Shown here piece after piece: positions 1 through 64,000 of a stretch of DNA of 64,000 nt. Under the pieces are notes generated by a model. The model had not been told where the DNA came from, ran no database searches, and saw only the letters and a list, made by a program, of their open reading frames with translations. The stretch comes from Rosettibacter firmus (GTDB taxonomy: Bacteria > Bacteroidota > Ignavibacteria > Ignavibacteriales > Melioribacteraceae). The position numbers and the translations under genes were made by a program. How positions within the stretch are numbered: position 1 is the stretch's first letter; every line of letters starts with the position of its first letter. The stretch covers positions 130,001-194,000 of the forward strand of contig NZ_JAYKGJ010000002.1 of the NCBI RefSeq assembly GCF_036860695.1. The letters are read 5' to 3'.

Positions 1-787
<787 letters not shown>

Positions 788-878
788 ATAAATTTTATTT
801 CAAGATAGATGCTAAAACGACTCTCTCTTTCAATCTATCATTTTAATGTTTTTCAAATCTTGTTCTTAAAAATTTTTT

Positions 879-993
<115 letters not shown>

Positions 994-1005
994 ATTTAAT
1001 AATTG

Positions 1006-1040
1006 AAACCCGCTTATATTTTTCTAAGCGGGTTTTTTTG
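1006..1040 (+). terminator. Rho-independent terminator of the rRNA operon
   Basis: A perfect 11-bp stem (AAACCCGCTTA at 1006-1016 with TAAGCGGGTTT at 1025-1035) and an 8-base loop are followed directly by a T run. It lies just after the 5S gene and separates the rRNA operon from hom. Confidence 0.92.
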
Positions 1041-1093
1041 TTTAAATAATAATTACTTTTTTATATTATAACTTTAAAAAAATAAATTTTGTT

Positions 1094-2128
1094 ATGAAAC
1101 AAAAAATAACACTCATTGGTTTTGGTACAGTAGCACAGGGCTTGTGCGAAATACTATTATCAAAAAGAAATGAATTAAAGAAAAATTATAACTATGAATT
1201 TGATATAGTTGCAATTAGTGACATAAAATATGGTACAGTGTTTAATCCTTCGGGTTTGAATATAAGAAATGTATTAAATGATATTCAAAAAAATGGGAAG
1301 TTTACTAAAAATACATATGAGTGGGACGCAATTGAAACTATAAAAAAATCTAATGCAAATGTAGTATGTGAATTAGCTTATACAAATTTAGTAAATGGTC
1401 AACCTGCTATTAATCATTGCAAAACTGCACTTAGTTTGAAAAAGCATGTTGTTACAAGCAATAAAGGTCCTGCTGTATTTGCATATAAAAAATTATCCAG
1501 TCTAGCTAAAAAAAATGGTGTTAAATTTTTAATCGAAGGAACTGTAATGAGTGGTACTCCAGTATTGAATCTTGCAAGAGGACCATTAGCTGGATGTAGA
1601 ATTAATTCTGTAAAAGGAATATTGAATGGTACAACAAACTTTATATTAACAAAGATGGAAGAAGGTTTGAGTTATCAGAATGCATTAGAAGAAGCAAAAA
1701 AGCTGGGTTATGCAGAAGCAGATCCAACCAACGATGTTGAAGGACTTGATGCAAAAGCTAAAGTTACAATTCTGGCAAATGTTTTAATGGGTATAAACTT
1801 AAAATTTGATAATGTTCAATGTGAAGGAATTACAAAATTAACTTTAAATGATATAGAAGAAGCAAAAAGAAAAAATTCAAGATGGAAACTTATTGCATCA
1901 ATAGAAAAAAATGGAGATGAAATAAAAGCATCTGTTAAACCAGAGTTAATCCCGTTAACTCATCCACTTGCTCAGGTAATGGGGTCAACAAATGCAATAA
2001 CTTTTGATACAGATTTACTTGGTGAATTAACAGTGATTGGAAAAGGAGCAGGCAAAACCGAAACTGGCTTTGCCATTTTAAGTGATTTATTATCTATTCA
2101 TCTTTCAAAAAATAAAAATCTTTATTAG
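1094..2128 (+). CDS. hom: Homoserine dehydrogenase
   Basis: NAD(P)-dependent reduction of aspartate semialdehyde to homoserine, a branch step to threonine and methionine. The 344-residue protein starts with a Rossmann loop (GFGTVAQGL, residues 8-16). It carries the family signature ILNGTTNFILTKM and the substrate-site block GYAEADPTNDVEG. The length fits the monofunctional form without the C-terminal ACT domain, so classical threonine feedback inhibition through ACT is not expected. It stands alone between the rRNA terminator and a convergent gene whose stop region overlaps its own by 4 bp. ATG start. Confidence 0.9.
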   Translation: MKQKITLIGFGTVAQGLCEILLSKRNELKKNYNYEFDIVAISDIKYGTVFNPSGLNIRNVLNDIQKNGKFTKNTYEWDAIETIKKSNANVVCELAYTNLVNGQPAINHCKTALSLKKHVVTSNKGPAVFAYKKLSSLAKKNGVKFLIEGTVMSGTPVLNLARGPLAGCRINSVKGILNGTTNFILTKMEEGLSYQNALEEAKKLGYAEADPTNDVEGLDAKAKVTILANVLMGINLKFDNVQCEGITKLTLNDIEEAKRKNSRWKLIASIEKNGDEIKASVKPELIPLTHPLAQVMGSTNAITFDTDLLGELTVIGKGAGKTETGFAILSDLLSIHLSKNKNLY

Positions 2129-2901
2129 TTATTATAACTTAATTGTAAAACATTCAGCATGTTTTTATGTATGTAAGGATTACTTGCTAAGAATTGTTTA
2201 CTAAAAATAGTTGCTTTGTTTCCATTAAAATCAGTTACAATTCCACCAGCTTCTTCAACAATTAACTTAGCAGCACAAACATCCCATGGATTTAAGAAAA
2301 CTTCCCAGAAACCATCAAAAACACCTTCTGCTACATAGCACATGTCAATAGCTGCTGAACCTAATCTACGTACAGCACGACTACATTTAAGAAATGCTAC
2401 AAATCTTTCTATAGCATGATCTGGATTTTCTTTAATATTATATGGGAAACCAGTTACAAGTACACTTTTTTCTAAATCATCATTGTCATTTACATGAAGT
2501 TTTCTATTATCACAATAAGAGCCATTTCCTTTTTCTGCAGTGTATAAAACATTTCTCATTATGTCATAAACAACACCATAAATAGTTTCATTATTTTTTT
2601 GAACTCCTATCGATACAGAAAAAATAGGAAGACCATGAGCAAAATTTGTAGTGCCATCCAAGGGATCAATAACCCATATATATTCTGATGAATAATTTTG
2701 TGTTCCGCTTTCTTCAGCAATTATTGAATGAGTGGGAAATTCTTTTCTTATAAAATCAATAATTAATTGCTCAGATTTTTTATCGATTTCTGTAACAAGA
2801 TTTGAAGAATTTGTTTTGTATTCAATTAAAAAATTTTTTCTGAATCCTTCACGGATTACTTCACCAGCTTCTTTTGCAATGTTAATCACTTTATCAATCA
2901 T
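2125..2901 (-). CDS. Inositol monophosphatase family phosphatase (SuhB-like)
   Basis: Mg2+-dependent phosphomonoesterase, 258 residues, the usual family length. The metal-binding motifs are intact: EESG at 63-66, WVIDPLDGTTNFAHG with Asp79 and Asp82, and WDVCAAKLIVEEAGG near 206. Substrate cannot be read from sequence: members hydrolyse inositol phosphate or, in some bacteria and plants, histidinol phosphate. The second option matters here because the phosphatase domain of HisB in this window has lost its active site. Transcribed alone, convergent with hom. Confidence 0.85.
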   Translation of the reverse strand: MIDKVINIAKEAGEVIREGFRKNFLIEYKTNSSNLVTEIDKKSEQLIIDFIRKEFPTHSIIAEESGTQNYSSEYIWVIDPLDGTTNFAHGLPIFSVSIGVQKNNETIYGVVYDIMRNVLYTAEKGNGSYCDNRKLHVNDNDDLEKSVLVTGFPYNIKENPDHAIERFVAFLKCSRAVRRLGSAAIDMCYVAEGVFDGFWEVFLNPWDVCAAKLIVEEAGGIVTDFNGNKATIFSKQFLASNPYIHKNMLNVLQLSYNN

Positions 2902-3111
2902 TTATAACCCAATGAATTTTTTTGAAGTACAAAATTAATCATATTTTTTTAGTTAATCATTAGAGTGTTTCTGTAAAGTATCAAGAAATTTGAATTCCAT
3001 GGTTATAAAAAAATATTACATAAACTTTTAGAACAAAACTATTCGATAAGAAATTTAAATGAACAATGATATATCTTACTTGTCAGTTAATCTGATCTTA
3101 TGAGAGATTAA

Positions 3112-3138
3112 ATTATTTATAAATATTTCATAAATAAT
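3112..3138. promoter_or_regulatory. AT-only 9-N9-9 inverted repeat upstream of lon
   Basis: ATTATTTAT and ATAAATAAT form a perfect 9-bp inverted repeat separated by 9 bases, about 90 bases before the lon start. The spacing is that of the CIRCE heat-shock operator but the sequence is not. In DNA this AT-rich it may be chance. The surrounding gap (2902-3229) holds nothing else I recognise. Confidence 0.25.
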
Positions 3139-3229
3139 AGAGTGTACATTTCATTATCTTGATAGCACCTCAACATTTTGGTATATTTTGATGTGAAAAA
3201 CAATTTTCAATGTTACAAAAAGGATTATA

Positions 3230-5632
3230 ATGGAAGAAAAATTATTTGCTCAAACTTCTGAATACTCGATGATTGAAGATATTCCCAAAATATTACCTGT
3301 CTTGCCTTTAAGAGATAATGTAATTTTTCCATATATGATATTTCCAATTTTAGTTGGAAGGGAACAATCAATTAGAGCTGCGAACTATGCTCTGGATAAC
3401 TCTAAATACATATTTCTTGCAGCTCAAAAACGTTCAAATATTGATGAACCTACAAGAGATGATATTTATACTGATGGAACTATTGCAAAAATTATTCAGA
3501 TATTGAAACTCCCTAATGGATTATTAAAAATTTTAGTAGATGGTGTAATACAGGGAAGGATTTCTCGCTTTACTGAGAGAACAAATTTTTTTGAAGCTGA
3601 AATTGAAGTCATATCACCAGCAGAAGAAGATCCACGCGAAATGAAAGCTTTGATTCGGCAGATGTCGAATCTTTTCAAAGAGTATGTTAAGATTAATAAA
3701 GCATTGCCACCCGAAGCATTGACTGCATTCGAAAATATTGAAGAACCTGATAGAAAACTTTTTTATGTAGCTGCAAATATTAACCAGTCTATTGAAGTAA
3801 AACAGAAAATACTTCAAAAATACTCGCTCAAAGAACAAATGTATGAAGTGATAAGGATTCTGAATTCTGAGATTGAGATATTGAAAATAGAGAAAGAAAT
3901 TGAAAATAAAGTTCAGGAAAATATAGCTAAGACGCAGAGAAAATTTATTATTCAAGAACAGATAAGGATATTGCAAGAAGAACTTGGAGAAGAAGAAGAT
4001 GTTTCGCCAGAGTTTGTTAAGTTAAAAGAGCAGATAATTAAAGCTAAAATGCCTAAACAGGCACACGAAAAAGCTATGGAAGAATTAAATAAACTTAAGA
4101 AAACTCCACCAAGTTCTCCCGAAGCAACAGTTATTCGAAATTATCTGGATTGGTTAATCGATGTTCCATGGTATAAGAAAACAAAAGATAATCTCGATAT
4201 AAAAAATGTAAGAAAAATTTTAGATGAAGATCATTATGGACTTGATAAACCAAAAGAAAGAATTGTTGAACATATTGCAGTTTTAAATCTTGTTAAAAGT
4301 ATGCGTGGACAGATATTATGTTTTGTAGGACCTCCTGGAGTTGGAAAAACTTCATTAGGTAAATCAATAGCCAGAGCACTGGGAAGAAATTTTGTTAGGA
4401 TTTCATTAGGTGGTGTAAAAGACGAAGCAGAAATTCGTGGGCATAGAAGAACATATATTGGTTCAATGCCAGGCAAAATAATTCAATCCATGAAACGAGC
4501 AAAAACAATCAATCCAGTTATGTTGCTTGATGAAATTGATAAAATGAGTATGGATTTCCGTGGCGATCCTTCATCTGCAATGCTTGAAGTACTCGACCCC
4601 GAACAAAATCATACTTTTAATGATCACTATCTTGAAGTAGATTATGATTTATCGCAGGTAATGTTTATTACAACTGCTAATGTAAGATATAATATTCCAC
4701 TCCCTTTACAGGATAGAATGGAAATAATAGAATTACCAGGTTATCTTGAATTCGAAAAGTTTGAAATAGCAAAACGTCATATTATTCCCAAACAAATTAA
4801 AGCACATGGACTTGAAAAATTTAAAATCGAGTTTAAGGATGAAGCTATAAATAAAATTATTACTGAATATACAAGAGAAGCTGGAGTAAGAAACTTAGAA
4901 CGTGAAATTGCTTCTGTACTTAGAAAAACAGCTCGAGAAATTGTTCTTGCTAATTATGGTAATGGTAAGAAAAAATCAAAAAAGAATTTTGTGATTGATT
5001 GTGAAACAATCGAGAAATTTCTTGGTGTTCCAAAATATAGAACGCAAAAAGCAAATAAAGAATTGAGAGTTGGTAGTGTAACTGGTTTAGCATGGACAAG
5101 TGTAGGTGGAGAAATCTTACAGGTTGATGCAACAGTAATGCCCGGTTCTGAAAAATTAACTCTTACCGGTCAGATTGGTGATGTAATGAAAGAATCTGCT
5201 ATGGCAGCATTAAGTTATTTGCGTTCTAATGCAAAAGAATTTGGATTACCTCCACATTTTAATAAAGGGAAAGAAATTCATATTCATTTACCTGAAGGTG
5301 CTATACCAAAAGATGGTCCTTCTGCAGGAATTACTATGGCAATGGCATTATATTCTGCTTTCAGTGGAAAACCAGCAAGAAATGATGTTGCTATGACAGG
5401 TGAAATAACTCTTCGTGGAAATGTTCTTCCAATAGGAGGATTAAACGAAAAACTTCTGGCTGCAAGAAGAAATGATATTTCAATTGTACTTATACCTAAA
5501 GAAAATGAAAAAGATTTGAACGAGATTAAACCAGAAGTTAAAGAGGGATTAAAAATAATTCCCATCTCAACTATAAAAGAAGCTATTCCTTATGTATTTG
5601 GTGATATTAAGAGCAAGAAGAAGAAAAAATAA
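3230..5632 (+). CDS. lon: ATP-dependent Lon protease
   Basis: Cytosolic AAA+ serine protease that degrades damaged and regulatory proteins. All 800 residues are present: an N-terminal substrate-binding domain (about 20-220), a coiled-coil stretch, an AAA+ module with Walker [10 protein letters not shown] near 367-375 and Walker [11 protein letters not shown], and the C-terminal protease. The protease shows the Ser-Lys dyad as Ser698 in KDGPSAGIT and Lys741 in [11 protein letters not shown]. It ends in a lysine-rich tail. ATG with AAAGGA upstream. It may be cotranscribed with the next gene, 41 bases downstream. Confidence 0.96.
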
Positions 5633-5673
5633 TCTTATTTAATAATTAATTTATTATAACTTTTTGATAATTA

Positions 5674-6189
5674 ATGGCAGAACAAATAATTGTAAATAAA
5701 AATTTATCAGACGAAGAAATTTATAAGACCATAATTCCACAAATAGAAAATTTAATTAATGCTGATGATGCTTTAATATCTTCATTTGCAAATTTTACAG
5801 CTGCATTAAAAGAAGCATTTGATAAAATTAGCTGGATAGGTTTTTATTTTTTGAAAGATAACAAATTAGTTCTTGGTCCATTCCAGGGGAAAATTGCATG
5901 TACAGAAATTGAACTTGGTAAAGGTGTATGTGGAACATCTGCTTTAAAAAAAGAAACTATAATTGTAGAAAATGTTAATGAATTTCCAGGGCATATTGTA
6001 TGTGATTCAGAATCAAAATCCGAAATTGTAATTCCTTTATTGAAAGATAATAATGTCATTGGAGTACTTGATTTGGATAGTTATGAATATTCTGCATTTA
6101 ATGAAATTGATAAAATTTATTTAGAAAATCTTTGTAACTTGTTAATGAAAAAAATTCGTTTGAATCAATTACACAATCTAATCGTTTAA
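5674..6189 (+). CDS. msrC: Free methionine-(R)-sulfoxide reductase (GAF-type)
   Basis: Reduces free methionine R-sulfoxide with thiol chemistry. The 171-residue protein is a single GAF domain with the three family cysteines, Cys76, Cys86 and Cys110, in blocks CTEIELGKGVCG and FPGHIVCDSES. Their spacing (10 and 24) equals that of the E. coli enzyme (Cys84, 94, 118), which separates it from ligand-binding GAF domains. It lies between lon and dnaX, 4 bases before the dnaX start, so probably one transcript. Confidence 0.88.
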   Translation: MAEQIIVNKNLSDEEIYKTIIPQIENLINADDALISSFANFTAALKEAFDKISWIGFYFLKDNKLVLGPFQGKIACTEIELGKGVCGTSALKKETIIVENVNEFPGHIVCDSESKSEIVIPLLKDNNVIGVLDLDSYEYSAFNEIDKIYLENLCNLLMKKIRLNQLHNLIV

Positions 6190-6193
6190 TAAT

Positions 6194-7810
6194 ATGAACT
6201 ATATAGTAACAGCTCGTAAATGGAGACCACAAAAATTTGATGAAGTGGTTGGTCAAGAACATATAACCACAACATTAAAAAATGCCATTCGTAATAATAG
6301 AGTTGCTCATGCATATTTATTTGCTGGACCTCGAGGTGTTGGGAAAACTACTACTGCTCGTATATTAGCAAAGGTATTGAATTGTCTTAATCCTCAGGAT
6401 GGAGAACCTTGCAATGAATGTGAAATGTGCAAAGATTTTCTTAATTCTCAAACACTTGATATAATTGAAATTGATGGAGCATCTAATAGAAGAATAGAAG
6501 AGATAAGAACATTAAGAGAATCTGTTAAATATGCACCTACCAAAGGAAAATATAAAATCTATATTATTGATGAAGTTCACATGCTTACAACAGAATCCTT
6601 CAATGCTCTACTTAAAACTCTTGAAGAGCCCCCAGAACATACACTTTTCATTTTTGCAACCACAGATGTTCATAAAGTTCCGCTAACAATAATTTCAAGA
6701 TGCCAGAGATTTGATTTCAGAAGAATTGAATTAAATACAATTAAAAAACTTCTTAAAAATATAGCTGATGCTGAAGGAATTGAAATTGATGATACAGCTT
6801 TAACAATAATTGCAAAGAAAGCAGATGGTGCTTTAAGAGATGCACAAAGTCTTTTCGATCAGGCAATTTCTTTTAGTGGAAATAAAGTTGATTCTACTCT
6901 TCTTTCTAAAATGTTCAATTTGATTGATGAGGAAATTTATTTTGAAATTTCTGATGCAATTCTTGATAAAAATTATAAATCAGCTTTTGAAATCTCTCAA
7001 AAAATTTATGACAATGGATGGAATTATATTGATTTCTTAAATGGCTTAAATGAACATTTTAGAAATATCTTAACAGTTGTTATAAGAAAAGATGCTAAAT
7101 TAGTTGAAACTGCTGATATCTATAAAAACAAATATCTATCTTATTTAGATAAATTTTCAGAAAGTGATTTATTAAGAATTCTTACATTTATTAATAAAAC
7201 ACAATATGAATTAAAAGCCTCTTCTAATCCAAAATTAAAAATTGAAATAGCACTATGCCAATTAATAGGTATTGAAAAATCAGAAACAATTAATGAATTG
7301 ATTTCTAAAATTAATGCAGGTAATCTAAATTCAGAACTTAAGGAAAAAGAGACAGGTTATTCCAGCGATAATATTAAAAAAAAAGAACTATCTAACGTAA
7401 GACCAGCCTTCAAATCAGAAGTCAAAATTCCAGAAGTAAAAGAATTTATTCCGCCTACAGCTAATGATTCAGATGATTTTAAAAATATAATTGCAAAATG
7501 GCACGAATTTGTTGAACAGGTAAAAACCGAAAAAATATTTTTTGGCTCGGTATTAATAAATTCTAATCCAGTAAACTTTATTGATAATAAACTAAAAATC
7601 GAAGTTGAAAAGCCAGAAGACTGGGATATAATTTGTGATAATAAAAGCTACCTTGATAAAAAAACAAAAGATTTTTTTGGAAAAAAAATTGAATTCGATA
7701 TAGCAAAAAATACAGACACACAAAATATTCATAAGAGCAATTTGAAAGATGAAAACCCTCTTATAAATGCTATAATCGAAAAGCTCGGTGCTAAAGAAAT
7801 TAAAAAATAA
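6194..7810 (+). CDS. dnaX: DNA polymerase III subunit gamma/tau
   Basis: Clamp-loader ATPase of the replisome. The 538-residue tau form shows Walker A GPRGVGKTT near residue 45, a four-cysteine zinc module (CLNPQDGEPCNECEMC), and the DEVH Walker B (IYIIDEVHML). The three AAA+/collar domains end near residue 370, followed by a Lys/Glu-rich linker and a C-terminal domain that would contact the polymerase. A run of nine A bases in the linker predicts a shorter gamma form by slippage (separate entry). ATG start, closely spaced with neighbours on both sides. Confidence 0.95.
   Translation: MNYIVTARKWRPQKFDEVVGQEHITTTLKNAIRNNRVAHAYLFAGPRGVGKTTTARILAKVLNCLNPQDGEPCNECEMCKDFLNSQTLDIIEIDGASNRRIEEIRTLRESVKYAPTKGKYKIYIIDEVHMLTTESFNALLKTLEEPPEHTLFIFATTDVHKVPLTIISRCQRFDFRRIELNTIKKLLKNIADAEGIEIDDTALTIIAKKADGALRDAQSLFDQAISFSGNKVDSTLLSKMFNLIDEEIYFEISDAILDKNYKSAFEISQKIYDNGWNYIDFLNGLNEHFRNILTVVIRKDAKLVETADIYKNKYLSYLDKFSESDLLRILTFINKTQYELKASSNPKLKIEIALCQLIGIEKSETINELISKINAGNLNSELKEKETGYSSDNIKKKELSNVRPAFKSEVKIPEVKEFIPPTANDSDDFKNIIAKWHEFVEQVKTEKIFFGSVLINSNPVNFIDNKLKIEVEKPEDWDIICDNKSYLDKKTKDFFGKKIEFDIAKNTDTQNIHKSNLKDENPLINAIIEKLGAKEIKK
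7376..7384 (+). other. A9 slippery run in dnaX, predicted gamma/tau slippage site
   Basis: Nine A bases followed by G encode Lys395-Lys397 and lie in the linker after the clamp-loader core. One added A gives AGA ACT ATC TAA; one lost A gives AAG AAC TAT CTA ACG TAA. Both shifted frames stop within four or five codons, giving a product of about 400 residues. Thermus thermophilus dnaX makes gamma by transcriptional slippage at a similar A9 run. Confidence 0.65.
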
Positions 7811-7812
7811 TA

Positions 7813-8511
7813 ATGAACTTTTATAATTGTATTGTAAGTTTTAGTTTCGTTATTCTTTTCACAATTCAATCTTTTTCTCAAGAAGATTTTTATTATAGAG
7901 TCTGGCAATTAAACAACCAGGATTCTATTGCAGGATTTAAGACAACATTCCTTATTGATAAACCAGATAAAATTAAAACACAATTTGGCGAATCTTTATA
8001 TTTTGATGGAATTAATGATGGCTTATTGATTAATCACAATCCAGTTGCAGGTTTCACTAATTTTACAATCGAAATTTTATTTATGCCAGATTCTTCTTCA
8101 AACTTGGATAATTATGAGCAAAGATTTTTACACATTAAAAATTCGGATGATAGTAGAAGAATTCTTATTGAATTAAGATTAGTTAGAAATAACAAATGGT
8201 CACTTGATACATTTATTAAATCAGAAAATTCTCGATGTACACTTATCGATACCTCTCTTCAACATCCAACAAATCAATGGTATCATGTAGCATTAACATA
8301 CAGTGATGGTTTGATGAAACATTATGTTAATGGTAATAAAGAACTTGAAGGTAAGGTAGATTATCAACCAATAGATAGCGAAGCTAAAATATCAATTGGC
8401 GTTAGGCAAAATATGAAATCCTGGTTTAAAGGAACGATAAGTTATATTAGTTTTACAAATAAATCATTAAATCCCGAAGAGTTTTTACTCTTAAGGAAAA
8501 TTCACTATTAA
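7813..8511 (+). CDS. Secreted LamG/concanavalin-like domain protein
   Basis: 232 residues with an N-terminal signal peptide (hydrophobic segment about 8-20, cleavage near FSQ-E). The rest is one LamG-like jelly roll: a GLLINHNPVAGFTNFTIEILF strand pair near residues 66-86, then NQWYHVALTYSDGLMKHYVNG, the usual 'W.hva.t..g....yvnG' pattern. Such domains bind carbohydrate or act as structural modules; no enzyme motif is visible and no sorting domain follows. It starts 3 bases after dnaX and may be read through from it. Function unknown. Confidence 0.7.
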   Translation: MNFYNCIVSFSFVILFTIQSFSQEDFYYRVWQLNNQDSIAGFKTTFLIDKPDKIKTQFGESLYFDGINDGLLINHNPVAGFTNFTIEILFMPDSSSNLDNYEQRFLHIKNSDDSRRILIELRLVRNNKWSLDTFIKSENSRCTLIDTSLQHPTNQWYHVALTYSDGLMKHYVNGNKELEGKVDYQPIDSEAKISIGVRQNMKSWFKGTISYISFTNKSLNPEEFLLLRKIHY

Positions 8512-8707
8512 TTATTCTTAACATTATTAATAAAAACCTTCCGGGAATGAACTTTTTCATTTCTTTAATATTTATTGGAGTTATTTACGATCAATAATTT
8601 TAATACGAATAAAAGTAAATAATCTAATTTGTAGGTTTTACAATGCAAGTATAAATATCATGAAAGAAAACAAATATAGAAAAACAAACATTGAAGGTTA
8701 AAACTTG

Positions 8708-8781
8708 TGGGCCCAGAAGGACTTGAACCTCCGACCCGCTGATTATGAGTCAGCTGCTCTAACCAACTGAGCTATGGGCCC
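8708..8781 (-). tRNA. tRNA with CAT anticodon (tRNA-Met elongator or tRNA-Ile2)
   Basis: A complete cloverleaf on the minus strand: acceptor stem GGGCCCA/TGGGCCC with discriminator A, D arm AGCTCAGTTGGTTAGAGC, anticodon stem GCTGA/TCAGC with loop CTCATAA, and T loop TTCAAGT. The CAT anticodon is ambiguous: with lysidine it reads isoleucine AUA, unmodified it reads methionine. The GGGCC acceptor end resembles Bacteroidota tRNA-Ile2, but I cannot decide. No CCA is encoded. The gap 8512-8707 holds nothing else I recognise. Confidence 0.93.
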
Positions 8782-8927
8782 TAAAAAAGTGATGCAAAAA
8801 TAATGCTTTGTAAAAATGAATGCAAATTTTTTAACAAAAAGTATATCAATTTTTATTAAATCAAAAGATAATTTAATGTTATCACTAATACGATTTTTAT
8901 TACAATTAGTTAATTCATCAGTTTAAA

Positions 8928-9146
8928 TCATCTTTTCAATTTTTTTAATTTTAAAAATTTTTGTAATCCATTTTTAAATTTATCATGCATTCTTCTTGCC
9001 CAGATATATTCAGTCCCTAAAATTCCAAGTCCAGCTGGAATTATTAAATAGGCTGGACCAGGTACAATTATCATGATTATTCCAATAATTAATAAAATTC
9101 CTCCAATTATACTTATGAATAACTTTTTAATTTTCATTTTTCTCAT
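8928..9146 (-). CDS. Small PGPGW-type membrane protein
   Basis: 72 residues, mostly one hydrophobic hairpin: a segment at about 9-29 (LFISIIGGILLIIGIIMIIV), the family-type motif PGPAYLIIPAGLGILGTEY, and a basic C-terminal tail rich in Lys and Arg. This matches small inner-membrane proteins of the PGPGW family of unknown function. It is the last gene before the prolyl oligopeptidase on the same strand, 35 bases downstream of that gene's stop on the chromosome map but transcribed after it; a shared transcript is possible. Confidence 0.7.
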   Translation of the reverse strand: MRKMKIKKLFISIIGGILLIIGIIMIIVPGPAYLIIPAGLGILGTEYIWARRMHDKFKNGLQKFLKLKKLKR

Positions 9147-9181
9147 AAGACTAATTTTCGTTAATGAGTTTTAATTTATTA

Positions 9182-11287
9182 TTAATATATTGGTGTTATT
9201 CCTAAATTATAAAACATAAATGACCATAAATCTGTGTATAACTCAATCGATTTGGAAGTACTTGTTCCAGCACCGTGTCCTACTTTTGTTTCTATACGAA
9301 TTAAAGCAGGATTGTTGCCAGAATTTTTTTCTTGCAGTGTAGCAATATATTTAAATGAATGAGCTGGAAATACTCGATCATCATGATCTGCAGTGGTTAC
9401 TAATGTTGCTGGATACTCAACATTTTTGATATTATGTAGCGGTGAATATTTTATTAAGTATTTAAATTGTTCTGGATTATCACTTGAACCATATTCTGAT
9501 ATCCATGCCCAACCAATTGTAAATTTATGAAAGCGTAACATATCCATAACTCCTACCATGGGGAATGCAACTTTAAATAAATCCGGTCTTTGATTTATAA
9601 CAGCACCAACTAATAATCCACCATTAGAACCGCCCTGTATAGCTAACATTTGAGGAGATGTATAATTATTTTTTATTAACCACTCAGCAGCAGAAATAAA
9701 ATCATCAAATACATTTTGTTTCTTTTCAAACATGCCTGCTTTGTGCCATGTTTCACCATATTCACCACCACCACGTATGCAAGCTAATGCATACACAAAA
9801 CCATTTTCTAATAAAGATAATCTTGGAATTGCGAATGATGGCAATTGTGATATTTTAAAGCCACCATAAGCGTATAACAATGCAGGATTTTTCCCGTTTA
9901 GTTCTAAATCTTTTTTGTGTATTAAAAACATTGGGATTTTTGTTTCATCTTTACTTTCATAAAAAACTTGATGAACTTCATAATTCTCAGATTCAAAATT
10001 AACCTTGCTTTTCTTAAATAATTCTGACTTATTGTTTATAACATCATATCTATAGATTGTAGGTGGGTAAGTAAAAGATGTAAATGTATAAAATGTTTCT
10101 GTATCATTATTTTTTCCAGAAAAACCATAAACAGTACCTATTGTTGGTAACTTGATATCATAAAGATAATTTCCTTCTTCATTAAATATAGATATTTTAC
10201 TGTGAGCATCTTCTAAATATGTTACTATTAATTTGTCTCCAACATGTGCAACATTTTGAATTACATTTTTAGATTCTGGAATCAGTGTCTTCCAATTTTC
10301 TTTTTCTGGATTCTTTAAATCAATTAATACTAATTTGTTATTTGGAGCTTCATAATTTGTAAGGACTAAAAATTTATCATTAATATTGTCAATGAAATTA
10401 TATTCTGCTTCAAATTGATCAATTAATTTTATAATAGAACTATTATTCGAGAGATTTTTATACCACAATAAATTGTATGAAGAAGAGCCTTCCGCTACAT
10501 AGATAATCAAATATTTTTCATCATCTGAAACAGTTGCTTCAAATAATCGTTTAGGATGTTGACGATCTTCGATTACAAGTTCATCTTCTGATTGAGAAGT
10601 ACCAATTTTGTGATAGAATACTTTTTGAAACTGATTTGATTGTTTTAATTCTTCTCCCTTTTTAGGTTCATCATATCTTCCATAAAAGAATCCATTTTTA
10701 TACCAGGCGTTACCTGTAAATTTAGACCAGAGTATTTTATCACTTAGTAATTTTTTTGTAGACAAATCCATCACATAGAATTCTCGCCAGTCTGAACCTC
10801 CTCGTGAAATACCATAGCTTAGATATTTATTATCTTTAGAAAAATAAATTCCAGAAAGAGAAATTGATCCATCTTCTGATAATTTGTTTGGATCAATTAA
10901 GACTTCAGGAGTTCCATTAATTCCTTTTTGAATATAATATACATTTTGTTCCTGTAGCCCATCATTTTTTGAGTAAATATAATATTCACCAATTTTTATG
11001 GGATTAGTATATCTTTCATAATTCCATAAATCAGTCAATCTTTTTTTTATTTTTTCTCTGAAAGGAATATTTGAAAAGTAGCTGTTTGTCAGTTCATTCT
11101 GTGCTTTAATCCACTCTTTAGTTTCTTCTGAGTTTAAATCTTCAAGCCATCTATAAGGATCTTCTACATTTGTTCCATGGTAATTATCAATGTGTGAAAT
11201 TTTTTTCGCTGGTGGATAATGAAGTTGCTGGCAGAAAACCTGTAATTGTAGAAAAACAATTAGAATTATTGTTATTAGATTTTTCAT
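9182..11287 (-). CDS. Prolyl oligopeptidase (S9A family), exported
   Basis: Serine peptidase that cuts short peptides after proline. I start it at the ATG complementary to 11285-11287, because this puts a signal peptide (MKNLITIILIVFLQLQVFC) at the N terminus; the ATG 87 bases earlier adds a non-hydrophobic stretch. The result is 701 residues: an N-terminal beta-propeller, then an alpha/beta hydrolase domain with nucleophile serine in GGSNGG, Asp in TADHDDRVFP and His in KVGHGAG. The cysteine near the cleavage point could make it a lipoprotein, but the lipobox (FLQLQVFC) is imperfect. Confidence 0.92.
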   Translation of the reverse strand: MKNLITIILIVFLQLQVFCQQLHYPPAKKISHIDNYHGTNVEDPYRWLEDLNSEETKEWIKAQNELTNSYFSNIPFREKIKKRLTDLWNYERYTNPIKIGEYYIYSKNDGLQEQNVYYIQKGINGTPEVLIDPNKLSEDGSISLSGIYFSKDNKYLSYGISRGGSDWREFYVMDLSTKKLLSDKILWSKFTGNAWYKNGFFYGRYDEPKKGEELKQSNQFQKVFYHKIGTSQSEDELVIEDRQHPKRLFEATVSDDEKYLIIYVAEGSSSYNLLWYKNLSNNSSIIKLIDQFEAEYNFIDNINDKFLVLTNYEAPNNKLVLIDLKNPEKENWKTLIPESKNVIQNVAHVGDKLIVTYLEDAHSKISIFNEEGNYLYDIKLPTIGTVYGFSGKNNDTETFYTFTSFTYPPTIYRYDVINNKSELFKKSKVNFESENYEVHQVFYESKDETKIPMFLIHKKDLELNGKNPALLYAYGGFKISQLPSFAIPRLSLLENGFVYALACIRGGGEYGETWHKAGMFEKKQNVFDDFISAAEWLIKNNYTSPQMLAIQGGSNGGLLVGAVINQRPDLFKVAFPMVGVMDMLRFHKFTIGWAWISEYGSSDNPEQFKYLIKYSPLHNIKNVEYPATLVTTADHDDRVFPAHSFKYIATLQEKNSGNNPALIRIETKVGHGAGTSTSKSIELYTDLWSFMFYNLGITPIY

Positions 11288-11660
11288 ATTATACCAATTT
11301 TTAGTTATGGCTGAATTATGACAATTTAATATAGAATTCATCACATAAATATCCAAAGGAAATCTTATAAACATAATTTATCGAATATTACAGGGTTGAG
11401 TTATTTTTATTTTTTTTTAAAAAATAAAGTTTATTAACGTAAAAACATTAGCTTATTAACAATATAAAGTAATGAAATAAATTATTAAGGTATTGTATTA
11501 GCAATTACTAAGAAAAAGAAAAATAATTGGTTTATTTGAATGTTATATTGATTTTGCTATCTAAACAACACTCTCTATTTTTCGTTCATAAGAAAAAGCT
11601 AATTTGCCATAAAGCATAAGCTGAAGGCAAAAATTCAAAAAAAATTTTATTGAGGATTTT
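11288..11660. other. Intergenic region between divergent genes
   Basis: Very AT-rich spacer between the prolyl oligopeptidase and glutamate dehydrogenase genes, which point away from each other. It must hold both promoters. I do not see a convincing TTG/TAnnTTTG pair, RNA structure or coding sequence in it. Confidence 0.6.
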
Positions 11661-12947
11661 ATGAAATCAAAAGAATTCAATCCATTTGAAATGGCACAAG
11701 CCCAATTTGATAAGATAGCAGATATGCTAAACCTTGACGAAGCAACTCGTCAACTTTTAAGATATCCATTAAGGGAATATCATTTTAGTATCCCTGTTAA
11801 AATGGATGATGGTACAACAAAAATATTTAGAGGCTTCAGAGTTCAACACAATGATGCAAGAGGTCCATCAAAAGGGGGTATCCGCTTTCATCCACACGAA
11901 ACAATTGATACAGTAAGAGCACTTGCAATGTGGATGACATGGAAGTGTGCTGTTGTAAATATTCCGTTGGGAGGAGGAAAAGGAGGAGTAATATGCGATC
12001 CACATCATCTAAGCATGAAAGAACAGGAACAGATCTGTCGTGGTTGGGTTCGTCAGATGGCAAAAAATGTTGGACCTGTAAATGATATACCTGCACCAGA
12101 TGTTATGACAAATGCACAACATATGCTCTGGATGCTTGATGAGTATGAAACTATATATGGTGGAAAATATCCTGGATTTATAACTGGAAAACCTGTCGGT
12201 ATGGGAGGCTCTCTTGGAAGAACAGAAGCAACTGGTTATGGTGTTATTTTTACTTTGCGAGAAGCATTAAAAGAATTGGGAATTGATATCAAAGAAACAA
12301 CAATGTCTGTTCAGGGATTTGGTAATGTTGCTCAATATGCTATTGAATTATATCAAAAATTAGGTGGTAAAGTAATTGCAGTTGCAAGCTGGGATGAACA
12401 GGATCAGTGTTCTTATACCTTTAGAAAAAAAGATGGAATTGATAAAGATGAACTTCTGAAAATAACAGATAAATTTGGCGGCATCGATAAAGAGAAAGCA
12501 AAAGATCTTGGTTATGAAGTTTTAAATGGTGATGAGTGGATTTCTCAAGATGTTGATATTTTATTGCCAGCTGCCTTAGAAAATCAAATTCATGGAGATA
12601 ATGTTTCCAGAATAAGTAATAAAGTCAGAATTATAGTCGAAGGAGCCAATGGTCCTACTACTCCTGAAGCAGATAAAGTAATTCAAGAAAGAGGAATTTT
12701 CTTGATACCAGATTTTCTTGCAAATGCTGGTGGAGTTACATGTAGCTACTTTGAACAGGTTCAATCAAATATGAATTATTACTGGGAAAAAGATGAAGTA
12801 TTAAGTAAGCTTGATGTGAAGATGACATCAGCTTATCAATCTGTTAGTGAACTTGCAAGAAAAAGAAATTTATATATGAGAGATGCAGCATATATAATTT
12901 CTGTAAGTCGAGTTGCACAAGCTTGTAAAGATCGGGGTTGGGTTTAG
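11661..12947 (+). CDS. gdhA: Glutamate dehydrogenase (Glu/Leu/Phe/Val family)
   Basis: Reversible oxidative deamination of glutamate to 2-oxoglutarate and ammonia in the cytosol. At 428 residues it is the usual hexameric size. Visible motifs: GGIRFHPHETIDTVRALA and PLGGGKGGV near the glutamate site, PAPDVMTNAQHMLW with the catalytic Asp, and the Rossmann segment VQGFGNVAQYAIEL. FLANAGGVTCSYFE is also standard. Cofactor preference (NAD or NADP) is not clear by eye. ATG follows TTGAGGAT. A strong terminator follows, so it is a single-gene unit. Confidence 0.93.
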   Translation: MKSKEFNPFEMAQAQFDKIADMLNLDEATRQLLRYPLREYHFSIPVKMDDGTTKIFRGFRVQHNDARGPSKGGIRFHPHETIDTVRALAMWMTWKCAVVNIPLGGGKGGVICDPHHLSMKEQEQICRGWVRQMAKNVGPVNDIPAPDVMTNAQHMLWMLDEYETIYGGKYPGFITGKPVGMGGSLGRTEATGYGVIFTLREALKELGIDIKETTMSVQGFGNVAQYAIELYQKLGGKVIAVASWDEQDQCSYTFRKKDGIDKDELLKITDKFGGIDKEKAKDLGYEVLNGDEWISQDVDILLPAALENQIHGDNVSRISNKVRIIVEGANGPTTPEADKVIQERGIFLIPDFLANAGGVTCSYFEQVQSNMNYYWEKDEVLSKLDVKMTSAYQSVSELARKRNLYMRDAAYIISVSRVAQACKDRGWV

Positions 12948-12951
12948 AATT

Positions 12952-12986
12952 AAGCCTTGCTAAAAACCTTAGCAAGGCTTTTTTGT
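12952..12986 (+). terminator. Rho-independent terminator after gdhA
   Basis: A 12-bp perfect stem (AAGCCTTGCTAA at 12952-12963 with TTAGCAAGGCTT at 12969-12980) and a 5-base loop are followed by TTTT. It starts 5 bases after the gdhA stop. Confidence 0.92.
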
Positions 12987-13075
12987 GAATAAAATAAGTG
13001 TATCAAAAGAATTTATTTTTCAATAAATTATTAATAACAATTAATGATTAATATGCTAATGAAGAGGAAATTTCA

Positions 13076-16000
13076 ATGAGTGATGAGAATAGAAATATAA
13101 AAGATGATTTAATATTGAAATTGCAAGAGAGAACTAAAGAATTAAATTGTCTTTATACAATTGAAGATACACTAAATCGTTCAGAAATTTCCTTACGTCA
13201 GGCTTTTCATACTGTAATTAATACTCTTCCTCAAGGTTTTCAATATTCAGAAGATTGTAGAGTGAAATTGATCTATGGAGATATTGTTTATCAAACTAGC
13301 GACTTTTCAGAAACTCCCTGGGTTTTAAGCACAAATATAATTGTTCAGGATAAAGTAGTTGGTAAAATTCTTGTCTATTACTTGAAAGAATTTCCTCTTG
13401 TTGATGGTAGTCCTTTCTTGAAAGACGAAGAAAAATTATTAAAAACAATTGCAGAAAGATTGGGACACTTTATACTTCATCAAAAATTAAAAAATGTTTT
13501 CGAGGAATTACAAACTGCAAGACAGGAAATAGGTAAAAGCATAAGAGGTGAGTGGAAAATTGTTTTAGATATGATAAGAAAAACTGATCCAAACTTATTT
13601 ATGAGTTTAATGAGAAAACTACTTAATCTACTTTGCTGGAAAGGAGTTGAAGAAGCAGAAATTTTAATGAAGCATTCCAACATTTCAAGAAAAGTTAGAT
13701 TAAGTTTCGGTGATGAAGAAACAACTGATGAAAATAAACCAAGTAAAATTGAAAAAATTGTAAATTATGATGAATATGTCGAAACAATACAAAGACTGGC
13801 TGACGATAATTTACCTGATGAAGTTATATTAAGTAAAATACAAAAGTGGATTCAGGAAGATAAATCCAGTGCATTAATTAAAGTAGTTGATAATCAGGAT
13901 ACTTCACTTACAGAAATTTCGGAAGCACTTCGTAAATATTATCATCTTGCTCCAGAAAAATTTGAACTTCCTCCATCAACTATTAAAGGACTTAGAGTAT
14001 CCTTGCTCCGACGTTTTTTCACCGATCAGTTAAACTTTATATCTATAGCAAAGGAATATGTAAAACTTACGGATTTTTATAGGCTTATTGATAAAATGAT
14101 TTTCCCTCCTGGAAGCCATGGCAAACTTGGAGGTAAAAGTGCAGGATTGTTTATTTCTTCTCACATAATTCAAAAAGAAGCAGAAAATAATGACCTGTTG
14201 AAAAATGTTAAAGTCCCTAAAACATGGTATATAGCTTCAGATGGTATTCTTAATTTTATGCAGCATAATAACTTAGAAGAAGTTCTTGAGCAAAAATATA
14301 AAGAATTAGATGAAGTTAGACTCGAGTATCCTCATATTATTCAATTATTCAAAAATTCTGAATTCCCACAGGATATTGTAAAAGGCTTATCGATGGCACT
14401 GGATGATTTTGGTGATAAACCTTTGATAGTCAGAAGTTCAAGTCTTTTAGAAGACCAGGTTGATGCCACTTTTTCTGGTAAATATAAAAGTTTATTTTTA
14501 GCAAATCGAGGCACTAAGCAACAACGTCTGGAAGCATTGATGGATGCAATTGCAGAAGTTTATGCTTCTACATTTGGCCCGGATCCAATTGAGTATCGTG
14601 CGGAAAGAGGTTTGCTTGATTTCCATGAAGAGATGGGAATAATGATTCAAGAAGTTGTTGGTACTCAAGTGGGTAATTATTATCTTCCTGCATTTGCTGG
14701 AGTTGCTTTTAGTCAAAATGAATTTAGATGGTCGCCAAGAATTAAGAGAGAAGATGGACTTGTTAGAATAGTACCAGGTCTGGGCACAAGAGCAGTTGAT
14801 AGATTAAGTGATGACTATCCTGTTTTAATTTCACCAGCTCAACCAAATATACGTGTCAATGTTTCTCTGGATGAAATATTGAGATATTCACCTAAAAAAA
14901 TTGATGTGATTAATTTAAAGACTAATGAATTCGAAACTGTACCAATTAAAAAATTATTAGAAGAAACCAATTATCAATATCCAGTATACGAACTTGTTTT
15001 TTCAATAATATATGGTAATATGATAAGACAACCGATGGCTTTTGAATTTAATGATCCAGCCAGCGAACATGTTGTAACATTTGATGGTTTATTTACCAAA
15101 ACCGATTTCCTGAAAAAGGTTGATCTGATATTAAAGATTTTGCAAGAGAAAATGAAAACTCCAGTTGATATAGAATTTGCATCTGATGGAAAGGATTTTT
15201 ATTTGTTACAATGCAGACCACAGAGTCGCAGTCATGAAGTAGCAGCAGATATAATACCTAAAGATGTTCCGCTGGAAAAAATTTTATTTACTGCAAAGAA
15301 GTTTGTATCCAATGGTAAAGTACCTGAGATTACTCATATTGTTTATGTAGATCCTGTTAAGTATAATGAATTAAATGAACGAAATAAATTATTACAGGTA
15401 GGGAAAGCAGTAAGTAAACTCAATAAACTATTACCGAAAAGAAAATTTATTTTAATGGGTCCAGGAAGATGGGGGAGTCGTGGAGATATTAAACTTGGTG
15501 TAAGTGTTACTTATTCAGATATTAATAATACTGCAATGTTAATTGAAATTGCTCGTAAAAAAGGAAATTATGTTCCAGAAGTTTCATTTGGTACACATTT
15601 CTTTCAAGATCTTGTAGAGGCAAACATCAGATATCTACCATTATATCCCGATGATGAAGGAATAATTTTTAATGAGAAGTTTTTAACTGAATCAGAAAAT
15701 ATTTTTGAAAATATTCTTCCTGAGTTTTATTATTTGCAAGATACAATAAGAGTTATTGATATTGTAAAAACTACAGGCGGCATGGTTTTAAGAGTTTTTA
15801 TGAATGCAGAACGTGATGAGGCACTTGCAATGTTTGTTCAACCTTCAATTGATATTCAATTAGAAAAAGAAATAAAAGAAACTTTTGATTATCATCCGAG
15901 TGAACACTGGCGATGGAGAATGAAGATTGCTGAAAAAATTGCATCTGAACTTGATGGAGAAAGATTTGGTGTTAAAGGCATTTATATTTTTGGAAGTACA

Positions 16001-16276
16001 AAAGATGCCGCTTGTGGACCGGGTAGCGATATAGATCTTCTTGTTCATATTGATAAAGATAAATGTAAACGTTACGAATTAGACCTGTGGTTCGAAGGCT
16101 GGAGTTTATGCTTGAGTGAAATTAATTATCTTCGTACAGGTATTCATACTCAGGGTTTACTCGATATTCATTACATTACTGATGATGATATTGAAAATAA
16201 AACAAGTTATGCAATTAAAATTAATGCTATCACAGAAGCTGCTCATCCGCTTAAATTGAAATCAAAGTCAAATTAA
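13076..16276 (+). CDS. PPDK/PEP-synthase-type ATP-grasp protein with C-terminal nucleotidyltransferase domain
   Basis: 1066 residues. The N-terminal ~150 residues look GAF-like (KDEEKLLKTIAERLGHFIL). The centre holds the pyruvate-phosphate dikinase N-terminal ATP-binding domain: GKLGGKSAGLF near 350, PLIVRSSSLLEDQ, FSGKYKS, and the closing block DIEFASDGKDFYLLQCRPQSR. The phosphohistidine and PEP/pyruvate barrel domains of true PPDK are absent. The C terminus carries a Pol-beta-type nucleotidyltransferase signature, FGSTKDAACGPGSDIDLLV, at about 971-989. Neither substrate is known; it could be a phosphotransferase or a signalling enzyme. ATG with GAGGAAATTTCA upstream; it stands alone and ends 8 bp into a convergent gene. 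Confidence 0.8.
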   Translation: MSDENRNIKDDLILKLQERTKELNCLYTIEDTLNRSEISLRQAFHTVINTLPQGFQYSEDCRVKLIYGDIVYQTSDFSETPWVLSTNIIVQDKVVGKILVYYLKEFPLVDGSPFLKDEEKLLKTIAERLGHFILHQKLKNVFEELQTARQEIGKSIRGEWKIVLDMIRKTDPNLFMSLMRKLLNLLCWKGVEEAEILMKHSNISRKVRLSFGDEETTDENKPSKIEKIVNYDEYVETIQRLADDNLPDEVILSKIQKWIQEDKSSALIKVVDNQDTSLTEISEALRKYYHLAPEKFELPPSTIKGLRVSLLRRFFTDQLNFISIAKEYVKLTDFYRLIDKMIFPPGSHGKLGGKSAGLFISSHIIQKEAENNDLLKNVKVPKTWYIASDGILNFMQHNNLEEVLEQKYKELDEVRLEYPHIIQLFKNSEFPQDIVKGLSMALDDFGDKPLIVRSSSLLEDQVDATFSGKYKSLFLANRGTKQQRLEALMDAIAEVYASTFGPDPIEYRAERGLLDFHEEMGIMIQEVVGTQVGNYYLPAFAGVAFSQNEFRWSPRIKREDGLVRIVPGLGTRAVDRLSDDYPVLISPAQPNIRVNVSLDEILRYSPKKIDVINLKTNEFETVPIKKLLEETNYQYPVYELVFSIIYGNMIRQPMAFEFNDPASEHVVTFDGLFTKTDFLKKVDLILKILQEKMKTPVDIEFASDGKDFYLLQCRPQSRSHEVAADIIPKDVPLEKILFTAKKFVSNGKVPEITHIVYVDPVKYNELNERNKLLQVGKAVSKLNKLLPKRKFILMGPGRWGSRGDIKLGVSVTYSDINNTAMLIEIARKKGNYVPEVSFGTHFFQDLVEANIRYLPLYPDDEGIIFNEKFLTESENIFENILPEFYYLQDTIRVIDIVKTTGGMVLRVFMNAERDEALAMFVQPSIDIQLEKEIKETFDYHPSEHWRWRMKIAEKIASELDGERFGVKGIYIFGSTKDAACGPGSDIDLLVHIDKDKCKRYELDLWFEGWSLCLSEINYLRTGIHTQGLLDIHYITDDDIENKTSYAIKINAITEAAHPLKLKSKSN

Positions 16277-17080
16277 AACTCTTGTTGCATTTTCAGGTTT
16301 ATCTAATTCAAAATTAATAATTGCCAATTCGTTGCCATCGTATGCAGCACTAAAACAGTAAGTATTTCCAATTTTATCTTTCCAGCTTCCACTTAATCGA
16401 GAGGATTCATGAATGTGTCCATGTAATGTTATATACGGTTGCTTATTCTCTATGAATTTTCTTATTGCTTTGCTTCCAGTATGTTTATTCATTTTTTTGT
16501 TATAATCGTAAATTACATCAAGATTTGTTTTAAATGGTGGTGCATGAAATAAAAATATAGATTTTTTTATGTCTTCAGAATTAATTGCGTCAAGATCATT
16601 CTTGATGGTAGAAAATTTTTCTTTATCATCAACAGGGGTTGTTGTTATTCCATTTTCAGGAGAAATACAACCTTCTTCAACATTTGTTGAAATATCATAT
16701 TTCTCCCAATCCTTTAACATAAAGGGAGATGGTGGCGAATATGAATATCCAATGAATTTATAATTGTGATACTCAATTTGTTTATTGTGTATATAGTGCC
16801 ATAAATTTTTATTGGAAATTTCTATAAAATATTTTTCTTCTGTTTTGGGGTCGTTGTTGCCAAGGATTAATAAAATCTCTGGGTAAGCATCTTTTAATTC
16901 ATTTTTTAATTTAATTAAAGATGATTCCAGAAAATTAAAAAGGAAATAATTTGGGTTGTTACGAGGAAGTAAATCCCCTCCCAATAAAACTACATCTGGT
17001 TTTTCATCATAAATTGTACGAAACAATTTTTCATATTTATTAAGATTCCCGTGTAAATCAGATACAAAAAAACAACGCAT
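16268..17080 (-). CDS. Calcineurin-like metallophosphoesterase
   Basis: 270 residues with the metal-binding blocks of the family: FVSDLHGN at 5-12, LGGDLLPR near 33, LILGNNDPK near 90, and LHGHIHES near 222. These predict a two-metal phosphoesterase; substrate unknown. No signal peptide, so cytosolic. It lies convergent with the PPDK-like gene (8 bp overlap) and divergent from the his operon. A role as histidinol-phosphate phosphatase is conceivable from position but nothing in the sequence favours it. Confidence 0.82.
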   Translation of the reverse strand: MRCFFVSDLHGNLNKYEKLFRTIYDEKPDVVLLGGDLLPRNNPNYFLFNFLESSLIKLKNELKDAYPEILLILGNNDPKTEEKYFIEISNKNLWHYIHNKQIEYHNYKFIGYSYSPPSPFMLKDWEKYDISTNVEEGCISPENGITTTPVDDKEKFSTIKNDLDAINSEDIKKSIFLFHAPPFKTNLDVIYDYNKKMNKHTGSKAIRKFIENKQPYITLHGHIHESSRLSGSWKDKIGNTYCFSAAYDGNELAIINFELDKPENATRVLI

Positions 17081-17093
17081 TTTTTTTAAACTT

Positions 17094-17122
17094 TTGTTTC
17101 TAAAACTATTTTTTTACATTTG
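17094..17122 (+). promoter_or_regulatory. Predicted his operon promoter (Bacteroidota-like)
   Basis: TTG at 17094-17096 and TACATTTG at 17115-17122 are 18 bases apart, fitting the -33 TTG / -7 TAnnTTTG pattern of Bacteroidota housekeeping promoters. Transcription would begin near 17130, some 15 bases before the leader peptide start. Confidence 0.5.
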
Positions 17123-17144
17123 TAAACAAAATTAGGAAAATTAA

Positions 17145-17210
17145 ATGAAAGTAAAAGTACTTCATTTTAATCATCATTTGCTTCTGAAGAAGAGCGCCGG
17201 TAAATTTTAA
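17145..17210 (+). CDS. hisL: His operon leader peptide
   Basis: A 21-residue ORF that starts with ATG directly after the predicted promoter and contains histidines at positions 7, 10 and 11, followed by three leucines, two lysines and a short tail. Its stop (17208-17210) lies just after the first strand of the antiterminator (17194-17200). This is the layout of a ribosome-mediated attenuator: lack of charged tRNA-His stalls the ribosome at the CAT codons and leaves that strand free. AGGAAAATTAA upstream serves as ribosome binding site. There is no homology evidence; the call rests on position and composition. Confidence 0.8.
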   Translation: MKVKVLHFNHHLLLKKSAGKF

Positions 17211-17260
17211 ATAAAATAAAATAATTAATTAATGAACCCCGGCGCATGTCGGGGTTTTTT
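17194..17260 (+). promoter_or_regulatory. His attenuator: antiterminator and terminator
   Basis: Two mutually exclusive pairings are visible. Antiterminator: GCGCCGG (17194-17200) with CCGGCGC (17239-17245), 7 bp. Terminator: AACCCCG (17235-17241) with CGGGGTT (17250-17256), followed by a T run. They share bases 17239-17241, so one excludes the other. A ribosome stopping at the leader stop codon covers the first strand and favours termination. Confidence 0.82.
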
Positions 17261-17277
17261 GTTATATGGAGTAAATT

Positions 17278-18147
17278 ATGATAAATGGAAACTTAAAATT
17301 AGCTTTACAAAAACGAGGTAGATTAACAGATAAATCATTACAGCTGCTTAGAAATTGTGGACTTGATATAGAAGATTATTCTGAAAGATTAATAATAACA
17401 ACCCGCAATTTCGATCTCGATATTTTATTCCTTAGAGATGATGACATCCCGGAATATGTTAGCGATGGTGTGGCTGATATTGGAATAGTTGGCGAAGATG
17501 TTTTATATGAAAGAAAGGCTGATGTGGAAGTTATAAGAAAATTAGGCTATGGTAAATGTACTCTTTCTCTTGCCATTCCAGAAAATAATTCTTTGGATGA
17601 TATCTCTGAACTTGAAGGTAAAAGGATAGCAACTTCGTATCCTAATCTTCTTAAAAAATTTTTGGACGAAAATCATATTTCTGCTACAATTGTTGAAATC
17701 AGTGGCTCGGTTGAAATTGCACCATCGCTTGGAGTAGCTGATTTTATTTGTGATCTCGTTTCGACAGGGAATACATTGAAATTAAATAAGCTTAAAAAAT
17801 CTTTTGATGTATTTACTTCGGAAGCAGTACTTATAAAAAATAAAAATATTGATAATGATCAGATTAAAAGTACATTACTAAAAAATTTACTGGTACGAAT
17901 TGATTCAGCTTTGACAGCAAAAACTTCTAAATATTTAATGATGAATGCTCCAAAAGATTCATTAGAAGAAATTGAAAAAATTATCCCATCACTAAAAAGT
18001 CCTACAATATTACCACTTGCAGATCCATCAATGGTAGCAGTTCATGCTGTAATACCAGCAGAACAATTCTGGGAAATCTATCAGAAACTTAAAAATGCTG
18101 GTGCGTCTGGAATTTTACTATTACCAATTGAGAATATGATAATATGA
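17278..18147 (+). CDS. hisG: ATP phosphoribosyltransferase, long form
   Basis: First step of histidine synthesis: condenses ATP and PRPP. 289 residues, the long HisG form with a C-terminal ACT-like regulatory domain (about 215-289, ending in ASGILLLPIENMII), so it does not need HisZ and can bind histidine itself. N-terminal LALQKRGRLTDKSLQLL and the block GVADIGIVGEDVL are typical, as is the PRPP loop near DLVSTGNTLKLN. ATG preceded by TATGGAGTAAATT. First gene of the operon; overlaps hisD by 4 bp. Confidence 0.95.
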   Translation: MINGNLKLALQKRGRLTDKSLQLLRNCGLDIEDYSERLIITTRNFDLDILFLRDDDIPEYVSDGVADIGIVGEDVLYERKADVEVIRKLGYGKCTLSLAIPENNSLDDISELEGKRIATSYPNLLKKFLDENHISATIVEISGSVEIAPSLGVADFICDLVSTGNTLKLNKLKKSFDVFTSEAVLIKNKNIDNDQIKSTLLKNLLVRIDSALTAKTSKYLMMNAPKDSLEEIEKIIPSLKSPTILPLADPSMVAVHAVIPAEQFWEIYQKLKNAGASGILLLPIENMII

Positions 18148-19430
18148 AAATAATTGAATTAAAAAACTTAACAGAAAAACAAATACAACAATTACTGAGA
18201 CGTCCTGCTATTAAAACATCAGATGTGTTTGAAGCAGTACAATTAATTCTTCAGGATGTCAAGAAAAATGGCAGGAAGGCAGTAATTCGTTATGCAAAAA
18301 AGTATGATGGTTTAAAAAATGATGAGATTCTTATTGAGAAAAAGGAATTAATTGCTGCAGAAAAAAAATTATCAAAAGATTTACGTAAAGCAATCCTAAC
18401 AGCTTTTAAAAACATAACTCGATTTCATGAAAAACAAAAAAAATCTGAATATGAGATTGAAACAATGAAAGGTGTTAAATGCTGGCGTAAATCGATACCA
18501 ATTGAAAATGTTGGACTTTATATTCCTGGAGGTACTGCTGTTTTATTTTCTACAATGTTGATGCTCGGAATACCTGCTAAAATTGCTGGTTGTAAAAGAG
18601 TGGTAGTTTGTTCTCCAGTTAAAGGAAATGAGATAAATCCAGCTCTTGCTTTTACAGCAAGAATTTGCGAAGTAGATGAATTCTATAAAATTGGTGGGGC
18701 TCATTCAATTGCTATGATGGCTTATGGAATTGAAGATTTCAAAAAAGTAGATAAAATTTTTGGACCTGGAAATCAATATGTAACTGCTGCAAAATCTCTT
18801 GTTAGCATTGATCCCGATGGATGTGCTATTGATATGCCAGCTGGACCAAGTGAAGTTTTAATAATTGCAGACAATTCTGCTAACAGTTCCTTTGTAGCAG
18901 CTGATTTATTATCACAAGCTGAACACGGCGAAGATTCACAGGTTATTTTAATTACTACAGATAAAAAATTTGCAGAAGAAGTATTCCTTAATATTAATGA
19001 ACAATTAAAATTATTACCCAGAAAATTTATTGCAGAACAATCATTAAAAAATTCTCTAATTATTTTGATTGAAGATATTGAGCAAGCAATAAATTTAAGT
19101 AATAGTTATGCACCAGAACATTTGATTTTATCTGTAAGAAATCCCAGACGTTTAATTAACAAAATAATAAATGCTGGTTCTGTGTTTATCGGGAATTATT
19201 CACCTGAAAGTGCTGGTGATTATGCTTCTGGAACAAATCATTCGTTGCCAACATATGGATATGCAAAATCATTTAGTGGTGTAAGTGTAGAAGCATTTAT
19301 GAAATCAATTACATTTCAGCAATTGACTAAAGATGGATTAAAAAATATTTCTGATACTGTAATTAAACTTGCTGAAGAAGAAAAACTACAAGCTCATGCT
19401 AATGCAATAAAAATCAGGTTACAGAAATGA
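18144..19430 (+). CDS. hisD: Histidinol dehydrogenase
   Basis: Last two steps of the pathway, histidinol to histidine via the aldehyde, with NAD and zinc. 428 residues, standard length. Signature blocks: YIPGGTAVLFSTMLM, KIFGPGNQYVTAAK, DMPAGPSEVLIIAD, LLSQAEHGEDSQ (zinc ligands) and PEHLIL. Start overlaps the hisG stop by 4 bp and its stop overlaps the hisC start by 4 bp, so translation is coupled. Confidence 0.96.
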   Translation: MKIIELKNLTEKQIQQLLRRPAIKTSDVFEAVQLILQDVKKNGRKAVIRYAKKYDGLKNDEILIEKKELIAAEKKLSKDLRKAILTAFKNITRFHEKQKKSEYEIETMKGVKCWRKSIPIENVGLYIPGGTAVLFSTMLMLGIPAKIAGCKRVVVCSPVKGNEINPALAFTARICEVDEFYKIGGAHSIAMMAYGIEDFKKVDKIFGPGNQYVTAAKSLVSIDPDGCAIDMPAGPSEVLIIADNSANSSFVAADLLSQAEHGEDSQVILITTDKKFAEEVFLNINEQLKLLPRKFIAEQSLKNSLIILIEDIEQAINLSNSYAPEHLILSVRNPRRLINKIINAGSVFIGNYSPESAGDYASGTNHSLPTYGYAKSFSGVSVEAFMKSITFQQLTKDGLKNISDTVIKLAEEEKLQAHANAIKIRLQK

Positions 19431-20473
19431 ATATAAAAGAACTGGTAAGAAAAAATATTCTTGAATTAAAACCTTATACATCTGCTCGTCAATCACATAG
19501 CGAGGGAATTTTACTTGATGCAAATGAGAATTGCTATGGAACTGTTTTACCAGAAAATTATGATAACATTAATCGTTATCCAGATCCTTATCAAAGACAA
19601 ATGCGAGAAGGTGTGAGTAACTTACTTAATATACCAGTTGAAAATTTGTTTTTTGGTGTTGGTTCAGATGAAATAATTGATTTAACAATAAGAATATTTT
19701 GTCGCCCATCTCAGGATAATATTATTGTGTGCGAGCCAACTTATGGTATGTATAAAGTTGCATGTGATGTAAATGAAGTAGAAGTGATTAATGTTCCATT
19801 AAATCAAAATTTTGATCTTGATGTGGATGCTATTGAAAGAGCAGTAAATGAAAAAACAAAAATTTTATTTTTATGCTCGCCGAATAATCCAACAGCTAAT
19901 CTACTCGATAAAAAGAAAATAATCGAACTAACAAAAAAGTTGAATTTGATTGTAGTTGTTGACGAAGCTTATATTGACTTTGCACAGGATGAAGGTTTAT
20001 TAAAATACACTCTTGAATTTCCTAATTTAATTGTTATGCGTACTTTTTCAAAAGCATGGGGAATGGCTGGTGTTCGTTGTGGATTTTGTGCAGCTTCAAA
20101 AGAAATTATAGATATTTTTTTCAAAGTAAAATTACCTTACAATATAAGTAAACTCACTGCACAGGCAGTTGTACTTGCTCTAAAAAATATTGATAAAAGA
20201 AATGAATATGTCAAAATGATAATCAATGAACGAGAGAGAGTTAGCAGAGAACTTAAAGCAAATAAAAAAATTTTGAATGTATTGCCTTCCGATTCAAATT
20301 TCATTTCCTTTAAAGTTGAAAATCCAAAAGAAGTTTATAATTATCTCGAAAAACATAAGATTATTATTCGAGACCGAAGTAATCAATTCAACTTTAGTGG
20401 CTATTTGAGAGTAACAATTGGTACACCAGAAGAAAATAATTTATTTCTACAAAAATTGAGCGAAATATTATGA
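19427..20473 (+). CDS. hisC: Histidinol-phosphate aminotransferase
   Basis: PLP enzyme converting imidazole-acetol phosphate to histidinol phosphate. 348 residues of class I/II aminotransferase fold: LDANENCYG near the N terminus, CSPNNPTAN, VVDEAYIDF, and the PLP lysine in TFSKAWGMAGVRCG. Coupled by 4-bp overlaps to hisD and hisB. Confidence 0.95.
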   Translation: MNIKELVRKNILELKPYTSARQSHSEGILLDANENCYGTVLPENYDNINRYPDPYQRQMREGVSNLLNIPVENLFFGVGSDEIIDLTIRIFCRPSQDNIIVCEPTYGMYKVACDVNEVEVINVPLNQNFDLDVDAIERAVNEKTKILFLCSPNNPTANLLDKKKIIELTKKLNLIVVVDEAYIDFAQDEGLLKYTLEFPNLIVMRTFSKAWGMAGVRCGFCAASKEIIDIFFKVKLPYNISKLTAQAVVLALKNIDKRNEYVKMIINERERVSRELKANKKILNVLPSDSNFISFKVENPKEVYNYLEKHKIIIRDRSNQFNFSGYLRVTIGTPEENNLFLQKLSEIL

Positions 20474-21354
20474 AGAGTATTTTAATAAGTTCAGAACTTT
20501 TTGAACTCAACAGCAAAAAATCTGAAGGTTTAATTTCTGCTTTAAAGAAATTATCAGAATATTCTTACGATATTTTTACTGATAATGATAACATTAATCC
20601 TGTTTTAAAAAATATTTTCAATCTGGAAGGAATAAAAATTAATCTATTCAAAAAGGATATAAATAAAGATATTTTGAAAATTGTTACCAGAGGGAAAAAA
20701 TCAGAAAATGTAATAGTCATTAATAATAAAATAAAAAATATTAAACAGGCAGTAGATATAATAATTAAAAATTCTCGTTCTGCAGAAGTAAAAAGAACTA
20801 CAAAAGAAACGGATATTAAAATAAAACTTGAACTTGATGGAGAAGGTAAATCGAAGATTAAAACTGGAATAGGTTTTTTTGACCATATGCTCGAACAAAT
20901 TGCACGTCATGCAAATCTTAATCTTACTATTTTAGTTAAAGGTGATTTAAAAGTTGATGAGCATCATACAATTGAAGATACAGGTATAGCACTTGGAGAA
21001 GCAATTAGAAAAGCTCTGGGTGATAAGAAAGGGATTAAGAGATTTGGTTTTATGCTTCCAATGGACGATTCGATAGCAGAGTGTGCAATTGATCTAAGTG
21101 GAAGAAGTTTTCTGAATTTCAAATGCAAATTTGAAAGAGAAAAAGTTGGTGAATTTCCAACTGAACTTACAGAAGAATTTTTTAGAGGTCTTGCTTCTGG
21201 TTTATTGGCAAATATTTTTATAAAAGCTGAAGGTAAAAATGATCATCATAAAATTGAATCAATCTTTAAAGCTTTTGCAAAAGCATTAAACGAAGCTTGT
21301 AGAATTGATTCAAGAGCTCAGAATTTATTACCAACAACAAAAGGGAAATTATGA
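20470..21354 (+). CDS. hisB: Imidazoleglycerol-phosphate dehydratase with vestigial N-terminal HAD domain
   Basis: The dehydratase domain occupies about residues 98-294 with metal-binding blocks GIGFFDHMLEQIARH, DEHHTIEDTGIALGEA and GKNDHHKIESIFKAF, all intact. A monofunctional HisB is about 195 residues; this one has about 97 more in front. That extension lines up with the HAD phosphatase half of E. coli HisB (for example LISALKKLSEYSYDIFTDND against its LLKLQKAGYKLVMITNQD), but the DxDGT nucleophile motif has become ISSEL and the zinc loop is missing. I infer the phosphatase activity has been lost. Confidence 0.9.
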   Translation: MKSILISSELFELNSKKSEGLISALKKLSEYSYDIFTDNDNINPVLKNIFNLEGIKINLFKKDINKDILKIVTRGKKSENVIVINNKIKNIKQAVDIIIKNSRSAEVKRTTKETDIKIKLELDGEGKSKIKTGIGFFDHMLEQIARHANLNLTILVKGDLKVDEHHTIEDTGIALGEAIRKALGDKKGIKRFGFMLPMDDSIAECAIDLSGRSFLNFKCKFEREKVGEFPTELTEEFFRGLASGLLANIFIKAEGKNDHHKIESIFKAFAKALNEACRIDSRAQNLLPTTKGKL

Positions 21355-21938
21355 TTGCCGTAATTGATTATGGAGCAGGAAATATTCAATCAGTAGCTAA
21401 TGCTTTAACTGATTTAAACGTAGATTTTATAATTACAAATAAAGAAAGTGATTTGTTGAAATGTGAAAAAATAATTTTTCCAGGTGTTGGCGAAGCATCT
21501 TTTGCTGTTAAAAAACTTCATCTATTAAATTTATTTACAATGCTTCGTATAATAAAAAAACCTTTACTTGGTATTTGTCTGGGTATGCAAATCTTGTGCG
21601 ATAAATCGATTGAAGGAAATGTTACTTGTCTTGGAATTATAAATACAACAACTGAAATGTTTGATTCATCGAAAGTTAAAGTTCCTCATATGGGCTGGAA
21701 TAAAGTTGAAATAATCAAAGAAAATAAATTATTTGATGGTATAGAAAATAATTCTTATTTCTATTTTGCTCATTCATATTATGTTCCTATGAATGATTTT
21801 ACTATTGCAAAAACAAATTATGATGTTGACTTTTCAGCAGCGTGTGAAAAAGATAATTTTTATGGAATACAATTTCATCCAGAAAAATCTGGTAGTAATG
21901 GATTAAAAGTACTAAAAAATTTTATTGAAAAATGTTAA
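21351..21938 (+). CDS. hisH: Imidazole glycerol phosphate synthase, glutaminase subunit
   Basis: Supplies ammonia to HisF. 195 residues, class I glutamine amidotransferase: IDYGAGNIQSV at the N terminus, nucleophile Cys in LLGICLGMQIL, and the His-Glu pair in GIQFHPEKSG. Start overlaps hisB by 4 bp; the 3' end overlaps hisA by 7 bp. Confidence 0.96.
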   Translation: MIAVIDYGAGNIQSVANALTDLNVDFIITNKESDLLKCEKIIFPGVGEASFAVKKLHLLNLFTMLRIIKKPLLGICLGMQILCDKSIEGNVTCLGIINTTTEMFDSSKVKVPHMGWNKVEIIKENKLFDGIENNSYFYFAHSYYVPMNDFTIAKTNYDVDFSAACEKDNFYGIQFHPEKSGSNGLKVLKNFIEKC

Positions 21939-22651
21939 TAATACCAGCAATAGACATACTCGATAATAAAGTTGTCAGATTAACAAAAGGTGATTTTAAT
22001 CAGGCAACATTTTACGATGTTTCTCCCCAAAGTGTAGCACAAAGTTATTTTAATGCTGGATTCAATTGGGTTCATATTATTGATCTATCTGCTACACGTA
22101 ATGAAAAAATAAATGTAATCCCTATCATAAAACAGATAAAAGAAAGTACCAATCTAAAAATTCAATTTGGTGGTGGAATTAGAAAAGAAGAACAGGTTAA
22201 AGAATTATTTGAAGAAGGTGTTGATAGAATAATTATTGGTTCATTATCTCTTACAAATAAAGAAAAATTCGAAAAAATTATTAGCCATTACGATAAAGAA
22301 AAATTTGCAATTGCAATTGATTCAAATAACGAAAAAATATTAATAAAAGGCTGGACAGAAGAAAGCAGTGTTTCTATATATGACCATATTGATTATTGTT
22401 TATCACTTGGTATAAATACTTTTCTGTGTACAGATATTAGCAGAGATGGAACGCTTGTTGGTTCAAATAAAGATTTATATAAAAAAATTATGGATAAGTT
22501 TCCCGATATAAAATTAATTGCATCTGGTGGCATAGGTTCCTTACACGATATAATTAATTTGAATGATATTAAATTATATGCAGTCATCGTAGGTAAAGCT
22601 ATTTATGAAAATAAAATTAAACTAAAGGACTTAATAAAAATTGGTAGCTAA
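21932..22651 (+). CDS. hisA: ProFAR isomerase
   Basis: Isomerises the 5'-ProFAR intermediate by an Amadori rearrangement. 239-residue TIM barrel with the catalytic Asp pair in IPAIDILDNKVVRL and FLCTDISRDGTLVG, and phosphate-binding loops FGGGIR and ASGGIGS. The first 7 bp lie within the hisH 3' end; the last 11 bp overlap hisF. Confidence 0.95.
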   Translation: MLIIPAIDILDNKVVRLTKGDFNQATFYDVSPQSVAQSYFNAGFNWVHIIDLSATRNEKINVIPIIKQIKESTNLKIQFGGGIRKEEQVKELFEEGVDRIIIGSLSLTNKEKFEKIISHYDKEKFAIAIDSNNEKILIKGWTEESSVSIYDHIDYCLSLGINTFLCTDISRDGTLVGSNKDLYKKIMDKFPDIKLIASGGIGSLHDIINLNDIKLYAVIVGKAIYENKIKLKDLIKIGS

Positions 22652-23396
22652 AAGAATTATTCCCTGTCTTGATGTTAAAAATGGCAGAGTAGTAAAAGGA
22701 GTTAATTTTATTAATCTTAAAGATGCAGGCTCTGCCGTAGAACTTTCACAAAGATATTATGAAGAAGGAGCCGATGAACTTGTATTCCTCGATATTACTG
22801 CTACAGAAGAAAAAAGAAAAACTTTAATCGAACTTGTTCGTGATGTTGCCAAAGTTTTGAGAATTCCTTTTACAGTTGGTGGAGGCATCTCTTCATTGGA
22901 TAATATTGAAGAATTATTAAAAGCAGGTGCAGATAAAGTATCACTAAATTCTTCAATTGTAAGAAATCCAGATTTAATTACTCAAGCTGCTAAACGTTTT
23001 GGTTCTCAAGCTATTGTTGCTGCTATCGATGTAAAAAATGTTAATGGAATAAAAAAAGTTTTTATAAAAGGAGGAAAAGAAGAGACTGATTTAGAAGGAT
23101 TTGAATGGTGTAAACGTGTTTGTGAATTAGGTGCTGGAGAAATTCTTTTGACTTCAATGGATCATGATGGAACACGAAAAGGATACGATATTGAGTTTCT
23201 GAAAAAAGTTGTAGATGCAGTTACAATTCCTGTGATAGCAAGTGGTGGTGCTGGTACTAAAGAACATTTTCTCGATGCATTTAAAATTGCCAATGTTGAT
23301 GCTTGTCTTGCAGCAGGATTATTTCATTATGGTGAATTAAGTATATCTGAATTAAAAAAATTTCTAAAAGAAAATAATGTGAACATAAGATTATGA
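22641..23396 (+). CDS. hisF: Imidazole glycerol phosphate synthase, cyclase subunit
   Basis: Closes the imidazole ring using ammonia from HisH and releases AICAR. 251-residue TIM barrel: [18 protein letters not shown] (catalytic Asp), [23 protein letters not shown] (second Asp) and ASGGAGT. The start is TTG at 22641, inside hisA; no ATG gives the conserved N terminus, and AAAGGA lies 12 bases upstream. Overlaps hisIE by 4 bp. Confidence 0.95.
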
Positions 23397-24010
23397 TAGA
23401 TACCACAAAAATAGACTTTTCAAAAAATTCTGGTCTTGTACCAGCAATTGTTATTGATGAATTTACAGATCAGGTGTTAATGCTTGGTTATATGAACCAG
23501 GAAGCTCTATCTAAAACAATTGATACTAAATTAGTTACATTCTTTAGCAGATCAAGAAAAACTTTATGGACAAAAGGAGAAACTTCAAAAAATTATTTGC
23601 ATTTAGTTGATATAAAAACAGATTGTGATAACGATACTCTTTTAATTATTGCCAGACCTGATGGTCCAACCTGTCATCTCGGTAATTATTCTTGTTTTGG
23701 TAACGAAAAATCTAATACAAAATTTTTTGATTACTTATTTGAATTAATTAAAGATAGAAAAGAGAAATTACCAGAAGGTTCTTACACAACTGAATTATTT
23801 AAAAGTGGTCTTAATAGAATCATCCAAAAAGTAGGTGAAGAAGCAATTGAAACTATAATTGCAGCAAAGAATAACAATAAAGAAGAAATTATTAATGAAG
23901 TATCGGATTTACTTTATCATCTTATGGTTATGCTGGTAGAAGAAAATATCGAGTTGCAGGATATTCTTAATAATTTAATTGAAAGACATTCCAAAAAAAC
24001 CAATAAATAA
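23393..24010 (+). CDS. hisI: Bifunctional phosphoribosyl-AMP cyclohydrolase / phosphoribosyl-ATP pyrophosphatase
   Basis: Steps two and three of the pathway. 205 residues: HisI domain to about 110 (QVLMLGYMNQEAL, FFSRSRKTLWTKGETS, and metal-binding Cys residues in DCDNDTLL and GPTCHLGNYSCF), then a HisE domain (about 112-205: SYTTELFKSGLNRIIQKVGEE and EVSDLLYHLMVML). Last gene of the operon; I see no clear terminator after it. Confidence 0.95.
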   Translation: MIDTTKIDFSKNSGLVPAIVIDEFTDQVLMLGYMNQEALSKTIDTKLVTFFSRSRKTLWTKGETSKNYLHLVDIKTDCDNDTLLIIARPDGPTCHLGNYSCFGNEKSNTKFFDYLFELIKDRKEKLPEGSYTTELFKSGLNRIIQKVGEEAIETIIAAKNNNKEEIINEVSDLLYHLMVMLVEENIELQDILNNLIERHSKKTNK

Positions 24011-24386
24011 TTTTTTTATAAAACAATTTCTACTGTTTCTTGAAAAGTTAACTGAATTGAACCTATTAGAAAAAATTATTTTAAAATATTTAAGAATATC
24101 AAACTTACCATTCTGAATTTTACCATTTTATAAAAATAAATAAAATATTTAATCTCCAATGGTTAATATAAGTGTGACTTGATATGGTTAATTTTTGTCA
24201 ACATTGAGGGGTATAATTTTTCTTTATTAAAGTTATATTAAATTGATGGATATATTCTTTAGTTTTTTCTCAAAAATTAAATTATCATTAAAATTGTTCT
24301 AAAATATTAACTATTATTTTTGTAAATTATTTTTTAAAAATTCCTGTTGGTAAAAAAATATGAATAATATAACAAGGAATTTCAAT
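24011..24386 (+). promoter_or_regulatory. Intergenic region with predicted promoter of the arabinose operon
   Basis: AT-rich gap between the his and sugar operons. TTG at 24294-24296 and TATTTTTG at 24315-24322, 18 bases apart, match the Bacteroidota-type promoter and lie about 65 bases before the mutarotase start. Short dyads such as AAGT-GTG-ACTT near 24170-24180 could be operators but are weak. No coding sequence seen. Confidence 0.35.
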
Positions 24387-25520
24387 ATGATTAAAAAAAT
24401 TATATTACTAATTTTTCTTGCACCTCTTTTAATTACATGTCAAACAAGCAATACGAGGACTAAAATGATTGAGAAAAAACTATTTGGAGTTCTTCCATCA
24501 GGTGAAGAAGTTTATATGTATACCTTAAAGAACAAAAATGGAATGGAAGTTAAAATTATTAACTATGGAGCAACAATTGTATCACTTACCGCTCCAGATA
24601 AAAATGGTAAATACGAAGATGTTGTAATGGGCTATGATAAATTAGAAGATTATATTAATGGCAGCTCATATTTTGGATGTATAGTTGGGCGTTATGGTAA
24701 TAGAATTAATAAAGGTAAATTCCAGCTTGATGGCAAAGAATATCAATTAACAATTAATGATGGTGAAAATCATCTTCATGGTGGAACAATTGGTTTTAAT
24801 AAAGTTTTATGGACTGCGGAACCAATTTATTCTGATACGTTGCAAGCAATCAAATTAACTTATCTAAGTAAAGATGGAGAGCAGGGTTATCCTGGCAATT
24901 TAAATATTGAAGTAACTTATTCTTTAACTGATGACAATGAACTTATAATTGATTATTCAGCAACAACAGATAAACCTACTATAGTTAATCCAACACATCA
25001 TTCATATTTCAATCTAAGTGGTTCATTTGAAAATACAATTTTAGATCATGAATTATTTATTGATGCAGATTATATCACTCCAGTGAATAATCAACTTATT
25101 CCAACAGGTGAATTAATGAAAGTTGATGGAACTCCATTCGATTTTAAAACCTTCCATAAAATTGGAGAAAGGATAAACGAACAACATGAACAATTAATTT
25201 TTGGTAAAGGATATGATCATAACTGGGTATTAAATAATTATAATGGCAAAGTGAGAAAAGTTGCAGAATTATATGAGCCAACAAGTGGCAGATTAATGGA
25301 AGTATTAACAGATCAACCAGGAATGCAATTTTATTCTGGCAATTTCCTTAATGAAACAATTAAAGGAAAGAAGGGAACAGTTTATAATTACAGAACAGGA
25401 CTGTGTCTCGAAACTCAATTTTATCCCGATTCTCCAAACCATAAGAATTTTCCATCGGCAGTATTAAAGCCTGGAGAAAAATATACTCAAAGAACCATAT
25501 ATCATTTTAAAGTAAAATAA
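24387..25520 (+). CDS. galM: Aldose 1-epimerase (mutarotase), predicted lipoprotein
   Basis: Interconverts anomers of sugars, here probably feeding L-arabinose to the uptake and kinase steps. I start it at the second ATG (24387): AAGGAA lies at proper distance and the protein then begins with a lipoprotein signal (MIKKIILLIFLAPLLITC, Cys18); the ATG at 24360 has no ribosome site. The 377-residue protein has GCIVGRYGNRINKGKF, HLHGGTIGFNKVLW, and NPTHHSYFNLSG with the catalytic His; YPDSPNHKNFPSAVLKPGE closes the fold. First gene of the arabinose operon. Confidence 0.9.
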   Translation: MIKKIILLIFLAPLLITCQTSNTRTKMIEKKLFGVLPSGEEVYMYTLKNKNGMEVKIINYGATIVSLTAPDKNGKYEDVVMGYDKLEDYINGSSYFGCIVGRYGNRINKGKFQLDGKEYQLTINDGENHLHGGTIGFNKVLWTAEPIYSDTLQAIKLTYLSKDGEQGYPGNLNIEVTYSLTDDNELIIDYSATTDKPTIVNPTHHSYFNLSGSFENTILDHELFIDADYITPVNNQLIPTGELMKVDGTPFDFKTFHKIGERINEQHEQLIFGKGYDHNWVLNNYNGKVRKVAELYEPTSGRLMEVLTDQPGMQFYSGNFLNETIKGKKGTVYNYRTGLCLETQFYPDSPNHKNFPSAVLKPGEKYTQRTIYHFKVK

Positions 25521-25544
25521 TAATAAAAATAAATTGAGGTTCAT

Positions 25545-27299
25545 ATGGGAGTACTCAGTACACTTGATTGGCTTGCTATTGCCTTCTATTTTGCAATTAT
25601 TCTTGGACTGGCATGGTGGGTTATAAAAAGACAAAAGAAAACTTCTGATGGATATTTTTTAGCAGGGAGAAGTTTGGGATGGTTTATAGTTGGTGCATCA
25701 ATATTTGCTTCAAATATAGGTTCTGAGCATCTGGTTGGACTTGCAGGGTCTGGTGCAACTGATGGCGTTGCAATGGCACATTATGAATTACATGCATGGT
25801 GTCTTCTTGTTTTGGGTTGGGTTATGGTTCCTTTTTATTTACGATCTAAAGTTTTTACTATGCCAGAATTTCTTGAAAAAAGATTTTCACAAAAAGCAAG
25901 AATTGTTTTGTCTGGTATTTCATTAGTTGCATATATATTAACTAAAATTGCTGTTGGTGTTTTTGCTGGTGGCGTTGTGTTTTCTGTTCTTTTGCCTGAT
26001 ATAAATTTTCTTGGAATGGATAGCTTCTGGATTGGTTCCATACTTGTTATTGTTATTACTGGAATTTACACTATACTCGGTGGTATGAGTGCAGTTGCTT
26101 ATACAGAAGCACTTCAAACAATAATTTTGATAATTGGTTCTGCACTTGTTACATTTTTTGGCCTTCAAGCTGTTGGAGGATGGAGCGAACTTAAAGCAAT
26201 TGTAGGTCCTGAAATGTTCAACCTATGGAAACCACTTGTACCACATGGAGTTGAAGGGACATGGGAACCTGTTAAAGAAGCAGGTAGAATGGCATGGTAT
26301 TTTAATGATAATTATCCATGGCTTGGAATGCTTTTCTGTGCACCTATTATTGGTTTGTGGTACTGGACAACAGATCAATATATCGTTCAGAGAGTTTTAG
26401 CTGCTCCTAACGAAACTCAAGCCCGTCGTGGTACTATAGCTGCTGCTTTTTTTAAATTACTCCCTGTTTTTATATTTATTATACCTGGTATAATTTGCTA
26501 TGCTCTTGCAGTAAGCGGAAAAGTTCCAGTTATTCAAAATACTTTACTTGATGCAAATGGAAATATAATTCGTGATAATGCACAACAAGCTTTCCCATTA
26601 ATGGTTGCTAATGTTTTACCAATTGGCGTTAGAGGTATTGTTGTTGCAGGTTTACTGGCTGCTTTAATGAGCTCTCTCGCAGGTGCATTTAATGCAAGTT
26701 CAACTTTATTTACTATGGATTTCTATTCTCGACTTCATCCAAATGTATCTCAAGAAAGATTGGTGTGGGTTGGTAGAATTGCTACTACTGTTATGGTTAT
26801 TATTGGTTTATTATGGTTGCCTGTAATTCGTGGTGGTAAAGGCTTATATGATTATTTACAAGGTATTCAAGCTTATTTAGCACCTCCAATTTTTGTTGTT
26901 TTCTTTGCAGGTGTTTTTCATAAAAGATTGAATGCAAAAGGATGCCTTGCTGCTCTTTATACTGGTTTTATTCTTGGAATTTTTAGATTGGCAGTTGATA
27001 CACCTGTAAAATTAATTAAAGGTTTCCACTATCCCGAAGGTTCATTTTTATGGATTGTAAACAATATTTTCTTCCAGTATTATAGTTTACTGATATTCAT
27101 TATTAGTCTTATTGTAATGGTAGTGGTAAGTTATGCTACTGAAGAACCATCATATGAAAATCTATATGGATTGACATACGGAACTGTAACAGAGGAACAT
27201 CGAAAAGAATCAAGAGCAAGCTGGAATAAATGGGATGTTATTGCATCGATAATTGTATTGCTCTGTATTCTTGGTGCTTACTTGTACTTTACAGGCTGA
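25545..27299 (+). CDS. Sodium/sugar symporter (SSS family)
   Basis: Inner-membrane Na+-coupled transporter of the SLC5/SSS family, 584 residues with about 14 membrane segments. Family motifs: DGYFLAGRSLGWFIVGASIFASNIGSEH split by the first helices, GGMSAVAYTEALQ, and YWTTDQYIVQRVLAA (the solute-site region, as in vSGLT). Clustered with araB, araD and araA, so L-arabinose is the likely substrate; other pectin- or hemicellulose-derived sugars are possible. ATG with TTGAGGTTCAT upstream. Confidence 0.9.
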   Translation: MGVLSTLDWLAIAFYFAIILGLAWWVIKRQKKTSDGYFLAGRSLGWFIVGASIFASNIGSEHLVGLAGSGATDGVAMAHYELHAWCLLVLGWVMVPFYLRSKVFTMPEFLEKRFSQKARIVLSGISLVAYILTKIAVGVFAGGVVFSVLLPDINFLGMDSFWIGSILVIVITGIYTILGGMSAVAYTEALQTIILIIGSALVTFFGLQAVGGWSELKAIVGPEMFNLWKPLVPHGVEGTWEPVKEAGRMAWYFNDNYPWLGMLFCAPIIGLWYWTTDQYIVQRVLAAPNETQARRGTIAAAFFKLLPVFIFIIPGIICYALAVSGKVPVIQNTLLDANGNIIRDNAQQAFPLMVANVLPIGVRGIVVAGLLAALMSSLAGAFNASSTLFTMDFYSRLHPNVSQERLVWVGRIATTVMVIIGLLWLPVIRGGKGLYDYLQGIQAYLAPPIFVVFFAGVFHKRLNAKGCLAALYTGFILGIFRLAVDTPVKLIKGFHYPEGSFLWIVNNIFFQYYSLLIFIISLIVMVVVSYATEEPSYENLYGLTYGTVTEEHRKESRASWNKWDVIASIIVLLCILGAYLYFTG

Positions 27300-27313
27300 T
27301 GTTAGAGGTTCAT

Positions 27314-29017
27314 ATGAATAAATATGTTATTGGACTGGATTTTGGAACTAATTCCTGCCGCTCTGTTATTGTTGGTGTTTCTGATGGCAGAGAACTGGCA
27401 AGTTCTGTGTTCCCATATCCATCAGGTACTGATGGAGTAATTTTAGATCCAGAAAATCCAAATCTTGCAAGACAAAATCCAAATGATTATTTACTTGGAA
27501 TTGAGTATACTATTAAAAATGTGTTATTAAAAGCTAAAGATGTTGAACCAGATTTTCGTAATGAAGATGTAATTGGAATAGGTATAGATACTACAGGTAG
27601 TAGTCCAATGCCAGTTGATGAAAATGGTATTCCAATGTGTTTTAAAGAAAAATATAAAGATAATCCTAATGCTTATGTATGGTTATGGAAAGATCATACA
27701 AGTTATCTCGAAGCTGAACAAATTACGGAACTGGCTTCTAAAATTCGTCCACAATATTTATCTAAGATTGGTGGTAAATATTCTTCTGAATGGTTCTGGA
27801 GTAAAATACTTCATTGCAAAAATGTAGATCCTGAACTTTATAACGAAACTTATAGCTGGGTAGAAATTTGCGATTGGATACCAGCAGTGTTAATTGGTAA
27901 AACAAAACCAGAAGAGATTAAAAGAAGTATTTGTGCAGCGGGGCACAAAGCAATTTATAATTTACAGTGGGGAGGTTTACCAGATAGAGAATTTTTAGAA
28001 AAGCTCTCAAATGGCCTGGGTAGCTTACTTGAACGATTGTATGACAAAGCTTATACATCAGAAAATTTAGCAGGTTATCTGTCGAAAGAATGGGCTGAGA
28101 AACTTGGATTGACAGAAAATGTTGCTGTGGCTGTCGGTGCCTTCGATGCTCATATGGGGGCTGTTGGTGCTGGAATAACAGAAGAAACAATGGTCAAGAT
28201 TATTGGGACAAGCACTTGTGATATAATGGTGTGGCAAAATAATAAACCTCTTAATGATATCGTTGGTGTATGTGGAATTGTTGATGGCTCGGTTATGAAT
28301 GGTTATTATGGTATTGAAGCTGGACAATCAGCAGTTGGAGATATATTACTATGGTTTGTTAATTATCTTACTCCAGAAAAATATGGTTCTACTACAGAAG
28401 AAAAATTCTTAAACCTCGAAAAAGCTGCTTCTGAATTAATTCCAGGTGAATCTGGCTTACTTGCACTTGACTGGAATAATGGAAATAGAACTATTCTTGT
28501 AGATGTTCGACTATCAGGTTTATTAATTGGTCAAACTTTACATACAACACCTCATGAAATTTATAGAGCATTAATTGAAGCTACTGCCTTCGGAGCTTTG
28601 AAAATTATCGATCGAATTGAAGAGTATGGTGTTAAAATTAAAGATGTTGTTAATTGTGGTGGTCTTGCAGTTAAAAATTCACTTATGATGCAAATCTATG
28701 CCGATGTTATTGGACGACCTATGAAAATCTCTCGTAGTGAACAAACACCTGCATTAGGAGCTGCAATCTTTGCATCGGTTGCAGCAGGCAAGAAAAACGG
28801 TGGCTACGATTCTGTTAAAGAAGCTCAATCTGCTATGACAGGTATAAACAAAATTTATTATCCCAATCATGAATATCATGAAACTTATAAAAAATTATAT
28901 GCACTATATTCTCAACTTCATGATTCATTTGGAACAAAAGAATGGCATGGTTCACTTTATAATGTTATGAAAGATTTATTAAATATTCGTGATGAAATAA
29001 GAACAAAAAAATCGTAA
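27314..29017 (+). CDS. araB: Ribulokinase
   Basis: Phosphorylates L-ribulose at O5. I start at ATG 27314, where the conserved KYVIGLDFGTNSCRSV begins just after TTAGAGGTTCAT; an upstream start would add 28 residues from inside the symporter gene. 567 residues of FGGY kinase fold: the first ATP loop (DFGTNS), PMPVDENG near the sugar site, AVGAFDAHMGAVGAG, and the C-terminal CGGLAVKNSLMMQIYADV with adenine-binding loop. Followed 4 bases later by araD. Confidence 0.94.
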   Translation: MNKYVIGLDFGTNSCRSVIVGVSDGRELASSVFPYPSGTDGVILDPENPNLARQNPNDYLLGIEYTIKNVLLKAKDVEPDFRNEDVIGIGIDTTGSSPMPVDENGIPMCFKEKYKDNPNAYVWLWKDHTSYLEAEQITELASKIRPQYLSKIGGKYSSEWFWSKILHCKNVDPELYNETYSWVEICDWIPAVLIGKTKPEEIKRSICAAGHKAIYNLQWGGLPDREFLEKLSNGLGSLLERLYDKAYTSENLAGYLSKEWAEKLGLTENVAVAVGAFDAHMGAVGAGITEETMVKIIGTSTCDIMVWQNNKPLNDIVGVCGIVDGSVMNGYYGIEAGQSAVGDILLWFVNYLTPEKYGSTTEEKFLNLEKAASELIPGESGLLALDWNNGNRTILVDVRLSGLLIGQTLHTTPHEIYRALIEATAFGALKIIDRIEEYGVKIKDVVNCGGLAVKNSLMMQIYADVIGRPMKISRSEQTPALGAAIFASVAAGKKNGGYDSVKEAQSAMTGINKIYYPNHEYHETYKKLYALYSQLHDSFGTKEWHGSLYNVMKDLLNIRDEIRTKKS

Positions 29018-29021
29018 GCCT

Positions 29022-29723
29022 ATGTTAGAACAATTAAAACAACAGGTACTCGAAGCAAATTTAGAATTATTTAAGTCTGGATTAATAATCCAGTCATTTG
29101 GTAATGTTAGTGGAATAGACCGTTCAAATGGTCTTATTGTTATTAAACCAAGTGGTGTTGATTATAATAAATTGAAAATTGATGATATGGTTGTTGTTGA
29201 TCTTCAAGGTAATATTGTTGAAGGTGACAAACGTCCTTCATCAGATACTCCAACTCATATTGAATTGTATAAAGCTTTTTCTGGTATAGGTGGAATTACT
29301 CATACTCATAGTTTATATGCTACAATGTTTGCACAGGCATGCAGACAAATTCAATGCTTTGGAACAACTCATGCAGATACTTTTAATGGTCCAGTTCCTA
29401 TTACTCGCTATTTGCGTAGAGAAGAAGTAGAAGTGGATTATGAAAAAAATACTGGCAAAGTTATTATTGAGAGATTTAAAACCTTGAATCCTTTAGAAAT
29501 GCCTGCAGTTCTTGTAGCAGGTCATGCACCATTTACCTGGGGAAAAGATCCTATTGAATCAGTTAAAAATGCACAGACTCTTGAATATGTTGCTCAACTT
29601 GCTTTTGGTACACTTATTATAAATCCACAGTTAAAAATTCTTCCCAAGTATATAATTAAAAAACATTTTCAAAGAAAACATGGTCCAGATGCATATTATG
29701 GACAACAAAATTTTAATAAATAG
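29022..29723 (+). CDS. araD: L-ribulose-5-phosphate 4-epimerase
   Basis: Converts L-ribulose 5-phosphate to D-xylulose 5-phosphate. 233 residues of class II aldolase fold: SFGNVSGID, IKPSGVDYNKL, SSDTPTHIELYKAF, and the zinc histidines in GITHTHSLYATMFAQA and VAGHAPFTWG. Third enzyme of the arabinose route; lies between araB and araA with gaps of 4 and 9 bases. Confidence 0.94.
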   Translation: MLEQLKQQVLEANLELFKSGLIIQSFGNVSGIDRSNGLIVIKPSGVDYNKLKIDDMVVVDLQGNIVEGDKRPSSDTPTHIELYKAFSGIGGITHTHSLYATMFAQACRQIQCFGTTHADTFNGPVPITRYLRREEVEVDYEKNTGKVIIERFKTLNPLEMPAVLVAGHAPFTWGKDPIESVKNAQTLEYVAQLAFGTLIINPQLKILPKYIIKKHFQRKHGPDAYYGQQNFNK

Positions 29724-29732
29724 GGAATTAAC

Positions 29733-31229
29733 ATGATTGATATAAAAAATTACGAAGCATGGTTTGTTACAGGGAGTCAGCATTTATATGGAGAACAAAC
29801 ATTAAAACAGGTTGCTGCTGATTCTCAATTAATTGTTGAAGGTCTGAATAATTCAAATAAACTTCCTGTTAAAATTATCTTTAAACCAGTTCTTACAACT
29901 CCAGATGCTATTTATAATTTATGTCTTGAAGCTAATTCAAATAAAAATTGTGTTGGCTTAATTTTCTGGATGCATACATTTTCTCCTGCTAAAATGTGGA
30001 TCAATGGCTTAAATATTCTTAAAAAACCATTTGTTCATCTCCATACTCAATTTAATAGAGATATTCCATGGGATACTATTGATATGGATTTTATGAATCT
30101 TAATCAATCAGCACATGGAGATAGAGAATTTGGTTTTATATGCACAAGAATGAAAAAACAAAGGAAGGTGGTTGTTGGACACTGGCAGGATGATAAAGTT
30201 CAAACCAGATTAAATATATGGTTGCGAGCTGCTATTGCATGGCAGGATGCTCAAGGTGCTAAAATAGTTCGATTCGGTGATAATATGAGAGATGTAGCTG
30301 TAACAGAAGGAGATAAAGTCGAAGCACAGATGAAATTTGGTTATTCAGTTAATGGATATGGACTTGGAGATCTTGTAAATTATGTTAATAATGTTACTGA
30401 TAATGAGATTGATAAACTTTTGAAAGAATATTCAGATAAGTATGAAATTGCTCAAAATGCATTGAAAGATGGAGATAAATATTCGAACTTGAGAGATGCA
30501 GCAAAAATTGAAATTGGTCTTAGAAATTTTTTGTATGATGGCAATTATAAAGCTTTCACAACTACATTTGAAAATTTACATGGTCTAAAACAATTACCAG
30601 GCTTGGCAGTTCAAAGACTTATGGCAGAAGGATTTGGCTTTGGTGCAGAAGGTGATTGGAAAACTGCTGCTCTTGTTAGAGCTGTAAAAGTTATGTCCAC
30701 AGGTTTAAGTGGTGGAACTTCTTTTATGGAAGATTACACTTATCACTTAGAACCAGGTAATATGATGGTTTTAGGGGCACATATGCTTGAGATTTGTGAA
30801 TCGCTAGCAGATGAAAAACCTAAACTGGAAATTCATCCATTAAGCATAGGTGGAAAAGATGACCCACCAAGATTAGTATTTAATGTAAAAGAAGGTGAAG
30901 CATTGAATGCATCTCTTATTGATATGGGAAATAGATTTAGAATGATTGTCAACGAAGTAAAAGTTATAAATCCTCCAAAACAACTACCTAAATTACCTGT
31001 TGCTCGAGCTTTGTGGATTCCTAAACCAGATCTCGAAGTTTCTGCAACTACATGGATCTTAGCAGGTGGAGCTCATCATACTGCTTTTACAAAAGCTATT
31101 ACTTCTGAATATCTGGAAGACTTTTCTGAAATAGCTGGAATTGAATTCCTGTTGATTAACGATTCAACAAAAATTTCTGAATTTAAAAAAGAACTTCGCT
31201 GGAACGAATTCTATTATTCACAATTATGA
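29733..31229 (+). CDS. araA: L-arabinose isomerase
   Basis: Interconverts L-arabinose and L-ribulose with Mn2+. 498 residues, standard length. Conserved blocks: [15 protein letters not shown] at the N terminus, [30 protein letters not shown] with a metal-site Glu, and the metal ligands in [13 protein letters not shown] and [12 protein letters not shown]; histidine near [19 protein letters not shown] after AGGGAATTAAC. Its stop overlaps the next gene by 4 bp. Confidence 0.96.
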
Positions 31230-31813
31230 AACAAATAGAAATTCATCCTGATGCAAAAGCATTAATATTTGATTGTGATGGAACTCTTGTTGATTCTATG
31301 CCACTTCATATGAAATCGTGGGAATATGCAATGAATATATTTAATCTGGAATTTGATTACGATTTTTTCTTTTCTAAGAAAGGTATGAAAGAAACCGACA
31401 TCATAAATATACTGAGTGAAAAGTTAAGAATACCTCTTGATACTCACGAAATACTAAAAGCAAAACATAGATATTTTATGGAAAATATTTATGAAGTAAA
31501 ACCAATAGACGAAGTTGTTAAAATAGTGTTAGAACATAAAAATAAATTACCGATGGCAGTTGTATCAGGTGGAATGAGAAAAATAGTTTATGAAGAATTA
31601 AATCTAATTGGTATAAAAAATTATTTTAATGTTATTTTAACAGCTGATGATAACATTAAGCCAAAACCAGCCCCAGATTTATTCCTTTCAGCCTCGCAAT
31701 TATTAAATGTTAAAGCTCAGAATTGTCAGGTATTTGAAGATGGCGATTCTGGAATTCAGGCGGCATTAAAAGCTAATATGATTGTAACCGATATAAGAAA
31801 TTATATAAACTAA
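31226..31813 (+). CDS. HAD-family phosphatase (beta-phosphoglucomutase-like)
   Basis: 195 residues with the HAD motifs [13 protein letters not shown] (Asp nucleophile near residue 14), [18 protein letters not shown] and [11 protein letters not shown]. The cap sits between motifs 1 and 2, the subclass I layout of beta-phosphoglucomutase and YqaB-type sugar phosphatases. Translationally coupled to araA (4-bp overlap), so it probably acts on a sugar phosphate of this pathway, perhaps to clear a toxic excess. No clear terminator follows. Confidence 0.82.
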
Positions 31814-31870
31814 TTTACTGTCTTCCCCATGATTTCTTATTTCAAAAATAATTAATTAATAACCATAAAT

Positions 31871-31935
31871 TTAACTTGACATTTTTAACAATTTTTGACA
31901 AGTTAAGTTAGCAATTAAGTAAACACTTACTTTAT
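31871..31935. promoter_or_regulatory. Candidate operator dyads after the arabinose operon
   Basis: Two dyads lie close together: TTAACTTG (31871-31878) with CAAGTTAA (31899-31906), and a compact AAGTAA-ACAC-TTACTT at about 31918-31933. They sit between the arabinose genes and the secreted pectin genes. A related dyad (AGTAAG-TTTAG-CTTACT) occurs near 36899-36915. They resemble binding sites of a dimeric repressor, but no regulator gene is in the window. The rest of 31814-32121 is featureless. Confidence 0.25.
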
Positions 31936-32121
31936 TGATAATAATTTAATTGACATGAAAATTAATAACATAATTGATTTAAAAAATTCACCTTGCAGGG
32001 TTTTATCTAAACTATCAATCGTAAATAAAAATCTTATTAATAGATTCCCACTTTTTAATAGATTATATCATAGTAATATGCTTTAATTATAATCTCTTTG
32101 AAAAAATAATAAGGAGTAAGC

Positions 32122-32274
32122 ATGGCTAAAAACATACTATGTTATGTTTTTACCTTGGGCTATTATGGTATTAAACAATCTATTGGTGGTATTAAATTCG
32201 ACATTAATTATTCTTATTCAGCAACAGAATATTTTGATGGAGTGAACCGTTTTTCTCTAAGCATTGCTTTTTAA
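32122..32274 (+). pseudogene. C-terminal remnant of an outer-membrane beta-barrel protein
   Basis: A 50-residue ORF with its own ribosome site (AAGGAGTAAGC) and ATG. The C-terminal part reads like the last two strands of PorV/UPF0164-type barrels: DINYSYSATEYFDGVNRFSLSIAF pattern, alternating hydrophobic residues and a terminal 'HrFSl.f.F'-like end. No signal peptide or other strands are present, so it is most likely what is left after deletion of a larger gene. It could also be a small peptide of unknown role; the intact ribosome site is odd for a remnant. Confidence 0.45.
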
Positions 32275-32320
32275 GAAAAACATAATAATTTACTAATCAT
32301 AAAACTAAATGGAGGACACA

Positions 32321-33175
32321 ATGAAAAAACTTTTAATTATTTTTATAATTTTATTTTCTATAACTCTTTTTGCACAAGAAGCATATTGGACGGAAAATTT
32401 TGATGATGCACCTACTGATGTAGTACGAAGCTCTCCTGGACCATTAACTCCTACTCCATATACATTAACATATTCGGGAGAGTGGATTTTTCTTGGTGTA
32501 TATTTAGGAGGGTCTTCTTCGTATATGTGTTCAACATCAGCTCAGAATCCACGAACGTTGAGAATGCCTAAAACTACTACTGTTCAAAGTGCTGGTATTG
32601 AACCACCTTGTTATGCGATTACACCAAAGCTGAATAGTGGTGTTGGGAAAGTTATATTCAAAGAAGGAAGAGGTGACTCTAAGAGAATCGTTGCAGTTTA
32701 TAAATCTAATGATGATGGTCAAACATGGGAGTTAGTTGGGAAAACTGAGCAAGGTACTGTAAAATGTGAAGATAATGTTTTTGAAGTAAATGATGCCAAT
32801 ACAAATAGAATAAAATTTGCAAATGTTTCTGAAACAGGAGATGTTGATATCGATGAAGTTACAATAACAAAAGCAACAGGAACAGATTTAAATGAGACAG
32901 TTTTAATACCATCAGAATTTTATCTGGAACAAAATTATCCAAATCCATTTAATCCATCTACTACAATCTCATTTTCTATACCAAAATCAAGTTTTGTAAA
33001 TTTATCGATTTATAACTCACTTGGTCAGAAAGTATCTACATTAATTTCTAAAGAAATGAATGCTGGCTATCATAGCATACTCCTTGATGCTTCAAATTTA
33101 ACTTCTGGAGTTTACTTCTATAAACTTACTGCAGATAACTTTGTAAGTGTTAAAAAGATGATTCTTGCCAAATAA
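32321..33175 (+). CDS. Secreted T9SS-sorted protein, jelly-roll-like
   Basis: 284 residues starting at ATG 32321, which follows GGAGGACACA and begins a signal peptide (MKKLLIIFIILFSITLFAQ); the ATG at 32309 lies inside that ribosome site. Residues about 20-190 form a beta-rich module (NFDDAP near the start, DVDIDEVTITKA at the end) like the carbohydrate-binding jelly rolls found next to pectate lyases. The C-terminal 75 residues are a type IX sorting domain (LEQNYPNPFNPST, then SIYNSLGQKV and SGVYFYKL). Likely on the cell surface or released. No enzyme motif seen. Confidence 0.78.
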   Translation: MKKLLIIFIILFSITLFAQEAYWTENFDDAPTDVVRSSPGPLTPTPYTLTYSGEWIFLGVYLGGSSSYMCSTSAQNPRTLRMPKTTTVQSAGIEPPCYAITPKLNSGVGKVIFKEGRGDSKRIVAVYKSNDDGQTWELVGKTEQGTVKCEDNVFEVNDANTNRIKFANVSETGDVDIDEVTITKATGTDLNETVLIPSEFYLEQNYPNPFNPSTTISFSIPKSSFVNLSIYNSLGQKVSTLISKEMNAGYHSILLDASNLTSGVYFYKLTADNFVSVKKMILAK

Positions 33176-33192
33176 CTTTTCATTAACCATTT

Positions 33193-33234
33193 AATAGACC
33201 AGCTTAATGTTTTGTAAGCTGGTCTATTTTTTTA
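33193..33234 (+). terminator. Rho-independent terminator
   Basis: A 14-bp perfect stem (AATAGACCAGCTTA at 33193-33206 with TAAGCTGGTCTATT at 33215-33228) and an 8-base loop, followed by a T run. It separates the jelly-roll gene from the pectate lyases. Confidence 0.92.
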
Positions 33235-33261
33235 TTTGTCTATTTAAGAATGAGGAAATTA

Positions 33262-34800
33262 ATGAGTTCATTTAATAAAATCCTGAAATCTACTTTTATA
33301 TTTGTATTCATTTGTTTAATTAATATTAATGCTCAATACTATGTAGCATTAAATGGTGATGATAATAATCCTGGAACTATATCCCAGCCATTTAAAACTA
33401 TAACTAAAGCAATAAGTGTGGCTCAACCTGGAGATACTATTTATGTTAGGGGTGGTAATTATAAATTAACATCTACTATAAGTATTGGTTCTTCAAAATC
33501 TGGAACTGAATCAAAAAGATATTATCTGTTTGCTTATCCAGGAGAACGACCTGTTCTGGATTTTTCTTCTATGAGTGTTAGTAGTAGTAATAGAGGAATA
33601 AGTCTTAGAGCAAATTACTGGTATGTAAAAGGAATTGATATTAAAGGTGCTGGCGATAATGGAATGGAAATAAGTGGTGGTTCATATAATATTATAGAAA
33701 ATTGTTCTTTTTATGAAAATCGAGACTCTGGTTTGCAACTGAGTAACGGAGCTTCGAATAATAAAATTATAAATTGCGATTCATATTACAATGCAGATCC
33801 TGGTGAAGGCAATGCAGATGGTTTTGCTCCTAAACTTACTGTTGGTTCAAACAATTATTTTTATGGATGTCGTGCCTGGCAAAATTCTGATGACGGCTGG
33901 GATGGTTATTTGAGAGGGGCTGATAATGTTACAACTATCTTAGAAAATTGCTGGACATTCCTTAATGGTTACAGAAAAGATGGTACTATAGGTTCAGGAA
34001 ATGGTAATGGTTTTAAAATGGGCGGAGGCGATAATAGTAATAGTCTAAATCTTATGCATCATTTTATCTTAAAAAATTGTCTTGCTTTTAATAACAAAGT
34101 CAAAGGTTTTGATCAGAATAATAATGCAGGTTCGATGACTTTATTAAATTGCACTGGTTATGGTAATAAATCTGCTAACTATCGCATAACTCGACAAATT
34201 AATGCTGGTCAACAACTCATTGTGAAAAATTGTATATCATTAAATGGTTCTGTAGAACTTGGAAGTTTTGCTATTCAGGAAAAAAATAGCTGGCTTAGTC
34301 CATTTAAAATTTCTGAAGCAGATTTTATTAGTTTAGATGCATCACCTGCTACAGCACCACGTAAACCTGATGGTAGCTTACCTGACATTGATTTTTTGCA
34401 TTTGAATTCTAATAGCCAATTTATAGATGCAGGAGTGGATGTAGGATTACAGTATTATGGAAATGCTCCTGACTTAGGTGCTTTTGAATGGCAACCACTT
34501 TCAAATATTTCTGAATCAAATCAAACTATTGAAAAAGAATTTTATCTTTATCAAAATTTTCCCAATCCATTTAATCCATCAACTACAATTACTTTTTATT
34601 TGTCATCATCTTCTAATGTAAAAATTGATGTTTATAATATCCTGGGAGAAAAAGTTGCTTCACTAATTGATTCATTTTATGATGCTGGTCAATATTCAAT
34701 TACTTGGAATGCTGACGAAAGTTTACAAAGCGGTGTTTATTTTATTAAAATGAATTCTTATAACTCATCAAAAATAGTAAAGGCTTTATTTTTAAAATAA
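33262..34800 (+). CDS. Secreted pectate lyase-like beta-helix protein (PL9-like) with T9SS sorting domain
   Basis: 512 residues from ATG 33262 (GAGGAAATTA upstream; the ATG at 33250 precedes it). A signal peptide ends near NINAQ. The body is a right-handed parallel beta-helix that opens with YYVALNGDDNNPGTISQPF and PGDTIYVRGGNY, as in PL9 pectate lyases, with rungs such as NIIENCSFYENRDSGLQL and a DGFAPKL/DDGWDGY pair that fits the calcium and catalytic region. The C terminus carries the type IX sorting domain (NFPNPFNPSTTI). Expected role: eliminative cleavage of polygalacturonate outside the cell. Confidence 0.83.
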   Translation: MSSFNKILKSTFIFVFICLININAQYYVALNGDDNNPGTISQPFKTITKAISVAQPGDTIYVRGGNYKLTSTISIGSSKSGTESKRYYLFAYPGERPVLDFSSMSVSSSNRGISLRANYWYVKGIDIKGAGDNGMEISGGSYNIIENCSFYENRDSGLQLSNGASNNKIINCDSYYNADPGEGNADGFAPKLTVGSNNYFYGCRAWQNSDDGWDGYLRGADNVTTILENCWTFLNGYRKDGTIGSGNGNGFKMGGGDNSNSLNLMHHFILKNCLAFNNKVKGFDQNNNAGSMTLLNCTGYGNKSANYRITRQINAGQQLIVKNCISLNGSVELGSFAIQEKNSWLSPFKISEADFISLDASPATAPRKPDGSLPDIDFLHLNSNSQFIDAGVDVGLQYYGNAPDLGAFEWQPLSNISESNQTIEKEFYLYQNFPNPFNPSTTITFYLSSSSNVKIDVYNILGEKVASLIDSFYDAGQYSITWNADESLQSGVYFIKMNSYNSSKIVKALFLK

Positions 34801-34817
34801 ATATTTGGAATAGAATT

Positions 34818-36704
34818 ATGACCAAATTCAAATCTCTAATACTTATTTCAATTTTTATTTCATATAATTTATTAGCTCAAAATGAAGTCATAATTCAAGA
34901 AAATGAATTAGGCTTTTGTTCTGTTGATGGAACAATAGCTACAAGTGTTACTGGTTATACAGGGAAGGGTTATGCAGATACAGATTTAGGAATTGGTAAA
35001 AGTATTAGCTGGCAAATTAATGTTCTTAAAGAAGGAACTTTTTCATTTATATGGAGATATGCTGTAAGTGGTAACACTCAAGAAAGAAATGCAAAGTTAT
35101 TGATTAATGGTAACGTTGTTGTTGATACAGTTTATTTTCCCAGAACAGGTGATCAATGGAATTCGTGGAAAGAATCTAATCCAGTCCAGGTTAATTTAAA
35201 AACTGGCTATCATAAAATAAGATTAGAATCATATTCTCCAAATGGTTTGGGTAATTATGATTACTTTAAAATTATTGGAGATGGAATTGAACCTGCTCAA
35301 TGTACGCCTTCTTATATTCTAACTGTTAAAAGTAATAATGATGATTGGGGTACTGTTGAATATTCTCCTGTTCAAAATTATTATGATGAAGGAACAATTG
35401 TAACACTTAAAGCTCATCCAAAACCAGGATATTTTTTTGAAAGCTGGCTGGGCGAAGAAACAAGTGCAGATTCAATTTTTACATTTGTAATAAAAAGTAA
35501 TGTAAATGCTGTTGCAAGATTTTTACCACTGGGAATAAAAGCAGATACTAATTTAATTGGATATGCAACAATTCAGGATGATAAAGGTACTCCATTTATG
35601 GTTATTGGTGGAGCACTGGGCGATACAGTTATTGCAAATAATTTAGAAGATTTAAAAAACTATTTAAGTAGTGAAAAACCTTATGTTGTAAAATTTAGTG
35701 GAAAAATTGAAGGTAGTGATGTTATCCAGATAAATTCAGATAAAACTTTGCTGGGTTATGGAAATCAAGCTTACTTGAAAGGAATTGAATTATCCATTAA
35801 TAATGCAAGAAATGTAATAATAAAAAACATAACTGTTTCTCATGTAACTCCACAAGATGCAGTTGAAATCAATGGTAAATCAAAAAATATCTGGATTGAT
35901 CATTGTGAATTTTTCTCCGATAGAGAACATGGTGTTGATTATTATGATGGCTTGCTCGATATTAAAAATGCATCTTCGTTTATAACAGTTTCATGGTGTA
36001 ACTTTCATGATCATTACAAAACAATACTTATTAGCTCTGGCGACGAACAATATGCTGATACTGTTATTCGTGTTACATTTCATCATAATTATTTTTATAA
36101 CTGTGAATCACGACTTCCAAGTATAAGATTTGGTAAAGCACACATTTTTAATAATTATTATAAAAATTGTAACACTGCAATTAATACCAGAATGGGTGCA
36201 TGTGTTCGTGTTGAAAACAATTATTTTGAAAATGTCGGGAAAGCAGTTTTCTCAGATTATAGTTCAATACCTGGTGCAGGATTCTTATTGAATAACTATC
36301 TTGGTAGTAGCAGTATTTATCCAGTTGCAGGTTGCAATCTTGATGTTCCATATGATTACCAGAAATTTTTAGACGAACCAGAAATATTGCCAGAATTAAT
36401 TCCTGCTAATGTTAAAACAAAAGTTGAAAACAATGTATTGCCACAGGAATTTTTTATTGGGAATTATCCTAATCCTTTTAATTCAGAAACAAAAATTATT
36501 TTAAAACTGCCAGTAACTTCAGATGTTAAATTAATAGTTTATAATTTGCTGGGACAAAAATTAATCACATTGATTGATCAAAAATTAAATGAAGGAAATT
36601 ATGATTTTAAATGGAATGCTGTGAACATGACATCTGGAATTTATTTTTATCAATTAATTACAAACAATACAATTAAAACAGGTAAAATGATATTAATGAA
36701 ATAG
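34818..36704 (+). CDS. Secreted pectate lyase (PL1) with CBM-like and repeat modules, T9SS sorting domain
   Basis: 628 residues in order: signal peptide (to about 21), a CBM35-like sugar-binding jelly roll (about 22-155), one bacterial 'InlB-B type' repeat (YILTVKSNNDDWGTVEYS to about 240), a PL1 beta-helix (about 250-530), and a type IX sorting domain (GNYPNPFNSETKI). The catalytic core is clear: IWIDHCEFFSD, SWCNFHDHYKTILIS, VTFHHNYF and the arginine block CESRLPSIRFG. Pairs with the PL9-like gene 17 bases upstream, probably one transcript, for pectin breakdown at the cell surface. Confidence 0.9.
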   Translation: MTKFKSLILISIFISYNLLAQNEVIIQENELGFCSVDGTIATSVTGYTGKGYADTDLGIGKSISWQINVLKEGTFSFIWRYAVSGNTQERNAKLLINGNVVVDTVYFPRTGDQWNSWKESNPVQVNLKTGYHKIRLESYSPNGLGNYDYFKIIGDGIEPAQCTPSYILTVKSNNDDWGTVEYSPVQNYYDEGTIVTLKAHPKPGYFFESWLGEETSADSIFTFVIKSNVNAVARFLPLGIKADTNLIGYATIQDDKGTPFMVIGGALGDTVIANNLEDLKNYLSSEKPYVVKFSGKIEGSDVIQINSDKTLLGYGNQAYLKGIELSINNARNVIIKNITVSHVTPQDAVEINGKSKNIWIDHCEFFSDREHGVDYYDGLLDIKNASSFITVSWCNFHDHYKTILISSGDEQYADTVIRVTFHHNYFYNCESRLPSIRFGKAHIFNNYYKNCNTAINTRMGACVRVENNYFENVGKAVFSDYSSIPGAGFLLNNYLGSSSIYPVAGCNLDVPYDYQKFLDEPEILPELIPANVKTKVENNVLPQEFFIGNYPNPFNSETKIILKLPVTSDVKLIVYNLLGQKLITLIDQKLNEGNYDFKWNAVNMTSGIYFYQLITNNTIKTGKMILMK

Positions 36705-37205
36705 TAATAAAATTCACGTAAAGAAAATATTAGTTTACTTTAATTCATTGACTGTAACTAAAGTCAATTTGTTTTTAGTTTTTTATTTACGTGTCTTAAG
36801 TCTGCAATTGTTTTTATATTTTTTTTATTTCAGTCAACTTTATTCAACTGATTAAAAATTCAGTAAAAGAAAATTTTGCAATCATTTCTGTTTGTCAAGT
36901 AAGTTTAGCTTACTAATAATTATTCTAACTTTACTACGTTTTATTATTTAATTATCCAGACGAATAATATTAATATCAAAAAAATTTTCTTTACAAAAGC
37001 TTAACGAATTATTATTTTCCTTCTAAAATTATTATTGATAGTTCTTAAACTATAATGAATTTCAGAGGGTGCAATAACTTTTTAGCAATCATATCAATAT
37101 CAGATAATTGCTAAATAATATGTAATAAAATTGTAAATCCTGCCAGATATTTAAGAATAAGGTTCTTGAGTTTATAAATTTTATTACAAACAATATGGGG
37201 GCAAT
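36705..37205 (+). other. Intergenic region upstream of the cas operon
   Basis: 500 bases of AT-rich DNA. ATTGACT (36747-36753) and AGTCAAT (36762-36768), followed by TTGTTTTT, may form a weak terminator for the lyase operon. A dyad AGTAAG-TTTAG-CTTACT lies near 36899-36915. The cas promoter must lie further down, but I see no convincing one. No CRISPR-repeat-like segment and no coding sequence found. Confidence 0.4.
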
Positions 37206-37913
37206 GTGAGACTCACTTTCGATTTTGAAATAAGTCCCACTACAATTCCCAAAAACTACAATCGGGGCTTTATTTCATTAATAAAATATTTAATTCAAAG
37301 TAAAAGCGAATTACTTTATCATTACTATTATGATAAAAAAAGATTAAAGCCATTTACATTTAGTGTATATTTCCCGCAATTAAATGGAATGGATAGCGAT
37401 AAAATTAATGCTGGTAACATTGCATATCTAAACTTTTCCTCTTCTGATTTATTCCTTTTATCTTCTATTTACAATAGTTTTAGAGAAATTAAAGAGCACA
37501 GGTGGCAACAGAATGGTAATGAAATATACTTTAAGCCTATCAAAGTGAAATTAAATCCTCACAAAAAAATCAATAAAGATATTGCAACATTTAAAACACT
37601 TTCGCCAGTACTTATAAATAACATTGGGGATTCACACAAATTTTTATTACCAGGCGAAGACGGCTTTATAGAGGGACTTGAATTTGCGGTTCGTCAATGT
37701 GCAAAAGAATTTTTGAATTACGAAGAGAAATTCCCATTAGAATTCGAAATAGGTAAATGGGGTAGAGAAGTAGTATATGTTTATCAAAAAATGCCATCTG
37801 TCAATGGAATTTTTGTTATAAAATCACTCCCGGAAATTTTACAAATGATATATGACATTGGATTGGGAGTTCATCGTTCACAAGGATTTGGAATGCTGGA
37901 GGTGATAAAATGA
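37206..37913 (+). CDS. cas6: CRISPR pre-crRNA endoribonuclease Cas6
   Basis: Cuts the CRISPR transcript within each repeat to leave the 8-base 5' handle (ATTGAAAC from this array's repeat). 235 residues of RAMP fold with the C-terminal glycine-rich loop GLGVHRSQGFGMLEV. The N-terminal block RLTFDFEISPTTIPKNYN is typical of type I-B Cas6. It starts with GTG at 37206 after GGGGG; the overlapping ATG at 37204 reads straight into a stop. First gene of the effector operon, 4-bp overlap with cas8. Confidence 0.92.
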   Translation: MRLTFDFEISPTTIPKNYNRGFISLIKYLIQSKSELLYHYYYDKKRLKPFTFSVYFPQLNGMDSDKINAGNIAYLNFSSSDLFLLSSIYNSFREIKEHRWQQNGNEIYFKPIKVKLNPHKKINKDIATFKTLSPVLINNIGDSHKFLLPGEDGFIEGLEFAVRQCAKEFLNYEEKFPLEFEIGKWGREVVYVYQKMPSVNGIFVIKSLPEILQMIYDIGLGVHRSQGFGMLEVIK

Positions 37914-38983
37914 ATACAAATACAATTACACTTTATCCATCAAACTGGCTTTACAATGCTGGGGTGATAGGGATTGCATCATATTATCCAGACTACATTT
38001 CTTTTGAAAACTGTATGATTTGTATAGATAAAAATCTTTTCACAAATATTTCGTTTGATAATTACTTTGAAAAGAACAAAGTCATTAATTTAACTGGAAA
38101 TAATCTTTATTATCCCAATTTCATTGATTCTAAAGGAAATCAGAAAAATATTTTCAGTGAATTTATTACAAGATTTAATTATTTAGAAAATTCTGGTTGC
38201 TGTCATATTTGTGCTAATCCATATTATTTAAATGATGAGAAATATTTTGAAATTGAAAAAATGGGTAATGCAGCAAAAATGTTTTTGAACAAGATAAAAT
38301 ACTTCGATATGTATTTTAACAAATTGTTAGGACCTTCAAAATCCAAATTTCCAAATGGTTTCTGGAATATGAATGAGAGTCTTGAAGTCTGTCATTTATG
38401 TAGTTTTATTTTAATTCATCACCATCTTGCATTTACAAATCTATCGGATAAAACACAATTATTTATTAACGCTCCTTCATTTAAGTTGATGTATGAGCTT
38501 AATCGTATTGTTAAAGCACTTTATCAATCAGAACCAAACGATGCACCTAAAAAACGGAGAGAAATTGTTGCGAATTCAATAATCGAATATGCTCATAAAA
38601 TATCATTTACTTTCAGTAAATGGACTTCAATGAATATTGAAATTATATCAAAAAAATCGGATGATATAAATTATTATACATTCCCGTATAATGTAGCAGT
38701 TATTATATCTGATAGAGATATTGCAAATCTTTTAAGAGATATTGGGGAGACTAACATTTTAACAATCATTTTAGAGCAGAGATATAATGAATTAATTGAT
38801 ATTGCACATAAAATTTTTAGAGTTTGTCTAAAAAATCCAGAAAAGTTTTTGAAAAATGATAGAAATATTCTGAGAGATTTTATAAAGATTGAAAGAAATC
38901 TAAATAGACCTTTGGAGTTTGCAAACAAATTACTCAAACTTTATTCTATAATAGTAGAAAAATTAAAAGGAGTAGGAGTATGA
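37910..38983 (+). CDS. cas8b: Type I-B Cascade large subunit Cas8 (Cst1-like, CXXC-CXXC)
   Basis: 357 residues. Two CxxC pairs, CCHICANPYYL near residue 101 and CHLCSFI near 163, form the zinc-binding region that defines the Cst1/CXXC-CXXC family of Cas8 proteins. This subunit recognises the PAM in the Cascade complex. Position between cas6 and cas7 supports the call. The protein seems to end before the C-terminal helical bundle found in longer Cas8 proteins; the next gene, which overlaps by 4 bp, supplies an all-helical protein of suitable size. Confidence 0.82.
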   Translation: MNTNTITLYPSNWLYNAGVIGIASYYPDYISFENCMICIDKNLFTNISFDNYFEKNKVINLTGNNLYYPNFIDSKGNQKNIFSEFITRFNYLENSGCCHICANPYYLNDEKYFEIEKMGNAAKMFLNKIKYFDMYFNKLLGPSKSKFPNGFWNMNESLEVCHLCSFILIHHHLAFTNLSDKTQLFINAPSFKLMYELNRIVKALYQSEPNDAPKKRREIVANSIIEYAHKISFTFSKWTSMNIEIISKKSDDINYYTFPYNVAVIISDRDIANLLRDIGETNILTIILEQRYNELIDIAHKIFRVCLKNPEKFLKNDRNILRDFIKIERNLNRPLEFANKLLKLYSIIVEKLKGVGV

Positions 38984-39474
38984 CCCTAGAAGAACTTAAT
39001 CAAAAAGTTTCTACTGGTGAATTTTCATACCATGATTTTGAAACTTATTACAAAAATTTACAAAATGAATTTGGGGAATTTCAAAAGACTCTTGAAGAAG
39101 CTTTCAATATCACTCGTAATGATAAAACAAATTTTCAGAGATTGTTGAGAATAGTATCAGGAAAAAACTCTTCAGAGATAATTGAGAGCTTAAAAAAACT
39201 TGGTTATAAATATCGTAAAGGCAAGAATCAGATACTTCAAGAAGCTTTTTCAAATATGGGTTATCGATTACTTGAACAAACAAGGGCTTGTAAAAGAGAC
39301 GATGTTTATTATAGTCTGTTAAGGATATTTATTTCAGCTAAAGAAAATTTTCCTCTCATCCTGGTAGAAGCATTTAAGTCATATTATTCTGATGCATTAT
39401 TTAAAATATTTATCTTTTCTTTTTTAAGTGGAATACTCGGTCAAGAAGAAGAATCATATAATAAGGAGAATTAA
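38980..39474 (+). CDS. Small helical protein in the cas operon, candidate Cas11
   Basis: 164 residues, predicted all-alpha (heptad-like segments such as YHDFETYYKNLQNEFGEF and KKLGYKYRKGKNQILQEAF), with no recognisable motif. It lies between cas8 and cas7, with its own ribosome site (GGAGTAGGAGT) and an ATGA overlap with cas8. Small subunits of type I complexes are either separate genes (Cse2, Csa5) or made by internal initiation in the 3' part of cas8. Size, helical content and position fit a stand-alone Cas11. I have no homology evidence. Confidence 0.55.
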   Translation: MTLEELNQKVSTGEFSYHDFETYYKNLQNEFGEFQKTLEEAFNITRNDKTNFQRLLRIVSGKNSSEIIESLKKLGYKYRKGKNQILQEAFSNMGYRLLEQTRACKRDDVYYSLLRIFISAKENFPLILVEAFKSYYSDALFKIFIFSFLSGILGQEEESYNKEN

Positions 39475-40551
<1,077 letters not shown>

Positions 40552-40637
40552 AAAATTTTATTATAGGATTTTAAGAATGTTTTTAAATCTAATTCAAAAA
40601 CTCATTGATATCAACTAAAATAATTATTTAAAATACA

Positions 40638-41438
40638 ATGAAAATACTTAGAGTTATTATTTATCAACCACAAGCACATTACAGAATCCCTTTCACATAT
40701 CAGAGAAGACACACCTATCCAATACCACCTTATTCAACAGTGTTTGGATTTTTAATTAATTTAATTGGTATTTATGATCAAGAATCAAACGATTATAAAC
40801 AACTTAATAAACTCAAACTTTCAATTGCAGGTAAGTTTGAATCAAAATCAACTGAGATGATTTGGTTTAGGAATTTGTTAAAAAGTGCTCACAAAGATCG
40901 ATTTAAGCATCCTCAGAATAGATTTTTAGGTGGGCATATCGAACATTTTGGTGGTCAATCTCAAATGTGGATAGATATCCTTAATAATGTTGAAATTATT
41001 ATTTATATGTATCATGAAGATGAAAGTGTTTTAATGAAAATTTATGAAAACCTATTAGAACCAAAGAACCGGCTTGAAATTCTACATCTTGGAAGAGCAG
41101 AAGACTGGATAATATTAAAAGATAAGCCTGTATTTCTTAATGAATCAGACCTTAGCTTTAAACGACTTGATCGTAATTATGGTTATTTTTTCTGGATCCC
41201 TGAAAAAATTTATTCTTTTGATTCTTATACAATCGACTTTAACAACCTCGATGGATTACTTTTTAATATCCCTGTCTTTTCAAAAATTGAAAATTATCAT
41301 CAAACTTTTAATCGAAATGGGAAAAGAACATTTATTAAATATATGAGAACAAAATTAAATGACGGTAAAATTCTTAATGTTAATTTGCTTCTTGATAAAA
41401 AATTATGTCTCCCAATATTTCTTGGAGATTTTCAATGA
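40638..41438 (+). CDS. cas5: Cascade subunit Cas5
   Basis: Caps the 5' handle of the crRNA. 266 residues; the start, residues 2-31 (ILRVIIYQPQAHYRIPF, then YPIPPYSTVFGFLINLIG), is the standard Cas5 RAMP fold with its Tyr/Pro-rich loop. The ATGA overlap with cas3 couples their translation. Confidence 0.9.
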   Translation: MKILRVIIYQPQAHYRIPFTYQRRHTYPIPPYSTVFGFLINLIGIYDQESNDYKQLNKLKLSIAGKFESKSTEMIWFRNLLKSAHKDRFKHPQNRFLGGHIEHFGGQSQMWIDILNNVEIIIYMYHEDESVLMKIYENLLEPKNRLEILHLGRAEDWIILKDKPVFLNESDLSFKRLDRNYGYFFWIPEKIYSFDSYTIDFNNLDGLLFNIPVFSKIENYHQTFNRNGKRTFIKYMRTKLNDGKILNVNLLLDKKLCLPIFLGDFQ

Positions 41439-44110
41439 ATAGTGATAACTCTATTTGGGCAAAAAGAAAAAAACTTGATGCTGTTAGTCAAAGAGAAATA
41501 TTTATAACATTAAGTGACCATACTAATCACCTCCTACAAAAATTTGATGAGATTAAACATAGATTAAAGCCCGAACTTCACTATCCAATAAAACTCGCAA
41601 TTCAATTACATGATATTGGTAAAGTTCTACCAAGATTCCAGAGAAAAAATTTAGGTAATTTGAATTACAAACCTTTTGATGTTTCTATTGATATTTATCA
41701 TTCCATTCTTTCAGTTCTTCTAATAAATAAAATGGAACTTAAAAGTGAACTTTCAAAAAATAACATTAACGATGATGAAATAGAAAAATTTATACTATCT
41801 GCAGTGGCTTTCCATCACTGGAAAGATAAGTTTGAGGATTTATTTAGATATGGAAATAAAAACTTTAGTCTACTAAAACAAAAATCCATTTCCTTTAAAG
41901 AAGAATTAATTAAAAATCTTAAAGAAGAGATGCAAAAGGTTAATGATTTTAATATTAATCTTATTGAATTAGATGAAAACATGCTCGAAGGATTATCGGG
42001 AGAAAAATCAATTCCATTTTATGAATATGTTTTACCACCGTATCAATTATATTATCTTCCCCAGAGAATTGATGTAAATGAAGAGAAGAATATTGATTGG
42101 ATTTTAATTTCCGGTTTTTTAATTAGATGTGATCATTTTGCTTCTTTTTGTGAAGAAGAAAATTTTGATTTCCCTTTTGAAATTGAATTACCTCAATTTC
42201 ATAGAACTAAATATAGTATAGTTAATGAAATTATAAACAGGGCAAATTTAAAAGATGGACATAATATCTGGCAAATAGAAAAAATCGATTCTTTTCAAAA
42301 TAAAAATACAATTCTTATTGCTCCTACTGGATTTGGGAAAACGGAATTTGCTTTTTTATGGGCTGGGAATGAGAAATTTTTCTATACTTTACCTATAAGA
42401 GCTGCTGTAGAACAGATCTATGAAAGAGCTAAAAGAATTTTCAACTCTGATCAAAAAAATGACGAGGATATAAAACAATTGAATGCAATTAAAGAGGAAA
42501 AAGTTGGTATATTGCATTCCGATGCTGATCTTTTTTTAATTGATGAACATGACGAAGAATATTCAATAAGACAATATGATACTGCAAAGCAACTTGCATT
42601 TCCAGTAACAATTTCTACTGGTGATCAGTTTTTCCCATACTCCTTGAGACCTCCAGGATATGAAAAAATTTATTCTTTATTTTCTTATTCAAAATTAGTA
42701 GTGGATGAAATTCAAGCTTATGACCCTGTTTCTGCAGCTATTGTTGTTAAATTTGTTCAAGAAGTTGCAAGAATGGGTGGAAAAGCTTTATTAATGACTG
42801 CTACTTTTCCATCATTTATAAAAGATGAAATTCAGAGTAGGTTTGAAAATAACTTACAATTCACTTCACCTGAGATTCTGAATTTATACGAAGAGAATAA
42901 TCAGCAATTAAAAAATCTAAAAAAACATAAAATCCGTTTGATACAAATTGACAATTCAAAACCTGATAATTCTTCTACTTTTTATTTTGATTCACAATTA
43001 GTAGATAAAATTATTCAACTCGGAAGAAAAAATAGAGTACTAATTATTGTAAATACTATTTCTTTTGCACAAACTATTTATGAAAAATTCTGTGACATTT
43101 GCCATAGTGAATCTATAGAACTTTACTTGTTACATTCCCGATTTACTTTTAATGATAGAAAAAAAATTCAAAATGAAATTGAAAATGAATTTAAGAATCC
43201 AAAAACAGTGAACGAAAACAATGGGAAAATATTAATTGCAACACAGGTAATTGAAGCTGCGGTTGATATTGATGCTGATTATCTTTTTACAGAAATCGCT
43301 CCATTAGATTCTTTAATCCAGAGGATGGGTAGAGTCTTAAGACGATATAGAGAAAATTATGTCTATGATGACGAGCCTAATGTGAATATTATTTTCTTTA
43401 ATAATGGGACCGAATCAGGAAATGGGCGAGTATATAAAAAGGAATTAATAGATTTAACAACTATAATTTTAAATAATCTTATGCAAAACAGTGGAAGTAT
43501 AAATTATGACGAAATTGATACTCAAATAAGTTTATATTTTGAACAAATAAAAAATAGGAGAAAATTATTTTCTCTTAATATGCCAATTTTAAGTGATACT
43601 TTAATATCTGAATACCAGAAATATGAACTTGTAAATCTACTTTTTGATGAACTAAAAAAATTTAAGAGTGAATCTACTTTTTTAGATGAGTTTTATTCTA
43701 CTCTTAAATTATTAGATGATGGTTATATGGCTGATAGAAAAGCAGAAGCACAACTAAAATTCAGACCAATTGTAAGCACCTATGTTATAAGTCAAGACTT
43801 AAAAGAAAAACTTAAAGAAACTATTTTACATTTTTCTCACTTATATCTTAATTCTAAAAGACCTTACACAATGTTTAAAGAAAAAATTATCTCTGAATAT
43901 GTTACAAGTGTTGTTGGTTTAAAGCGAATTGGTAAAGTAAATTCTGTTGCTTTCTGGATTCAAAATGAATTAGCTTTACCAGATGAAAAATTTACTAAAT
44001 TGATTAGTTGGACTGAGAATATCTATTTTGTTGATTCAAATTATGATTCTAAAAAAGGACTGGATAAAAGTATAAACGAACAACTGTCAAATCTTACGAA
44101 TATAATTTAA
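41435..44110 (+). CDS. cas3: CRISPR effector nuclease-helicase Cas3 (HD + DExH)
   Basis: Recruited by Cascade to unwind and shred the target. 891 residues from ATG 41435 (TTGGAGATTTTCA upstream, ATGA overlap with cas5). The N-terminal HD nuclease shows LHDIGK and the metal histidines in YHSIL and FHHWKD. The helicase shows Walker A APTGFGKTEF, motif II VVDEIQAYDP, motif III LLMTATFP and motif VI QRMGRVLRR. All key residues are present, so interference should be functional, which bears on the tRNA-like first spacer. Confidence 0.94.
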   Translation: MNSDNSIWAKRKKLDAVSQREIFITLSDHTNHLLQKFDEIKHRLKPELHYPIKLAIQLHDIGKVLPRFQRKNLGNLNYKPFDVSIDIYHSILSVLLINKMELKSELSKNNINDDEIEKFILSAVAFHHWKDKFEDLFRYGNKNFSLLKQKSISFKEELIKNLKEEMQKVNDFNINLIELDENMLEGLSGEKSIPFYEYVLPPYQLYYLPQRIDVNEEKNIDWILISGFLIRCDHFASFCEEENFDFPFEIELPQFHRTKYSIVNEIINRANLKDGHNIWQIEKIDSFQNKNTILIAPTGFGKTEFAFLWAGNEKFFYTLPIRAAVEQIYERAKRIFNSDQKNDEDIKQLNAIKEEKVGILHSDADLFLIDEHDEEYSIRQYDTAKQLAFPVTISTGDQFFPYSLRPPGYEKIYSLFSYSKLVVDEIQAYDPVSAAIVVKFVQEVARMGGKALLMTATFPSFIKDEIQSRFENNLQFTSPEILNLYEENNQQLKNLKKHKIRLIQIDNSKPDNSSTFYFDSQLVDKIIQLGRKNRVLIIVNTISFAQTIYEKFCDICHSESIELYLLHSRFTFNDRKKIQNEIENEFKNPKTVNENNGKILIATQVIEAAVDIDADYLFTEIAPLDSLIQRMGRVLRRYRENYVYDDEPNVNIIFFNNGTESGNGRVYKKELIDLTTIILNNLMQNSGSINYDEIDTQISLYFEQIKNRRKLFSLNMPILSDTLISEYQKYELVNLLFDELKKFKSESTFLDEFYSTLKLLDDGYMADRKAEAQLKFRPIVSTYVISQDLKEKLKETILHFSHLYLNSKRPYTMFKEKIISEYVTSVVGLKRIGKVNSVAFWIQNELALPDEKFTKLISWTENIYFVDSNYDSKKGLDKSINEQLSNLTNII

Positions 44111-44610
44111 TGATAATTAGCGGTACTCATATAAATTATTATAACCATTGCAAAAGGCATCTGTGGTTTTTTGCACATCATATATTTATGGAGCATACTA
44201 GCGAACTTGTTGCACTCGGTAAGTTTATTTCAGAATCTACATATCAGAGAGAGAAACATGAACTGCATTTAATTTATGGAGAAGATGAAATAATTATCGA
44301 CTTTTACGATCCTAAAAATAAAAGAATTCATGAGGTTAAAAAGTCCAATAAAATGGAAGAAACTCATATCTGGCAGGTTAAATTTTACATTTATGTGCTT
44401 GAGAAAATGGGAATTAAAGGTGTTACTGGCGAAATTGATTATCCCAAGCTTCGTCAAAAAATTGATGTTATTTTAGATGATAATGATAGAAAAAGAATAG
44501 AAGAAATTAAAGAAGAAATACCTAAAATAATCTCTAACGATATACCTCCTTCTGTAATAAATAAATCTTACTGTAAAAATTGTTCCTATTATGAATTGTG
44601 CTATGTTTGA
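44110..44610 (+). CDS. cas4: CRISPR adaptation exonuclease Cas4
   Basis: Fe-S exonuclease that trims and orients prespacers. 166 residues: a first cysteine (Cys14 in HCKRHLWFF), RecB-type motifs IIDFYDPKNKRIHEVKKSNK with the Asp and the E-x-K, and three C-terminal cysteines in YCKNCSYYELCYV. The ATG overlaps the cas3 stop by 1 base. Last gene of the effector operon; 400 bases separate it from cas1. Confidence 0.92.
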   Translation: MIISGTHINYYNHCKRHLWFFAHHIFMEHTSELVALGKFISESTYQREKHELHLIYGEDEIIIDFYDPKNKRIHEVKKSNKMEETHIWQVKFYIYVLEKMGIKGVTGEIDYPKLRQKIDVILDDNDRKRIEEIKEEIPKIISNDIPPSVINKSYCKNCSYYELCYV

Positions 44611-45010
44611 TTAATTTAATTATTCACATAAAGAAAAAATAAAAAAGGGGACATTAAAAAATAAACTTCACAAATAAAAGACCTTGCCAACTAAATAATA
44701 TAAAACAAATTGTTTTTTATAATTTTTAATAAACTAAATTAGTGGAATATAAATTTCACAATCAGTAAAAGTAAACTATGATCAGATTAACATTTGAAAT
44801 GCTAATTCATTAAATAATTACAACTCTGTTTAAATCAAATACGAGATATTTTTATGTAATTCACATAAATTTGATTAATTGCATTAATTGAAAGCCATAA
44901 AAATTTTAAAAAGTTATTATAAAATTATTTTAAGAGTGAACAAATACGGGGTCAATATTAAAATTAGAATTACAGTTAAGTAGTTTACGTGAAAATCATA
45001 TAAAATAACT
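44611..45010 (+). other. Intergenic region between cas4 and cas1
   Basis: AT-rich, no open reading frame of note. It probably carries a separate promoter for cas1-cas2 and the leader. ATTAATTGAAAG at about 44884-44895 resembles the 3' end of the CRISPR repeat (GAATTGAAAC), but the match is too short to name it a repeat-like element. Confidence 0.5.
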
Positions 45011-46102
45011 ATGAAACAAAATTATTACATATTTAGTAGTGGAAAACTTATTCGCAAAGAAAACACACTCTACTTCGAACCAGGAGAAAGCTGTGAGCCA
45101 CAAGAAATTCAAACCTCTGAAGAATCAATTGAAGTAGAAGATCAAACAATAAGTGAAAGCGATAATGATAATTCTGAGCCTAAACGATTGCCTCGTAAAC
45201 CAATTCCTGTGGAAGATATCGATTCAATTTATTGTTTTGGGGAGTTAAGATTTAATACAAAATTTCTGAACTATCTTGCACAAAAAGAAATAATACTTCA
45301 TCTGTTTAATTATTATGGTTATTATACCTCTTCATTTTATCCAAGAGAACCTTATGTATCTGGTAAACTATTAATAGAACAGGTTAAGAATTACCTCGAT
45401 CCAGAAAAAAGAATAAATATCGCACAAAAATTTATTTTAGGAGCTGCTGAAAATATTAAAAAAAACTTACAATACTATAATGTAAGAGAAAAAGATTTAT
45501 CATATTTCATTAATACGATAGAAGAACAAATAACAAAAATATCCAATTCTAAAGATGTACAGGAATTAATGGGCATTGAGGGCAATATAAGGTCAAATTA
45601 TTATATTGCCTGGAATCTTATAATAAATAAAGAAATAAATTTTGAAAAACGAGAAAAACATCCTCCAACAAATCCAGTTAATGCCTTAATATCATTTGGA
45701 AATTCTCTTGTTTATACAACGGTCTTAAGTGAAATTTATAAAACGCAATTAAATCCACTAATAAGTTTTTTGCACGAACCTGGAGAAAGAAGATTTTCAT
45801 TATCGTTGGATGTAGCAGAAATATTCAAACCACTTTTATCAGATAGAATAATATTTAGTTTATTAAATAAAAATCAAATAAATGAAAAGCATTTTAGTAG
45901 CGAATTAAATAAATGTTACTTAACAGAAGAAGGGAGGAAAATATTTCTAAAAGAATTTGATGATAAACTAAAAACAACAATAAAACATAGACAATTAAAA
46001 AAATCTGTGAGCTATAGACATTTAATAAGACTTGAATGCTATAAAATAATAAAACACCTTTTAGGAGAAAAAGAATATAAACCATTCATAATATGGTGGT
46101 AA
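45011..46102 (+). CDS. cas1: CRISPR integrase Cas1, with acidic insertion
   Basis: Inserts new spacers together with Cas2. The 363-residue protein has the type I-B layout: N-terminal beta domain (YYIFSSGKLIRKENTLYF), IPVEDIDSIYCFGE, then the helical catalytic domain with the metal-site glutamate in LMGIEGNIRSNYY, a His in SFLHEPGERRFSLSLD with the Asp. About residues 24-63 are an extra low-complexity stretch rich in Glu, Ser and Asp, within the beta domain where relatives have only a short turn. Start at ATG 45011. Confidence 0.93.
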   Translation: MKQNYYIFSSGKLIRKENTLYFEPGESCEPQEIQTSEESIEVEDQTISESDNDNSEPKRLPRKPIPVEDIDSIYCFGELRFNTKFLNYLAQKEIILHLFNYYGYYTSSFYPREPYVSGKLLIEQVKNYLDPEKRINIAQKFILGAAENIKKNLQYYNVREKDLSYFINTIEEQITKISNSKDVQELMGIEGNIRSNYYIAWNLIINKEINFEKREKHPPTNPVNALISFGNSLVYTTVLSEIYKTQLNPLISFLHEPGERRFSLSLDVAEIFKPLLSDRIIFSLLNKNQINEKHFSSELNKCYLTEEGRKIFLKEFDDKLKTTIKHRQLKKSVSYRHLIRLECYKIIKHLLGEKEYKPFIIWW

Positions 46103-46162
46103 AAGAAACAAGTAATGTGTAATATATTTTAAAAATTATCTTTGATAAATAAGGTATTAAAT

Positions 46163-46426
46163 ATGTATGTTATCATAGTATATGATGCGGTACCCAAGAG
46201 AGGATTAAAATTATTAAAATACTTAAGGCAGCATTTAAACTGGGTACAAAATTCAGTATTTGAGGGAGAACTAACAGAAAGTGAATTTGAAAGAATAAAA
46301 CACGGGATAAAAGAGATAGTAAACGAGAAGCAAGACAGTGTAATTTATTATGTATTTGATTCGCAGAATTATCATGAAAGAGGAATAATAGGGATTGAAA
46401 GGAATGAGATTGACACATTCATATAA
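46163..46426 (+). CDS. cas2: CRISPR adaptation protein Cas2
   Basis: 87 residues from ATG 46163, preceded by AAGGTATTAAAT; the in-frame TTG at 46142 would add 7 residues that the family lacks. Ferredoxin-like fold with MYVIIVYDAV and the following LKLLKYLRQHLNWVQNSVFEG, typical of Cas2 next to type I-B Cas1. Forms the Cas1-Cas2 integrase. The stop is followed directly by the CRISPR leader. Confidence 0.93.
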   Translation: MYVIIVYDAVPKRGLKLLKYLRQHLNWVQNSVFEGELTESEFERIKHGIKEIVNEKQDSVIYYVFDSQNYHERGIIGIERNEIDTFI

Positions 46427-46526
46427 AAAGTCGTCGATGTACAGGGGGAAATACATTATTAAGGGTCGACGACAGATAAACAAAAAAATTATTTGATTAT
46501 AATAAAAAAATGCATATTTTGGGGCG
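46427..46526 (+). promoter_or_regulatory. CRISPR leader with 8-bp inverted repeat
   Basis: 100 bases between the cas2 stop and the first repeat. GTCGTCGA (46430-46437) and TCGACGAC (46466-46473) are perfect inverted copies 28 bases apart. A TATAAT at 46498-46503 could be part of the array promoter. The leader side is fixed by the perfect repeats here and decayed repeats at the other end. Confidence 0.75.
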
Positions 46527-49500
46527 GTGTTAATCGAACTATAGTAGAATTGAAACATTTTAACTATGCGCCCGTAGCTCAACTGGATAGAGGTGTTAAT
46601 CGAACTATAGTAGAATTGAAACCTGAATTTGAGAAATTATGTGCAAATTCCTGAACAGTGTTAATCGAACTATAGTAGAATTGAAACAGACTGTCTAAAA
46701 AGCTCTTGAAAGCCTGTTTTACAGTGTTAATCGAACTATAGTAGAATTGAAACAATGCCAATCCATAATCAGTTAAAAAAGCATCATTTGTGTTAATCGA
46801 ACTATAGTAGAATTGAAACGGGGTACATAGGATTTTCGGAATATCTCCCCATTTGGTGTTAATCGAACTATAGTAGAATTGAAACATTAGCAGAGCAACT
46901 GTTCCCGTGTACCTCCCAGAGGTGTTAATCGAACTATAGTAGAATTGAAACATAAAAAAAAAGTTTAGTTCTTAACAAACGTGATTAGTGTTAATCGAAC
47001 TATAGTAGAATTGAAACTATAAAAATTCTAAGCGATGCATTGCAAATCGCAAAGTGTTAATCGAACTATAGTAGAATTGAAACACTTTAAAGCATTGCTA
47101 AACAATAATAATAAATTAGCGTGTTAATCGAACTATAGTAGAATTGAAACTTTTTACACAACGCAAACATATTGGGACATACCAATTGTGTTAATCGAAC
47201 TATAGTAGAATTGAAACTTTGCTTTCAGAAATATAGAAGATTCCAAATTTGGGGTGTTAATCGAACTATAGTAGAATTGAAACTTTTCTAAATTAATAAG
47301 ATAATTCCCAATAGCTTCTTGTGTTAATCGAACTATAGTAGAATTGAAACTTTTTTATCCCCCGCCGGCTCGCTTTTTCGTTGAAAAAGTGTTAATCGAA
47401 CTATAGTAGAATTGAAACTCTTCTATTAATTTCCCATATGCACTATATGCATTGTGTTAATCGAACTATAGTAGAATTGAAACTTATAACTTCCTGTATA
47501 TTTTACAATCCACCCTTGGTGTTAATCGAACTATAGTAGAATTGAAACATGTTTTTGTTGTTGCATCATAATTTAATTCACTCATGTGTTAATCGAACTA
47601 TAGTAGAATTGAAACCGCTTTTGTCCACTTTAAGAATTCATTAGCTGCTTCGTGTTAATCGAACTATAGTAGAATTGAAACTTATTATCAATGACAATAA
47701 TGCGGTCTTTATATTTATGTGTTAATCGAACTATAGTAGAATTGAAACTAAAATGGGAAGGGATCTCGTTTAAACCACGTTAGGTGTTAATCGAACTATA
47801 GTAGAATTGAAACTCAGGTGCATCATAGCACCATTTATCTAAATTATTATGTGTTAATCGAACTATAGTAGAATTGAAACTTTTTTAAGAAGTTTAACTT
47901 CTTTTAACCATATTTCCGTGTTAATCGAACTATAGTAGAATTGAAACTTTTTTATCCCCCGCACCACCGAAATTTCGTTGAAAAAGTGTTAATCGAACTA
48001 TAGTAGAATTGAAACACTTTTCTGAGCTATGATTCGAAATATTGAATAATAGTGTTAATCGAACTATAGTAGAATTGAAACCCGCTTAACGCTTTAACAG
48101 CTTCATCGATATTTTCTACGTGTTAATCGAACTATAGTAGAATTGAAACTGCTTTTTCATATTATACCTCTTTTTTTGTCTTTGGTGTTAATCGAACTAT
48201 AGTAGAATTGAAACTGGTGAAAATCGCCATTTTGTTTTGTTAAAAAATTAACGTGTTAATCGAACTATAGTAGAATTGAAACTTAAAATGTTTTTTTGCA
48301 ATTTCTGCGTATTCCTGAGTGTTAATCGAACTATAGTAGAATTGAAACTTTGACATACCTTTTGCGTCAAAAGATTTTAGTGATGGTGTTAATCGAACTA
48401 TAGTAGAATTGAAACTTAGTAAAAAGAGGCTTACCGGTTTCATCATATCCAGGTGTTAATCGAACTATAGTAGAATTGAAACTAAGTATTATTATGTGGA
48501 TGGGAGAACTTATGCCAGTGTTAATCGAACTATAGTAGAATTGAAACACGTGCTGGTAGCAGTCATGGTTGTGAAATTCTTGTTGTGTTAATCGAACTAT
48601 AGTAGAATTGAAACGAAGATAAAGACTATTTTAAGCAAAAATTCAATGAAGAGTGTTAATCGAACTATAGTAGAATTGAAACAACTAATTCGCCAAGCGT
48701 TTCCGCAGTGGGGGTAACCGTGTTAATCGAACTATAGTAGAATTGAAACATAAATCATTCTATCGGTGCGTTTGGAATCAGTCTGAGTGTTAATCGAACT
48801 ATAGTAGAATTGAAACTTCAAGTTTAGCTAAAACACTTGGTATTGATACAAGTCGTGTTAATCGAACTATAGTAGAATTGAAACTTCATTATCTGCTTCT
48901 TATACTGTTTATACGTGTATTGTGTTAATCGAACTATAGTAGAATTGAAACTTTTTTAGGGGGCGATCAAGATACAGCATTTATGAGAGTGTTAATCGAA
49001 CTATAGTAGAATTGAAACAATCTTGCTATTGTTATTTGTTTGCTGTCTTAGTGCACGGTGTTAATCGAACTATAGTAGAATTGAAACAATTATGATCCGT
49101 CCAGATGCCGTAACGGAGGTTGTTACGGGTGTTAATCGAACTATAGTAGAATTGAAACTTATATATCTATATTGTTTATCTTTGTGCGTTCTTAGTGTTA
49201 ATCGAACTATAGTAGAATTGAAACTGATTACAGAAATTTCATAAATGCGAGAATAGAGGCGTGTTAATCGAACTATAGTAGAATTGAAACTAATTTTCTC
49301 CATCGGCAAAATTCAAAAATGGCAGTGTGTTAATCGAACTATAGTAGAATTGAAACATCTATTATATTTACAGTGTAAATTAATCAATAACAGTGTTAAT
49401 CGAACTATAGTAGAATTGAAACATAGGAGGGATAGCGATCTTTTCTGGGGTGAGAACAGTGTTAATCGAACTATAGTAGAATTGAAACTTAGAATATGTG

Positions 49501-50810
49501 TCTGATACAAATGCTGTGTCTTTGTGTTAATCGAACTATAGTAGAATTGAAACTAAATACACCCAGCAATTGCGCCTTTTTTGGCGCGCCCTGTGTTAAT
49601 CGAACTATAGTAGAATTGAAACGATTTTGGGGTTGGCTGCTCATTAAAGCAATTTGCCGTGTTAATCGAACTATAGTAGAATTGAAACTTTAAAATCTGA
49701 AGTGGACTGTCAACATCGAAATTGGTGTTAATCGAACTATAGTAGAATTGAAACAGAATTAATTGACTTTAGAGAAGCTTTAGGTTATTCAGGTGTTAAT
49801 CGAACTATAGTAGAATTGAAACAAATGTTCGAGAATTTTTCGTGGAATTAATCCAATAAGTGTTAATCGAACTATAGTAGAATTGAAACAGTGTATTTTT
49901 ATTTTTTATAAAATTTTTTTTTCAAGTGTTAATCGAACTATAGTAGAATTGAAACTAAGGCTCACCAATATAAAAATATACATTGCGTTCATGTGTTAAT
50001 CGAACTATAGTAGAATTGAAACTATATCTTTCGTAAACCAAGAAATGACAGCAAAGAATGTGTTAATCGAACTATAGTAGAATTGAAACTCAGGTACTTT
50101 TACTTCAACCTTATCAATTAAAATAGTGTTAATCGAACTATAGTAGAATTGAAACTATAATTCTTCTCCACAATATGGACACACAATACCATGTGTTAAT
50201 CGAACTATAGTAGAATTGAAACATTTTTTAATATTTTTATCAAAATTCATTTTACTATTTGTGTTAATCGAACTATAGTAGAATTGAAACTACATTTACG
50301 CAACCATATAACATTCCTGTCTTAAGGGTGTTAATCGAACTATAGTAGAATTGAAACATTGTAAATCTCTTATAAATTCTTCTTCGCCGGTCATAGTGTT
50401 AATCGAACTATAGTAGAATTGAAACTCAGTCAATATTAATTTTCTTTCACCGATTTTTATTTGTGTTAATCGAACTATAGTAGAATTGAAACTAAAACAA
50501 AAATAGCAGCAATTCCCTCTTCGGGAGAGGTGTTAATCGAACTATAGTAGAATTGTAACATTATCATTGCAAGAAGTTCATCTATACCATTTATATGTGT
50601 TAATCGAACTATAGTAGAATTGAACCCCTTTTTTATTTTTTAATCAGTTTTCAATTCTAATTGTGTTAATCGAACTATAGTAGAATTGAAACGTATATTG
50701 AAGACTCCCAATATTGCTCAATTGATATTCGTGTTAATCGAACTATAGTAGAATTGAAACATTACTTCTTTTTTCATCTTGCTGAAAAAATATTTTAGTG
50801 TTAATCGAAC

Positions 50811-50850
50811 CTGCCTGCGGCAGGTTTTAACTCCGTCGTAGACGAGCAGG
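50811..50850 (+). repeat. Palindromic mini-element inserted in CRISPR repeat 65
   Basis: Forty bases split the repeat: GTGTTAATCGAAC (50798-50810) lies before it and CTATAGTAGAATTG (50851-50864) after it. With flanking bases it forms ACCTGCC-TGC-GGCAGGT (50809-50825) and a second small hairpin CGTC-GTA-GACG. The ends CCTGC and GCAGG are inverted. The C at the junction is present on both sides. Confidence 0.8.
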
Positions 50851-50864
50851 CTATAGTAGAATTG

Positions 50865-50964
50865 TCCGATAGGCTTTGCAGCCTATTGAGATCTTCGTGG
50901 CTAAAGCCACTACGTCCGATAGGCTTAAAAGCCTATCGAGATCTCAGTGACTTAAGTCACTTCG
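50865..50964 (+). repeat. Two tandem 50-bp double-hairpin units
   Basis: Unit 1 (50865-50914) and unit 2 (50915-50964) are each exactly 50 bases and begin TCCGATAGGCTT. Each folds into two hairpins: ATAGGCT/AGCCTAT with a 4-base loop, and GTGGCT/AGCCAC in unit 1 or GTGACT/AGTCAC in unit 2. The pair interrupts the same terminal CRISPR repeat between ATTG and the expected AAAC; AAAAAAC follows it. Confidence 0.75.
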
Positions 50965-51017
50965 AAAAAACTTTAATGAATGTGATAAATTGCAATAATA
51001 TTCAAGTGTTAATCGAA

Positions 51018-51052
51018 TCTGCCTGCGGTAGGTTTATCTGCCTTCGGTAGAC
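51018..51052 (+). repeat. Second palindromic mini-element, in CRISPR repeat 66
   Basis: Follows GTGTTAATCGAA (51006-51017), the same insertion point as the element at 50811. It begins TCTGCCTGCGGTAGGTTT against CCTGCCTGCGGCAGGTTT there; both differences keep the stem paired as G-T. A second hairpin TCTGCC-TTC-GGTAGA follows. The rest of the CRISPR repeat is not found beyond it. Confidence 0.65.
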
Positions 51053-51059
51053 TAACCTG

Positions 51060-51484
51060 TCTCTGAAAAATTAAATCAAAGTATGATTTATTTTGCAAAA
51101 AGAAATACTTGTTACATCAAATAAGAATAATCTATGAAAGAGTTTAAACATGGAGGAAACAAAGATATTGAAGAATCTATCATAATTATCTGATTTTTTA
51201 TAATAATTATGAATTGAATTTTAGTGCTTTGTAGTTTTTATGTGTAGAATTAAGAAATGTTTTATTTCTATATATAAAACTAAAAATTCAAACTCATATT
51301 TTAATTAAATAAAATGATACCATAGAATTTTTAATCCATTTAATAAATAAAAACAAAGTAAATACATAAAAAATCTATTTTATTTCTACTTGTAATTCAT
51401 AAAATTTGCATAACAACAGAGAAAAGTTTAATCGAAGGTTTATTAAATTTAGAAGTTAGTTTAAGACATAGTTGAAGTAAAAAC
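51060..51484. other. AT-rich region after the CRISPR array
   Basis: No repeat, RNA or convincing gene. A short ATG frame after CATGGAGGAAA near 51150 stops after about ten codons and is not supported. Confidence 0.5.
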
Positions 51485-52411
51485 ATGGATGAATTATTGC
51501 TGGAATTACAGAGATACCAAAAAAGAAATTCTCGCAAAGAAAAGAATGATTTCATTGATTACTTAAAACAAAAATTTAACAAACTAGGATTTGAATTTAA
51601 TGTAGTTAAAACAAAACTTATTAATAGTGTACATTTTGAAACTGTTTCAGATGATAATCCAGATATTATATTAATGGCACATTATGATACCGGAACCATA
51701 TTACCATGCTGGTATGAATGGCTTATTCGTCTCACCGGTCATACAAGATCTATTTTAACAGCCTTGATAGTTTTATTAGTTTTTAAGTTAGTATCATTAA
51801 CCTATAATGAAATAATAATAAATATTTTTACAATTACTGTTGGATTATCTTTTTTTATACCTGCGCTTTTTATTAAAAATCAACATACAATGAATGACAA
51901 TACAAGTGGAGTAATGGCATTACTTTTATTAGCAGAAAAAATTGCTGTTGACGATTCATTAAAAAAGAGAGTAAAAATTGTTTTTACTGATAATGAAGAA
52001 AAAATACTAATTGGTTCATATCAATTACGTAAGATATGGGAAAAGAATGGACTTAATTATAAAAATGCAAAGATAATTAGCGTTGATTGTATCGGACGGG
52101 GGGAGCATGTAATAATTTCATATAATTTTGTAAACAGTATTGCAAAAGAGCTAATTAAAGTTTTTGAAAAAAATAAAATTCGAGCTAAATGTATTAACAT
52201 GTGTTTAGTCCCTTTATCTGATGCATACAATTTCTGGACTACTGGCGCAGTCAACATTAACATGATGTACAAAACTATTATTCCAGGAGGTTATTATATA
52301 AAGAATATACATTCATATCGAGATAAAGAAATTTCAAAAGATAATATTAAATTAATAGTTGAATCTCTTATTGAATACATAAAAACATATACTACTACAC
52401 AGTATAGCTAG
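51485..52411 (+). CDS. M28-family zinc peptidase with internal membrane segments
   Basis: 308 residues. The co-catalytic zinc site of M28 exopeptidases is readable: His66 and Asp68 (MAHYDTG), Asp138 (MNDNTSG), Glu171-Glu172 (TDNEEK), Asp201 (SVDCIG) and a C-terminal His in YIKNIHSYRDKE. Between the first two sites, where soluble relatives have a short loop, are two hydrophobic segments (about 88-106 and 112-130), so the enzyme is probably held in the inner membrane. No signal peptide. Alone, with no operon partner; role unknown. Confidence 0.8.
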   Translation: MDELLLELQRYQKRNSRKEKNDFIDYLKQKFNKLGFEFNVVKTKLINSVHFETVSDDNPDIILMAHYDTGTILPCWYEWLIRLTGHTRSILTALIVLLVFKLVSLTYNEIIINIFTITVGLSFFIPALFIKNQHTMNDNTSGVMALLLLAEKIAVDDSLKKRVKIVFTDNEEKILIGSYQLRKIWEKNGLNYKNAKIISVDCIGRGEHVIISYNFVNSIAKELIKVFEKNKIRAKCINMCLVPLSDAYNFWTTGAVNINMMYKTIIPGGYYIKNIHSYRDKEISKDNIKLIVESLIEYIKTYTTTQYS

Positions 52412-52568
52412 ATGAAGTAATGTAATTCTATCAGTTGTTGAAAATAGTAATTAATAAAAATAATAGAACGCATAAGAATATCACAGATTATCCTAACGCA
52501 TTTTCTAACAAATTGTTTGAATTTTTAAAAGCATTTTATATATTGAACTTGTAAAAGTAAATATTATA

Positions 52569-53057
52569 ATGTTACAAATCCGTATTAAAAAAGGCAATTC
52601 AAACGAGATTTGGGTCTCTTTTCCTTACAATCCTACTCTTGTAGAAAAGATAAAGACTGTCAAAGGTAATCGCTGGTATCCCGAAGGTAAATATTGGTTG
52701 TTTCCCAATACTGATGGAACTCTGCAAAAGATTTTGTGGAAAGAATATAGGCCAAATAAATGGTTATTTTCTGGTCAGGATAAAGAAAGATATATAACAA
52801 CGCGAACGGTTGAAAAAATATTTCTAAAAGCCTGTGAGTCTGCTAAGATATTAAAACCTATAACAGTTCATAGATTAAGACATAGCTTTGCAACTCATCT
52901 TTTGGAAGGCGGATCTGATTTGAAATACATACAGGAGCTTTTGGGACATGCAAACAGCAAAACGACCGAGATTTACACCCATATAAGCACAAAAAACTTG
53001 GGAAAAATAAGGAGTCCTTTGGATTCACTACTTTTAAAAAGAGGTTGTGGTGAATGA
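52569..53057 (+). pseudogene. Internally deleted tyrosine recombinase/integrase
   Basis: 162 residues. The C-terminal half is a clear tyrosine recombinase: [18 protein letters not shown] (His-x-x-Arg box), [18 protein letters not shown] (His and nucleophile Tyr), then IRSPLDSLL. The N-terminal ~60 residues ([17 protein letters not shown]) resemble the start of integrases common in related genomes. The part between, with the core-binding domain and the first catalytic Arg, is missing, the frame staying open. An intact relative would be about 300-400 residues. I infer an inactive remnant. It lies 175 bases before the HNH gene and the GTTAGGC site. Confidence 0.75.
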
Positions 53058-53190
53058 TATTATTTGTTGGGTTAGAGATTCCGGCTATTCAGCCAGAGTT
53101 AGAACATCTGCACCAAGGTGCTGATATTATCCCAGATTGTAGGAATCCATCCCTTCGGGAGTAATATATATGCACTCGGAGTGTTGATGT

Positions 53191-53203
53191 AAACGAGTTA
53201 GGC
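53191..53203 (+). other. Candidate integron-type core site (GTTRRRY)
   Basis: GTTAGGC at 53197-53203, in AAACGAGTTAGGC, matches the inverse core of attI/attC sites. It lies between the recombinase remnant and the HNH gene, where an attI would be expected. A 7-base match is weak alone; its weight comes from the two larger palindromes downstream. Confidence 0.3.
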
Positions 53204-53232
53204 GAGATTCGAATGAGGGAGGAGGTTTTAAA

Positions 53233-53796
53233 ATGCCTGATAAAGACGTAAAAACTATAAGAGATCTTATATACTACCAATATGCAAAAATCATAGCTAA
53301 ACGCGCTTTTAATATTCCTAATGGGGAAGAAGTAAAGAAAAAACATTATGGATTTATAAAAGAGACATTTCAAGAATTAAAAAACGGTGTTAAGTCTTGG
53401 TCAGACATTACTCGTGAAGATTGGCAGCTTGTGGAGTCAGAAGAAAAATGTATATATTGTGGTTCAACAAACAATCTCAATAAAGAACATATAGTGCCAA
53501 AGTCATTAAAAATTAAGCCTGAATGTAGGACTTGTGATAAAATTCAAGCTATTCATAACCAAATTTGGGCATGCCGTCAGTGTAATTCTTCAAAAGGGAA
53601 CAAAGGAGTTTATGAATTTTTCAAAGCATTGTACACTAATAAAAAGAAATTTTATGACTATATTCCACCATTGCTGGAAAAGAAGTATTTGAAGACAATT
53701 TACAACTGTCACGAATGCGCAGGGACGCTTGATAAAGGAGATATAGATAGCGATGGGGAAATATCTGTACTTGAGATTGATTTTATACTTCATTGA
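53233..53796 (+). CDS. HNH endonuclease domain protein
   Basis: 187 residues. The HNH motif lies in the middle: CIYCGSTNNLNKEHIVPKSL, with His in KEHIVPKS, then Asn/His in QAIHNQIWACRQCNSSKGNKG. Two CxxC pairs (CIYC, CRQC) form the structural zinc site. The N-terminal 75 residues have no known motif. Very strong ribosome site (GAGGGAGGAGG). Base use is less AT-rich than the chromosome. An attC-like palindrome begins 6 bases after the stop, as in a gene cassette. It could act as a restriction-type nuclease; target unknown. Confidence 0.82.
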   Translation: MPDKDVKTIRDLIYYQYAKIIAKRAFNIPNGEEVKKKHYGFIKETFQELKNGVKSWSDITREDWQLVESEEKCIYCGSTNNLNKEHIVPKSLKIKPECRTCDKIQAIHNQIWACRQCNSSKGNKGVYEFFKALYTNKKKFYDYIPPLLEKKYLKTIYNCHECAGTLDKGDIDSDGEISVLEIDFILH

Positions 53797-53801
53797 ACTT
53801 T

Positions 53802-53873
53802 GCCTAACAGCGGATAAAATGCTTCGCGCAAATTACTTTCGACAACTTCGTTTATTCGCAAAACGTTATAAGC
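53802..53873 (+). other. attC-like imperfect palindrome 1
   Basis: Begins GCCTAAC (RYYYAAC core) and ends GTTATAAGC. Inside, GCGGATAAA (53810-53818) faces TTTATTCGC (53851-53859), complementary at 8 of 9 positions. The R' side has two extra bases compared with R''. Total 72 bases, within the usual attC range. Lies directly after the HNH stop codon. Confidence 0.45.
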
Positions 53874-53907
53874 AATGCCGTGCCATATGAAAGCATCAAG
53901 GTGCTTA

Positions 53908-54735
53908 ATGAAATACAAAAAAGTTAGTTTTATCCGTTATCCCGGTGGAAAACAAAGGGTTTTAAATTACATAATCCCTCACTTACCTCCGAGAGAACTT
54001 ATAAAAGGGAGATTTATAGAACCATTTGTAGGAAGCGGTGCGGTTTTTTTTGCATTGAACCCTAAACGCGCCTTATTAGCAGATATTAATCCAGAACTTA
54101 TTGATTTATACCGTGGAATACGCCGTTATCCCTTGAAAGTTTGGGAAATATATAAGAGTTTCCCGAAAACAAAAAAAGCATACTACGAGATTAGGGCAAC
54201 TAAGGTTGATGGAATGGACTTGGCATTCAGAGCAGCCAGAACCCTTTATTTAAACAGGACTTGTTTTAAGGGGATGTGGCGACACAATTCAAATGGAGAA
54301 TTTAATGTTGGCTATGGAGGACAGGATAGACGATGGGTAATTAATAAGGAAACTTTAAAAGAGATTTCTAGTAGATTAAAACGCGCTATTTTAAAATGTA
54401 GTGATTTTGAAGAAATAATCGAAGAAAGCACAAAAGAAGATTTTATATTTGTCGATCCACCATATCGACCTGCCGAGCGTGAATTGCTTCACAGTCATTA
54501 TGTATATGGAAAATTTAGTTATTCCGATTATCAAAGGCTGGGAAAAGCATTGAAAAGAGCATCAAATAGAGGTGTTACATGGGCAATGACCATCTCCGCC
54601 CATCCTGATATTTTAGCTCTGTTTGATGGTTTTCATATCATACTTATACCAAGGGGTACCGGGAAAAAACCTGGAATTTTAACAAATAACTCAGGAGAAG
54701 TTATAATTTGTAATTACGAGGAGGTACTTCTATGA
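53908..54735 (+). CDS. D12-class adenine-specific DNA methyltransferase (Dam-like)
   Basis: Transfers methyl from SAM to N6 of adenine in DNA. I start at ATG 53908 (AAGGTGCTTA upstream), where the conserved IRYPGGK (residues 9-15) begins; the ATG at 53875 would add 11 residues overlapping the palindrome. 275 residues: motif I EPFVGSGAVFFAL (38-50), DIN further on, and motif IV DPPY at 183-186. No restriction endonuclease of the same class is adjacent. ATGA overlap with the HerA gene makes an operon with it and NurA. Confidence 0.92.
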   Translation: MKYKKVSFIRYPGGKQRVLNYIIPHLPPRELIKGRFIEPFVGSGAVFFALNPKRALLADINPELIDLYRGIRRYPLKVWEIYKSFPKTKKAYYEIRATKVDGMDLAFRAARTLYLNRTCFKGMWRHNSNGEFNVGYGGQDRRWVINKETLKEISSRLKRAILKCSDFEEIIEESTKEDFIFVDPPYRPAERELLHSHYVYGKFSYSDYQRLGKALKRASNRGVTWAMTISAHPDILALFDGFHIILIPRGTGKKPGILTNNSGEVIICNYEEVLL

Positions 54736-56732
54736 AAGAATTCTTTGAGCAAGCGGCAATGTTAAATCATCCTCTCAGAATTTTACAAAGATTTCTTGAC
54801 CAAGAAAAGGCAAACGAACAGGCAAAGCAATACGATAAAATGCGTTTTGTTGGGTATGTTCTGGAAATTGGATATGACACAGTCACAATTATTACTTCTG
54901 ACCCTTTCAAGATCGCCGTGGGTGGAGTGCCTCGAAATTCACTACTTATAATGGTGCCGTCTAGTTATGATACTTTACCCCCACATTTCACATTGTTACG
55001 GGTCCTTGAATCAGCACCTACTCCTCTCTCAAAAGAAGTTCAACAGACATACTTTGAATTGCAAAAAAAATCGATGCCGGAACTCGATATTTTCACTCAA
55101 AGCGAGTTGCAATGGGGAGCACTTAAAACCGCAGTCCTTGGTATGTTTTATCCACACCCTGAAAGAATGGATGAGGTAGAATTTTCAGGAGATTTAAATA
55201 ATTTTGTTAGCGCGCATAAGTATCGTGTTTATGCTCCTGATGATGATTTATTGAACCTTATAACTAATTCCATGGTACCCAATGAAAATCGTTTTCCCAT
55301 AGGCGATTTACGACTAACTGAGTGTAGATTACCTCTTCAAAACAAACCTCACCCAAAGGTTACAGTATATGTTTCAACAAAGGATTTTATGGGTACCCGC
55401 ACTGCAATGTTTGGCAAAACACGACTTGGTAAAAGCAATGTAGTGAAATTAATTGCACAAAGTTTAATTGAGACAACAAAGGATACAAAAAATGTTGGAC
55501 AACTCATATTTGACATCAACGGGGAGTATGCGAATGATAATCCACAGGATAACAGCCAATCATTAAGAAGTGCATATCCAGAACGGTGTGTTGTTTATGC
55601 CTTAACACCAAAGTCAGCAACACCATCAAATCCTTTAAAGATAAATTTCTATGAACATCCTGAGAAGTCTAAATCAATAATAAGGAGTTTACTTGAACAG
55701 GATGGAAGGGCATCAGGATATGTAAGAAGTTTTACTAGCGTGGAATTACCTTCACTTGACGAAATCAGGAGTCTTCCGTCCGGTGGCGACCAAGCAAGAG
55801 CACTTAGAAAGATTCAAATTTTTTGGGCTATTCTCAAAAAAGCCGGATATTCTGTTGATGAACGGCAACTTTTCTCGGTTGCTCCAACAGGCAATCCAGC
55901 CAGCAGGTTTAACCCCGGGTTTAATGTAAATCTAAGAAGCGCAGCTTATTCCTCTGAGAACATAACACCTACTCCACAACATCCTAGTACTTTAGATGAA
56001 TTGGTTAGAGAATTAGAAATAATAAATCGCTTTAGGCGTGCAAACCTAAATCATCAAAGTCTTACTACTGGGTCAGGGAATCCTCTATTTGATGCTGATG
56101 ATGTTGCCTTGTTAGAATTTTTAGAACCCCAACCTGGTAGAAGCGGAGTATCTCTTATTCAACCTTATCGGATTTATCATGATCGAAGAGCGGGTGATTT
56201 TATAAATGAAATTATCAAGTATTTAGATTCTGGAGTAACGGTAATTCTGGATCTGGGGAATGCCAATCCAGAAGTGATGAATTACTTCTCTGATGAGCTA
56301 TCACTGGCTGTTTTAAGACATCAAGTTGATAAATTTTCTAACAATCAATTAGGTAATCACTTCATACAGCTATATTTTGAAGAAGCCCACAATCTATTCC
56401 CTCATTCAGGAGATGTCACCACAATTTACAGCCGTTTAGCAAAAGAAGGGGCAAAATATCATATTGGAATGGTATATTCCACCCAATCACCAACGACAAT
56501 CAATAAAGACTTATTAGCACAAACTGAGAATTTTTTTGTTGCTCATCTTGCGTCTCAAGATGATGTTAATACACTTGCTAAAGTGAACATCGCATACGAA
56601 ACTCTAAAAGATGATATTCTTCAGGCAAAAACAGTTGGGTATATAAGGATGCTTACACGCTCCCATCGTTTCGTTATATCTGTTCAAGCAAGGAAGTTTA
56701 CATTACCCAATTCAAATCCGGAGGGAAAATAA
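54732..56732 (+). CDS. HerA-like DNA-translocating ATPase (DUF87)
   Basis: 666 residues of the HerA/FtsK clade. An N-terminal beta-barrel-like region (residues about 35-75) precedes the motor. Walker A GKTRLGKS is at 228-235, Walker B LYFEEAHNLF with Glu550-Glu551, sensor-type YSTQSPTTI near 585, and an arginine-rich end (RMLTRSHRF). HerA forms hexameric rings that pump DNA, typically together with the NurA nuclease encoded by the next gene, which starts at the base after its stop. A 200-residue insert in the middle of the motor (about 320-500) is unassigned. Confidence 0.88.
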   Translation: MKEFFEQAAMLNHPLRILQRFLDQEKANEQAKQYDKMRFVGYVLEIGYDTVTIITSDPFKIAVGGVPRNSLLIMVPSSYDTLPPHFTLLRVLESAPTPLSKEVQQTYFELQKKSMPELDIFTQSELQWGALKTAVLGMFYPHPERMDEVEFSGDLNNFVSAHKYRVYAPDDDLLNLITNSMVPNENRFPIGDLRLTECRLPLQNKPHPKVTVYVSTKDFMGTRTAMFGKTRLGKSNVVKLIAQSLIETTKDTKNVGQLIFDINGEYANDNPQDNSQSLRSAYPERCVVYALTPKSATPSNPLKINFYEHPEKSKSIIRSLLEQDGRASGYVRSFTSVELPSLDEIRSLPSGGDQARALRKIQIFWAILKKAGYSVDERQLFSVAPTGNPASRFNPGFNVNLRSAAYSSENITPTPQHPSTLDELVRELEIINRFRRANLNHQSLTTGSGNPLFDADDVALLEFLEPQPGRSGVSLIQPYRIYHDRRAGDFINEIIKYLDSGVTVILDLGNANPEVMNYFSDELSLAVLRHQVDKFSNNQLGNHFIQLYFEEAHNLFPHSGDVTTIYSRLAKEGAKYHIGMVYSTQSPTTINKDLLAQTENFFVAHLASQDDVNTLAKVNIAYETLKDDILQAKTVGYIRMLTRSHRFVISVQARKFTLPNSNPEGK

Positions 56733-58037
56733 ATGCCTTATAAAGCTGGAGACCGATTACCCGGCGAAAGAGCGAGTCGTCTGGGGCATCTTGAAGTTCT
56801 TAAAAGTGAACTTGTAAATAAATTGGTAAAGAATTTTGAGGATAGTAACTCACCAGCAACTACCAGTAATTCTTTATGGGAACCTTTACCCCCCGGTGGG
56901 GAACATCTACCTTTGGTCTTTGGTATTGACGGGTCAATGCAGCCAATTGAGTCTGAGACCCCACCTCATAAAAGGCTTGCATTTGTAAAAACAGCTCTAT
57001 TGAGAATTGACCAATTTGCACTTTCTAAAATAGACAGGGACTCTCCACATCCGCTAGCATTGCGCGATATACTTGCAGATTCAGCATTATATCATGCAAC
57101 AGTTTTTCCACTGAGACATGTTTCTATTCCAGGGCAAAACACATACCACGCAATACGACAGATTATTTTTGAATCCCTTAAGGACAAATCTTTAGATGGT
57201 GAACCAATGGAAACCCTTAAATGGATTGCCTTTGAAAAGTGGGATGGGAAACAAAAACAATTACCACTTTTTGAATGCCCTTATTGTGAAAAAACCGTGG
57301 CTACGCTTCCATATAATGCTGAAACGGGTAAATGCCCTGAATGTAATGGAGATTTATTTTTAACAGATATGCTTGGTTTTCATCAGGAAATGGCCCCAGA
57401 TTCAGCGCCGGATACTATTGCAACTGCTTATATGAGCATTCATGAAGTTTTATTACTATTTACTGGCATTCGATACTATTGGGAGAGAAAGAGAGAAGTT
57501 CTTTCTAAATGCCTTTTTGTAAAAGATGGCCCGCTCGCTATTCGTGCTCAGTATTCCAAACTTGTGGCTCCTATACGACGATTTTTATCGTTTGCAAGGG
57601 ATCAAGGTTATCCAATACATATAATTGGGCAAGAAAAATCAGGAAAGTTTTACGATCACTTAGAACTCATAGGGAGAAATGCCCCCGAGGGATATATCTT
57701 CATACCAGGTGATCAATATATAAAGGAAGAAATTCAACATAGACCTAGCACAGGAGCTCCTTATGGTAAAGACACAAATTATGGAGCCAAGATTTTTATT
57801 AAAATCAATAATTATCATAAGATGGTATTAAATATTCCAACGGGTGAATTTGTTGAGAATCCGAAGTTATCTGATTTGATTGGTGCAAATAACATTTTTG
57901 CCACACTACCAACCATTTTGAGCAACCGATATGAAGGGGCTCTTTTACCTGTTGAACTTGCCAATGGTATTGCTTCTCTTTCAACTTATCCGTCGGCACA
58001 AATTCTCAAAATTTTTGCAGAAGCAGGAGGAGCATAG
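56733..58037 (+). CDS. NurA-like nuclease with zinc-ribbon insertion
   Basis: 434 residues. The NurA core opens with LPLVFGIDGSMQPIES, in which Asp66 fits the first metal-binding Asp of the RNase-H-like fold; FVKDGPLAIRAQYSKL and IHIIGQEKSGKFYDHL follow in family order. Between them about residues 181-205 hold two CxxC pairs (CPYC and CPEC), an inserted zinc ribbon. In archaea NurA works with HerA to resect DNA ends; here they are adjacent with an adenine methylase, suggesting a defence module. No overlap; starts the base after the HerA stop. Confidence 0.82.
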   Translation: MPYKAGDRLPGERASRLGHLEVLKSELVNKLVKNFEDSNSPATTSNSLWEPLPPGGEHLPLVFGIDGSMQPIESETPPHKRLAFVKTALLRIDQFALSKIDRDSPHPLALRDILADSALYHATVFPLRHVSIPGQNTYHAIRQIIFESLKDKSLDGEPMETLKWIAFEKWDGKQKQLPLFECPYCEKTVATLPYNAETGKCPECNGDLFLTDMLGFHQEMAPDSAPDTIATAYMSIHEVLLLFTGIRYYWERKREVLSKCLFVKDGPLAIRAQYSKLVAPIRRFLSFARDQGYPIHIIGQEKSGKFYDHLELIGRNAPEGYIFIPGDQYIKEEIQHRPSTGAPYGKDTNYGAKIFIKINNYHKMVLNIPTGEFVENPKLSDLIGANNIFATLPTILSNRYEGALLPVELANGIASLSTYPSAQILKIFAEAGGA

Positions 58038-58100
58038 CTATTGGATGAATTATAAAGATTTTAGACTCTACATTAAAAAGAAAGTTGGCACAGCACGTGT

Positions 58101-58191
58101 GTATAACACAGCATAAAAGGTTTGTCCGGCAAAGGCGGACTCACCCAAATTCCGCCTTCGGCGGAACTATTTTATGCTGGGAACATTATAT
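58101..58191 (+). other. attC-like imperfect palindrome 2
   Basis: AGCATAAAA (58110-58118) pairs perfectly with TTTTATGCT (58170-58178); outside it TATAA (58102-58106) pairs with TTATA (58186-58190). Inside are a GTCCG/CGGAC hairpin and TCCGCC-TTC-GGCGGA (58151-58165). Its right end, 58182-58199, matches the right end of palindrome 1 (53862-53879) at 15 of 18 bases, and both have TAACA...ATAAAA on the left. Confidence 0.42.
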
Positions 58192-58199
58192 GAAATGCC

Positions 58200-58642
58200 T
58201 GAATCAAAGCAAGCAATTTGTATTAAATATAATTAACATGCGGTACACTTCAAGATGAAATTGATTTTTTAAATTGTTGGAGAACATGATTCTACACTTA
58301 ATTAGTATAAAATTCTTAAAGATATTGATTTGGATTTAGTTAATAAGTTATTCAACTTGATTTATGAAGGGCATAAATTTAGTAACAAATATTATTTAAT
58401 ATTCAGCATAAATTATTTTGCATTACCAGTGCAAAAGTCACTCAAATTCTACCCAATAAAACTTCTTTATAAAGTACTCGTCTAATGTTATCATTAAAAA
58501 ATATTGGAGTAGTAAAAGCTTGGCATGTAATTTTATACATTATAAAAAATTTGTCTTGCAAGTCCACTCAAATGCTGATATAAATAAGACTTCTTTTATG
58601 TTAACACTATTATAATCTATTACCTATCAAGGAGATTTTATA
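58200..58642. other. Gap after the methylase-HerA-NurA operon
   Basis: AT-rich DNA with no supported gene. Base composition returns here to that of the chromosome. No terminator seen for the operon other than the palindrome itself. Confidence 0.5.
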
Positions 58643-60202
58643 GTGCCTTATAAAATATTCTCTAAGATTATTAAAGGGTTTCATTTGAATTTTGGATTAT
58701 TCATTTTTACCATTGTAATTATCACAACAAATATCTTCGCTCAGGATAAATCTTACAATATCAAACAATATGATTTGTATATCAAACCTCACTTTGTAAC
58801 TAAAAGTCTTTTTATATCTACAACAATTACTATTAACAATCCATTCCTGCGAGATACTTTTTATTTTGGACTTAATGAACGGTATGAAAAGTTATCTATT
58901 AGATCTAATTCATCACCAGTTTCGATACAAAGAGGAAATGGATGGGTTGTTATCGTCTTACAAAAACCTACTAAATATTTCACAATGGTTATTGAAACTG
59001 AAGGAATAATCGGAAAAAGTGATGGTGAGAATAGACAGGTAATCACAGATTCCAGCTTATTTTTATTATGGTCTGATCGATTTTATCCCATCGATTATAA
59101 TCACTGGGCAAAATTTAAAACCAAAATTTTACTTCCTGATAATTTTCATGTAATTGCTCCTGGAAAATTGATACGTACTAAAAAGCATAATAAAATGATT
59201 GAGCATACGTTCTTAACGACTAATCCTGCTGTGTGCTTCTCAGTGTTTGCAGATTCAAGGTGGATTGTAACAAAAAGAAAAATCAATGGAATACAAATGC
59301 AAACGCTCCTTTATCCAGAAAGTCAAAAATTTTCAGAACAGATTTTTAAAACAAGTAGTGAAGTATTGAAATTCTATTCAGAAACTTATTGTGCTTATCC
59401 ATTTGATCAGTTTAGTTTTATTAATCTTGAAGGAATTTATGCAAGACTGGCTTTCCCTGGCTTTGTTGGATATAGTTCAAACTATCTGGAAAAAGAGTTC
59501 GCAACAACTGGATTTGATGCACACGAAACTGCACTGCTGTGGTGGTTCTATACAATACGTGGTGAGGGAGCTGGTAGTTTTCAATGGACAGAAGGTTTTG
59601 GAGACTACGCAGAATTTCTTTATGATGAAAAATATCAAAAACCAATACCAGAAATTTTTCAGAATTTTCGGAATGAATATCTGACAATGTCTCCACACCA
59701 AGATGTATTATACTATGACTTTACAGGAAATACACCACAAAAAATTATTCACGGAAAATATCCCTGGCTCATGCATCTTATCCGTTATAAAATAGGTGAT
59801 GAAAAATTTAGAGAAACAATGAAATTGATTTTCAATAAATTTCGATTTCGAACATTTAGTATGGAAGAGTTCATTGCTGTTCTGGAAGAAGGAAGTGGAC
59901 AATCGCTTCAATGGTGGAAACAGGAATGGCTCGAAAGAAAAGGTGTTCCAGTAATAACTTTTAAATCGGAAGTTCAAAAAAATAATGATTCGTATCTAAT
60001 TAAATGTACTCTCACACAAATCGAAAACCTTTACCATTTACCAATAGAAATTGGGATTGAAACCAAGAAGGGAATAGATATAAAAAGAGTGAATGTTACT
60101 GAGGAACAGACAATATTTACTTTTGAATCGAAAGAAAAACCTATCAAGATTACTGTTGATCCAAATGACTGGCTTTTATTGAAAGTAATATATTTGGAAT
60201 AA
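58643..60202 (+). CDS. Exported M1-peptidase-like protein with degraded zinc motif
   Basis: 519 residues from GTG 58643, after AAGGAGATTTTATA. A signal peptide (FGLFIFTIVIITTNIFAQ) is followed by a beta domain and a gluzincin-like helical domain. The M1 zinc motif HExxH reads HETALLWW: first His and Glu are present but the second His is Leu; the third-ligand helix WTEGFGDYAEF is kept. Catalysis is therefore doubtful; it may serve as a binding protein or use a different metal geometry. The C-terminal 90 residues form another beta domain. No sorting domain; probably periplasmic. Confidence 0.75.
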   Translation: MPYKIFSKIIKGFHLNFGLFIFTIVIITTNIFAQDKSYNIKQYDLYIKPHFVTKSLFISTTITINNPFLRDTFYFGLNERYEKLSIRSNSSPVSIQRGNGWVVIVLQKPTKYFTMVIETEGIIGKSDGENRQVITDSSLFLLWSDRFYPIDYNHWAKFKTKILLPDNFHVIAPGKLIRTKKHNKMIEHTFLTTNPAVCFSVFADSRWIVTKRKINGIQMQTLLYPESQKFSEQIFKTSSEVLKFYSETYCAYPFDQFSFINLEGIYARLAFPGFVGYSSNYLEKEFATTGFDAHETALLWWFYTIRGEGAGSFQWTEGFGDYAEFLYDEKYQKPIPEIFQNFRNEYLTMSPHQDVLYYDFTGNTPQKIIHGKYPWLMHLIRYKIGDEKFRETMKLIFNKFRFRTFSMEEFIAVLEEGSGQSLQWWKQEWLERKGVPVITFKSEVQKNNDSYLIKCTLTQIENLYHLPIEIGIETKKGIDIKRVNVTEEQTIFTFESKEKPIKITVDPNDWLLLKVIYLE

Positions 60203-60327
60203 AAAGATGAATGACTGGAATTTTCTTAAATACTTTTTTCGACTATTTATTACAATAATATGTTATTGAAATAGTAAATGCTACTAACTGTAATTGGTAA
60301 ACATTTATAAAATTTAATAAATAAACT

Positions 60328-60900
60328 ATGTGGAATGATATTGATGATATCGAACTGGTAAAACCAGAAAGAAAGCACAAAGAAATTATTATTGATTTCA
60401 TAAAAGAACATCAGGATAATAATGAATTTGAAATTCACGGAGGAGCTCTTGTTGAAAAGTTAGATTTCGATGTTTGGCTAAAACAGATTGCTGATAACTC
60501 AAAAAAGGAAACCGTTAATAAAAATTGGGTTGTTTCTTCAACTTTCCTGGTGATAAGAAAAACAGATAAAAGATTAATTGGTTTTGTCGATATTCGTCAC
60601 GAATTAAATGATTTTTTAAAATCTTATGGTGGACATATTGGATTTGGAATTCGACCTACAGAAAGGAGAAAGGGATATGCAATTAAAATATTGATGAAAG
60701 CTTTGATTTACTGTAAAGAAATTGGTTTAAATAGAGTTATGCTTGCTTGTTATAAAGACAATATTGTATCGAGAAAAACAATTGAAAAGTGTGGTGGAAT
60801 ATTAGAGAAAGAATTTACTCTTTCTGAATTAAAGGATTATTCATTAGAAGTAGAAAATTCGAATGATAAAATTGTATGTGTTTATTGGATAAGTCTTTAA
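60328..60900 (+). CDS. GNAT-family N-acetyltransferase
   Basis: 190 residues. The acetyl-CoA loop is readable as IGFGIRPTERRKGYAIKIL (Q/RxxGxG/A type), followed by CYKDNIVSRKTIEKCGG, the usual 'N..S....eK.GF' helix. The N-terminal part (IELVKPERKHKEIIIDFI) matches the group of uncharacterised acetyltransferases that act on small molecules. Substrate unknown. The start ATG has no strong ribosome site. Stand-alone gene. Confidence 0.85.
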   Translation: MWNDIDDIELVKPERKHKEIIIDFIKEHQDNNEFEIHGGALVEKLDFDVWLKQIADNSKKETVNKNWVVSSTFLVIRKTDKRLIGFVDIRHELNDFLKSYGGHIGFGIRPTERRKGYAIKILMKALIYCKEIGLNRVMLACYKDNIVSRKTIEKCGGILEKEFTLSELKDYSLEVENSNDKIVCVYWISL

Positions 60901-60995
60901 AGATGAATGATATAACCAATGAGAGTCACTCACATTCAATATAACCAATTGTTGTATGTGCCGTATTTAATTTGTCATCATAGAGGAAAGTATAA

Positions 60996-61820
60996 ATGCT
61001 GGAAAGATATAACAAAACATTTTTCTTTTATGGATTATCATTGATAATTCCATGGATACTTTGGTTCATAGTTGCATACTTTAGTCATCTTGAAAGTTAT
61101 GATTCGTCAATTAACTTTTTAATGTCTGTATTGGGTATTCTGGGATTAATTGCACCTGCTCTCGTAGCAAGCTATTTATTTCTCATTGATAAAGATCTTA
61201 TGAAGGACTTGAAAAACAGGATTTTTAATATACAAAGATTCAATGCATTCTATCTTGTAATAACATTTTTATTAATACCTTTTTCAATTGTCATTGCTCA
61301 ATTGATTTCGGTCATATTTGGGCATAGCCTTTCTCAGTTTTACATTTCTGGCAAACCAACATTTACCTCTCTTGTATATTCTCCATGGTTTATACTTATT
61401 TTTGCACCAATAGTTGAAGAATTAGCCTGGCATAGTTATGGTACAGATACATTACGACGAAAATATAATTTATTTACAACTTCACTTATATTTTCATTTT
61501 ACTGGGTAATATGGCATTTGCCTTTGTCATTTATCAAGGGATATTATCATAGCAATGTTGTTGCAGAGGGATTGGTGTATTCTCTAAATTTTATTTTCAG
61601 TTTATTTGTTTTTGTAATCTTAATGAATTGGCTTTATTATAAAACAAAGCGTAATATTTTTACTGCTATTATTTTTCATTTAAATGCAAATATTTCCAAT
61701 GAAATATTTGCAACACATCCAGATAGTAAAGTTATTCAAACAGGATTACTGCTACTTGTAGCAATTATAATTTTGAAATATGATAAAGAAATGTTTTTTT
61801 CTAAGGAAGTGCTAAATTGA
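60996..61820 (+). CDS. CPBP-family intramembrane protease homologue
   Basis: 274 residues with about seven membrane helices. The family motifs are present in order: EELAWHSYG (Glu-Glu with His where most members have Arg), FYWVIWHLPLSF (His), and AIIFHLNANIS (His/Asn). CPBP proteins include CAAX-type prenyl proteases and bacteriocin-immunity proteins. The EExxxR Arg-to-His change may alter activity. ATG after AGAGGAAAGTATAA. No bacteriocin gene is adjacent. Confidence 0.8.
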   Translation: MLERYNKTFFFYGLSLIIPWILWFIVAYFSHLESYDSSINFLMSVLGILGLIAPALVASYLFLIDKDLMKDLKNRIFNIQRFNAFYLVITFLLIPFSIVIAQLISVIFGHSLSQFYISGKPTFTSLVYSPWFILIFAPIVEELAWHSYGTDTLRRKYNLFTTSLIFSFYWVIWHLPLSFIKGYYHSNVVAEGLVYSLNFIFSLFVFVILMNWLYYKTKRNIFTAIIFHLNANISNEIFATHPDSKVIQTGLLLLVAIIILKYDKEMFFSKEVLN

Positions 61821-61899
61821 AATACTCAATCAGTGCTTAAACTTTGGATGTCAACATTATTTTTATCAATATTATTAATAGTACTAAAAGGAACTTAAT

Positions 61900-62400
61900 A
61901 TGGTTATTAGAGAAATTCAAACAAGTGATGCCGAAGCATTTTTGAATCTCTGTCATAAACTGGATGAAGAAACTCAATTCATGCTCCTTGAGCCAGATGA
62001 AAGAATAGCTACTGTTGATGAGATAATCACTCAAATAGAAAACTTGAAATTAAGAGATAATCAAACAATACTTGTTGCAGAACATAATAATCAATTGGTT
62101 GGATATGTTAGTGCAGATGGTGGAAAATACAAAAGAAATAAACATTGTGTTTATATTGTGATGGGTATTCTTCAATCCTTTACGGGACAGGGTATTGGAA
62201 CTATGTTATTAAAAGAATTAGAAAAATGGGCTATACAAAATAAAATTTATCGACTGGAACTAACTGTTATGGTTCATAATGAAAAAGCATTTGCACTATA
62301 TAAGAAAATGGGATTTGTAATTGAAGGGATGAAAAAACATTCTCTTTTTATAAATGGTTTTTATGTTGATGAATATTACATGGCTAAATTGTTGATTTGA
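61900..62400 (+). CDS. GNAT-family N-acetyltransferase
   Basis: 166 residues. Acetyl-CoA-binding block QSFTGQGIGTMLLKELEKWA and the closing MVHNEKAFALYKKMGFVIEGMKKHSL, as in RimL-like and L-amino-acid acetyltransferases. MLLEPDERIATVDEI near residue 30 is common in a broad group with unknown substrate. ATG after AAAGGAACTTAAT. Not obviously coupled to its neighbours. Confidence 0.88.
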   Translation: MVIREIQTSDAEAFLNLCHKLDEETQFMLLEPDERIATVDEIITQIENLKLRDNQTILVAEHNNQLVGYVSADGGKYKRNKHCVYIVMGILQSFTGQGIGTMLLKELEKWAIQNKIYRLELTVMVHNEKAFALYKKMGFVIEGMKKHSLFINGFYVDEYYMAKLLI

Positions 62401-63346
62401 ATGAAATAAACAATAATAACAAAGACTAGTTTTATCTAAGTTGTTTTACTTTATCTTTACTTGTTATAGTTTGGCAAATTCTTTTATTCATAAAATGGTT
62501 GAAGAAATTGATAAGCAGAAAAATGAAAATTCCTTTCTTGTTTTAAAAGTAAAGTTTTTTCGTTGTGTAGACATTAATAAGAACACAGATTGGCTATAGA
62601 GGTAAAGATTTAGTACAAAAACTTTCTTAATGTACGTCATTGCTGAAAAATTAAAAATGTTTTTAATCATTTATAGTTACTTTAAAAAAACAGAAAAATA
62701 TGTTTACCTCTCTCCTAATTGGTGAGTTGATCTTTAATATAACACCATATTTATAATTGAAATATGCTTATTAAAAAAGTTTTATTGATAAAAATAATTA
62801 TTGACAAAGAGATTATAAAAATATAAGTTACTATAGGATATACCATGTGGTATAAATTTCTTCTGAGGGGTCTTAGGCTCTAAAATTATTGAGGGAATTA
62901 TGGATATAAAAAGACAAACTACAATTACTTTTCATAATTCGTAATGAATAAAGAATAAGAAACCAAAACATAATAGCTAAAGAAGCTTATATTTGATGTA
63001 TAATTATATATTAATATAAACATCCACATAGTTTAATAGAAATGTTTTATCTACATGTTCTAAGTTGAGGATTAAGATTTAATAGTCTATATAAGAAAGG
63101 AAAACGAATTAAATGATTTTATACTGTTATTATTTTCAATATTGCATACGTGGACAATAAATCAACAAATCAGAATGATATCCTGCAACAGCTTGTAAAA
63201 TATCATTCCTAAATAAATATTGTAACGATAGATGATTCATTTTCTCACTTACTTTTGCATTACCACGGGTTACAGTCGACGTCGTTCAAATGCGTTCTGC
63301 AACGTGGCTAAACCTAACCATTAACTATAATAGAAAGGAAATAACT
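62401..63346. other. Long AT-rich gap without a supported gene
   Basis: About 950 bases. I find a dyad ATACCA-TG-TGGTAT near 62838-62855 and a 14-codon frame near 62899 with GAGGGA in front, but no homology. From about 63260 the DNA becomes more GC-rich (GTCGACGTCG), as does the cytochrome gene that follows, hinting at a junction there. Confidence 0.5.
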
Positions 63347-63841
63347 ATGTTTGTACTACGTAATTTTATTATAGGCATTGCCTTACTTTCAACTGTGATA
63401 ACTCAACATAATTTTGCACAAGCACCAAAGACATTCAATTCGAAATCTGTTGAGCGTGGAAGGTATCTTGTAAAAATAACTGGTTGTAATGATTGTCATA
63501 CACCCGGTTACATCCAGGCAAGTGGTAAGATTCCAGAGAAACAATGGTTGATAGGCGATCAACTCGGGTGGCGTGGTCCCTGGGGAACAACCTATCCGAG
63601 CAATCTGAGGTTATATATGCAAAATCTTTCTGAAGACCAATGGGTTAAGGTAGCAAAAACTGCACAATATCGACCGCCAATGCCTTGGTTTGCTCTTCAC
63701 GAAATGACCACACAAGACCTTCGTGCTATCTATAGATTCATTAAATACTTAGGAGCTGCAGGTGAACTTGCACCGGTTTTCGTTCCACCTGGTCAGAAGC
63801 CTAAAGGTCCATACGTTTTATTTCCTGAACCACCGAAGTAA
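63347..63841 (+). CDS. Exported c-type cytochrome
   Basis: 164 residues from ATG 63347, preceded by AGAAAGGAAATAACT; an earlier in-frame ATG at 63290 would put 19 residues before the signal peptide. The signal peptide (about 1-27, ending HNFAQA) leads to a monohaem domain with CNDCH as the haem-binding CxxCH, near residue 51, and a Met in PPMPWFALHEM as probable sixth ligand. Periplasmic electron carrier; partner unknown. Less AT-rich than most of the window. A palindrome with attC-like ends follows before the next gene. Confidence 0.85.
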   Translation: MFVLRNFIIGIALLSTVITQHNFAQAPKTFNSKSVERGRYLVKITGCNDCHTPGYIQASGKIPEKQWLIGDQLGWRGPWGTTYPSNLRLYMQNLSEDQWVKVAKTAQYRPPMPWFALHEMTTQDLRAIYRFIKYLGAAGELAPVFVPPGQKPKGPYVLFPEPPK

Positions 63842-63864
63842 TTTTACTATTAGTGTCTAATATA

Positions 63865-63923
63865 GCCGCTTAATACAGAAGTGTGAAGTTTGTTGTTCGT
63901 CGTTTATTTTAGTGTTAAGCGGC
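63865..63923 (+). other. Inverted repeat with attC-like ends
   Basis: GCCGCTTAATAC (63865-63876) and GTGTTAAGCGGC (63912-63923) are complementary at 11 of 12 positions around a 35-base loop. GTTAAGC matches the GTTRRRY core; its partner GCTTAAT is one base off RYYYAAC. It could equally be a long-loop transcript end for the cytochrome gene; no T run follows. Confidence 0.35.
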
Positions 63924-63948
63924 ATTTATTAATGGAGGTAGTACAAAA

Positions 63949-64000
63949 ATGTTTGAGAATGCAGGAAATCTTGCCGGTAGGGTTGCACTTATTACGGGAG
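63949..64000 (+). CDS. Short-chain dehydrogenase/reductase, N-terminal fragment
   Basis: Only the first 17 codons lie in the window. They read NLAGRVALITG, the first strand and start of the TGxxxGxG NAD(P)-binding loop of the SDR family. ATG after TGGAGGTAGTACAAAA. The rest of the gene lies beyond 64000. Confidence 0.7.
   Translation, partial: MFENAGNLAGRVALITG

Follow-up and report, generated by a model that had tools for sequence, protein, structure and literature searches.

Likely remains of an integron with a probable TdpAB-like defence cassette and a remnant of an insert-less recombinase in Rosettibacter firmus

The window, that is, the whole 64,000-nucleotide stretch of DNA that was analysed, contains at positions 52569-58191 what are likely the remains of an integron, in which a cassette inserted as a unit would carry a TdpAB-like defence system with a methylase as self-marker, and whose recombinase would belong to a lineage sister to IntI. 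The elements follow each other in the order recombinase remnant, attI-like site, HNH cassette, attC, three-gene cassette and attC:

52569-53057, plus strand: remnant of an insert-less, Xer-type integron-integrase-like tyrosine recombinase (Phage_integrase, Pfam, 2e-23; TIGR02249, C-terminal, 95.7 bits)
53175-53203, plus strand: attI-like junction, ...TGTAAACGA|GTTAGGC, with crossover at G53197|T53198
53198-53865, plus strand: first cassette (HNH); the C1 HNH copy (78%) has the corresponding left border and its own 3' attC
53233-53796, plus strand: HNH endonuclease-like gene, 187 aa (HNH_5 9.9e-06, just below the Pfam cut-off)
53802-53871, plus strand: attC site 1 (R'' GCCTAAC, L'' GCGGATAAA, L' TTTATTCGC, R' GTTATAA)
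53866-58185, plus strand: three-gene cassette, 4,320 bp (left border common to loci L034-L037; right attC orthologous to L035:6063-6145)
53908-54735, plus strand: D12-class (Dam-type) N6-adenine DNA methyltransferase (MethyltransfD12 1.3e-46; TIGR00571 2e-56)
54732-56732, plus strand: HerA-family hexameric ATPase, TdpA-like (DUF87 2e-13; best PDB match TdpA 8wet, 8e-27)
56733-58037, plus strand: NurA/TdpB-like nuclease with an inserted CxxC...CxxC zinc-ribbon motif (AF2 model and Foldseek)
58101-58191, plus strand: attC site 2, decayed (R'' GTATAAC, stem CAGCATAAAA/TTTTATGCTG, R' ATTATAT instead of GTTxxxx)

In the proposed mechanism, the cassette 53866-58185 would have entered as a single unit through site-specific recombination at G|TT; it would encode a DNA-degrading machine of the TdpAB kind, formed by a HerA/TdpA-type hexameric ATPase and a NurA/TdpB-type nuclease, with the Dam-type adenine methylase as the likely self-marker, and unmethylated incoming DNA would be degraded. 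The recombinase of the platform would derive from an insert-less lineage that heads attI-attC arrays elsewhere in the class. The sequence itself displays the sites, their borders, the homologous arrays and the missing insert, and the structural matches add to these; recombination activity, defence function and methylation as the self signal are what we infer.

The three-gene cassette and its probable function

The start of the methyltransferase gene was chosen by comparison with homologues. The third protein has no sequence family match in profile searches; its AF2 model, of medium confidence (pLDDT 73.9), finds TdpB as best Foldseek match (8wfd_G, E 3.6e-07; 8wfd is the TdpAB-DNA complex), followed by NurA entries. 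Its homologues conserve a (I/V)DGS motif and four cysteines, and the mid-protein zinc-ribbon motif is present in 14 of 14 aligned sequences.

TdpAB degrades DNA that does not carry the phosphorothioate mark set by TdpC, the phosphorothioation enzyme and standard partner in TdpABC. Since the best match of the HerA-family protein is TdpA and that of the NurA-like protein is TdpB, the probable function of the cassette is that of a TdpAB-like nuclease with the adenine methylase as self-marker; with a Dam-type methylase in the place of the marker enzyme, the simplest mechanism would be degradation of DNA without adenine methylation. The three genes might instead serve DNA repair or genome maintenance, as could be argued from the archaeal HerA-NurA pair, described as an end-resection machine (PMC12977600), and from the NurA-like protein having no match in defence libraries. 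This role appears unlikely, since the closest structural match is TdpAB rather than the repair HerA-NurA, and since the linkage to a methylase, the patchy distribution across phyla and the mobility of the cassette all point away from it.

That distribution was examined with the HerA protein as query and one genome per species, which gave 32 loci; in about 20 of them the operon is closely similar, and none of its three genes is missing where the contig is complete; the three-gene order is conserved across many phyla. The nearest four kinds come from Leptospiraceae (L034, 88%), a contig binned as Baldrarchaeota (L036, 75%), Bacteroidales (L035, 73%) and Atribacteria (L037, 73%); the records of the close relatives thus span Spirochaetota, Bacteroidota, Atribacterota and a contig binned as an Asgard archaeon. 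In the HerA tree the window copy groups with the spirochaete copy, apart from the Bacteroidota copies.

The borders of the unit are conserved as well. The left border GTTATA(A/C)GC(A/C)ATGCC is found in L034, L036 and L037 as in the window, and L035 has a close variant; in all four loci the sequence before the methylase starts, like that of the window, with GT(T/C)AT(A/C)NGC(C/A)ATGC. Flanking attC sites are found at two of these loci. L035 has sites at 6063 (directly 3' of the nuclease gene), 7411, 8347 and 9433, with one gene between each, and by this layout its operon is one cassette of a four-attC array; L036 has a complete attC at 359-446, directly upstream of the methylase. The same unit with the same borders therefore occurs in different contexts. 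In the window the two attC sites lie 4,229 bp apart, and the 4.3-kb, three-gene cassette proposed in the sequence-only reading is supported by the homologous loci with the same left border, by the L035 array in which the gene set is one cassette, by the complete attC that precedes the operon in L036, and by two upstream elements that it had not mentioned, the attI-like site and the remnant of the recombinase. Of the limits it gave, 53866-58186, the left one stands and the right one is here placed at 58185. It had also named related genomes with the operon and without the palindromes as evidence against a cassette; the homologues that have no such attC sites are distant ones.

At L034 (1251-1510 and 5621-7978) the left junction falls within a WD40 gene, at AAAG|TTAT, and a local duplication has rearranged the right flank; this junction looks like an insertion at a non-attC GTT, an indication that is only suggestive.

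The HNH cassette, the attI-like site and the recombinase remnant

Two copies of the HNH cassette exist in the genome; their borders correspond and their attC differ. The left border, GTTAGGCGAGATTC in the window, corresponds to GATAGGTGAAATTC on C1, where the 78% identical copy is followed by another attC-like palindrome. Judged by these borders, the HNH gene upstream of the operon is also a cassette. Two of the more distant HNH homologues (L032, L033) are found in other contexts, without attC. The C1 locus (L013, 1773-6212) is a second one, in which a remnant of a recombinase and an attI-like site are accompanied by two nuclease-like genes, the HNH cassette and an attC; another, different HerA gene and a candidate NurA-like gene lie 3-7 kb further on, at 8930-11903.

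In the window remnant an N-terminal 'PYNP' domain is joined to the C-terminal catalytic half, and about 190 residues are missing between them in the alignment with L195; the C-terminal half matches IntI and Xer models nearly equally. A 58% identical remnant occupies the corresponding position on C1 (C1:1145495-1145902). Both are followed by an attI-like junction, AAACGA|GTTAGGC 139 bases after the remnant stop in the window and AACCGA|GTTAG 188 bases after it on C1, and equivalent junctions are found after 11 full-length relatives. The two remnants were also considered as intI genes, which is ruled out by the missing insert. Since the integrase is present only as a remnant, its local role rests on its relatives and on its position.

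Directly upstream in the window (37206-50700) is a CRISPR-Cas-like operon, with Cas3-, Cas4- and Cas1-like genes recognised by eye, followed by long CRISPR arrays whose repeat is GTTTCAATTCTACTATAGTTCGATTAACAC or close variants.

Insert-less recombinases at the head of attC arrays

Relatives of the remnant are present in 48 of the 197 genomes of the class. Twenty of their loci, taken regardless of the sites around them, were searched with an attC scorer of our own (R'' box, 1 nt, stem, 5 nt and (G/A)TT, with at least 3/4 matching in the R'' box), which also recovers class 1 integron attC. It found 45 attC-like sites in 118 kb on the 3' side versus 4 in 135 kb on the 5' side, with baselines of 1.8 sites in shuffled 3' DNA and 9 in 366 kb of control regions. 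A covariance model trained on five foreign attC only (R3) is too narrow to capture the larger attC in these arrays, where it detects only three sites, so that the enrichment rests on the scorer. Among these loci, 16 continue for more than 700 bp downstream, and 12 of the 16 have at least two sites; the other four loci stop at a contig end within 300 bp of the gene. In the eight mapped loci the genes between the sites point almost all away from the recombinase, and a recombinase with an adjacent attI and then an attC array is seen in L190, L192, L194, L195, L198, L204 and others. The sequence GTTA(G/T) lies 40-140 bp 3' of the recombinase stop; over the 60 bases preceding it, identity between related loci reaches 95, 85 and 78%, whereas over the 60 bases that follow it is 57-67%, about the level of unrelated sequence in the same alignment. 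A conserved left side and an unconserved right side are the pattern expected of an attI followed by different first cassettes.

The distance from the catalytic arginine motif to HxxRH is 91-97 residues in the array-heading recombinases, versus 133-138 in the IntIs measured, and 98 in a housekeeping Xer of the host genome; about 40 residues are missing around patch III, where IntI has its insert. This IntI-specific insert, of about 40 residues, is regarded as essential for integron recombination. On TIGR02249 six full-length relatives score 214-245 bits, all below the 265-bit cut-off and with the match split at the missing insert; their scores with the XerC and XerD models are lower still (185-197 bits). 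None of the 13 tested genomes with this recombinase type has an IntI above the TIGR02249 cut-off. By insert and score, then, the array-heading recombinases are not IntI. In a tree built with the insert columns removed, IntI forms one clade (100/100), and most array-heading recombinases together with the window remnant form its sister group with moderate support (83/76); the branch of the remnant is long and its placement unsure. The arrays headed by these recombinases, in genomes with no recognisable IntI, suggest a second integron-integrase lineage, sister to IntI. The model NF040815 was dropped as a marker of these proteins and is not used as evidence, since it does not separate them from housekeeping Xer (the host Xer gene at C1:657685 scores 251 bits).

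Weaker signs come from other classes of the phylum, with four sites in L249, two in L257, and 14 downstream versus 6 upstream in all. The insert-less recombinases of L249, L257 and L247 have downstream attC-like sites of another sequence type, e.g. CGCTAACATCACCTTGG...CCAAGCTGAATCCCGTTAGGT. No description of integrons headed by insert-less recombinases was found in the open-access literature searched. The insert-less Xer-type recombinases sister to IntI may well be working integron integrases, which would capture attC cassettes at their own attI without the insert, and some attC clusters described as 'integrase-lacking' would then have an integrase that current searches miss.

The genome of the window also encodes a canonical IntI (C3:8354-9361, 444 bits on TIGR02249). 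Its locus (L026, 6058-9361) is a canonical integron, in which a minus-strand IntI precedes an attI-like site, genes of the SDR and VOC types and an attC; these genes look G+C-rich compared with the genome. A second intI-like stretch, decayed and also accompanied by an attI-like site, is found at about 2550-2920. The array in the window could have been built by this enzyme, or by a canonical IntI that has been lost, leaving the Xer-type remnant as a bystander: such an IntI, together with an attI-like site and an attC of its own, is at hand, and cassette insertion in trans is possible. We consider this decidedly improbable, since an attI-like site follows the remnant at both the window and the C1 locus (C2 and C1), since the arrays headed by the full-length relatives lie on one side only and in genomes where no IntI is recognisable, and since the left half of the window junction is unlike that of the C3 junction.

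The two palindromes as attC-like sites

Both palindromes show the anatomy of attC. Site 1 reads GCCTAAC-A-GCGGATAAA ... TTTATTCGC-AAAAC-GTTATAA and site 2 GTATAAC-A-CAGCATAAAA ... TTTTATGCTG-GGAAC-ATTATAT; in both, the R'' box has AAC as its last three bases and is separated by one base from the first arm of a 9-10-bp stem; beyond the loop, the second arm is followed by five bases with a final C and then by GTT (site 1) or ATT (site 2). The sequence-only reading had located both palindromes correctly, and its details prove real: right ends alike at 15 of 18 bases, TAACA...ATAAAA common to the left ends, a GCCTAAC core in the first palindrome and inner strands complementary at 8 of 9 positions. 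The HNH gene does end just 5' of the first palindrome, at a distance of 5 bases instead of the 6 reported (its stop ends at 53796).

The two sites are the top two of our scorer in the 64-kb window, where the number of equally good sites expected under a first-order Markov model is 0.16 for site 1 and 0.03 for site 2. R3 gives site 1 as its sole match in the 64 kb (21.7 bits, E 0.007) and does not detect site 2 there; the covariance-model check proposed earlier thus yields an attC score at one of the two sites. A second model (R1), trained on nine sites that include both window sites, has three matches in the 3.24-Mb genome: sites 1 and 2 and C1:1142929-1143014 (minus strand), another cassette border. 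Since R1 matches nothing else genome-wide, the palindromes are not a dispersed repeat, and the other palindromic repeat family offered earlier as an alternative is disfavoured. The Rfam search gave nothing relevant, and the AACACAGCATAAAAG scan of viral contigs gave 36 matches, about the chance expectation. In single-strand folding against shuffles of the same composition, site 1 is no better (z +0.8) and site 2 far better (z -6.8 and -7.8). That the palindromes are ordinary terminators or a dispersed repeat around a normal chromosomal defence operon, which the strong internal hairpins within site 2 and the chromosomal, attC-free setting of the distant homologues would allow, is highly improbable given the attC geometry, the borders common to several phyla, the L035 array and the count of only three such sites in 3.24 Mb, each of them at the end of a cassette.

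As attC, the two sites differ in preservation. Site 1 has both core triplets, AAC and GTT; site 2 has AAC but ATT at R' instead of the invariant GTT, and its orthologue at L035:6063-6145 keeps an intact GTTAGAT (R3 E 0.0016). With its core mutated, site 2 probably no longer recombines, and the cassette is now probably immobile, fixed in place. The earlier reading of a cassette is to be corrected in two respects: the core of the right-hand attC is damaged, and the local integrase is not a canonical IntI.

Comparison with known systems

Integron surveys join attC sites less than 4 kb apart and recognise platforms by an IntI with the insert (PMC9668308). A cassette with sites 4,229 bp apart would be missed by such clustering, and the window locus escapes both rules, the cassette being longer and the integrase lineage being without the insert. 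Should the insert-less integrases prove functional, experiments could address directly how integrons arose and whether the insert is needed, and an integrase could be assigned to attC clusters now regarded as orphans. The cassette would also show that a complete system of nuclease, ATPase and methylase is able to move as a single unit; we know of no integron cassette of this type.

With TdpABC (8wet, 8wfd) the system has in common the HerA-type ATPase and the TdpB-type nuclease, for which it gives the best structural matches; it differs in that the operon has no TdpC and a D12/Dam-type methyltransferase stands in its place. The locus resembles integron cassettes of the IntI/attI/attC kind in attC anatomy, in the attI-like junction and G|TT borders, and in genes of one orientation that end just before an attC; it is unlike them in its 4.3-kb length with three genes and in a local integrase lineage without the IntI-specific insert. 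IntI (TIGR02249) is the nearest relative of the array-heading recombinases, which nevertheless have no counterpart to about 40 residues of the essential insert and, in all six scanned, stay below the 265-bit cut-off. Defence genes in integron cassettes are known (Darracq 2025, Getz 2025 and Kieffer 2025, as cited in PMC12444791). Like those phage-defence cassettes, the one described here carries defence-type genes as a cassette; unlike them, it is a nuclease-ATPase-methylase trio, found outside Vibrio and mobile class 1 integrons.
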